Below the pieces are notes generated by a model. The model ran no database searches, was not told where the DNA came from, and saw only the letters and a program-made list of their open reading frames with translations. The position numbers and the translations under genes were made by a program. DNA of 38,587 nt from assembly GCA_947458705.1 (NCBI GenBank), contig CANHAH010000012.1:1-38587 (forward strand), given 5' to 3'. The DNA comes from Opitutia bacterium (GTDB lineage: Bacteria > Verrucomicrobiota > Verrucomicrobiia > Opitutales > Opitutaceae). Shown piece by piece: positions 1 to 38,587 of the stretch; the first letter of the stretch is position 1; every line of letters starts with the position of its first letter.

Positions 1-1694
1 ACGGCTTCGAATTCGCGGGCGGCATCGTCGTGGCGCTCAAGCAGCAAGTAAGCGTTGCCGAGCCCGAAGTGAGCTTCGAAAGCATCGGGCTGGGCGCGGG
101 CGGCAAACACGAGATGCTCTACGGCGGCGCCGGGTTGACCGAGCTCGAGTAGGACGCCTCCAAGATTGTTGCGAGCCGTGACCTCGGAAGGATCTAGAGC
201 AACAACGACTCGGAAGTGTTCCAGGGCGCCAGCTAGATCGCGACTCTCGAGCAAGAGGTTGCCGAGGTTAATGTGGGCTTTGGCGTAGCGAGGATTGAGG
301 CGTAGCGCGGTGATGAAAGCGGCCTGGGCTTTGGTTGTTTGGGCGATTGCAACGTAGGAGTTGCCAAGATTATACGGCACGGCAGCAGCGGTGGGTAGGA
401 GGCGGGCGGCAGCTTCGAATTCCGAGATGGCTTCGACGTGGCGGCCTGCTTCGGCGTAGGCTTGGCCTAGATTATAGCGGGCGAAACCGTTGTCCGGGCG
501 TTGGGCGGCGGTGTCGCGGTAGAGGGTGATGGCGCTGGCGTAAACGGTGTTGCGGTGGATCGTGACCGCGCCGAGGGCGGTCGCGGCGCAGAGCGGGGCT
601 AGCCACCAGAGCCGGCCAAGCGTTCGTTGCGCGGCGAGGGCCGCGAGCACAGTGAGCGCGGCTAGCGAGAGGTAGATGCGGTGCTCTGCGAGCATCTGGC
701 GGGTCCCGCCGACGATGCTAGATGTAGGCGCGAGAATAAGAAAATACCACACGCCGAGAAACCCGAGGGCGGGTCGGCGCCAAAGCGCGTAGCCTGTGGC
801 GGCGAGGAGCAGTAGATCGACCGCGAGGTATGGTGCGGCGGTGGCGAGCGGGATGAAATCTTGGCCATAGTCAAAAATGAGCGGACTCGGCCAAAGCGCG
901 AGCCGAGCATAGTGGAGTACGGCGCGGGATTGGCAGAGCGCGTAGTCCCACGGCGTGATGCCCGCGGCGGAGCCGATGGTGCCACCGCGGTTGCCGGCCC
1001 CGAGGACTAGAATCGCGAGTAATAGCCAGGTACTCGCGAGGGCGACGTAGAATTTACCATGACGTTCCCAGCCCTCGCGGAATGAGCCAGCCACAAAAGT
1101 GCGGTCGTAGAGCACCACGAGAAGCGGCGCGACCACCATAACCTCCTTGGTGGCCATACCGAGAGCGCAGGTAAGGAACGAACAAAAAAAATTTTGGCGC
1201 TGAAAAAAATACAGCGTCGCGAGCAACAAAAGCCCCATGAGCGACTCGGTGCGTTGTGCTAGGTAAGTGACGGATTCTGTTTGGAGCGGATGCACGGCCC
1301 ATAGCAGCGCGGTGCTGAAGGCGACAAGTGACGCCGACGATATCTTGAGTGATTCAAGTGTGCGGCGCACGAGACCAAACAGCGTCAGCGCGGCGAAGGC
1401 GTGGATCGCGAGATTGGCAGCGTGATAGCTCCACGGCGCGGTGCCGCTGATCGCGTAGTTTAATGCAAATGACAAATTTACAAGTGGTCGGCCCTCGACC
1501 GTGATTCCTTGGCCTGAGGGCGGGGACAAGACTTGGGTCAAAGGCCAGAGCTGGCGAATTGAGGGATTTTCGACGATGGATAACGCATCATCGAAGACGA
1601 ACGGCCCGCCAAAGCTGTTGGAGTAAACCGCGCCCACGGCGGCCACGAGCAGCACCGCAAGCCGGCGGGATTCGGCCGGCGCATAGAAACTCAT
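1..1694 (-). CDS. TMTC-like membrane protein (GT-C glycosyltransferase-like) with C-terminal TPR repeats, partial
   Basis: This gene is absent from the ORF track because it runs off the left edge, so its stop is not seen. I translated the minus strand from the ATG at 1694 and found about 564 codons without a stop. The N-terminal ~400 residues are hydrophobic with many membrane segments. They carry an acidic pair in the first periplasmic loop (FVFDDALSIVENPSI) and the motif HPLQTESVTYLAQRTESL, both typical of the TMTC family of membrane O-mannosyltransferase-like proteins with TPRs. From about residue 405 there are tandem TPR units (for example FARYNLGQAYAEAGR, AKAHINLGNLLLESR) continuing to the edge. 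It starts 36 bases after the symporter stop and is probably co-transcribed with it. Inferred role: protein or surface glycosylation; donor and acceptor are unknown. Confidence 0.8.
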   Translation of the reverse strand, partial: MSFYAPAESRRLAVLLVAAVGAVYSNSFGGPFVFDDALSIVENPSIRQLWPLTQVLSPPSGQGITVEGRPLVNLSFALNYAISGTAPWSYHAANLAIHAFAALTLFGLVRRTLESLKISSASLVAFSTALLWAVHPLQTESVTYLAQRTESLMGLLLLATLYFFQRQNFFCSFLTCALGMATKEVMVVAPLLVVLYDRTFVAGSFREGWERHGKFYVALASTWLLLAILVLGAGNRGGTIGSAAGITPWDYALCQSRAVLHYARLALWPSPLIFDYGQDFIPLATAAPYLAVDLLLLAATGYALWRRPALGFLGVWYFLILAPTSSIVGGTRQMLAEHRIYLSLAALTVLAALAAQRTLGRLWWLAPLCAATALGAVTIHRNTVYASAITLYRDTAAQRPDNGFARYNLGQAYAEAGRHVEAISEFEAAARLLPTAAAVPYNLGNSYVAIAQTTKAQAAFITALRLNPRYAKAHINLGNLLLESRDLAGALEHFRVVVALDPSEVTARNNLGGVLLELGQPGAAVEHLVFAARAQPDAFEAHFGLGNAYLLLERHDDAAREFEA

Positions 1695-1730
1695 AGAAGA
1701 CGGGGACACGTGCGGGCGTAAGTTTGTAAT

Positions 1731-3482
1731 TTAAGCGCCGTCTCTGGTCGTGGTGCGGCTCGAGTGCAGCAAAATTGCACCGATGAGCAGCACGATTCCG
1801 CCGCAGCCGATGAACGCAAGGCGCCCACTCAGAGGGTTGGGAATCAGCGCCAGCAACAGCACAAAGCCACCGTAGGCCAGACACAGCCAGCCGACGGCGG
1901 AGGATTGGTGGGCATCGTTGCCGGCACCTTCCTCTTTTGTAAAGTCAACAGGCCGGTTGAAGCGGGTGAAGAATTCGGCGACGTTTGCTTGATGCTCCGG
2001 TGTGGTGCGGCGCCAAAAAAACGTACTGCCCAGAAACCATGCGGAGCCGATCGTGATATTGCCGAAAAGCTCAATGGATTGGCGCCAGTATTCCTTGGTG
2101 TGGTCATCGAGTGGTGCGGTATAGTCGAAGAGTGACGCAGCCCATTCCGGCGTGAGAAAGCGACTGATCACCAGTGAACAAAAAAATCCCACGAGCACCG
2201 TGCTCCACGCGGACCAAGGCGGCGTCCGCCGCACTATCAAGCCGAGCACGAGCGGAACCAGTATCGGCGTGCCTATCAGAATACCCAATCTTTGTGTCAT
2301 GAGGAAAAGGCTGACGCCCTTTAACTCGCTCAGTTCCAGTCCGACTAAAATTACGGCGATTCCCAGCACTGCTGTCGTGCATTTGCCGGCGCGCAGCAGG
2401 TGGGCGTCCGAGGCCTGTGGGCGTAGCATGGGCTGGTAAAAATTCTTGATGAAGTAACCGGCGTTTTTATTTAGGCCAGAATCCATCGACGACATCGTGG
2501 CCGCAAAGATGCCGCTAACCAGCAGGCCCATCATACCGACCGGCATGACGTCGCGCGCGATGGCGATAAAGGCAGCCTCCTCGGGATTTTTGAGAGTGGG
2601 AAAAAGTGCGGCTAAATCGGGATGGACGATGCGTGCCACCATCGGTGGCAGGAACCAAATCACGATACCGATCATAAACAACCCTGCGCCAAGTAATGCC
2701 GCCCAACGCGCGTGGCGGCCGTCTTTGACGCAAAGGTAGCGGTTGGCGTCGTTGAGGTTATTAGTGGAGAAAACCTGTTTCAGAATCATTGCTAGGCACC
2801 ACAGCCCTAGGAATTCTTTGGAAAAAATTTGGTCGAGATCTAGGTGGCCGATGGGCGCTTGCGCAATGAAACCGCTGATGCCGCCGACCTTCAGCAGCGA
2901 CAATACCGTGACCGCGAGACACACGGGCATGAGGATCAGCACTTGGATGAAATCGCTCGCCAGAACAGCCCAACTGCCACCGATCAACGCGATCACTAAG
3001 ACGACCAAGCCGGTAGCTACCATGGTTAGGCTAAGATCCAGGCCGAAAACTGCAGCGAAGAAGACACCGAGAGCGTTGAGCCAGATGCCGGCCTGTAGGA
3101 GGCCGAAGGGCAACTGGAGCCACGTGAAAACCTGTTCGCTCACAGGACCGAAGCGCGTGCGGATAGCTTGGATGCTAGTGACAACGCGCAGTTGCCGGAA
3201 ACGCGGACCAAAATGTAAGGCGTTGAGAAGAAACCCTAGCACGTTGCCGACATAAATCATGATGATCGGCCAGCCATAGCTGTAAGCTTGGCTCGCCGCG
3301 CCGGTAAACGTCCACGCACTGAACGCTACCATGAAAGCTGAGCCGCCGACCATCCACCAGAGGGCTTTGCCGCCGCCGCGAAAATACTCCGAGACGTTAG
3401 TGACGAAGCGCCGGAAGACCCAGCTGATCGTCAGCATGAATATAAAATAGAAAACCAATACGGCGTAGTCGTAAGGCGTCAT
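1731..3482 (-). CDS. Sodium:solute symporter (SSS family)
   Basis: A 583-residue integral membrane protein with roughly 13 hydrophobic segments. The N-terminus (residues 30-75: EYFRGGGKALWWMVGGSAF ... AWTFTGAASQAY) matches the TM1 signature of the SSS (PF00474) family, which couples Na+ entry to uptake of sugars, amino acids, vitamins or nucleobases. The C-terminal ~130 residues hold an extra loop rich in charged residues (around EEGAGNDAH) and two further helices. The substrate cannot be read from sequence. It lies 112 bases downstream of the NamZ-like lipoprotein gene on the same strand, so scavenged cell-wall sugar is a possible substrate. The ATG start at 3482 is preceded by no clear Shine-Dalgarno sequence. 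Confidence 0.85.
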   Translation of the reverse strand: MTPYDYAVLVFYFIFMLTISWVFRRFVTNVSEYFRGGGKALWWMVGGSAFMVAFSAWTFTGAASQAYSYGWPIIMIYVGNVLGFLLNALHFGPRFRQLRVVTSIQAIRTRFGPVSEQVFTWLQLPFGLLQAGIWLNALGVFFAAVFGLDLSLTMVATGLVVLVIALIGGSWAVLASDFIQVLILMPVCLAVTVLSLLKVGGISGFIAQAPIGHLDLDQIFSKEFLGLWCLAMILKQVFSTNNLNDANRYLCVKDGRHARWAALLGAGLFMIGIVIWFLPPMVARIVHPDLAALFPTLKNPEEAAFIAIARDVMPVGMMGLLVSGIFAATMSSMDSGLNKNAGYFIKNFYQPMLRPQASDAHLLRAGKCTTAVLGIAVILVGLELSELKGVSLFLMTQRLGILIGTPILVPLVLGLIVRRTPPWSAWSTVLVGFFCSLVISRFLTPEWAASLFDYTAPLDDHTKEYWRQSIELFGNITIGSAWFLGSTFFWRRTTPEHQANVAEFFTRFNRPVDFTKEEGAGNDAHQSSAVGWLCLAYGGFVLLLALIPNPLSGRLAFIGCGGIVLLIGAILLHSSRTTTRDGA

Positions 3483-3594
3483 AGGACCTTCCGGGGGCGG
3501 GGCATGGGATAGGTTTTAACACCCGCTGCGCGGTCGCAACCCTGGATTCCGTTGCGGTGGCTTAGGCACGTTGATGTGCGCCGAGGCTCGGGAC

Positions 3595-4980
3595 TCACGG
3601 ATATAGCCAGTAGCGCTTGCTCTTTTCTTGATACAGGCGGGCTTGTTCGCGCCATTGTTTGAACCAGAAATCGAGGTCAATCCGGTTGCCGTCGCGTTGG
3701 AGGGCGCGCATAAAAGCTTCGCTACCCATGTGGCGGATGAAACCATTTTGCTCACCGGGCTTGGCGGTGGAAAATGGGTTTTTCGGCTCCAGTTTACAGG
3801 CGAGACGCATGAGTTGGAAGCCGAGTTCGGTTGGGCGCCAAGCGTCGTAGTCGGTGATCTCGGCGTAGAGGCCGACGGCGGGTTGGCCGGTTTTGGCGTT
3901 GGGTACGCTGATAACGCGGAACTGGACGCCGGAGAGATTCAGCATGCGTAGTTCTTTTTCTAGGACATCGCGGGTTGCGATCTTGTGCGAGACGCCGCGG
4001 AAAATGTGTTGATTGCCGACGCCGCTGCGGAAGCCGCCAAGGTAGGTGCCGAGTCCTGTCATCGGGTAGCCTTGCACGGCGGCGAAGTCCTGAATGCCCG
4101 CGGAAGTGGGAACCCAATTTAGGCCAGTCTCGCTCCAGCGCATCGCACGGTTCCAACCACGCATCGGTATGATGGTGAGTTTGCCGGCTGCTCGTTGGGC
4201 GTCGGTGACATCGATGCCGTCGGGGGCGCGGGCATCGCGGACCAAACGAGCAAGTTCGCCCATGGTCAGGCCGTGAACGTAGGGGACGCGGAAGGCGCCG
4301 ACGTAGCTCATCCAAGCGGCATCGAGCGGCGGGCCGTCGACTTTAAGGCCGCCCAGGGGATTGGGGCGGTCGAGGATGATCACTTCCTTGCCGTTTTCGA
4401 AGCAGGCTTCGACGGCCAGTTTCATCGCGCTCGTAAACGTGTAGCTGCGCGTGCCAATGTCCTGCAGATCGACGACAAGGGCGTCGATGCCCTTGAGTTG
4501 GGCCGGTGAGGCTTTGAAGCTTTTGCCTTTGTAGGCGACGCCGCTGTAAAGCGAGTAAACCATTAGGCCGGTGCGTGGGTCGATCTGGTCTGGATATTTT
4601 TTCTCGGCGGGGAGATCGCCGTAGACGCCGTGTTCGCCCGCGTAAAGGGCGACGAGATTGACTCCTGGGGCGCGGCGGAGGACTTCGACCGTGCTGACGC
4701 CCTGGCGGTTGACGCCGGCGGGATGGGTGAGAAGCCCGATACGTTTACCTTTAACGGCGGCAAAACCGTTGGCTTCGAGGACGTCGATCCCGAGTAGGAC
4801 GCGGCCGGTGGTTTCAGCGCGAGGAGCTGGGGAGAAAGATTTGGCGCTTGGCGCGACGGCGGTGGCAGGCGTGGATTTTTTCTCGGCGGGCTTGGTTGTG
4901 CTGCAACCAACTAGGCTGACGACAACGGCCAGTAACGTGATGATTATACTTAGCGATGAAGCGCGCATGGTCTCGACCAT
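3595..4980 (-). CDS. DUF1343 / NamZ-like exo-N-acetylmuramidase lipoprotein
   Basis: A 461-residue protein with a lipoprotein signal (hydrophobic stretch ending LVGC, Cys26), then a low-complexity Ala/Pro/Lys linker to about residue 58. The rest matches DUF1343 (PF07075), the family of NamZ exo-beta-N-acetylmuramidases that release terminal MurNAc from peptidoglycan fragments. The family's Glu-His motif appears as AGEHGVYGD (Glu116-His117), with further blocks VVDLQDIGTRSYT and ILDRPNPLGG. Length fits the family. A second in-frame ATG at 4968 (MRASS) is an equally good start. It begins 11 bases after the glycerate kinase stop, so the two are probably one transcript. The predicted location is membrane-anchored and facing periplasm or surface. 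Activity on MurNAc is inferred from family membership. Confidence 0.82.
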   Translation of the reverse strand: MVETMRASSLSIIITLLAVVVSLVGCSTTKPAEKKSTPATAVAPSAKSFSPAPRAETTGRVLLGIDVLEANGFAAVKGKRIGLLTHPAGVNRQGVSTVEVLRRAPGVNLVALYAGEHGVYGDLPAEKKYPDQIDPRTGLMVYSLYSGVAYKGKSFKASPAQLKGIDALVVDLQDIGTRSYTFTSAMKLAVEACFENGKEVIILDRPNPLGGLKVDGPPLDAAWMSYVGAFRVPYVHGLTMGELARLVRDARAPDGIDVTDAQRAAGKLTIIPMRGWNRAMRWSETGLNWVPTSAGIQDFAAVQGYPMTGLGTYLGGFRSGVGNQHIFRGVSHKIATRDVLEKELRMLNLSGVQFRVISVPNAKTGQPAVGLYAEITDYDAWRPTELGFQLMRLACKLEPKNPFSTAKPGEQNGFIRHMGSEAFMRALQRDGNRIDLDFWFKQWREQARLYQEKSKRYWLYP

Positions 4981-4991
4981 AATTGTGATCT

Positions 4992-6197
4992 TTATCGTGG
5001 TCCTTGAGTCGAGTCCGTCGAGTCGTAAGGTGTGGCGATGTCGGCAGGAAAGGCCTGGGCGATGGCAGCGGCGAGTCGAATCGGGGTTTCTAGTAACGCG
5101 GTGGGCAGAGGGAGGTCAGGCGGGGTGATGGCGTGAAGGTTTAGGCCAGGGAAGGATTTAGCGGTGACGGTACCGGAAAAAATATAAGTCGGTTTTCCGA
5201 GGGCCCGTGCTCTGGCGGCGAGGGCACCGGGGCCTTTGCCGCTAAAAGAGCTGGCATCAAAGCGGCCTTCGCCGGTGATAATTAAATCGGCGGCGGCCAG
5301 TCGGGCCTCGAGGTCGAGCCAATCGGAGACGAGAGTATAACCGGGAATAAGTTGGGCGCGCGCGGCGGTCATGAGCCCGAAGGCGATCCCGCCGGCGGCT
5401 CCGGCACCAGGGGTCACCATCAGGGTATCAGGCTGGTCACAGTGGAGGCAGAGTAGTTGAGCGAGGCGGGTGGAATAGTGATCGAGGCGGGCGAAATCGC
5501 CTAGGCGTAAGCCTTTTTGCGGAGCGTAAATCGCAGCGGCGCCCTGGGTACCTAGCAAGGGATTGGCGACGTCGCAGGCGATGCGGAGGGCGGGAAAAGA
5601 ATCAGGGAGGGTGCCGCGGAGTTTTACGATTTCGGGCCAGCGCGCAGGAATCGGGGGTACGACTGTGGCGCCTGTGCTGGTGAGTGCCTCGAAGCCGAGG
5701 GCGGACAAGGCGCCGTAGCCGAGGTCGTGGGTGGCACTGCCGCCCACACCGAGTAGGATCATTGTGACGCCGCGGGCGGCTGCATGGCGGATGAGTTCGC
5801 CCGTGCCTAAGGAGCTGGCTTGCCAAGGATCACGTTGGTCGAGCGGTACGAGCGCGAGGCCTGAGGCGGCGGCCATCTCGATCACCGCGATGGTGCCGGG
5901 GTTCTTGGCTTCGAGGCCGAGGAGTTGGCGGGCGGCAGCGGGGATTTTTTCCTGTGCGATGAAGCCGATGGGCGCGACCACAGGGGTGCCGAGCGGGCCG
6001 GTGACCGTGAAGCTTCCCAGCGTGCCATGCGCTGCCTTGGTGAGAATGGAACAAAAGCCCTCGCCACCGTCGGCGAGCGGGCAAAGGTCTAGCTGCCAGT
6101 CGGGATGTAGGCTGCGCAATGTGTCCGCGGTGATCGCACACGCTTCAGGTGCGGCGAGGGCATCTTTGAATTTATCGAAGGCGAGCAGGGCGCGCAT
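4992..6197 (-). CDS. Glycerate kinase (type I, PF02595)
   Basis: A 401-residue cytoplasmic enzyme with the family start LLAFDKFKDALAAPEA, the signature CPLADGGEGF near residue 42, and the glycine-rich blocks LLGVGGSATHDLGYGAL and TPGAGAAGGIAFGL. These identify the GarK/GlxK-type glycerate kinase family, which phosphorylates D-glycerate with ATP to feed lower glycolysis. Length is slightly above the usual ~380 residues, from a short C-terminal tail. It is the first gene of the minus-strand run leading into the NamZ-like lipoprotein. Glycerate can derive from glyoxylate through tartronate semialdehyde, but no carboligase is present here, and the purine locus instead has malate synthase. A direct link to purine breakdown is therefore unproven. 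The ATG start at 6197 lacks an obvious Shine-Dalgarno sequence. Confidence 0.88.
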   Translation of the reverse strand: MRALLAFDKFKDALAAPEACAITADTLRSLHPDWQLDLCPLADGGEGFCSILTKAAHGTLGSFTVTGPLGTPVVAPIGFIAQEKIPAAARQLLGLEAKNPGTIAVIEMAAASGLALVPLDQRDPWQASSLGTGELIRHAAARGVTMILLGVGGSATHDLGYGALSALGFEALTSTGATVVPPIPARWPEIVKLRGTLPDSFPALRIACDVANPLLGTQGAAAIYAPQKGLRLGDFARLDHYSTRLAQLLCLHCDQPDTLMVTPGAGAAGGIAFGLMTAARAQLIPGYTLVSDWLDLEARLAAADLIITGEGRFDASSFSGKGPGALAARARALGKPTYIFSGTVTAKSFPGLNLHAITPPDLPLPTALLETPIRLAAAIAQAFPADIATPYDSTDSTQGPR

Positions 6198-6375
6198 GCG
6201 CGGGCAGAGTGGGGCTTTTTAGGGGCCGGGCGAAAGCTCATTTCAGCGGAACTAGCGGTAAATCCGTGCAACGGTATGCATGAAACAGCATTTGTGGGGT
6301 GAGAGGCTTAGTATTTGGTCTTTCTAAACCCTAGAGGCGTGCTGATGCGTAAGCCTTGCCGCCACTGAACCACCT
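6198..6375. promoter_or_regulatory. Divergent intergenic region, glycerate kinase / TonB receptor
   Basis: These 178 bases separate two divergently transcribed genes and must hold promoters for both. I could not pick a convincing -35/-10 pair or Fur-box-like palindrome by eye. Both flanking starts lack a strong Shine-Dalgarno sequence. Confidence 0.4.
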
Positions 6376-8643
6376 ATGACCATGATTAAGTCCGCTCCTT
6401 GCCGTATTCTTTATTATTTTAACCACTCCGTAGCGTTATGCGCGGCTTTGTTCTTAACCGCGACTGTTATAGCGCAAACGTCGGTGCGCTTGCCGGAGGA
6501 GAAAGAAGCGATCGTTTTGCCCGAGTTTAACGTAGCTGGCACCGACGAAGGTTGGAGCGCGTCGAACACGCTTTCTGGTACTCGTACCAACATGAATCTC
6601 CGCGATTTGCCGCGTTCCATGCAGATCGTCACGAGCGAATTTTTGAACGATATTGGAGCGCTCACGCTTACCGATGCTACCGATTACATCAGCGGCGTTA
6701 CCAACGTCGGCAACCAAGACCAAACCAACGACGCCAACACCTACCAAGTGCGTGGCTTTCGCCAAAATAAAGTCTACCGAAACGGCCAGCGTGAACCTTT
6801 CGCGGGCATGCTCTACGATGCCGCTACGGTGGATCGCGTCGAGATACTTAAAGGCCCAAGCTCGCTCTTGGCGGGCGTTGTTGAGCCTGGCGGTATGATC
6901 AACTCCATTTCCAAAACCCCGCGCACGCGCAAGGAAACCACGGTTAAAGTTCTGGGTGACAAGTGGGGTATGCGCCGCGCGGAGGTTGATACCTCTATTC
7001 CGCTAAATAAGCGCCTCGGCCTACGCCTCGTCTGGGTGCGTCAGGCCGGCGACACGTGGCAGCAATACGCCTTTTCCAACCGCTCCGTTTATTACGGTGC
7101 ACTCTCCTATAAGCTAACCGAAAACACCCGCCTCAACGGCAATCTCGAATATTTTAACTACGATGCCAATCCACCGGCGCCGCGTAGCACCGTCGCTTCG
7201 TCCTCGCCCCTTAACGCCTTCACCTGGCACGGCAACGGCGATATTAACGGCAAGACTCTTAACGGTGTCTACATTCCCTGGGGCTTCAATCCCCTCGGGC
7301 CCAACAACCGTCGTCTTTCTCGTATCGTGCGTGCCGGCCAGCAGATCGAGCACCGTTTTAACGATATGCTCTCGCTCCGCATCAGTGGTAACTATGGTCG
7401 TATACACCGCGACGATCTCCGTCTTAGCGGTACCCAAATTAGCACTAAGGTCGTTAGCGGCCTCACGGTCCCTAGCACCAATGCACTCTCATCCACCTAC
7501 GATCGCCAGACCGTCAATACCTACACCGTCCAAGGCGATCTCGTCGGTAAATTCAAATATTTCGGCATCTCGCACCAGGCGATCCTGGGCGCGGAGTACA
7601 TCGACACCGATGACATGCGTATTCGCGACAATACTCCCGCACTTACCTCTTACGTTTTCGGCGCCGATACGCAACCCGCTTGGGAGCAAATGCTCGATCT
7701 CTCGCGCTACACACAACCCAACAGTCGTCTCCACGCTCATGCCCGCCGTCGCGGCGTTTCGTTCACCAACGTCTTCGGCATGTTCAATGACCGCCTGCAC
7801 CTGATGGCTGGAGTCCGCCACGATGAAGGCACGATCATTAATCGTAACCCAATCGCCACCGACGCTCTCGGCAAATACCAGAAAGTTTACGAAGATGCCA
7901 ACTCACCCACCGTCGGCGCCGTTTATCGGGTCAACGACGCCGTCTCGCTCTTCACTTCTTCGAGTCGCTCATTCGCGGGCGTGCCCGTGAGTGCGATCGA
8001 CATGTACGGCAAACCCCTAGACCAACAAGTCGGTGGAGAAGGCTACGACGCGGGCATCAAGGCCTCGCTTTTTAAGAACCGGTTTAACATCAACGTTGCC
8101 GCCTTCCAGGTCGACCAGATCAACGGCACCCGCCAAGTCTCCACCAACGAAATCATTGCCGCCGGCCTCGACCCACTTGTCGTCACCGGCGCTCGCAGCG
8201 TACAGGACGTCTCGGCCCGATCCCGCGGCTGGGAGACCGATTTCATGGTCAAAGTCCTCGACGGTTACCAAGTCGCCGTAACCTACACCAATCTACATGC
8301 CTTCGTCACCGCTAACAAATCCAACCCCTCCTCCGTCGGTGGTCCCGTATCGCAAGGTCCAGGTCGCGAGTCTTGGAGTGTTTTGCAAAAACTCGAAGTC
8401 CCAGGCCGCTGGTTCAAAGGCCTGACCGTAACGCATAGCATCATCTTCCGAGACAGCCGCCGGCCCACTGTGCAAGGCTACACGCGCCAAGACGCCAGTC
8501 TCTCCTACCGCACGACGCTGTTTAAGCGGAAGGTTACCTTCAATGTTCGAGAAGCCAATCTCACTAACCTCGAATACTGGGAAGGCTTCCAAGCTCGTGG
8601 CGCACCGCGCACGTATTCGTTCTCCATCAGCACCAAATTTTAA
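6376..8643 (+). CDS. TonB-dependent outer-membrane receptor (siderophore-receptor type)
   Basis: A 755-residue outer-membrane transporter. Residues 1-34 form a signal peptide (hydrophobic core around ALCAALFLTATVIAQ). A probable TonB box follows (AIVLPEFNV, about residues 45-53). The plug domain (about 60-180) contains NLRDLPRSMQIVTSEFL, YQVRGFRQNKVYRNGQ and VDRVEILKGPSSLLAGVVEPGG, all typical of siderophore-type receptors. The rest is a beta-barrel ending in an aromatic Phe (SFSISTKF), as expected for BAM-inserted barrels. It would import a large or scarce ligand across the outer membrane using TonB energy. The ligand may not be iron-siderophore, because these receptors are expanded in Verrucomicrobiota. 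It stands 94 bases upstream of the malonate pair, so a shared role is possible but not shown. Confidence 0.9.
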   Translation: MTMIKSAPCRILYYFNHSVALCAALFLTATVIAQTSVRLPEEKEAIVLPEFNVAGTDEGWSASNTLSGTRTNMNLRDLPRSMQIVTSEFLNDIGALTLTDATDYISGVTNVGNQDQTNDANTYQVRGFRQNKVYRNGQREPFAGMLYDAATVDRVEILKGPSSLLAGVVEPGGMINSISKTPRTRKETTVKVLGDKWGMRRAEVDTSIPLNKRLGLRLVWVRQAGDTWQQYAFSNRSVYYGALSYKLTENTRLNGNLEYFNYDANPPAPRSTVASSSPLNAFTWHGNGDINGKTLNGVYIPWGFNPLGPNNRRLSRIVRAGQQIEHRFNDMLSLRISGNYGRIHRDDLRLSGTQISTKVVSGLTVPSTNALSSTYDRQTVNTYTVQGDLVGKFKYFGISHQAILGAEYIDTDDMRIRDNTPALTSYVFGADTQPAWEQMLDLSRYTQPNSRLHAHARRRGVSFTNVFGMFNDRLHLMAGVRHDEGTIINRNPIATDALGKYQKVYEDANSPTVGAVYRVNDAVSLFTSSSRSFAGVPVSAIDMYGKPLDQQVGGEGYDAGIKASLFKNRFNINVAAFQVDQINGTRQVSTNEIIAAGLDPLVVTGARSVQDVSARSRGWETDFMVKVLDGYQVAVTYTNLHAFVTANKSNPSSVGGPVSQGPGRESWSVLQKLEVPGRWFKGLTVTHSIIFRDSRRPTVQGYTRQDASLSYRTTLFKRKVTFNVREANLTNLEYWEGFQARGAPRTYSFSISTKF

Positions 8644-8737
8644 ATTGATCTGACGGTAGTCGCAGATTTTTTCAGGGGATGTAATGGTCGAATCTGCCAT
8701 TGCCTCAGCTTGGGCCTTTTTGGAATAAATTATCTTC

Positions 8738-10222
8738 ATGTCGCTTCTGCCCCTGTTTGACGTTTCCTTGCTTATGCGCGCCACCCGGCCCGCACTTGAG
8801 TGTGAGAGTGCCACGGGCATCGTCACGGCTTACACGTTTGGCGACCTGGAAACCCGCAGTAATCGCCTCGCGCAACTATTGCGCGCGCGCGGACTAAAAA
8901 CCGGCGACCGCCTCGCGTTTTTTCTCCAAAATCGCATCGAGGTCATCGATCTCTGGCTCGCGGGCGCGAAGCTAGGCCTGATAATTGTGCCGATCAATGT
9001 CCTCTACCGGGAACGTGAACTCACGCATATCGTGCACGACGCCGCGCCGACCGCTGTTGTGACTTCGGCGGATCTTGCCGCGTTAATTCCGCGCGAAGTT
9101 ACAGTCTGGGACGTCGCTGCGCTCACCGCTGAAGCCGACGCGCAACCCGCGACACGCCTCGCCGTGCCTACCGATGCTGACACGCCGATGTCGCTCATCT
9201 ACACCTCGGGTACGACCGGTGCCTCTAAAGGTGCGGTCCTTACGCAGGGTAATTTCGCGACCAACGCCCTCACACTCGTCACCGCTTGGGATATCACCAA
9301 CGCCGATCGTTATTTGGCGACGTTGCCGCTGTTTCACGTGCACGGCTTGGCGAATGGCCTGCATTGCTGGCTGTTCAGCGGTTGCCACCTGCGTTTGCTC
9401 GAGCGCTTCGAACACGGCAAGGCCGCGCAGTGGTTTGAAGATTACAAGCCCACGCTCTTTTTCGGTGTGCCCGCGATGTTCATTCGCTTACTCGAACTCC
9501 CTGCCGACCTCGCGCGCAAGATCGGCGCGCGGTTACGCCTAGCTGTTTCGGGTTCCGCACCATTGCCGGCGGAGGTGCACGAAAAATTCCGCCAACTCTA
9601 CGGCTCCGTCATTCTCGAGCGTTACGGCATGACCGAGACGTTGATGAACGTCGGCAACCCTTACGCCGGCGAACGCCGCCCGGGTACCGTTGGTCTGCCG
9701 CTCGCGCACGTCGCGGTGAAAATTTGCGACGAAGCCAACCTGCCTGTGCCCGACGGCACGACGGGCGAGGTCTGGGTCAAAGGTCCGAACGTCTGTTCCG
9801 GATATTGGCGTCGACCCGAGGCGACGGCCGCGGCTTGGACGGACGGTTGGTTCCGCACCGGCGACATCGGCGTGCGCGCGGCCGATGGCTATATCACGCT
9901 GCAAGGTCGACGCAGTGATCTGATTATTTCTGGCGGTTTTAATATTTATCCGCGCGAGATCGAGGAACTGATTTTAGAGCAACCCGGCGTGCGCGAGGTG
10001 ACGGTGGTCGGCCTGCCTGATTCCGTACGCGGCGAAGTGCCCGTGGCTTATATTGTCGTGGATGCGGCGAAATTTGACGAAGCTGCAACCGTGGTGCTTC
10101 TGCGTTCGCAACTCGCGTCGTTTAAACAACCACGCTCTTATGTGCGGGTGGCGGCGATCCCGCGCACCGCTTTGGGTAAGGTGCAAAAACACCTGTTAAA
10201 ATCTTTTATCCCTACCTCATGA
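8738..10222 (+). CDS. matB: Acyl-CoA synthetase, malonyl-CoA synthetase (MatB)-like
   Basis: A 494-residue ANL-superfamily adenylating enzyme. Visible motifs are the P-loop-like LIYTSGTTGASKGAV (about residues 154-168), LPLFHVHGL, ERYGMTET, WFRTGDIG, the hinge GRRSDLIISGGFNIYPREIE and the C-terminal catalytic-Lys region ALGKVQKHLLK. It forms acyl-AMP and then acyl-CoA. Malonate is proposed as substrate from the LPLFHVHGL context and, above all, because the next gene is a MatC-type malonate carrier overlapping it by four bases (ATGA). Malonate + CoA + ATP would give malonyl-CoA. An alternative is another short or branched acid, since substrate prediction in this superfamily is weak. The start is the ATG at 8738. 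Confidence 0.75.
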   Translation: MSLLPLFDVSLLMRATRPALECESATGIVTAYTFGDLETRSNRLAQLLRARGLKTGDRLAFFLQNRIEVIDLWLAGAKLGLIIVPINVLYRERELTHIVHDAAPTAVVTSADLAALIPREVTVWDVAALTAEADAQPATRLAVPTDADTPMSLIYTSGTTGASKGAVLTQGNFATNALTLVTAWDITNADRYLATLPLFHVHGLANGLHCWLFSGCHLRLLERFEHGKAAQWFEDYKPTLFFGVPAMFIRLLELPADLARKIGARLRLAVSGSAPLPAEVHEKFRQLYGSVILERYGMTETLMNVGNPYAGERRPGTVGLPLAHVAVKICDEANLPVPDGTTGEVWVKGPNVCSGYWRRPEATAAAWTDGWFRTGDIGVRAADGYITLQGRRSDLIISGGFNIYPREIEELILEQPGVREVTVVGLPDSVRGEVPVAYIVVDAAKFDEAATVVLLRSQLASFKQPRSYVRVAAIPRTALGKVQKHLLKSFIPTS

Positions 10223-11460
10223 GCCCAGCTACCCTATCACTCATCGCGTTGCTCGCGGTTATCATATTAAGTCTGACCTCACGCATTAATGTCGGCATCC
10301 TCGCGGTGGCTTTGGCCTTTCCGGTCGGTGTGTATGCGGCGGGTTTTAAAGCGGAAGCGTTGCTGGGTCTGTTTCCCTCGGCGTTATTTCTCACGCTGGC
10401 TGGGGTGACGTTATTATTTGGGATAGCGCAGCTCAACGGTACGTTGGAGGCGTTAGCGCGGCGCGGCGTGCGGGCCTGCGGCGGCACGCCCGCGTGGTTG
10501 CCGCCGTTGTTTTTCGTGCTTTCGTGCGGTCTCTCGATGATTGGACCAGGAGCGATCGCGGCGAGTGCGTTGGTGGCGCCCTTGGCGATGTCGGCAGGAA
10601 TTACCGCGGGAGTATCACCATTTTTGATGGCGCTCATGGTCGCTAATGGCGCCAACGCGGGAAATCTTTCTCCTTTCAGTCCGGTGGGTGTGATTGTGCA
10701 GGTGCAAATGCAGAAGGCCGGTCTGCCGCAAAGTGACGGGAGCGTTTTTGCGGCGAACTTTGTGGCCCATGCCGTGGTCGCATTGGGAGCTTATTTACTT
10801 TTTGGTGGTATTAAATTGCTGCGGGCGCCTAAAGTCGCGACGGCGGCGGTGGCGGTATCGCCTTTGACGGGTAGGCAGTGGTTTACCTTGGCGGTCGTGT
10901 CGGTTTGGATCGTGGGCGTCGTGGGGTTTAAAATGAATCCTGGGCTATTAGCTTTTGCCGCTTCAGCCTTCTTGATCATGGCGCAAGCCGCGGATGATCA
11001 AAAAGCCTTAGCCGCAGTGCCGTGGGCGGTGCTCTTGATGGTCTCTGGAGTAAGCCTACTGGTCGGGGTCCTAGAAAAGACGGGCGGGATGGATTTATTT
11101 TCGTCGCTGCTGGCGCGGATCGCGACCGCGGGTACTGTCAATGGGGCCATGGCTTTTGTGACTGGACTTATCTCAACCTACAGCTCGACCTCGGGTGTCG
11201 TGTACCCGGCGTTTTTACCAATGGTGCCGGGCTTGGTGGCGAAAATCGGCGGTAATTCGCTGGAGGTCGCGTTGAGCATTAACGTCGGCGCGGCCATTGT
11301 GGATGTGTCGCCGCTTTCTACAATTGGTGCGCTCTGTATCGCTGGTCTACCGCTGGGTGGAGATGCTAAAAAGCTTTTCCGGCAAATGTTGCTTTGGGGG
11401 TTTGCCATGGTCTTGGTGGGCGCCCTTTTCTGCCAGTTCTTCATCCGCTTTTTTATCTGA
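10219..11460 (+). CDS. matC: MatC-like dicarboxylate (malonate) carrier
   Basis: A 413-residue inner-membrane protein with about 11-12 hydrophobic segments. The first ~150 residues resemble the MatC N-terminal domain: LTSRINVGILAVALAFPVG, LFLTLAGVTLLFGIAQLNGT and NGANAGNLSPFSPVGV. The C-terminal half has the SNDGM-like and STYSSTSGVVYPAF stretches typical of ion-transporter superfamily carriers. Its start overlaps the synthetase stop (ATGA), so translation is probably coupled. Role: uptake of malonate or a similar dicarboxylate for activation by the upstream enzyme. No malonyl-CoA decarboxylase is in the window, so malonyl-CoA may be used directly or be processed by a gene elsewhere. Confidence 0.75.
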   Translation: MSPATLSLIALLAVIILSLTSRINVGILAVALAFPVGVYAAGFKAEALLGLFPSALFLTLAGVTLLFGIAQLNGTLEALARRGVRACGGTPAWLPPLFFVLSCGLSMIGPGAIAASALVAPLAMSAGITAGVSPFLMALMVANGANAGNLSPFSPVGVIVQVQMQKAGLPQSDGSVFAANFVAHAVVALGAYLLFGGIKLLRAPKVATAAVAVSPLTGRQWFTLAVVSVWIVGVVGFKMNPGLLAFAASAFLIMAQAADDQKALAAVPWAVLLMVSGVSLLVGVLEKTGGMDLFSSLLARIATAGTVNGAMAFVTGLISTYSSTSGVVYPAFLPMVPGLVAKIGGNSLEVALSINVGAAIVDVSPLSTIGALCIAGLPLGGDAKKLFRQMLLWGFAMVLVGALFCQFFIRFFI

Positions 11461-11525
11461 TCGATAGCAATATATTTGCCGCCCCGTTTCAGCGCGGTTC
11501 CTTCATGTTCGTACCCCTTTTTTAA

Positions 11526-12287
11526 ATGAAAACTTTCGTTGCTCGTTTTGTGGTGATCCCCGCGCTCTTCGCTTGGTCGGCGTCCAGTGTTGTCATAGCG
11601 GCGGAAAAAAAATCACCCGATGAAGATGCGGCGGCACGTTGGAAAAAATATGAGCCGGAAATTGTGGCGTTCGCGGAAGCTGATCGCGCAACGCCGCCGG
11701 TGAAGGGAAAAATCCTTTTCGTCGGCAGCAGTATTTTTCGCAAGTGGACCACTGTCGCTGAGCAGATGGCGCCCTTGCCGGTCTTGAACCGTGCGTTTGG
11801 TGGCTCGCGCACTCCGGACCAACTCGCGCGTTTCGAGCAAGTCGTCACGCCCTACGCGCCGAAAGTCATCGTGTATTATTGCGGTAGCAATGACCTCAAG
11901 GCCGGCACCGTGGTCGAAAATCCTGCGGCGATTTTTAGTCGTTTTCGCGAATTTTCCCAGCGCGTGAGTGCGGCGCAGCCAGCGACGCGGATTATCTTCG
12001 TATCTAGCACGCGTTCGCCGGATCGCGTCGAGCGCTGGGAACAGGTCGATCACTACAACGCGCTCGCAAGGGCTTATTGCGCCGCAACACCGCACCACAC
12101 CTTTGTGGATGTGAACCCCGCGCTCGTGGATCGCAATGGTCACCCGCGGCTCGATTTATACCTAGCGGATAAACTTCATTTTCACCCGCCCGCCTACGTA
12201 GACTTCACCCGCATTATCAAACCGGTACTAACGCGCGTTTGGGCCGAGGTCGAAGCTGAAACGGCGGCCAAGGCCGCGGTGCGCTAA
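11526..12287 (+). CDS. Secreted SGNH/GDSL-family hydrolase
   Basis: A 253-residue protein with a signal peptide ending near residue 27 (SSVVIAAEKK). The SGNH blocks are all visible: block I FVGSSIFRKW with the nucleophilic Ser, block II NRAFGGSR with Gly, block III YYCGSNDLKAG with Asn, and block V LADKLHFHP with the Asp-x-x-His pair. Family members are periplasmic or secreted esterases, often acetyl-esterases acting on polysaccharides. The substrate cannot be assigned. The gene stands alone 65 bases after matC. Its stop overlaps the stop of the convergent LacI gene (bases 12284-12287, CTAA read as TAA one way and TAG the other). Confidence 0.85.
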   Translation: MKTFVARFVVIPALFAWSASSVVIAAEKKSPDEDAAARWKKYEPEIVAFAEADRATPPVKGKILFVGSSIFRKWTTVAEQMAPLPVLNRAFGGSRTPDQLARFEQVVTPYAPKVIVYYCGSNDLKAGTVVENPAAIFSRFREFSQRVSAAQPATRIIFVSSTRSPDRVERWEQVDHYNALARAYCAATPHHTFVDVNPALVDRNGHPRLDLYLADKLHFHPPAYVDFTRIIKPVLTRVWAEVEAETAAKAAVR

Positions 12288-13336
12288 GGGTCGCGTGTGG
12301 GGTACTTAGCTTTAGGGCGCAGACTGCGACCGTTGATCCACGCGCCGTCCGAAAGTACGACGGAAGGTTTCGCCGGTAGGCCGCGCTCGTTGCGATGCAA
12401 CATGCCTATGAGTAAATCCACGGCGTTGCCCCCGACGTGCGCGTAATCTTGATTGATGCCGGCGATGCCACGATCTCCGGAGCGTCGGTCGAGACTGACG
12501 ATGCCCACATCTTGGGGCACACGTTTACCCAGTCGCGTGAGCCAATGCGGGATTTCGGCCAGGTTTACGCCGAGAATCACTTCGGGTTCATAGGTGTGAA
12601 ACCATGCGGAGAACTCGGCTTCATTCCAGTGCTCGAGTAGCAGCGGCGGTACGCGGTCGGCGGTGGGTTGCGCCGATTGATCGAGTAGCGCGGCGCCGAC
12701 CCAGCGCTTACCGACTTTTTCAGCTACTCGTTCCTGCAACACCAATCCAAGTCGGCGATGGCCGAGGTTACGACATTTTTTAACGGCGAGGATCAGGCCC
12801 GAAAAATGGTTGTGCGCGACGCGGCTCAGAGGGACTTGGTTGAGTGAGTAGCCGACTGCAACCGTGCAAAATTGGCTCCAATCTAAATCGATGGAATCAT
12901 GGATCGAGTGGAGCGGCGCGACGAGGAGGCCTTGGACGCCGCGGTGCTGGAGGATTTCGGTGATGCGGCGCGGTGTGAGCTCAGGGTCTTCGAGATTAAA
13001 CTCTTCGAGCTGGTAGCCCTGCGCGAGTGCACGGGTGCGGGCGCCGGCGATGAGTTGGCCATAATTTTGACCAAACCAGGCGGTGCGATCGGCGGCGTGT
13101 TTTTTTAGAAAGCCGATCGTCGCTTTGTACGTGTGGCCACTGCGGGATCGGCGGGCTGTCATGAGAGCGGCGATGAGAGGATTGGACCGGTAACCGAGTT
13201 CTTGGGCGGCGCGCCGGATTATGGCACGTTGGGTCTCGGTGATGCGCGGGTCGTTACGTAATGCCCGCGACACGGTCGACGCGTGCACGCCCGCCCGCTG
13301 GGCGATGTCGCGCATCGTGCTGGGCGGTTGAGGCAT
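12284..13336 (-). CDS. LacI-family transcriptional regulator
   Basis: The likely protein starts at the ATG at 13336 (MPQPPSTMRDIAQ; about 350 residues). The longer 392-residue track ORF begins with a TTG inside the upstream DUF1653 gene and its extra N-terminus looks like noise. The helix-turn-helix is clear: MRDIAQRAGVHASTVSRALRND, followed by the hinge helix ELGYRSNPLIAALMTARRS. The remainder is a periplasmic-binding-protein-like effector domain, with a C-terminal block DVGIVSLDRR. Regulators of this kind usually answer to sugars, which fits the adjacent DUF1080 and propeller genes. Targets are not known. The convergent stop overlaps the SGNH hydrolase stop. A second possible start is MRDIAQ at 13315. 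Confidence 0.88.
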   Translation of the reverse strand: MPQPPSTMRDIAQRAGVHASTVSRALRNDPRITETQRAIIRRAAQELGYRSNPLIAALMTARRSRSGHTYKATIGFLKKHAADRTAWFGQNYGQLIAGARTRALAQGYQLEEFNLEDPELTPRRITEILQHRGVQGLLVAPLHSIHDSIDLDWSQFCTVAVGYSLNQVPLSRVAHNHFSGLILAVKKCRNLGHRRLGLVLQERVAEKVGKRWVGAALLDQSAQPTADRVPPLLLEHWNEAEFSAWFHTYEPEVILGVNLAEIPHWLTRLGKRVPQDVGIVSLDRRSGDRGIAGINQDYAHVGGNAVDLLIGMLHRNERGLPAKPSVVLSDGAWINGRSLRPKAKYPTRDP

Positions 13337-13371
13337 GATGAAAAAATGACTCGAATTCGGCGGATCTAAAT

Positions 13372-13620
13372 CTAGGCGGGGCCGACGTAGGTGAAGCGCG
13401 GCGTGACCGTTCCATCTGCTAGCGTGACGGTGGAGACGAACATCGACTGCGGCCGCACCCAAAGCCCGCCGTCGCCGTAGAGCATTTTATAAACAACCAG
13501 AACTTCCTGTGTCTCCGAATGGCGGGCGAGCCCGTGGACTTGGTAAGCGTTGCCTTTGTAATGACGGTAACGTCCCGCGCGTGGTTCGGCGGGTAGCGGG
13601 GCAAGAGGCGCTTCGTCCAT
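13372..13620 (-). CDS. DUF1653 family protein
   Basis: A small 82-residue cytoplasmic protein. It has the DUF1653 signature almost throughout: GRYRHYKGNAYQVHGLARHSET, VVYKMLYGDGGLWVRPQSMF. The fold is small and all-beta; no enzymatic role is established for the family. It begins 14 bases after the stop of the propeller/azurin gene and ends 35 bases before the LacI start, so it is probably transcribed with both. There is no signal peptide, unlike its two upstream neighbours. Confidence 0.88.
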   Translation of the reverse strand: MDEAPLAPLPAEPRAGRYRHYKGNAYQVHGLARHSETQEVLVVYKMLYGDGGLWVRPQSMFVSTVTLADGTVTPRFTYVGPA

Positions 13621-13634
13621 GGTAATTTTTAAAC

Positions 13635-15656
13635 TTACTTAGCAGTGACGCGCAAAATGCCCTTCATTAGCGTCGAGTGACCGGGAAAGCTACAGATGTA
13701 ATCATAGTCGCCCGGCGTGGTCGGGGCGATGAAGTAGATCGTGTCGCTGGTCTCCGGTTGCGTGAGGGCGGTGTGGAAGAGCACGTCAGGGCTGTCCGGC
13801 ACATAGTTTTTCGCGGTGCCTTCGACGCCGAGCGCGAGTGCAGCGTTGCCGACGTCCTGGCCTTTACCGGGGGCGCAGAGTACAAAATTGTGCAGCATGT
13901 CATCGGTGTTGCGAAAGATGAGACGAATGCGAGTGCCAGCTTTGGTGGTGAGTAGCGTTTGGTCAAATTTCAGGCCAGGCTGCGTGCCGATGAGAAATGC
14001 CTGATCGCCCTCGTTGTTGGGCCAATCGGTGGGTTGCTTGATGGGGTGTTTCGCAGAGTGCGCGCTGGCAGTGGTAGAAATGGTGGCGACGCACAGTTCG
14101 GCTGCGTTGGGTGCAAGGGGGATGATGCGGTCGCCAGCGGGCAGTCGATTGAGGGTGTAATATGCGACGGGGTGGAGAACCGCGGATCCACTTTTCGCTG
14201 CGCGTACTCCGCTAGCTTTGACTTCATGGATAAAGCCTTCGCGCAGGCATTGTGCGGCGAGTCGCACACTTAGGCCATCGGGCGCGACGACAATTTTTTG
14301 AATCGGGCAGACCATGCGGTTGACCGGCGCAGCGCCGTAGGCGGTGTGGTAATTGTAGGTGAAACCTGCTAGGGAATAGCTGGCGATATTTTCGGCGGTG
14401 GCGCGGTCTACGGGCTGTGTAAACGTGAGAAGAAAACCGTCTGGCTGCGCTTTAATCTCTTTGATTTCAAACGGGGTCTGACCAGTCCAAGTGACGCGTT
14501 CGATGCCGTATTGTCTCGGTCCGACGGAACCCCAGCCTCGCGCGCTCTCACCGACGAACATTGTGGCGTTTTCGCCAATCGCCATGCGGAGAATGCCGCT
14601 ATCGAAGCCCTCGCGAAACGAGTACGCGGCGCCTTGCCAGACGCCCGCGACTTTCTCGAGCGAGACACGGATGAGTTTGCTCTGTCCTTGGTCTCCGACG
14701 TAAAATTGTCCCGCGAACGGACCGAATTTCCCGCCGGTAAGATCTTCGATCATACCGGAGTTGGAAATACCGAGAATCGTGTGGGGCAGCCAGACCGCGG
14801 GCGGCTTGAGGCCGGGCACATTTTGCGCGACGACGTGCATGGGTTGCTCGAAGTCGGAGATGTTTTCTGGTCGAACTTTTACGGTGGATCCAGGGAGTTT
14901 GCTCCACGCGAGGCCGGCGGGATGGCCGAGGAAATCGCCGGATTCTATGTGCGTGATTTTGCCCGAGCCGACCCATTCGCCCTGATTGTCGGTAGAAAAC
15001 CAGGCGCCTTGGGAGCTCACTGTAAAACCGGCGGGGGAGCGCAGGCCGCTCGCGATCGGCGTGAGTTGACCGTCGGGTGTGATCTCGACCATCCAGCCCC
15101 GCCAAGGCACGGGAGCTTGCGTGGAGCCGCCAAAGGCGACGTTGAGTGTGACGCGGAGGTTGCCGTTTGGAGCGAGGACGGGGCCGAAGGCGTACTCGTG
15201 GTAGCTGCCGGAGATGGGCAACTTGGCCACGGTTTCAAAAACATCGGCGCGGCCGTCACCGTCGGTGTCGGCGAGACGCGTGAGTTCTTGGCGTTGCGCA
15301 ACGTAGTAACCGCCTCCTTGAGCTTCGATGATGCCGAGGGGTTCGTGGAGGCCTTGTGCGAATAGCGTGTAGCGGGGATTCGGCTCAGCGTCGTAGGCGC
15401 CGTCGATCCACCAAACTTCACCCCGGCGTGTGGTCACGAGGAGACGTTGGCCTGCGACGGGTAAAATGCCGCTGACTTCGAGCACGATGCCCTCAGGCAC
15501 GCGCAACGGTGTGCGTTGCCAGATACGATTTTCGGCGGCGACAAGCGCGTCGGAGGGTTTCGCGAAACGCTCGAGGGCGGAGGGGTTGTTGGTCTGCGCG
15601 CGGGATGCGAGAGTAAAGGCGTAGATGGCGGCGAGGAAACGAGATAGGCGCTTCAT
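13635..15656 (-). CDS. Secreted beta-propeller protein with C-terminal azurin-like blue-copper domain
   Basis: A 673-residue protein with a signal peptide (LAAIYAFTLASRAQ). Residues about 45-390 look like a sorbosone-dehydrogenase/NHL-like beta-propeller (LLVTTRRGEVWWIDGAY, GLHEPLGI, TDGDGRADVF, FGPVLAPNGNLRV, GLRSPAGF). About 395-500 is an Ig-like linker domain (ALLTFTQPVDRATAENIASY type). Residues about 555-673 are cupredoxin-like: MLHNFVLCAPGKGQDVG supplies the first His, and YICSFPGHSTLMKGILRV supplies Cys, His and Met, the full type 1 copper ligand set of azurin. It probably acts as a periplasmic dehydrogenase or binding protein with a built-in electron carrier; that coupling is inferred. 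It starts 9 bases after the DUF1080 gene and is surely co-transcribed. Confidence 0.8.
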   Translation of the reverse strand: MKRLSRFLAAIYAFTLASRAQTNNPSALERFAKPSDALVAAENRIWQRTPLRVPEGIVLEVSGILPVAGQRLLVTTRRGEVWWIDGAYDAEPNPRYTLFAQGLHEPLGIIEAQGGGYYVAQRQELTRLADTDGDGRADVFETVAKLPISGSYHEYAFGPVLAPNGNLRVTLNVAFGGSTQAPVPWRGWMVEITPDGQLTPIASGLRSPAGFTVSSQGAWFSTDNQGEWVGSGKITHIESGDFLGHPAGLAWSKLPGSTVKVRPENISDFEQPMHVVAQNVPGLKPPAVWLPHTILGISNSGMIEDLTGGKFGPFAGQFYVGDQGQSKLIRVSLEKVAGVWQGAAYSFREGFDSGILRMAIGENATMFVGESARGWGSVGPRQYGIERVTWTGQTPFEIKEIKAQPDGFLLTFTQPVDRATAENIASYSLAGFTYNYHTAYGAAPVNRMVCPIQKIVVAPDGLSVRLAAQCLREGFIHEVKASGVRAAKSGSAVLHPVAYYTLNRLPAGDRIIPLAPNAAELCVATISTTASAHSAKHPIKQPTDWPNNEGDQAFLIGTQPGLKFDQTLLTTKAGTRIRLIFRNTDDMLHNFVLCAPGKGQDVGNAALALGVEGTAKNYVPDSPDVLFHTALTQPETSDTIYFIAPTTPGDYDYICSFPGHSTLMKGILRVTAK

Positions 15657-15665
15657 GGGAGGGGG

Positions 15666-17498
15666 TTACCAGACAAGCGTGTAAGTGAGGGTACGATCGA
15701 CTTTGCCGCCTGAGAGCGGGACAACAAGTTGTTGGCGGCCGTTGCGGGTGCGCACGGTGGGGTTGAGCGGACCACCTTTGGGTAGATCGATGTAGTAAGC
15801 GCGATCACCGATGATCCAGCCGTCGCCGTTGGGTTGAGCGGTGATGAACTCGGCTTCGGCGAGCAGTACATAGGTCTCCCAAGACGTGTTGCGGCCGTTG
15901 AAGACGAGGGTGCGCGTAAGGCTGCGAGCGTCGGTGCCGGGGATTAAGGTGTCGCGGACTTCGAGTTGGGCGAGTTTACCGAGGAACGTGGGGGTTCCGT
16001 CGGGTGCGAGTGTGTACCCTTGGGAAGACCAGAGAGGTTCAGGGCCGTCGGGCCAATCCCGGGCGAAACTCTCGAGGAGGGCGACGGTGGGTTTACTATT
16101 AAGGGTGAGGGCGGGGCCGGCGGGTTGGGCGAGTTGGGCTTCGCCGCGGCTTTCCCACATTTCGGCCACGTCGACGAAGCCGCCGCGCCAGACACGCAGC
16201 AGAGAACCGGTTTCAAAATCGTAGGCGAAGTGTGCGCCTGTGGGTGAGCCGACGCTTATTGCGTAGAGGCGTTTTTTAGGTTCGAAAGGGACGAAGCCTC
16301 GCTGGAGCCTGGAGCGGTCGCCAGGGGCGAGCGGTATAGAAGGCTCGATCTTTGGTTTGGCGGTAGGGTCTGCATACGTGAACGACTGCGCCGGTAGACC
16401 TATGCCGCGGACGCCGATGGCGAGGGCGGCGCGGGCGGCGCGAACGTGTTGGTAATCGAGCCGGAATGGATGGTCGCCGGCCGTGAGTTTGAGGGTACGT
16501 CCGTCGGCGCCGAGCTCGATGGGTGAAATAGCGAGTTGTTCGTCAATGAGGAGTCGGGCGGGGTTGCGCGTCTCGGCGTTAAAAGTGTACGTGTCGGTGC
16601 GGCCGACGTGAAGAGTGCCTTTGATCACGAGGGCGCCTTTGCCGGATTTTTGTATCGGGGCGACGGACAAGTTAGGCAGTGGGCCGGAGTCGGTCGGGGT
16701 GGCGACGTAATCGGCGATACCTTTTTGCGGGCCAACGTAAAGTTCATAGGTCAGGCCGCTCGTCCTGAGGGCGGGACTGTCGAGCAGCTGCGCGGAGAGG
16801 GCGCGGATGGCGAGCGTGCCGTGGTCGCCTTGAATCATGAGTGGTCCGCGTGGAGCTTCAGGATCTTTTTCAAACAAGGCGCTACGGGTGGGGCCGCTGA
16901 CCTCTACGTTCTCGTGGATGAGATATCCGTTGAGAAATACGCGTAGAAATTTGGCGTTTGAGGTTTTTTTGCCGGCATCGTCGAAACGCGGGGCGCGGAA
17001 TTCGATGCGGAGTCGTTGCCAGAGGCCGGGGGCTCGAGCCGCGTGAGCTCGGGGAGCCGTGCCACCATAGCTTTCGTTGCCTTTGCCCCGAGCGGCGTCC
17101 CAACGATCGTAGATGCCGCCGCAATCAGAAGGTTTGGGCGCGGCGGTCTGGCCCCAGCTGTCCAAGAGTTGCACTTCGTAGCGGCCCATAAGGTACACGC
17201 CGGAGTTGGAGCCGGTGCTTAGGAGGAAATCGAGTTCGAGTTCTACGTCGGCGTGATCCCAGGCGGTGACTAGATTAGCTCGGTCCTGCTTAGTGGGATT
17301 GTTAATAAGTACGCCCGAGCCGGGTAGGCCGGTTAAGATCTTATCGTGGCGCGGATCTCCCCCGAGTGCGCTGACGGATTGCCAATTGGCGCCAAGGGTT
17401 TTGAGGGCGCCGGGAGCGGTGAGTGTTAGAAGCGACTGGGCGTGCGTGACGTGAACGAGCAGCGCACACGCGAGCAGACGGAGGGGTAATAACTTCAT
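15666..17498 (-). CDS. Secreted DUF1080 (3-keto-disaccharide hydrolase-like) and PA14-like protein
   Basis: A 610-residue protein with a signal peptide (LLACALLVHVTHAQ). Residues about 25-250 form a DUF1080/concanavalin-like domain (DVELELDFLLSTGSNSGVYL, YEVQLLDSWG, LWQRLRIEFRAP, VFLNGYLIHENVE), the family that includes 3-keto-disaccharide hydrolases. About 255-365 resemble a PA14-type beta-sandwich (HVGRTDTYTFNAETRNPARLLIDEQ). The last ~240 residues form a beta-rich domain I cannot name, seen in PVC-bacterial secreted proteins. It heads the minus-strand run continuing into the propeller/azurin gene 9 bases away, which suggests one extracytoplasmic sugar-processing unit. The substrate is unknown. 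Confidence 0.78.
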   Translation of the reverse strand: MKLLPLRLLACALLVHVTHAQSLLTLTAPGALKTLGANWQSVSALGGDPRHDKILTGLPGSGVLINNPTKQDRANLVTAWDHADVELELDFLLSTGSNSGVYLMGRYEVQLLDSWGQTAAPKPSDCGGIYDRWDAARGKGNESYGGTAPRAHAARAPGLWQRLRIEFRAPRFDDAGKKTSNAKFLRVFLNGYLIHENVEVSGPTRSALFEKDPEAPRGPLMIQGDHGTLAIRALSAQLLDSPALRTSGLTYELYVGPQKGIADYVATPTDSGPLPNLSVAPIQKSGKGALVIKGTLHVGRTDTYTFNAETRNPARLLIDEQLAISPIELGADGRTLKLTAGDHPFRLDYQHVRAARAALAIGVRGIGLPAQSFTYADPTAKPKIEPSIPLAPGDRSRLQRGFVPFEPKKRLYAISVGSPTGAHFAYDFETGSLLRVWRGGFVDVAEMWESRGEAQLAQPAGPALTLNSKPTVALLESFARDWPDGPEPLWSSQGYTLAPDGTPTFLGKLAQLEVRDTLIPGTDARSLTRTLVFNGRNTSWETYVLLAEAEFITAQPNGDGWIIGDRAYYIDLPKGGPLNPTVRTRNGRQQLVVPLSGGKVDRTLTYTLVW

Positions 17499-17583
17499 GG
17501 GGAGAGAAGAGGCCGAAAGTCAGGCCAAAATTCCCTACACGGCAACCCCTGATACGGATTGGCCCAGATTTTTTCGGAAGGGA

Positions 17584-17615
17584 ACGCGTGTCGAACCTTG
17601 AGTGACGACACGCGT
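17584..17615 (-). terminator. Perfect 10-bp stem-loop after clpP, without a T-tract
   Basis: ACGCGTGTCG (17584-17593) and CGACACGCGT (17606-17615) are exact inverted complements around a 12-base loop. The hairpin starts 9 bases beyond the clpP stop. No run of T follows on either strand, so it is not a classical rho-independent terminator. It may stop transcription with Rho or protect the clpP mRNA 3' end, or it may be a protein-binding palindrome upstream of the DUF1080 gene. Confidence 0.5.
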
Positions 17616-17623
17616 CGCAACAC

Positions 17624-18280
17624 TCAAAGTTTATCAACGATGCGATCAGCGAGGCCGTAGGCGATGGCTTCTTTGGCGTTGAGATAGAAATCGCGGTCGG
17701 TGTCGCGGTTAATAACCTCAATAGGTTGGCCGGAGGCTTGGGCGAGAATTTCGTTCAACTCGGCGCGGATTTTTTCCATTTCCTTGGCCTGGATGTTGAT
17801 ATCGGTCGCGGGGCCGACCATGCGGCCGGAGATAAGCGGTTGGTGAATCAATACGCGGGCGTGCGGGTAGAGGAGCCTACGGCCCTTGGGGACGCCGGAG
17901 AGTAGGATCGAGCCCATCGAGGCAGCCATGCCTGTGACAACCACGGTGATCGGGGAGGTGATCAACTTCATCGTATCATAAACGGCCATGCCAGCGGTGA
18001 TGGAGCCGCCGGGGGTGTTGATGTAGAAGGTGATCGGTTTTCCAGGGGCAACGGCTTCTAGGTAAAGGAGACGCTCAGTGATATCCTTGGCGGAGGCATC
18101 GGTTACAGCGCCCCAGAGAAAAATTTTACGTTGCTCGAGAAATTTTTTCTGGATGAGAAGCGCGACGGGCGCGCCGTTTTTCTTACCGGCGGCTTCTTCC
18201 TTTTCGTCGTCGTCCTCGTCCTCGTCATCGAGGCGAGGGATCGGTTCGGAGAGGTTGGGCTGGAGGCTAGAGAAATGCAT
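17624..18280 (-). CDS. clpP: ClpP-family protease subunit with acidic N-terminus
   Basis: I start it at the ATG at 18280 (MHFSSLQPN; 218 residues). The track ORF begins at a TTG overlapping guaD and adds 26 implausible residues. The core is ClpP: FYINTPGGSITAGMAVYDTM, the nucleophile in GMAASMGS, the His in ARVLIHQPL, and the Asp in RDTDRDFYL. It would form a barrel of serine-protease subunits fed by a Clp ATPase. The usual N-terminal axial-loop region is replaced by a strongly acidic stretch (DDEDEDDDEKEEAAGKK, about residues 18-34). That suggests a paralogue with altered gating rather than the housekeeping ClpP. No ClpX or ClpA gene lies nearby. Confidence 0.88.
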   Translation of the reverse strand: MHFSSLQPNLSEPIPRLDDEDEDDDEKEEAAGKKNGAPVALLIQKKFLEQRKIFLWGAVTDASAKDITERLLYLEAVAPGKPITFYINTPGGSITAGMAVYDTMKLITSPITVVVTGMAASMGSILLSGVPKGRRLLYPHARVLIHQPLISGRMVGPATDINIQAKEMEKIRAELNEILAQASGQPIEVINRDTDRDFYLNAKEAIAYGLADRIVDKL

Positions 18281-18354
18281 ATGGTTAAAAGAGTGGTAGG
18301 GAGGTTGGTTTTGGCAAGAGTTGGGACAGGCTTTTGCGGAGAGGGTGGAGGCGC

Positions 18355-18825
18355 TCAATAACGGACTTTATCGGTCTTGGCGGCCCACTCCTTGAATGCA
18401 ATTTGGGCTTCGTCGCGCAGAAACAGCTTCATCTTCACAGTGCGGTGCTCGGGTGGAAGTGGAATTTGTTGGTAAATAAAATCGTCGTCGAACCCGATCG
18501 CGGCTGCGTCGGCGCGGGTGTTGCCGTAAAATATCTGGGGAATCCTTGCCCAGTAAATCGCCGCTAGGCACATCGGGCAGGGCTCGCAACTGGTATAAAG
18601 TTCGCAGTCGGTGAGCTGAAACGTCCCGAGCGCCGTGCACGCATCCCGGATTGCGACGACCTCGGCGTGGGCGGTGGGATCGTTGGTAGAGGTCACGCGG
18701 TTGCTGCCACGCCCCACGACCTCGTTGCGCCGTACGACGACGCAGCCAAACGGGCCGCCCCGCCCCGAACGCATGCCGTTTTCGGCTAATTGCACGGCTT
18801 CTCGCATGAAGGCTGCTTGGCTCAT
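18355..18825 (-). CDS. guaD: Guanine deaminase (cytidine-deaminase fold, GuaD type)
   Basis: A 156-residue cytoplasmic zinc deaminase. The metal site is visible as PTAHAEVVAIR (His plus proton-shuttling Glu) and TSCEPCPMCLAAIYWA (two Cys). The C-terminal GFDDDFIYQQI and the final aromatic residue match Bacillus-type guanine deaminase rather than tRNA adenosine deaminase. It converts guanine to xanthine and ammonia, giving the substrate of the xanthine dehydrogenase encoded 7 kb away. It is transcribed divergently from the ureide operon, sharing a 120-base control region, with clpP following 74 bases after its stop. The start is the ATG at 18825 (MSQAAFMREA). Confidence 0.9.
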   Translation of the reverse strand: MSQAAFMREAVQLAENGMRSGRGGPFGCVVVRRNEVVGRGSNRVTSTNDPTAHAEVVAIRDACTALGTFQLTDCELYTSCEPCPMCLAAIYWARIPQIFYGNTRADAAAIGFDDDFIYQQIPLPPEHRTVKMKLFLRDEAQIAFKEWAAKTDKVRY

Positions 18826-18945
18826 GAGTGTTTCTCGGACATTGTTTTCAAAGCACAGATCGAAATCATTAAAGATCTAGCGTTAGTAAGTGAATGACAC
18901 GAGACAACGCGTAACTCACTCTCCTTGCACCCTTCTTCACATTCC
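18826..18945. promoter_or_regulatory. Divergent control region, guaD / malate synthase-ureide operon
   Basis: These 120 bases are the only gap from which both guaD and the eight-gene ureide operon can be started. A small inverted repeat, AGATC-n12-GATCT (about 18871-18892), is a candidate operator. Arms of five bases are too short to be more than suggestive. No regulator gene is adjacent. Confidence 0.35.
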
Positions 18946-20541
18946 ATGAGCACCACCAACATCGCCGGCCTCGAAATCCGCGGGCCGATCAACGCCGTCA
19001 CTGCTGAGATCCTCACGCCCGCTGCTTGCGAGTTTCTTGCTGGTCTTTTCCGTAAATTCGACGCCCGCCGCCTCGAGTTGCTCGCGCGTCGCTTCGAGCG
19101 CCAACGCCAACTCGACGCCGGCCACCTCCCAGATTTCTTGCCTGAGACTGCCGCTATCCGCGCAGATCTTTCCTGGCGCGTCGCCCCCCCCGCTCCCGAT
19201 CTCAGCGACCGCCGCACCGAGATCACCGGCCCCGTGGACCGCAAGATGGTCATTAACGCCCTCAACTCCGGAGCCAAGGTGTTCATGGCTGATTTCGAAG
19301 ACGCTACGTCGCCGACTTGGGACAACCTGCTCGAGGGGCAACTCAATCTTCGCGACGCTATCCGCCGCACCATTACTTTCATTAGTCCCGAGGGTAAAGC
19401 CTACGCGCTCAAGCCCCAGACCGCTACGCTCGTCGTGCGTCCCCGCGGTTGGCACCTGCCCGAAAAACACGTGTTTCTCGAAGGCAAGCCTGTTAGTGGC
19501 TCGCTCTTCGATTTCGGTCTCTATTTTTTCCACAACGTCAAAGAAGCGCTCGCTCGAGGCACCGGCCCTTATTTTTACCTGCCGAAAATGGAGAGCTACC
19601 TTGAGGCTCGCCTTTGGAACGATGTCTTTATTCACGCTCAAGCCGCCCTAGGCGTCCCGCGCGGTACAATCCGCGCCACTGTGTTGATAGAGACCATCCT
19701 CGCGACATTCGAAGCTGAAGAAATCCTTTACGAACTCCGCGACCACTCCTCCGGCCTAAACTGCGGCCGCTGGGACTATATCTTCAGCTGCATTAAAAAA
19801 CTCAAACGCCGCCCCGGCTACGTGTTCCCTGATCGCACGCAGGTCACCATGACCGCGCCGTTCATGCGCGCTTACTCGCTCTTTGTGATCAAAGTTTGTC
19901 ACCGCCGAGGCGCGCACGCCATGGGCGGCATGGCCGCGCAGATTCCCATCAAGAACAACCCCGCCGCCAATGACGCCGCGCTCGCCAAGGTCCTCGCCGA
20001 TAAAGAACGCGAAGCCTCCGACGGCCACGATGGCACCTGGGTCGCGCACCCCGGTCTCGTCCCGATCGCGCTCCAAGCCTTCGACAAACACATGCCCGGC
20101 CCGAACCAAATCTCGCGCCAGCGTGACGACGTTATCCCCAACGCCGCCGAATTCCTCGCTGCGCCCGTCGGTACCATCTCCGAAGCCGGCGTCCGCACCA
20201 ACCTCAGCGTTGGCGTCCAATACGTCGAAGCCTGGCTCGGTGGCCTCGGCTGTGTCCCGCTTTACAACCTAATGGAAGACGCCGCCACCGCCGAGATTTC
20301 TCGCGCGCAGCTTTGGCAATGGCTCCACACCGGCGCCCAACTCGTCGACGGCCGCATCCTCACCGCCGCGCTCTACGATCAATTTCTGGAGGAAGAACTC
20401 GCCAAAATTAAACACGAAATCGGCGACGATCGTTACCTGCGCGGCCATTTCATCCGCGCGATTGAGATCTTCATGCTCATGGTGAAATCACCGCAGCTCG
20501 ACGAATTCCTCACTCTTCCTGCTTACGAATTACTCGCTTAA
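18946..20541 (+). CDS. aceB: Malate synthase A
   Basis: A 531-residue enzyme from the ATG at 18946; the track's TTG at 18925 adds seven unlikely residues. Family blocks are clear: the start region [31 protein letters not shown], the catalytic-Arg block [44 protein letters not shown], and [15 protein letters not shown]. It condenses glyoxylate with acetyl-CoA to malate. As first gene of the ureide operon, followed 36 bases later by uraD, it most likely consumes the glyoxylate made by the last ureide enzyme rather than serving the classical glyoxylate shunt. No isocitrate lyase gene is present here. Confidence 0.95.
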
Positions 20542-20577
20542 CCGCGCGCATTCCTGCGTCGCGCGCGCCGCTTCTTG

Positions 20578-21093
20578 ATGCTCACCATCGACTCACTCAA
20601 CGCTCTTGATCGCGCGGCCTTCACCGCCGCGCTCGGTCATCTCTTTGAGCATTCGCCGTGGGTGGTCGACGAGACGTGGCCGCGCCGACCGTTTTGTGAC
20701 GCGGCGCACCTCCACGCGGAGCTTTGCGCCACTATGCGTTTCGCCGCCTCCACCCGCCAACTTGCCCTAATCCGCGCTCACCCCGATCTCGCCGGCCGCC
20801 TTGCTCAACAAAACGCCCTCACCGCCGAATCCACCCTCGAACAAGCCAGCGCCGGCCTCCACCGCCTGACCGACACCGAACTCGCCGAATTTCAGCGCCT
20901 CAACACCGCCTATCTCGCACGCTTCGGTTTCCCGTTTATCATCTGCGCTCGGCTCAACGCTAAATCCGCTATCCTCGCCGCGATGACCGCCCGTCTTTCG
21001 CAAACCCCAGAGCACGAATTCACTACCGCTCTTGGAGAAATCGAAAAAATCGCCCACCTGCGTCTCAACGATCTTTTGGAGAAAGCCCTCTGA
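20578..21093 (+). CDS. uraD: OHCU decarboxylase
   Basis: A 171-residue protein from the ATG at 20578; the track starts one codon upstream at a TTG. The OHCU decarboxylase signature is present: the active-site HPDLAGRLA block near residue 64, [14 protein letters not shown] near the N-terminus, and the conserved [10 protein letters not shown] near residue 117. It decarboxylates 2-oxo-4-hydroxy-4-carboxy-5-ureidoimidazoline to S-(+)-allantoin, giving the stereoisomer that allantoinase needs, so no racemase is required. Its stop overlaps the uraH start by one base (TGATG), implying translational coupling. Confidence 0.93.
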
Positions 21094-21443
21094 TGCCCGG
21101 TAAACTTAGCACTCACGTCCTCGATCTCACCACCGGTCGCCCTGCGGCGGGCTTGCGCATCGAGCTCCACCGCCACGCCCCCGGCGCCGCGCCAACGCTC
21201 ATCAAAACCGATGTGACCAACGCCGACGGCCGCACCGACGCCCCGCTGCTCAACGCCGAGGAAATCACCGCTGGCAGCTACGAACTTATCTTTGACGTCG
21301 CCGCTTATTTTGTTTCGCGCGGCATCGCCTCGCCGTTTCTCGATCGCGTGCCAGTCCGTTTCGCCATCGTCGACGCTTCGGCCGGTTATCACGTTCCGCT
21401 GCTCGTCACGCCTTGGGCCTACAGCACGTATCGCGGCAGCTGA
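21093..21443 (+). CDS. uraH: 5-hydroxyisourate hydrolase (transthyretin-like)
   Basis: A 116-residue protein of the transthyretin-related family. It has the N-terminal [24 protein letters not shown] block with the catalytic His, and it ends in the diagnostic YSTYRGS tetrapeptide-type C-terminus. It hydrolyses 5-hydroxyisourate, the product of urate oxidation, to OHCU, the UraD substrate. It is cytoplasmic, as there is no signal peptide or targeting extension. It is sandwiched by TGATG overlaps at both ends, so the three genes uraD-uraH-allantoate amidohydrolase form a translationally coupled block. Its presence implies that urate is oxidised by this organism, although no urate oxidase gene is visible. 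Confidence 0.95.
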
Positions 21444-22687
21444 TGCACGCCTCTGCTCAACTCCTCCTTAGTTACCTCGCCGAACTCGCTCAAGTCACCG
21501 ACGAGCCCGGCCAACTCACGCGTACGTTTCTCTCGCCTGCGATGCGGCGCGCCAACGCGCTAGTCGCTACGTGGATGCGCGACGCCGGTCTCGTGACCCG
21601 CGAAGATACCGTCGGCAATCTGATTGGTCGCCTCGATGTACCCGCCGCGCCGCGCGCGCGCACGCTGTTGCTCGGTTCGCACCTCGACACAGTGCGCGAC
21701 GCTGGACGATTCGACGGCGCTCTCGGTGTGTTGCTGCCCATCGTCGCGATCTCCGAACTGCGTCGACGGGGTGTCACGCTACCGTTTGCTGTCGAAGTGC
21801 TCGGTTTTTCCGAGGAAGAAGGCGTTCGTTTCGCCAGCGCCTACCTGGGCAGTAAAGGCTACTGCGGACAACTTCGCGCCGCGGATCTAAAGCTCACGGA
21901 TGCCGACGGACTCAGCGTTCGCACCGCGCTCAAAACGCTCGCGCCATCTGCTAAACCGTTCGCATTGCCGCGTCGCGCGCACGCCCCGCGCGATCTGCTT
22001 GGTTACGTTGAGATCCACATCGAACAAGGTCCTGTGCTTGACGCCAAGAAACTCGCCCTCGGCGTCGTATCTGCTATCGCGGGCCAGACGCGTGCGAAGC
22101 TCGCCTTTCACGGCCGCGCCGGCCACGCCGGTACCATGCCGATGAATCTCCGCCGCGACGCGCTCGGCGGCGCCGCAGAATTCACGCTCGCCGCTGAAGA
22201 GCTCGCACAACGTACCCCCGGCCTCGTCGCCACCGTTGGCACGATGTCCGTTGCGCCCGGCGCCGCCAACGTCATCCCTGCGACGGCGGCTTTCTCGCTC
22301 GATCTGCGACACCCGAGCGACGTTATTCGCCGCTCCGCGCTTCGGCAACTGCAGGCCGCCGCCGCTCGCATCGCTCGGCGCCGTCAACTCACCTTCACTT
22401 GGACTGCTACACAGGACAACGCCGCAGTCACGTGCTCGCCTGCGCTCACCGCCACGCTCACTGCCAGCGTCCGCGCCTTGCAGGGGAAAACCATCGCGCT
22501 CCCCAGTGGCGCGGGTCACGACGCAGTTGTTCTTTCCGCGCTTACGCCGGTTGCGATGCTGTTCGTGCGCAGTCGCGCCGGTCTCAGCCACCATCCTGAC
22601 GAATTTTCTTCACCAGCCGACATCGAGCTCGCGCTTCAGGTGCTGATCGACTTTCTCGCGCGCCTCGCGCGCACTCACACTTTATGA
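21443..22687 (+). CDS. allC: Allantoate amidohydrolase (M20 family)
   Basis: A 414-residue enzyme from the ATG at 21443, overlapping the uraH stop by one base; the track's TTG at 21413 lies inside uraH. The di-metal M20 ligand motifs are present: LLLGSHLDTV, GRFDGALGV, GFSEEEGVRF, EIHIEQGP and GLSHHPDEF. GRAGHAGTMPM is the dimerisation-domain His block typical of amidohydrolases acting on N-carbamoyl groups. It would convert allantoate to ureidoglycine, CO2 and ammonia. N-carbamoyl amino acid hydrolase is the main alternative for this subfamily. The operon position directly before allantoinase supports allantoate. Its last four bases overlap the allantoinase start (ATGA). Confidence 0.85.
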   Translation: MHASAQLLLSYLAELAQVTDEPGQLTRTFLSPAMRRANALVATWMRDAGLVTREDTVGNLIGRLDVPAAPRARTLLLGSHLDTVRDAGRFDGALGVLLPIVAISELRRRGVTLPFAVEVLGFSEEEGVRFASAYLGSKGYCGQLRAADLKLTDADGLSVRTALKTLAPSAKPFALPRRAHAPRDLLGYVEIHIEQGPVLDAKKLALGVVSAIAGQTRAKLAFHGRAGHAGTMPMNLRRDALGGAAEFTLAAEELAQRTPGLVATVGTMSVAPGAANVIPATAAFSLDLRHPSDVIRRSALRQLQAAAARIARRRQLTFTWTATQDNAAVTCSPALTATLTASVRALQGKTIALPSGAGHDAVVLSALTPVAMLFVRSRAGLSHHPDEFSSPADIELALQVLIDFLARLARTHTL

Positions 22688-24096
22688 AACGCACTACGCT
22701 CGTCTCCAAAAATGCCAAGATCTCGCCCGAGCCTGAGCGTCTCGACCTCATCATCCGCGGCGGAAAGCTCGTCACCCCTGGCGGCGTGATCTGGGCTGAC
22801 CTCGGCGTCAGGCACGGAAAATTTGTCCAGATCGCCCCCGATATTACTGAACTCACGCACGAGACTATCGACGCCAAAGGTCGCTACGTTTTCCCCGGCA
22901 TCATCGATGCGCACGTGCATTTCAACGAGCCCGGTCGCGCCGATTGGGAAGGCCTCGGTTCCGGTTCGGCCGCGCTCGCTGCTGGTGGCGGCACGTGTTT
23001 TTTTGACATGCCGCTCAACTCCGAGCCACCCGTCCTAGACGCCGCTAGTCTTCGCGCTAAGCGCACGCTCGCCGAACAACAATCCTGCGTTGATTTCGCG
23101 CTCTGGGGCGGACTCGTCCCAGGAAACCTCGACAAACTCGCAGGCTTGCGCGACGCCGGAGCCATCGGCCTGAAAGCCTTCATGTGTAACAGTGGAATCG
23201 ACAGTTTCGGTGCCGTCAACGCGACCGTTCTTCGCGAAGGCATGAAGCGCGCCGCCAAACTTGGCATGCTTGTCGCAGTCCATGCCGAAGACGACGCGCT
23301 TGCGGCAAAATTTACCGCAATCGAAAAAGCCAAGGGCCGCAACGATGCTAAAGCCTGGCTTGCCTCTCGCCCTGTCGAAGTCGAGCTCACCGCCATTCGT
23401 ACAGCGCTCGAGCTGGCCGGCGAGACAGGTTGCTCTCTGCACATCGTGCACGTCAGCAGCTCGGAAGGCATCTCGCTCATCTCCGCCGCCCGCGCGCAAC
23501 GCGTCGACGTCACCGCTGAAACCTGTCCGCACTATCTTCTGCTTAACGACAAAGATGTCACCAAACTCGGTGCCGCCGGTAAATGCGCGCCGCCGATCCG
23601 CGACGAAAAAAATCGTCTCGCGCTCTGGACCGAGCTCCGTGCCGGTCGCATTCACACGGTCGGATCCGACCACTCGCCGGCTCCGCCCGTGCTGAAGACG
23701 TCAAAGAACTTTTTCGAAATCTGGGGCGGGATCGGTGGCGTCCAACACGGCGCGCCGTTGCTACTGAACGAGTGCGCCTCGACGATCGAAAATGATTTAC
23801 CCATGCTCGCCGCCGTTCTCGCGCGCAATGTCGCTCGCCGCTTCCGAATCGAGGAGCGTAAGGGCTCCATTGCTCTCGGTCGCGACGCCGATTTCTCGAT
23901 TTTCTCCGTGCGTGAGCCGGAGAAAATTTCTGCCGACGATTTGTGGACGCGTCACCGTACCAGCGTGTACGTCGGTCGCAAAAATCGTACGCATATTTCG
24001 CACACGTTCGTCCGTGGCCAAGCTGCTTGGCGCGACGGCCGCCTCGCGTTGCCTTCGCCCCGCGCCGAATTTCTCCGCCCCGTCGGCCCGCTCTGA
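22684..24096 (+). CDS. allB: Allantoinase
   Basis: A 470-residue cyclic amidohydrolase. Metal-site motifs in order are GIIDAHVHFNEPG, the carbamylated-Lys block AIGLKAFMCNSG, AVHAEDD, HIVHVSSSEG, and the catalytic-Asp block TVGSDHSPAP. The FDMPLNSEPP and GIGGVQHGAP blocks are specific to allantoinase rather than dihydropyrimidinase or dihydroorotase. It hydrolyses S-allantoin to allantoate. Its start overlaps the preceding gene by four bases, and 59 bases separate it from the ureidoglycine aminohydrolase gene. That is the largest gap inside the operon and a possible site for a secondary promoter. Confidence 0.94.
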   Translation: MKRTTLVSKNAKISPEPERLDLIIRGGKLVTPGGVIWADLGVRHGKFVQIAPDITELTHETIDAKGRYVFPGIIDAHVHFNEPGRADWEGLGSGSAALAAGGGTCFFDMPLNSEPPVLDAASLRAKRTLAEQQSCVDFALWGGLVPGNLDKLAGLRDAGAIGLKAFMCNSGIDSFGAVNATVLREGMKRAAKLGMLVAVHAEDDALAAKFTAIEKAKGRNDAKAWLASRPVEVELTAIRTALELAGETGCSLHIVHVSSSEGISLISAARAQRVDVTAETCPHYLLLNDKDVTKLGAAGKCAPPIRDEKNRLALWTELRAGRIHTVGSDHSPAPPVLKTSKNFFEIWGGIGGVQHGAPLLLNECASTIENDLPMLAAVLARNVARRFRIEERKGSIALGRDADFSIFSVREPEKISADDLWTRHRTSVYVGRKNRTHISHTFVRGQAAWRDGRLALPSPRAEFLRPVGPL

Positions 24097-24155
24097 TTTT
24101 ATCGCCGCCCGCCAACCCTCTTGCTGTCCCTGCGTTTCGCACCAATATAACCATC

Positions 24156-24899
24156 ATGTCTGAACTCTTTGGTCACACTCGCGCTCGCGTCGCTGCCCGG
24201 CACGCGCTCATCACCCCCAATAACCACGTCGCCAGTACGCTGCCCGGTTTTACCGATGCGACCGCGGTGGTGCTGATCAGCCCGGTCATGGGCGCGCGGT
24301 TCGCGCAGACGCTGATCACGTTTAACAAAGGCGGCGCGGCCAACGTCGCCGCGAGCGACGTCGAAACCTTCGGCTATTTCATGAGTGGTGGCGGCACGCT
24401 CGGCGTCGGTACTCACCGTCAACGTTGCGAAGCAGGCGGATTTTTCTTCGCCCCTGCGGGACAGGCTTGGACGCTCACTGCGCCTAAATCCGGTACGCAA
24501 CTCACGCTCTTCCAAAAAAAATTCCAACCGCTTGCTGGTGCGCCCGCGCCGCGCGTGATCATCAGTGAAGTCGCTAAGGTCAAAGGCACGCCCTTCCTCG
24601 GCGACCCGGCGGCGAATCTGCAGATGTTGTTGCCCGACGAGCCCGGCTATGATCTGGCCGTTAACATTTTCGCTTATCAGCCCGGTGGACATCTGCCCTT
24701 CGTTGAGTCTCACATCATGGAGCACGGCTTGCTCATGCTTGAAGGCGCGGGGGTTTACCGACTCGAAGACGAGTGGTATCCCGTGCAAGCCGGCGATGTG
24801 ATCTGGATGGGCTCATATTGCCCCCAATGGTTCGTTGCTATGGGCAAGACTCCCGCGCGCTATCTTTATTATAAGGACGTCAACCGCTCCGCGCTATGA
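24156..24899 (+). CDS. allE: (S)-ureidoglycine aminohydrolase (bicupin, AllE/UGHY)
   Basis: I start it at the ATG at 24156 (MSELFGHTRAR; 247 residues). The 318-residue track ORF reads backwards into allantoinase in another frame. It is a two-cupin protein: the N-terminal cupin has FMSGGGTLGVG, and the C-terminal cupin has the near-invariant block FVESHIMEHGLLMLEG followed by YPVQAGDVIWMGSYCPQWF, with the metal-binding Glu/His/His set. It deaminates (S)-ureidoglycine to (S)-ureidoglycolate enantioselectively, avoiding racemic spontaneous decay. Its stop overlaps the next start by four bases (ATGA). Confidence 0.93.
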   Translation: MSELFGHTRARVAARHALITPNNHVASTLPGFTDATAVVLISPVMGARFAQTLITFNKGGAANVAASDVETFGYFMSGGGTLGVGTHRQRCEAGGFFFAPAGQAWTLTAPKSGTQLTLFQKKFQPLAGAPAPRVIISEVAKVKGTPFLGDPAANLQMLLPDEPGYDLAVNIFAYQPGGHLPFVESHIMEHGLLMLEGAGVYRLEDEWYPVQAGDVIWMGSYCPQWFVAMGKTPARYLYYKDVNRSAL

Positions 24900-26155
24900 T
24901 CCAGGCCGCCGCTCCGCTCGCACTCACGGTGGATTCGGCCGCACTCGCGCGGCGCCTGCATGAACTCGCGTTGATCTCCGAGGCACCCGCGCCCGTCGTG
25001 ACCCGCGTGCTGTTTTCGGCAGCCGACCAACGAGGTCGTGACTACGTCCGCCAAACCGCCAGCGAGGCTGGACTTACGATTCGCGAAGACGCGGTCGGAA
25101 ATATTTTCGCGCGCTGGGAAGGCAGTGAACCGACGTTGCCCGCCGTCGGCACAGGCTCGCACACTGATGCGATTCCCAACGCCGGACTTTACGACGGGGT
25201 CGTCGGCGTCTTGGGCGGCTTCGAGGCGTTGCACTCGCTGAAACGTGCGGGCTTTCAACCGCGCCGATCGATTGAAGTGGTGATGTTCACCGCCGAAGAG
25301 CCGACTCGTTTCGGGATCGGTTGTCTCGGTTCGCGCCTGCTCGCCGGAGCTTTGCCGCTCGAAAAAGCCCGTGCGCTTCGCGATCGTGAAGGTCGTTCGC
25401 TGGAGGAGTTGCGCATAGCCGCCGGCTGCCAAGGCGCGCTTGAATCCGTTAAATTGCCGGAAGGTTTTTACCACGCGTTCGTGGAGTTGCACATTGAGCA
25501 AGGGCCGTTGCTCGAGGCGGAAAATATTCCCATTGGTATCGTCGAACATATCGCTGGCCCGAGCAGCTACCGAGTTTCGCTCTTGGGCGAAGGCGGCCAC
25601 GCTGGCGCGGTTTTGATGCCAGGCCGGCGCGATGCTGGACTCGCGGCGGCGGAGATCGCGCTCGCAGTTGAGCACGCAGCGAAAACCAGCGGCAGTCCCG
25701 ATACAGTCGGAACCACCGGCGTATTTCGCATTGAACCTGGGGCGGTCAACAGCGTGCCCTATAGTGCCTATCTTGAAATCGACCTGCGCGACACGCGGCT
25801 CGATACGCGGGAAAAAGCGCTCGGTGAGATCCGTCATGCGGCCGCCGCAATCTGCGCACGCCGCTCCGTGCAGCTCGAGTTTTCTGAAATCAACGCCGAT
25901 CCGCCGTCACCTGGCGACGCCCGTACGATCGCCATCGCTGAGCAAGTCTGCGTGGAACTCGGCCTGCGCCATCGCCGCATGGTGAGTCGTGCGTATCACG
26001 ACTCGCTTTTCATGGCGCGCGTGAGTCCCACGACGATGATTTTTATCCCGTGTCGCAACGGCTGGAGCCACCGCCCCGAGGAATACGCTTCGCCGGATCA
26101 CATTGCCGCTGGCGTAGAAGTCCTTGCGCGCACGTTGGCACGATTGGCGGTATAA
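24896..26155 (+). CDS. Ureidoglycolate amidohydrolase, plant UAH-like (M20 family)
   Basis: A 419-residue M20 enzyme and clearly not a recent duplicate of the other M20 gene in the operon. Its motifs match the plant ureidoglycolate amidohydrolase pattern as I remember it: APAPVVTRVLFSAAD, GSHTDAIPNAGLYDGVVGVLG, FTAEEPTRFGIGCLGSRLLAG, GHAGAVLMPGRRDAGLAAAE, SRAYHDSLFMARVSP and GWSHRPEEYASP. The predicted reaction is (S)-ureidoglycolate to glyoxylate, CO2 and two ammonia. Its position right after the ureidoglycine aminohydrolase (4-base overlap) supports this. The conventional bacterial alternative, urea-forming ureidoglycolate lyase (AllA), is absent. Allantoate or N-carbamoyl substrates remain possible until tested. 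Confidence 0.87.
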   Translation: MIQAAAPLALTVDSAALARRLHELALISEAPAPVVTRVLFSAADQRGRDYVRQTASEAGLTIREDAVGNIFARWEGSEPTLPAVGTGSHTDAIPNAGLYDGVVGVLGGFEALHSLKRAGFQPRRSIEVVMFTAEEPTRFGIGCLGSRLLAGALPLEKARALRDREGRSLEELRIAAGCQGALESVKLPEGFYHAFVELHIEQGPLLEAENIPIGIVEHIAGPSSYRVSLLGEGGHAGAVLMPGRRDAGLAAAEIALAVEHAAKTSGSPDTVGTTGVFRIEPGAVNSVPYSAYLEIDLRDTRLDTREKALGEIRHAAAAICARRSVQLEFSEINADPPSPGDARTIAIAEQVCVELGLRHRRMVSRAYHDSLFMARVSPTTMIFIPCRNGWSHRPEEYASPDHIAAGVEVLARTLARLAV

Positions 26156-26165
26156 GGGCTGCACC

Positions 26166-29100
26166 ATGGCCCTCGATTTCATCCTCAACGGTAAAGCGAT
26201 GCACGTCGAAGGCCTCGCCCCGACGACGACGTTACTTGATTATCTGCGCACGCACGGTTGCACGGGCAGCAAACAAGGCTGCGCCGAGGGCGATTGCGGC
26301 GCGTGCACAGTGGCCATCGTGGACTGCGATGCGCACGGTCAGCCCGCTTATCGCGCGATCAACAGCTGCATCGCGCTTTTGCCGATGTTCGCTGGCCGGG
26401 AGGTCATTACCGTCGACGGACTCGCCGACGGCGCGAAATTACATCCTGCGCAAAGTGCGATGGTTGAGCATTATGGTTCGCAGTGCGGCTATTGTACGCC
26501 CGGTTTTGTAGTCTCGATGTTCGAGGCTTACAACCGCAACGATTGTCAGACATCGGCTAAAATCAGCGATCAACTTTGCGGCAATCTCTGTCGTTGCACC
26601 GGTTATCGACCGATCCGCGATGCCGCGCTCGCTACGGTAGCCCATTGCGGCGCGGATAAATTCAAAGCACGCCTCAAGCAACCGCTCGCGGTCCTGAGTG
26701 AACTCGACTACGCGGTCGCGGGAGAACATTTTTTTCGGCCCACCTCGCTCGCAACTTTGTTTGCTTTGAAGGCGGCTCATCCTGCCGCGCAACTGGTAGC
26801 GGGAGCGACAGAGATCGGGGTGGAGTTGAATAAAAAAGCGCAGGCCTTTCCTCTGCTAATTTCTGTGGAAGCGGTGCCTGAACTTACGCAGATCGTTGAA
26901 ACGCCGACTGCGTGGCGCATCGGTGCCGGCGCGACGCTGACGAATGTCGAAGAGGCTTTGGGAGCGGAGTTTCCGTCGCTGCAAAAAATGCTCTCCGTCT
27001 ATGCGTCGCGCCAAATACGCAATCGCGCGACCCTCGGCGGTAACATCGCGACTGCGTCCCCGATTGGCGACAGCGCGCCGTTGTTGCTGACGTTCGATGC
27101 TGCGTTGGTGCTCACGTCCGCGAGCGGTGAACGCACTGTGCCACTCCAAGATTTTTTTATTGGTTACCGTAAAACCGTATTGCGGGCGGACGAAGTGATT
27201 CGAGAAATCGTCGTTCCGCGCATCGCGTCAGCGGCGGGTCACACGCGCCGAGTGGATTATTTTAAAGTGTCGAAGCGGCGCGAGATGGACATCAGTATCG
27301 TTGCTGGTGCGTTTCTCGTTGAGACCGACCCTACTGGGGTTGTGCAGGTCGCGCGGTTGGCATTTGGCGGAGTAGCGGGGAAGCCGGTGCGAGCGTTGTG
27401 TGCGGAGGCGGCGCTGTTGGGAAAAACGCTCGGTGAAGCAGCGGAGGCCGTGTCGGCAGTGTTGCGCGCGGAATTCACGCCCATCGATGATGTGCGCGGC
27501 TGCGCAGAGTATCGGCGCGGACTGATCGCGAGCTTGTGGGAGAAATTTGTGAGCGGGGAACACAGCCTGGCTCAGGACGGCGCGTTGGATTTTACCGCAG
27601 GCGCACCCGTGCCGCCGACTGATGTGTCGCGAGCGTTGCGGCATGATAGTGCGGTCGGTCATGTGACGGGGCGTGCATTATACGTGGATGACACGGCGCA
27701 GCGCCGGTCTATGTTGGAAGTGTGGCCAGTGATGGCGCCGTACGCCCGAGCGAAGATTGCGCGCCGTGACGCCACAAAGGCGCGGGCGTGTGCGGGGATT
27801 GCGGCGGTGTTGTTGGCGGAAGACATCCCGGGAGAAAACAACGTCGGTCCCGTGCGGCCCGACGAGCCGATGCTCGCGACGGACGAGATTCAATTTCACA
27901 ATCAGATCGTGGCCATCGTTGTTGGCGATTCAATCCGTGCATGCCGCGCGGCAGCGGCGTTGGTGGAGGTGGATTACGTGCCGTTGCCACCGCTACTCGG
28001 CGTTAGGGCGGCGATTGCGGCAGGCAGTTTTCATGCGGCGCCGCACGAACTAGTGCGTGGTGACGTGGTGGCGGCATTGGCTGCGGCGCCCCATAAACTC
28101 GAGGGTGAATTTGAATTTGGCGGGCAGGAGCACTTTTACCTCGAGACGCAGGCCGCCTGGGCGGAGGCGGGCGAAGATGGGACAATATTGGTGCATTCCT
28201 CGACGCAACATCCCTCTGAAATCCAGAACATCGTCGCCGAAGTGCTGCACGTGTCGCGACACAAAGTCGTGGTGCAATCACCTCGCATGGGCGGCGGGTT
28301 TGGCGGCAAAGAAACGCAAGGCAACGGTCCGGCTGCGATCGTCGCGCTTGCGGCGCTAAAAACCGGAAGGCCCGTGCGTTGGCAATTGGACCGTGATGTC
28401 GATATGGCGCTCACGGGAAAACGGCATCCGTTTTGGGCGAAATATCAGGTCGGCTATGATAGTGAGGGCCGTTTGCTCAGCTCACAGGTGGAGCTTGTAG
28501 CCGACGGCGGCTGGTCGATGGATCTTTCTCAGGCGATCTGTGATCGCGCGTTATTTCACTTGGACAATGCGTACTTCATCCCCGCAGTCCGCTTCACAGG
28601 GCGGATTGCGAAAACTAACGTGACGTCGCACACGGCGTTTCGTGGCTTTGGCGGGCCGCAAGGTATGCTCGTAGTTGAAGAGATCGTGGCGTGCATAGCA
28701 GGTCGGCTCGGGCTCGCGCCCGAAATCGTTCGCGCGCGTAATTTTTATCACGGTACCGGTGAAACGAACACGACGCATTACCGCGAAGATATTGGTACTA
28801 ACAGGATTCAAGACGTATGGAATCGCGTCTTAACCGAAGCAGGTTTCGCGGAGCGGCGTCGCGCGATTACTGCGTGGAATGCGCAGAGCGGGCGCGTTAA
28901 ACGCGGGCTCGCGGTGACGCCCGTGAAGTTCGGGATTTCGTTCACGCTAACGCATTACAATCAGGCCGGGGCTTTGGTGCTGATTTATCCGGACGGCTCC
29001 ATACAAGTGAATCATGGCGGCACGGAAATGGGTCAGGGCTTGAACGCGAAGATTCTAGGTGTGGCGATGCGCGAACTCGGTGTAGCTGCGGAAAAAGTCC

Positions 29101-29918
29101 GGTTGATGTCGACGAGTACCGATAAGGTTCCCAACACCTCGCCGACGGCGGCATCGAGTGGTGCGGATCTTAACGGCGCAGCCGTCCGTAACGCGTGCGA
29201 AATTCTACGTGAACGTTTGCGGCCCGTGGCGCTGCATTTGCTCGGTGTAGACGAGTCGGAGGTGCGGGAGTTGGATTTTGCCGCTGACGCGGTGACGGTC
29301 CGCGGACAGCCGACCCGCAGCGTCTCGTTTGCCGCGGTCTGTCAGCGGGCATATCTCGAGCGGGTGAGTCTCTCGACGACTGGTTTTTATAAGACACCTG
29401 GGATTCACTGGGACTGGGCTAAAGCGGAAGGGCGGCCGTTCCATTATTTTTCTTACGGCGCATCAGTTTCTGAGGTGGAAGTGGATGGCTACACGGGTAT
29501 GCATCGTGTGCGACGCGTGGATATCGTGCATGACGTGGGTGATTCGTTGAATCCGGGGATTGATCGCGGACAGATCGAGGGTGGGTTCGTGCAAGGCATG
29601 GGTTGGCTCACGCGTGAAGAGTTAAAATGGGATGCTCAAGGCCGTTTGCTGACGCATAGCGCGAGCACTTATCAAATCCCCGCGTTCAGTGATGCGCCCG
29701 TGGAGATCAACGTCACGCTATTGCCGATGGCACCGCAGCCGAACACGATTCACGGCAGTAAAGCGGTGGGTGAACCGCCCTTGATGTTGGCTTTCAGCGT
29801 GCGTGAAGCTATCCGCGATGCCGTGGGGAATTTCGGTAAGCCTGGGAGGGAAGTGTTGCTCGCATCGCCGGCGACGGGTGAAGCGATTTTTGCTGCCGTG
29901 CAGGCGCGTTTGAAATAA
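26166..29918 (+). CDS. xdh: Single-chain xanthine dehydrogenase (Fe-S, FAD and Mo domains fused)
   Basis: I start it at the ATG at 26166 (1250 residues), 10 bases after the UAH stop; the track start lies inside UAH. Domains in order: plant-type 2Fe-2S (Cys39, Cys44, Cys47), second 2Fe-2S (CGYCTPGF at 107, then CRCTGYRPI), FAD domain about 175-345 (VAGATEIGVEL, LGGNIATASPIGDSAP), FAD C-terminal to about 465, and molybdenum domain about 490-1250. Active-site residues of bovine XDH all have counterparts: Glu802 (GGFGGKE, 716), Arg880 (DRALFH, 794), Phe914 (FRGFGG, 828), Phe1009 (FGISFT, 926) and Glu1261 (KAVGEPP, 1203). This supports hypoxanthine/xanthine oxidation to urate. Most bacteria split this enzyme in two or three; the fused form is eukaryote-like. 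Confidence 0.93.
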   Translation: MALDFILNGKAMHVEGLAPTTTLLDYLRTHGCTGSKQGCAEGDCGACTVAIVDCDAHGQPAYRAINSCIALLPMFAGREVITVDGLADGAKLHPAQSAMVEHYGSQCGYCTPGFVVSMFEAYNRNDCQTSAKISDQLCGNLCRCTGYRPIRDAALATVAHCGADKFKARLKQPLAVLSELDYAVAGEHFFRPTSLATLFALKAAHPAAQLVAGATEIGVELNKKAQAFPLLISVEAVPELTQIVETPTAWRIGAGATLTNVEEALGAEFPSLQKMLSVYASRQIRNRATLGGNIATASPIGDSAPLLLTFDAALVLTSASGERTVPLQDFFIGYRKTVLRADEVIREIVVPRIASAAGHTRRVDYFKVSKRREMDISIVAGAFLVETDPTGVVQVARLAFGGVAGKPVRALCAEAALLGKTLGEAAEAVSAVLRAEFTPIDDVRGCAEYRRGLIASLWEKFVSGEHSLAQDGALDFTAGAPVPPTDVSRALRHDSAVGHVTGRALYVDDTAQRRSMLEVWPVMAPYARAKIARRDATKARACAGIAAVLLAEDIPGENNVGPVRPDEPMLATDEIQFHNQIVAIVVGDSIRACRAAAALVEVDYVPLPPLLGVRAAIAAGSFHAAPHELVRGDVVAALAAAPHKLEGEFEFGGQEHFYLETQAAWAEAGEDGTILVHSSTQHPSEIQNIVAEVLHVSRHKVVVQSPRMGGGFGGKETQGNGPAAIVALAALKTGRPVRWQLDRDVDMALTGKRHPFWAKYQVGYDSEGRLLSSQVELVADGGWSMDLSQAICDRALFHLDNAYFIPAVRFTGRIAKTNVTSHTAFRGFGGPQGMLVVEEIVACIAGRLGLAPEIVRARNFYHGTGETNTTHYREDIGTNRIQDVWNRVLTEAGFAERRRAITAWNAQSGRVKRGLAVTPVKFGISFTLTHYNQAGALVLIYPDGSIQVNHGGTEMGQGLNAKILGVAMRELGVAAEKVRLMSTSTDKVPNTSPTAASSGADLNGAAVRNACEILRERLRPVALHLLGVDESEVRELDFAADAVTVRGQPTRSVSFAAVCQRAYLERVSLSTTGFYKTPGIHWDWAKAEGRPFHYFSYGASVSEVEVDGYTGMHRVRRVDIVHDVGDSLNPGIDRGQIEGGFVQGMGWLTREELKWDAQGRLLTHSASTYQIPAFSDAPVEINVTLLPMAPQPNTIHGSKAVGEPPLMLAFSVREAIRDAVGNFGKPGREVLLASPATGEAIFAAVQARLK

Positions 29919-29920
29919 CT

Positions 29921-30739
29921 CTAGTCGAGCGCGGGACTGCTTGCGCTCACAGTTGCTGCTGTCGAGGCGATTTGGTCGCGAATTTTTAACATTTGGGCTG
30001 CGATACTCAGAGCGATTTCGTGCGGGTGGTTGCTTCCGAAATCTTCGCCAATCGGACAGAAAAATTCTGCAGCGCGTTCAAGCTTGAGGCCGTGGGCCAC
30101 AAGTTCGCGCCGCAGTACAATCGCTTTGGCGGCGCTGCCGATGGCGCCGAGATAGGGAAAGGTGCGCTCGGCGAGGGCGCGTTGAAGGACAGGGCGATCG
30201 CTGGCATGACCTTTTGTCATGCAGAGAACGAAAGCAGTCGCGGGCAACGTGGGAACTAGATCGGCGGGTTGGGCGTGAACAATGATCTGGAGGTTATGGG
30301 CGCGGGGTAGGCGATGCAGCCAGTCGGCCCGTGGGTCGATCACCGTGACGGTACACGCCAGCGGGAGAAGCACGGGCACCAAAGCCTGAACGACGTGGCC
30401 GGCGCCGAAGATAACTATGGGCCACGGACCGGCGGGTGCGTGGGGCTCGAAGTAGAGTTTGACGGAGCCGCCGCAGGTCATTCCGACGTCGCCTTTTAGG
30501 CTCCAATTGACGAAGCGTGGCGTCGTGGAGGAGGCGGCAAGGAGTTCTTGCGCGAGCACGATGGCTTGCGCTTCGACGCGGCCGCCTCCGACTGTGCCTG
30601 AGAGTAGGCCGGCGGGCGTGACGATCATTTTGGCCCCGGTGTCTTGGGGCGTGCTGCCAAGCGCATTGACCAAAATGACGAGGACAAACGCCGCGGACTC
30701 GCGCTCAAGGACGGCGAGTTGTTCGTAGAACGTCGGCAT
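29921..30739 (-). CDS. xdhC: Xanthine dehydrogenase accessory protein XdhC
   Basis: A 272-residue protein of the XdhC/CoxI family, which binds molybdenum cofactor, promotes its sulfuration and inserts it into xanthine dehydrogenase. The N-terminal domain has LVNALGSTPQDTGAKMIV, LLSGTVGGGRVEAQ and VGMTCGGSVKLYFEP, including the conserved Cys. The C-terminal half is Rossmann-like (VIFGAGHVVQALVPVL, VIDPRADWL, CMTKGHASDRPVL). The product surely serves the neighbouring xanthine dehydrogenase, yet the gene is convergent with it, with only two bases between the stops. It sits 29 bases after a DUF1080 gene on the minus strand, so it may be expressed from that transcript. Confidence 0.92.
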   Translation of the reverse strand: MPTFYEQLAVLERESAAFVLVILVNALGSTPQDTGAKMIVTPAGLLSGTVGGGRVEAQAIVLAQELLAASSTTPRFVNWSLKGDVGMTCGGSVKLYFEPHAPAGPWPIVIFGAGHVVQALVPVLLPLACTVTVIDPRADWLHRLPRAHNLQIIVHAQPADLVPTLPATAFVLCMTKGHASDRPVLQRALAERTFPYLGAIGSAAKAIVLRRELVAHGLKLERAAEFFCPIGEDFGSNHPHEIALSIAAQMLKIRDQIASTAATVSASSPALD

Positions 30740-30768
30740 TTTTTAAGCGAAGTAGGCGGCGCGGCACC

Positions 30769-31395
30769 TCAGAGCGGTACTAGGCGGACAGCGCGGATTT
30801 CAAAGGGGACGCCTTCGAGTTGAAAGCCGATGCAGCCTGACTGGGGCGTGGCGCGGGAGATTTTATTTTGGAGGACGCCGTTGACGGTGACGGTGATCTC
30901 GCCGTCGCGGCAGACGATGTCGCAGCTGTTCCAAGCGCCGATAGGTTTTTCGCTATCGGCTGCAGTATGGGGTCGAGCTGGTACTTTGGCAGCGGGATCG
31001 AGGGCTTCGGCGAAGGTGGCGCCGGCCATCGGGATGAGGTCGCCGACGGATTTATGTTTTGTCTGCACTTGGAGGCAGATCGGCCAGGCGCGGTCTTTGG
31101 GGCCTGACGCGATGTGGATCAAGATACCGCTGTTGCCGGGTTTTTCGGTCCAGCGCCACTCGACGTGAAGTGAGTAATTTTTATAAGTTGCGGTGGTCGC
31201 GAGGTAGCAAACCGGTTGGCCGGCAACGGCAAGGGAACCGTCTGCATTGTAATGGCAGACCGCGGTGATGGTGGTGGGCGTGGCGGGGAGGGTGATGAGT
31301 TCCCAGCCGGTGAAGTCGCGCCCATTGAGGAGCTCGGCGGCAGAGATCCGCGGGAGGTAAAGCAGAGTGAACAAAAAAAGTGTGCGTACGATCAC
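30769..31395 (-). CDS. Secreted DUF1080 (3-keto-disaccharide hydrolase-like) protein
   Basis: A 208-residue single-domain protein with a signal peptide (LFLFTLLYLPRISAAE). The start is GTG at 31395; no in-frame ATG exists between it and the upstream stop. DUF1080 features are FLNGRDFTGWEL-like opening (LNGRDFTGWELI), SLHVEWRWTEKPGNSGILIHI, PICLQVQTKHKSVGDL, GAWNSCDIVCRDGEITVTVNG and CIGFQLEGVPFEIRAVRL. The family is a concanavalin-like fold that includes 3-keto-glycoside hydrolases. This is the second DUF1080 protein in the window and lacks the extra domains of the first. It is preceded closely by the MarR gene, which may be its regulator, and followed by xdhC. Confidence 0.85.
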   Translation of the reverse strand: MIVRTLFLFTLLYLPRISAAELLNGRDFTGWELITLPATPTTITAVCHYNADGSLAVAGQPVCYLATTATYKNYSLHVEWRWTEKPGNSGILIHIASGPKDRAWPICLQVQTKHKSVGDLIPMAGATFAEALDPAAKVPARPHTAADSEKPIGAWNSCDIVCRDGEITVTVNGVLQNKISRATPQSGCIGFQLEGVPFEIRAVRLVPL

Positions 31396-31434
31396 GGGAG
31401 GGTGAAGTTGGGGTGCGGTTGAGGTTATGACCGC

Positions 31435-31902
31435 TTAAGTGGCGGCGTAGGCGGTGAGCAGCCGACCGCGGCCGAGACGTTTGCAGATGCGGGCGAGGGC
31501 GAGTTGGTCGCGGGCTGAGAGGATGGCAAACTCGCGGGTGAGGTTCGCGGCGATTTTGGGAAAAAGCGCGCCAATGAAGCGTCGGCCTTTGAGGGTGAGT
31601 TCGACTTTGATGAAACGCCGGTCACCGGTCTGGCGCGTGCGGGTGACGAGATCGTCGCGCTCGAGATTTTTTACCACTAGGGTGAGATTGCCGCCGCTTT
31701 TTAGAAGCTTACTGGCGAGTTCAGTTTGGAAGAGTGGACCGAGGTGATAGAGGGCTTCGAGGGCACCGAATTGCGTGAGAGTGAGATGGGTAGGCAGAGC
31801 AACATGGGCGCGGTCGGTGACAGAATCCGCGGCGCGCATCAGTTTGAGGTAGGCCTCGAGCGCCATAGCCTCTGCCTTCGAACTTTCGTGCCGCTTGCCC
31901 AT
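31435..31902 (-). CDS. MarR-family transcriptional regulator
   Basis: A 155-residue winged-helix repressor-type protein. The DNA-binding core runs from LTQFGALEALYHLGPLFQTELASKLLKSGGNLTLVVKNLERDDLV into the wing TRTRQTGDRRFIKVELT, with flanking dimerisation helices. The recognition helix SGGNLTLVVKNLE is typical. It sits between rpiB (54 bases upstream) and the DUF1080 gene (39 bases downstream) on the same strand. It could control that run, including xdhC, but targets cannot be read from the sequence. No palindromic operator stood out nearby. Confidence 0.9.
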   Translation of the reverse strand: MGKRHESSKAEAMALEAYLKLMRAADSVTDRAHVALPTHLTLTQFGALEALYHLGPLFQTELASKLLKSGGNLTLVVKNLERDDLVTRTRQTGDRRFIKVELTLKGRRFIGALFPKIAANLTREFAILSARDQLALARICKRLGRGRLLTAYAAT

Positions 31903-31956
31903 GGTTGTAGGTCGATGAAGAATGCTTCTGGCGGCGCAAAGCGGCGTGGGGTCAGC

Positions 31957-32400
31957 TTAGGTCGCGTCTATCTTGGTGATGCGACCTGTGTGTCGACCTC
32001 CTTCAAACGGAGTGGCGAGCCAGACTTTCACTATATGCAAGGCCTCGGCCTCAGTGACGGTGCGTTGGCCGAGTGAGAGGCAGTTGGCGTCGTTGTGTGA
32101 GCGATTCCAGATGGCAACTTGTTCGTTCCAGCAGAGGCCGCAGCGCACACCTTTAACGCGGTTTGCTACGATGGCTTCGCCGTTGCCGGAGCCGCCGAGG
32201 ACGATGCCACGTTGGACTTCGCCGCGGGCGACGGCTTCGGCGACGGGACGGATGAAATCAGGGTAGTCGCAACTCGCTTCCGAGTGGGTGCCGAGATCTC
32301 GCACAGTATGGCCGGCCTTAAGGAGCATGGCTTTGATGGCTTCTTTGTAGGTGAAGCCGGCGTGGTCGGAACCGATGGCGATAGTGAACTGCTGTGACAT
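31957..32400 (-). CDS. rpiB: Ribose-5-phosphate isomerase B (RpiB/LacAB family)
   Basis: A 147-residue protein from the ATG at 32400 (MSQQFTIAIGSDHAGF); the track ORF adds 28 upstream residues without support. Family blocks are GSDHAGFTYKEAI, YPDFIRPVAEAVARGE, GIVLGGSGNGEAIVANRVKG and RSHNDANCLSLG. The GGSGNGE motif, in place of the cysteine-containing GTGIG of the E. coli enzyme, is the form used by mycobacterial RpiB, where a glutamate acts as base. It interconverts ribose-5-phosphate and ribulose-5-phosphate in the pentose phosphate pathway. In a purine-salvage setting ribose-5-phosphate may come from nucleosides, though that link is only inferred. Confidence 0.92.
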   Translation of the reverse strand: MSQQFTIAIGSDHAGFTYKEAIKAMLLKAGHTVRDLGTHSEASCDYPDFIRPVAEAVARGEVQRGIVLGGSGNGEAIVANRVKGVRCGLCWNEQVAIWNRSHNDANCLSLGQRTVTEAEALHIVKVWLATPFEGGRHTGRITKIDAT

Positions 32401-32562
32401 GGCGGGCTGTGGTGTCGATTTAAGTAAAGTGGCGCGAGGGCGTTGAGCTTGGGTCGTTATTCGATGGTCGCAGAAGGGTCGCAAACAAATTTCCCGCTCC
32501 GGAAGATCAATTTGGTTTGTTCAGGGGATGAATGTGACAGGCCGTCAGGAATTATACTGTTT

Positions 32563-33246
32563 TTAAGTGCCGTCGATCAAGCGCCAGAAAGCGGTGGCAT
32601 CGCTGAGGTCGCGCAGGACGGCGGTGGGGGCGTGCGCGGAAAGCACATCGACACTGTGACTGCCGGTGGCGACGGCGAGAGTCTGAGCACCGATGATACG
32701 TCCGCAGGCGATGTCGTGGGGTGTGTCGCCGATAACCCAAACTCGATCGGGCCTGAAATCGACGCCGGTGTGTTCGCGGGCGCGGCGGAGGGCGTGTGGG
32801 CCGAGGTCGTTACGGTGTTCGCTATCGTCGGCGAAGGCGCCGAAGGGGAAGAAATCCCAGAGGCCGTGGAAACTGAGTTTGGCGCGGGCGCCGCGTTGGA
32901 CGTTGCCGGTAAGGAGGGCTTGGGTGATGTCGGGTCTTGCGGCAGCGGCGGTGAGTAGGGCAGGGACTCCGGGGAGAATGAATGCGCCGGGGTTGGCGAG
33001 TTCACTAGGCAACGTGGCGACGTAGTGGTCGAGGAAACGGGTGAAGTTTTCCTCTGATATGGTAAGATTGTAACGCGTAAAAATCTGGCGCAAGATGTGA
33101 CGGTCGGTTCGGCCCGCGTAGTCGATATCGTCGAGGTTGGCCTGGATACCGTGGAGTTCGCGAAGTGGGGTGCGAAGGGCGCGCATGCCCGCGCCGCCGG
33201 AGGTGAGGAGAGTGCCGTCGATGTCCCAAAGCAGGAGAGTATTCAC
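32563..33246 (-). CDS. HAD-superfamily hydrolase (phosphoglycolate phosphatase-like)
   Basis: A 227-residue cytoplasmic phosphatase. HAD motif I is LLWDIDGTLL, with the nucleophilic Asp near residue 8; motif II is ALLTGN; motif IV is VIGDTPHDIACG. A helical cap occupies about residues 17-85. The start codon is GTG at 33246. The closest family guess is phosphoglycolate-phosphatase-like, but HAD substrates cannot be told from motifs. A 162-base gap separates it from rpiB, with no clear terminator, so the two may be separate units. It is divergent from the small lipoprotein gene. Confidence 0.85.
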   Translation of the reverse strand: MNTLLLWDIDGTLLTSGGAGMRALRTPLRELHGIQANLDDIDYAGRTDRHILRQIFTRYNLTISEENFTRFLDHYVATLPSELANPGAFILPGVPALLTAAAARPDITQALLTGNVQRGARAKLSFHGLWDFFPFGAFADDSEHRNDLGPHALRRAREHTGVDFRPDRVWVIGDTPHDIACGRIIGAQTLAVATGSHSVDVLSAHAPTAVLRDLSDATAFWRLIDGT

Positions 33247-33279
33247 GCGAAATTAAATGTGCCGAGGTGCGTCACTGAG

Positions 33280-33307
33280 TTGCGAATCTAAAAGGGAGTG
33301 TTAATAT
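33280..33307 (+). promoter_or_regulatory. Candidate sigma-70-type promoter for the small lipoprotein
   Basis: TTGCGA (33280-33285) and TAATAT (33302-33307) are separated by 16 bases in the 71-base divergent gap. The -10 end lies 10 bases before the ATG at 33318, so any transcript would have a very short leader. Confidence 0.35.
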
Positions 33308-33317
33308 ATTTACCAAG

Positions 33318-33758
33318 ATGAATCGTTTTAAAATTGGACTCGTAATGGGAGCTTTATGCTGGGTCATGGCGTTGATGGGATGCGCGACGCCTGAGGCGCG
33401 GATCCAAAAAAATCCGGAGCTCTTTGCGCGCCTTTCTTTGGCGCAGCAAGAGATGATCAAGAAGGGACAGGCGGGCGTGGGCTTTGATCAAGAGATGGTG
33501 AAGCTGGCGCTTGGTGAACCCGACCGCATCGTGGCGCGCACGGATGCAAAGGGCACGACTGAGATTTGGAGTTACATGATCTATGATTCCAACGAAGGTG
33601 TACTCCTGTATCGCGGATATTATCACCGTTATTACGTTTGGGGTGATCCCTTTTATCCTTATTATTTGAGTTACTCGGCGCGGCGGACGCGGGAGCAACT
33701 CAAGGTGGGGTTCGATGCTTCCGGCAAAGTAGCGAGTATCGAGCAGGAGAAGCCCTAA
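33318..33758 (+). CDS. Small lipoprotein, BamE/SmpA-like
   Basis: A 146-residue protein with a lipoprotein signal: hydrophobic core GLVMGALCWVMALMGC, with the lipidated Cys at about residue 22. After it, VKLALGEPDRIV, TTEIWSYMIYDS and LKVGFDASGKVASIE give the pattern of the BamE/SmpA-like fold (helix-helix-three strands), though similarity is weak. A Tyr-rich stretch, YRGYYHRYYVWGDPFYPYY, lies between the strands and is unusual. The gene is a lone plus-strand unit ending 5 bases from the stop of the convergent transglutaminase gene. The function is unknown; an envelope-assembly or structural role is a guess. Confidence 0.75.
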   Translation: MNRFKIGLVMGALCWVMALMGCATPEARIQKNPELFARLSLAQQEMIKKGQAGVGFDQEMVKLALGEPDRIVARTDAKGTTEIWSYMIYDSNEGVLLYRGYYHRYYVWGDPFYPYYLSYSARRTREQLKVGFDASGKVASIEQEKP

Positions 33759-33763
33759 GAGGT

Positions 33764-34627
33764 TTAGGTCGTAACGAGACGGCCGTTGGTCTGGCGGACC
33801 TGGACGTCGACTTTAAGCAAGCGAGTGGGTGCCCCCCTATACGTGCCGTTGATGGGTCGGATGTCAGCGTAGTCGCGGCCTACGGCGACTTTTACGTACC
33901 GGTCGTCGGCGGGGCGGTCGTGGGTGGGGTCAAAGGCGGCCCAGCCGAAGCCGGGGACATAGGCTTCGATCCAAGCGTGCGAGGCTTCGATCTCGCGCGG
34001 ACGGCGGGTTGTGTTGAAAAAATACCCGCTTACGTAACGGGCGGGTATGCCGAGGCTGCGACAGAGGCCGAGATGGACGTGGGCAAAATCTTGGCAGACG
34101 CCCATACGGAGTTTGAGGGCCTCGTTGGCGCGGGTGCTTACGCCGGTAGTCTTGGGTTTGTAAGTGAACGTGCGGTAGATGTGGCGACCGAGGCGGCAGA
34201 CCTCGTTCCAGACATCGGCCCGGCCGTCACATAGGGCGTCCTGGGCTTCGCGCCATAGCTCAACTTCAAGCGGCACGTAATGGGAGCTGGTGTAAAACTC
34301 GGCGAACATCTCGCGTTCAGCGGATTGTTCGAGATCGGAAGATGAGACGGAGGGGACGGAGGGGCGGTCGTTGTTGGGTGTGGTCTCGACGAGAGATTCG
34401 GCTTCCACGATCAGCTTGGTGTGACCTTCGACGATGTCGAAGTAATGAATCTTGTTGCCGTAAAAATCGCTGTAATCCTGCGGGATTGCGGTCGGCTCGA
34501 GTCGCAAGTCGAAGGTCACGCACTTTTGGAAGGTGTCATCTATGGGGCATAGACGCACTTCGTTGAAGCTGTCGTGTGCTTTGCCAGCGTAGGTGAAAGA
34601 CGTGCGGTGTAGGATGCTCAGGTGCAT
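33764..34627 (-). CDS. Transglutaminase-like cysteine-protease-fold protein
   Basis: A 287-residue protein of the bacterial transglutaminase-like family. The N-terminal beta-domain (LSILHRTSFTYAGKAHDSFNEVRLCP, about 1-140) precedes the catalytic core. The triad is visible as GVCQDFAHVHLGLCRS (Cys), IEASHAWIEAYVPG (His) and WAAFDPTHD (Asp). These proteins usually act as peptidases or amidases rather than crosslinkers. It is cytoplasmic by lack of a signal peptide. It is third in a run with the circularly permuted ATP-grasp and alpha-E genes, a combination conserved across many bacteria and proposed to make and process a small peptide or amide tag. Its start lies 63 bases after the alpha-E stop. 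Confidence 0.9.
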   Translation of the reverse strand: MHLSILHRTSFTYAGKAHDSFNEVRLCPIDDTFQKCVTFDLRLEPTAIPQDYSDFYGNKIHYFDIVEGHTKLIVEAESLVETTPNNDRPSVPSVSSSDLEQSAEREMFAEFYTSSHYVPLEVELWREAQDALCDGRADVWNEVCRLGRHIYRTFTYKPKTTGVSTRANEALKLRMGVCQDFAHVHLGLCRSLGIPARYVSGYFFNTTRRPREIEASHAWIEAYVPGFGWAAFDPTHDRPADDRYVKVAVGRDYADIRPINGTYRGAPTRLLKVDVQVRQTNGRLVTT

Positions 34628-34693
34628 GGGCCAAGCGGCGACTTAATCAGGTGCACGGTCGGCCCGGTCGCAAAGGCAATTATTGCGTAGCTA

Positions 34694-35695
34694 CTACTGT
34701 TGTTGCTGTTGCTGCTGTAGCTCGGTGCTCGATTCGGCCGGATAAAACATGGTCGTTTGTACTACTTCTTCGCTGATGATATCTAGTGTGGTCTGCACCT
34801 GTTGGAGGAATTCGTGAAGGCCTTGGTCGATGATTTCGGTAATGCTCAAGGATTGCAGATCGGCAAGCAGACGGCGGGCAGCGCGGGCGGCATCGGATTT
34901 TGGGCGGGCGCCGGTTTCGCTCAAGATTCGGCGGAGAAAATCGTCGATCTGGGCCACGCAGTAGTGGAGCGAGCGGGGAAAGGAATCAGAGAAGATGAGA
35001 AACTCAGCGGCCTTCCAAGGCAGGATGGCGCTGACGTGCGCACGGCGGTAGGCTTCAAGAGCGCTGGCGGAGCGAAGTACTGCTTGCCATTGCGCGGTGT
35101 CGACGGCGCCGCCGACGTCAGAGGCATTGGGGAGTAGGATGTGATATTTGACGTCGAGGATACGCATGGTCTTGTCGGCGCGCTCGATGTATTTGCCGAA
35201 CTGGATGAACTCCCAGCCTTCGCTACGGGAGTAAGTGGCGCTGGTGAGACCTTGGAAAAGATGAGAGGCTTGTTTGATGCGCGCAAAAAATTCGTGGGGG
35301 CCACCCGCCCAGACCTCGGTGGTATTTTGCGATTTAAGGTAAAGATGGAGTTCGTTGATCGTCTCCCACATCTCGGCGGAGATTTGGTCGCGTATCATGC
35401 GGGCGTTTTCACGGGCGGCGAAGACGCACGCGAGGATTGAGCCGGGGTTGCGCAGGTCGAAGGCGAGGAATTCGGTGACCGTGCGGCTGTTGGCGGTTTT
35501 GTAGTGCTCGGCGAATAGTTTTTCTTCGCCCGTGCTTAGTATAATCGAGTCCCAGTGGTCCTTGAGGCTGGCATCGTTAAGGCCTTGAAAATCTAGGAGG
35601 AACTGGAGGTTGACCTCTAGGAGACGTGCTATGTTTTCGGCGCGCTCTATATATCGGCTCATCCAATACAGCGAGTGTGCTACGCGTGAGAGCAT
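34694..35695 (-). CDS. Alpha-E (DUF403) domain protein with polyglutamine tail
   Basis: I start it at the ATG at 35695 (MLSRVAHSLYWMSRYIERAENIARLLEVN), which is the usual family N-terminus; the track starts at a GTG 16 codons upstream. The rest (about 333 residues) is all-helical alpha-E, with WEFIQFGKYIERADKTMRILDVKYH as second signature repeat and FLIFSDSFPRSLHYCVAQID. The family always travels with circularly permuted ATP-grasp and transglutaminase-like proteins; its biochemical role is unsettled. The C-terminus ends in LQQQQQQQ, encoded by mixed CAG and CAA codons, followed by two consecutive TAG stops. That tail is not part of the family core. Confidence 0.88.
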   Translation of the reverse strand: MLSRVAHSLYWMSRYIERAENIARLLEVNLQFLLDFQGLNDASLKDHWDSIILSTGEEKLFAEHYKTANSRTVTEFLAFDLRNPGSILACVFAARENARMIRDQISAEMWETINELHLYLKSQNTTEVWAGGPHEFFARIKQASHLFQGLTSATYSRSEGWEFIQFGKYIERADKTMRILDVKYHILLPNASDVGGAVDTAQWQAVLRSASALEAYRRAHVSAILPWKAAEFLIFSDSFPRSLHYCVAQIDDFLRRILSETGARPKSDAARAARRLLADLQSLSITEIIDQGLHEFLQQVQTTLDIISEEVVQTTMFYPAESSTELQQQQQQQ

Positions 35696-35775
35696 CACGT
35701 TGGCCTGTGGTCGTGAGGGCGGGAGTTTAGGTGCGGATGGCACAGTAAAAATTTATAAGGGTGGACGCGGCGGTT

Positions 35776-37224
35776 TTATTCGTCGCCCTGAAGGACCCAA
35801 GTGTCTTTGGAGCCGCCACCTTGGGATGAATTGACCACTAGCGAGCCCTTGCGGAGGGCTACGCGCGTAAGACCGCCAGGGGTGACAGTAATTTTTTTCC
35901 CGTATAGGATGTAAGGACGCAGATCGATGTGACGGGCTTGGAGTTCGCCTTCGCAGTAGGTGGGTGATCGTGAGAGGGCGATTGGATCTTGAGCGATAAA
36001 GTTGCGGGGGTTGGCGGCGACTTGGGCACGGAAGCTCTCGCACTCGGCTTTAGTGGAGGCTGGGCCGATCAACATACCGTAGCCGCCGGCTTCATTCGCG
36101 GATTTCACGACGAGCTTAGAAATATTTTCGAGGATGTATTTCCGGTTGAGTGGATCGGAGGCGAGGTAGGTGTTTACGTTGGCTAAGATGGGTTCTTCGC
36201 CGAGGTAGTATTTAATAATTTTTGGTACGTAGGCGTAGATAACTTTGTCGTCGGCGACACCGGTCCCAATTGAGTTGGCGAGAGCAACGTGGCCAGCGCG
36301 GGCGGCGCCAACGAGTCCGGGGACTCCGAGCAAGGAGTCGGCGCGGAATACGGTGGGATCGAGGAAGTCATCGTCGATGCGGCGGTAGATGACGTCGACC
36401 TGGACGAGGCCAGCGGTGGTGCGCATGTAGACTTTGGATTCACGTACGACGAGGTCGCGGCCTTCAACAATCGGGATGCCCATCTGCCGGGCGAGGAAAG
36501 TGTGCTCGAAGTAGGCACTGTTGTAGACGCCAGGGGTGAGAAGCACGACGTTGGGTTTATCGGTGCGATCAGGCGCGAGGTAGAGGAGGGATTTGAGGAG
36601 CGAGTCGCCGTACGTCTCGACTGGTCGCACGCCGTAGCTAGAGAAAAGATCAGGAAACGCTCGGCGCATCGCGACGCGGTTCTCGAGCATGTAGGAGGCG
36701 CCGGAGGGACAGCGCAGGTTATCCTCGAGGACGAGGTAGTTACCCGCGTGGTCGCGGATTAGATCGGTGCCGCAGATGTGAACGTAGATGTCGCGCGGGA
36801 CATTGAAGTTCATAAACTCACGGCGAAAATGTTTGGCTCCTAGGATGAGCGCGGCGGGGACGATTTTATCCTTCAGGATTTTTTGGCCGTGATAGAGATC
36901 GTGAAGGAAAAGATTGAGCGCGGTGATGCGCTGGATGAGGCCGGCTTCCAGTTTGGCCCATTCCCGACTTGGAATAATGCGCGGTATGAGGTCGAAGGGG
37001 AAAATACGCTCGGTGCCCTCGGAGTCGTTATAGACGGTGAACGTGACGCCGCGGCGCAGGAACGCGAGGTCCACGGCAGCGCGGCGCTGGTTGAAGTCGG
37101 AAGCGGGTAGCGTGGTAAGACGCTCGGCGAGACGGCGATAATGAGGGCGGACTGTTTTGCCGTTGGGTTCGAACATCTCGTCGAAGAAGGAGTCGACGTC
37201 GTAGGTGGTGCTGATGAGCGACAC
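35776..37224 (-). CDS. Circularly permuted ATP-grasp protein (DUF404/DUF407)
   Basis: A 482-residue protein with the family hallmarks: an N-terminal [104 protein letters not shown] and [16 protein letters not shown]. The enzyme should ligate a carboxylate to an amine using ATP. The GTG at 37224 is the best start because an in-frame stop lies 10 codons upstream and the conserved DEMF block is near the N-terminus. It leads the ATP-grasp/alpha-E/transglutaminase run, with 80 bases to the alpha-E ATG. The substrate is unknown. Confidence 0.9.
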
Positions 37225-37333
37225 GTGGAAGGGTTTGGGTTGCTGGTAGCCCCTTTAGCAGGTCCTTTGCCAGTCGAGCTGCGTCGGCTTCGTCCCAACC
37301 ATTTGGCCGCAAGAGCATGTGGGTATATATGAA

Positions 37334-37361
37334 AAATCCCCGACGCTTAGGGCGGGGATTT
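37334..37361 (-). terminator. Rho-independent terminator after lpd
   Basis: AAATCCCCG (37334-37342) and CGGGGATTT (37353-37361) form a perfect 9-bp stem with a 10-base loop. On the minus strand the stem is followed by TTTTTC, the expected T-run. It lies 50 bases past the dihydrolipoyl dehydrogenase stop and insulates the ATP-grasp run downstream. Confidence 0.82.
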
Positions 37362-37410
37362 CGGCGGATTCACCGCGTATTGAACGGTGTCCGGAAGGGG
37401 TTGTGGCGAT

Positions 37411-38587
37411 TTAAAGCGCGTGGAGGGCGCGCTTGCTGACGGCGAGTGCGGCTTCTTTGACTGCTTCACTCATCGTCGGGTGCGCGTGAACGGTACGCGC
37501 GAGGTCTTCGGCACTGCCGCCATACTCCATGTGCGTCACGATCTCGCTGATTAATTCGCCGGCGCCTTTACCGAGAATTTGGGCGCCGAGGATTTTATCG
37601 GTTTTCGCGTCAGCGATGATTTTGACGTAGCCTTCGGTGGCGTCGTTGGCGAGGGCGCGGCCGTTGGCGGCAAAGTTGAATTTACCGACGTTGATCGCGA
37701 GGCCGGCGGCTTTCGCGGCGTCTTCGCCGAGGCCAATCGAGGCGACTTCGGGATCGGTGTAAACGATTGCTGGGATCAGATCCCAGTTCACGTGACCGGC
37801 TTTGCTAGCGATCCATTCAGCGACGGCGACGCCGTCTTCTTCGGCTTTGTGCGCGAGCATGGGACCGGCGACCACATCGCCGAGCGCCCATATACCGGGG
37901 ACGTTGGTCTTGAGGTGCGCGTCGACTTTGATGCGTTTTTTATCGTCGAGCTGCACGCCGGCGAGATCGAGGCCGAGGCTGTCGGTGAACGGTCGACGAC
38001 CGACGGCGACGAGGACTTTGTCGGCGGGGAAGGAAATTTTTTCGGTGCCGCGCTCGGCGGTGAGGACGCCTTTGGCGTAGCCGGTGACTTTCGCGCCGGT
38101 CTCGATCTTGAGGCCTTGCTTGGTGAGGATGCGGGTGAAGTTGCGGACGATGTCGTCGTCGTAGGTTGCGATGATTTTAGGGAGAAATTCGACGACCGTG
38201 ACATCGGCGCCGAGGCGAGACCAGACCGAGCCGAGTTCGAGCCCGATGGCGCCACCGCCGACAACCACGAGTTTCTTCGGGACGCTGGAGAAGTTAATGG
38301 CTTGATCGCTGGAGACGACGCTGGTGCCGTCAAATTTCATAAACGGCAACTCGACAGGCGCAGAGCCGGTCGCGATGACGATGTTTTTGGCGGTGAGCAT
38401 TTCGTCGCCGACTTTCACCGTAGTCGGCGATGTGAAGCTCGCGGCGCCTGTGAGGACGGTGATCTTACGGCCCTTAGCGAGTTGGGCGACGCCCCCGACG
38501 AGCTTCGTGACGACGTCGTCTTTTTTCTTCAACAACGTGGCGAGGTCAAGTTCGACGCCGGTGAGTTTGATGCCGTGCGCGGCGGCG
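37411..38587 (-). CDS. lpd: Dihydrolipoyl dehydrogenase (E3), N-terminus cut by window edge
   Basis: The reading frame stays open to the right edge (AAAHGIKLTGVELDLATLLKKKDD precedes the track's TTG start), so about 75 N-terminal residues with the redox-active cysteine pair are outside. About 391 residues are visible. NAD-binding domain: VVVGGGAIGLELGSVWSRLGADVTVVE. Central FAD domain: LVAVGRRPFTDSLGL and WALGDVVAGPMLAHKAEEDG. C-terminal interface with the catalytic His-Glu pair: TVHAHPTMSEAVKEAA. It reoxidises dihydrolipoamide of pyruvate, 2-oxoglutarate or branched-chain dehydrogenases, or the glycine cleavage system. Partner subunits are not in view. Confidence 0.95.
   Translation of the reverse strand, partial: AAAHGIKLTGVELDLATLLKKKDDVVTKLVGGVAQLAKGRKITVLTGAASFTSPTTVKVGDEMLTAKNIVIATGSAPVELPFMKFDGTSVVSSDQAINFSSVPKKLVVVGGGAIGLELGSVWSRLGADVTVVEFLPKIIATYDDDIVRNFTRILTKQGLKIETGAKVTGYAKGVLTAERGTEKISFPADKVLVAVGRRPFTDSLGLDLAGVQLDDKKRIKVDAHLKTNVPGIWALGDVVAGPMLAHKAEEDGVAVAEWIASKAGHVNWDLIPAIVYTDPEVASIGLGEDAAKAAGLAINVGKFNFAANGRALANDATEGYVKIIADAKTDKILGAQILGKGAGELISEIVTHMEYGGSAEDLARTVHAHPTMSEAVKEAALAVSKRALHAL

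Follow-up and report, generated by a model that had tools for sequence, protein, structure and literature searches.

A malate synthase gene heading a purine catabolic gene cluster in Opitutaceae probably encodes a purine-dedicated glyoxylate sink

The presence of malate synthase is usually read as a sign of the glyoxylate shunt, and precedents for a purine-linked malate synthase are known from yeast (DAL7), from Streptomyces and perhaps from Deinococcus. For yeast DAL7, the role described is the removal of surplus glyoxylate (PMC3646786). In Streptomyces sp. SirexAA-E the malate synthase SACTE_5472 lies, going by locus tags, seven tags from the regulator SACTE_5479, the S. coelicolor homolog of which is linked to allantoin genes (PMC12772271). 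A 2025 paper on Pseudomonas aeruginosa regarded malate synthase as inappropriate for allantoin-derived glyoxylate, given that no acetyl-CoA is co-produced. Here, we compare these systems with a locus of an Opitutia bacterium (Opitutaceae, Verrucomicrobiota). The whole stretch of DNA that was analysed, called the window, covers positions 1 to 38,587 of contig CANHAH010000012.1 (assembly GCA_947458705.1).

Genes were named by NCBIfam models with their curated cut-offs, supplemented by PDB searches and trees. The original prediction of eight plus-strand genes at 18946-29918 was confirmed in order and identity; seven of them exceed the curated cut-offs, and the exception, UAH, was assigned by PDB search and tree. 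The row begins with aceB for malate synthase A (18946..20541), which matches TIGR01344 over its full length (profile 1-510 of 511; 812 bits, cut-off 594.5) and has the malate synthase 3CUX as best PDB entry (731 bits). It is followed by uraD for OHCU decarboxylase (20578..21093; TIGR03164, 198 bits, cut-off 96), uraH for 5-hydroxyisourate hydrolase (21093..21443; TIGR02962, 123 bits, cut-off 87), aah for allantoate amidohydrolase (AAH, 21443..22687; NF006775, 508 bits, cut-off 479), allB for allantoinase (22684..24096; TIGR03178, 506 bits, cut-off 358), ughY for (S)-ureidoglycine aminohydrolase (UGHY, 24156..24899; TIGR03214, 288 bits, cut-off 200; 167 bits to the ureidoglycine aminohydrolase 4E2Q), uah for a plant-type (S)-ureidoglycolate amidohydrolase (UAH, 24896..26155) and xdh for a fused xanthine dehydrogenase (XDH, 26166..29918). 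Most of these genes had been said to overlap by 1-4 bases. Read from the sequence, this is true for four of the seven junctions, i.e. uraD/uraH and uraH/aah (one base each, aah ATG at 21443) as well as aah/allB and ughY/uah (four bases each), but not for aceB-uraD (36 nt gap, uraD ATG at 20578), allB-ughY (59 nt) and uah-xdh (10 nt, xdh ATG at 26166). From the tight spacing and the conserved order we infer that the eight genes are co-transcribed as one operon; the gaps of 36 and 59 nt could give room for internal promoters. On the minus strand, guaD (18355..18825; best PDB 1TIY/1WKQ with 172 bits, next 124) encodes the guanine deaminase that converts guanine to xanthine and is divergent from aceB, with 120 nt between them (18826..18945) as the presumed promoter region for both, and xdhC (29921..30739; TIGR02964, 170 bits, cut-off 161.6) encodes the molybdenum cofactor insertion factor for XDH and converges with xdh at a distance of 2 nt. 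Both genes hold the same places in relatives and belong to the purine unit, which is wider than 18946-29918.

The XDH is a single polypeptide, in which residues 18-475 match TIGR02963 (XdhA, 495 bits, cut-off 467) and residues 501-1261 match TIGR02965 (XdhB, 980 bits, cut-off 850). Its best PDB matches are animal-type fused XDH/XO chains with 860 bits, compared to 709 bits for a Rhodobacter-type chain B. One fused XDH chain is also the eukaryotic form. Of the Verrucomicrobiota purine loci tested, nearly all show the fusion, and the enzyme is split in an acidobacterial locus (L132) and in genome G410. The urate oxidase of the own genome is a PuuD-type membrane enzyme (PF06181, 442 bits) with a CXXCH cytochrome motif, encoded in trans on another contig (C196), and the same type occurs in two relatives. 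A cofactor-free uricase was rejected as the urate oxidase, because no PF01014 match was found. The purine-to-glyoxylate route is therefore complete in the genome but not in one operon, and the term "self-contained", applied earlier to the module, has to be dropped: PuuD is encoded elsewhere, the operon contains no purine transporter, and guaD and xdhC stand outside the eight-gene row.

Altogether, we consider it highly probable that the locus is an Opitutaceae purine catabolic operon which scavenges nitrogen, with malate synthase removing the glyoxylate. As judged from homology, GuaD would convert guanine to xanthine, from which the fused XDH, matured by XdhC, would produce urate. The PuuD-type membrane cytochrome c urate oxidase would then act on urate, and UraH, UraD, AllB, AAH, UGHY and UAH would carry the product onward to glyoxylate, so that ammonia would account for all four nitrogens and CO2 for three of the carbons, with urea absent. 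Finally, malate synthase would convert the glyoxylate, which is toxic, to malate at the expense of acetyl-CoA derived from other food. Nitrogen is most likely the main benefit, and the two leftover carbons would be made harmless, respired, or fed into the TCA cycle to replenish it beside another carbon source.

It had also been proposed that purines serve as a carbon source. That the operon allows the cell to meet its carbon, nitrogen and energy demand from purines alone, via malate formed from glyoxylate and acetyl-CoA, appears unlikely to us, even though malate synthase is encoded together with the pathway, a glycerate kinase gene (4992-6197) is located 13 kb upstream, and P. aeruginosa is able to grow on allantoin as sole carbon source (PMC12694930). 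This growth of P. aeruginosa requires the gcl-hyi-glxR cluster and is lost in the absence of the carboligase cluster (PMC12694930), whereas glyoxylate carboligase exceeded the cut-off in none of 12 genomes, the own one and 11 others. The best carboligase match of the own genome reached 311 bits against a cut-off of 711, with similar values in relatives, and such matches would represent acetolactate-synthase-type paralogs. Malate synthase spends one acetyl-CoA per glyoxylate, and remaking acetyl-CoA from malate loses two CO2; hence, from glyoxylate alone the cell obtains energy but no net gain of carbon. Such a gain would require another acetyl-CoA source or a putative glycine/serine route. The claim of a carbon source is thus not sustained, since without isocitrate lyase or carboligase glyoxylate alone leads to no net C3 or C4 compound, and nitrogen scavenging with glyoxylate disposal provides the better fit.

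Very unlikely is the reading that aceB encodes a general malate synthase of the shunt, or one using glycolate-derived glyoxylate, and neighbours the purine genes only by chance. The glyoxylate shunt is the role in which malate synthase A is best known, and in two genomes, G013 and G316, isocitrate lyase indeed adjoins aceB, but the distribution of the genes argues against this reading. Of 388 Verrucomicrobiota genomes, 10 have aceB (TIGR01344 over cut-off), 21 have UGHY and 9 have both (hypergeometric 6e-12, a value that ignores the kinship of the genomes). All eight genomes of the window's family with aceB over the cut-off have the purine pathway; in seven, the purine genes and aceB lie on one contig, 3.6-4.6 kb apart, and in the eighth (G492) they are split by contig ends. 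Isocitrate lyase over the cut-off was detected in none of these eight genomes including the own one, all of which gave only superfamily matches of 18-43 bits, whereas it was present in all three aceB genomes without the shared purine cluster (G013, G316 and G402; G013 is counted although its aceB scores below the cut-off), a difference with a Fisher p of 0.006. With the own genome at about 81% completeness, these absences rest partly on relatives, among them G492 with 96% and the complete G154. Because isocitrate lyase and carboligase are both undetected, aceB seems to be dedicated to the glyoxylate from purines. Furthermore, the aceB sequences of 12 Verrucomicrobiota purine loci form one clade (98/99) apart from the lyase-linked ones, and this clade includes Chthoniobacterales and Pedosphaera MAGs with other cluster arrangements.

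The adjacency is also kept within the family. The neighbourhood search for aceB beside uraD-uraH in Verrucomicrobiota, suggested along with the original prediction, returned the same arrangement in Opitutaceae relatives, in which the order guaD/aceB-uraD-uraH-aah-allB-ughY-(uah)-xdh/xdhC is preserved, guaD adjoining aceB wherever the contig of an Opitutaceae locus reaches that far. An order conserved in relatives is not due to chance. The core order uraH-aah-allB-ughY-uah-xdh is common to other Verrucomicrobiota, and in the sampled loci aceB as first gene of the operon is confined to Opitutaceae. However, aceB is not obligatory, since it is missing from the cluster of one relative (G306). Outside the phylum, a Leptospiraceae MAG (L147 9244-17414) carries ughY-uah-uraD-uraH-aceB-moaC-moeA-moaA in a row, where moaC, moeA and moaA beside aceB are genes for the cofactor needed by XDH. 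Co-occurrence, conserved adjacency, missing isocitrate lyase and the separate clade thus support the functional tie between malate synthase and the purine pathway, and point to aceB as probably a purine-dedicated glyoxylate sink rather than a shunt enzyme. Moreover, we lean towards the view that a separate Verrucomicrobiota malate synthase lineage left the shunt and became the terminal ureide enzyme without isocitrate lyase or carboligase, and that a similar cluster was put together in a Leptospiraceae bacterium around an aceB of another lineage. If so, the absence of both enzymes would tie purine breakdown to acetyl-CoA from other food.

No UAH-specific NCBIfam model recognized the uah product, and a PDB search and a tree were used to assign it. 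Its best solved match is the Arabidopsis ureidoglycolate hydrolase 4PXE (464 bits, 55% identity), and the next family, N-carbamoylase, reached 258 bits. A tree of 42 family members unites 22 UAH candidates, the window's and the Arabidopsis enzyme among them, in one clade (100/99) and the allantoate amidohydrolases, with the window's AAH, in a separate one (100/100); two more UAH candidates (G325, G412) are placed outside the UAH clade. Pairs of ughY and uah occur in purine clusters of at least six phyla, namely Verrucomicrobiota, Acidobacteriota, Deinococcota, Chloroflexota, Planctomycetota and Spirochaetota. That the gene instead encodes an N-carbamoyl amino acid hydrolase or a second allantoate amidohydrolase, so that the pathway ends otherwise, is the least likely of the alternatives. 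It would accord with the difficulty of assigning the M20 hydantoinase/carbamoylase family by annotation, with the allantoate or N-carbamoyl hydrolase models that score best in NCBIfam without reaching their cut-off, and with the relatives whose clusters lack UAH; against it stand the clear preference for plant UAH in bit score, the shared clade and the ughY-uah adjacency in six phyla. AllA-type ureidoglycolate lyase (PF04115) was found neither in the own genome (G000, about 81% complete) nor in G080 or G154. Together with UGHY over its cut-off and the clade shared with Arabidopsis, this supports the predicted plant-style route via UGHY and UAH. UAH releases two ammonia and CO2 from ureidoglycolate (Percudani et al. 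2013, PMC3793230), hence the whole route yields four ammonia, three CO2 and glyoxylate, and, by established chemistry, the enzymes of this operon would release all four purine nitrogens as ammonia without forming urea. However, UAH is not specially a plant enzyme, with the Arabidopsis sequence nested inside a wide bacterial clade. To call the organization of the operon unusual was therefore overstated, given the plant-type UGHY-UAH clusters in at least six phyla and the purine-linked malate synthase of yeast.

In several Opitutaceae relatives UAH has left the cluster. G154 retains one elsewhere in the genome, and in G080, G419, G501, G306, G311 and G473 (loci L033, L096, L097, L098, L099 and L102, not listed in the order of the genomes) no UAH was found beyond their allantoate amidohydrolase at E 1e-80. 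An AllA lyase as replacement was ruled out for G080 and G154, which lack PF04115. In the same two genomes, the junction between uraH and aah, which overlaps by one base in the window, is an insertion site for unrelated ORFs: G080 has an HNH endonuclease-like one there (L033 10387-10947) and G154 an unassigned one (L031 15062-15622). In G473, an LrgA/LrgB pair (L098 11403-12556) is situated between ughY and xdh, where the window has UAH. LrgB relatives in plants carry glycolate/glycerate, and by analogy this pair may transport glyoxylate-related acids.

In the window and in eight relatives, the intergenic region between guaD and aceB measures 109-188 bp. The TGACA element that lies about 50 nt ahead of aceB is found again in relatives, in several of them as TGCTGACA, and is a possible promoter or regulator site. 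No match to the sigma-70 consensus was obtained in 18826-18945; the promoter scan gave fewer matches than shuffled sequences. Neither a regulator nor a purine transporter is conserved beside the cluster in the window and its relatives; the search for a transporter beside guaD revealed trypsin/PDZ protease neighbours in G154 and G306 and an unassigned neighbourhood in G473. In the window, a ClpP-type protease gene (17624-18358) overlaps guaD by four bases, and such a gene is also found near guaD in several relatives. Further away are three other gene groups: a minus-strand run at 1731-6197 with a sodium:solute symporter, a NamZ exo-muramidase and the glycerate kinase mentioned above, perhaps for the use of muropeptide sugars; an AMP-binding acyl-CoA synthetase gene followed by an overlapping MatC-type dicarboxylate carrier gene (8738-11460), resembling matB-matC of malonate use; and a recurrent set of consecutive genes for a transglutaminase-like protein, an Alpha-E protein and a circularly permuted ATP-grasp protein (33764-37224).

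The unusual element of the locus appears to be a malate synthase lineage that serves purines and not the glyoxylate shunt. Since aceB here marks purine nitrogen use without detected isocitrate lyase, inferring the shunt from malate synthase by itself would give wrong results in Opitutaceae. Moreover, Opitutaceae appear to use malate synthase for purine glyoxylate despite the objection raised for P. aeruginosa. Compared with the plant ureide pathway (AAH, UGlyAH and UAH of Arabidopsis, soybean and rice), the operon shares three ammonia-releasing steps, the lack of urea and an orthologous UAH (55% identity, one clade), but it is a bacterial operon that includes malate synthase, a fused XDH and guaD, and depends on the urate oxidase PuuD instead of cofactor-free uricase. 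UGHY-UAH operons of Verrucomicrobiaceae, Acidobacteriota and Meiothermus (e.g. L122, L132 and L128) have the core uraH-aah-allB-ughY-uah in common with it; however, they contain no aceB, and XDH is split outside Verrucomicrobiota. The "plant" ammonia-releasing ureide route is hence a widespread bacterial one. Streptomyces differs from the operon by using allantoicase and also gcl. The second malate synthase of Deinococcus (Dgeo_2611/DR1155) belongs to a distant lineage and is accompanied by another malate synthase. The allantoin and gcl clusters of E. coli and P. aeruginosa, which are induced by allantoin, likewise place nitrogen and carbon arms near each other (PMC12694930), but there carboligase converts glyoxylate to glycerate and supports growth on allantoin carbon, whereas the operon has malate synthase instead. 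The yeast DAL cluster resembles the operon in that malate synthase (DAL7) is co-located with allantoin genes (PMC3646786; PMC3743077). In contrast to the operon, it starts at allantoin and employs allantoicase and ureidoglycolate lyase, so that urea is formed, and for the shunt yeast additionally possesses isocitrate lyase and another malate synthase. With these differences, the operon represents a bacterial counterpart to yeast DAL7.
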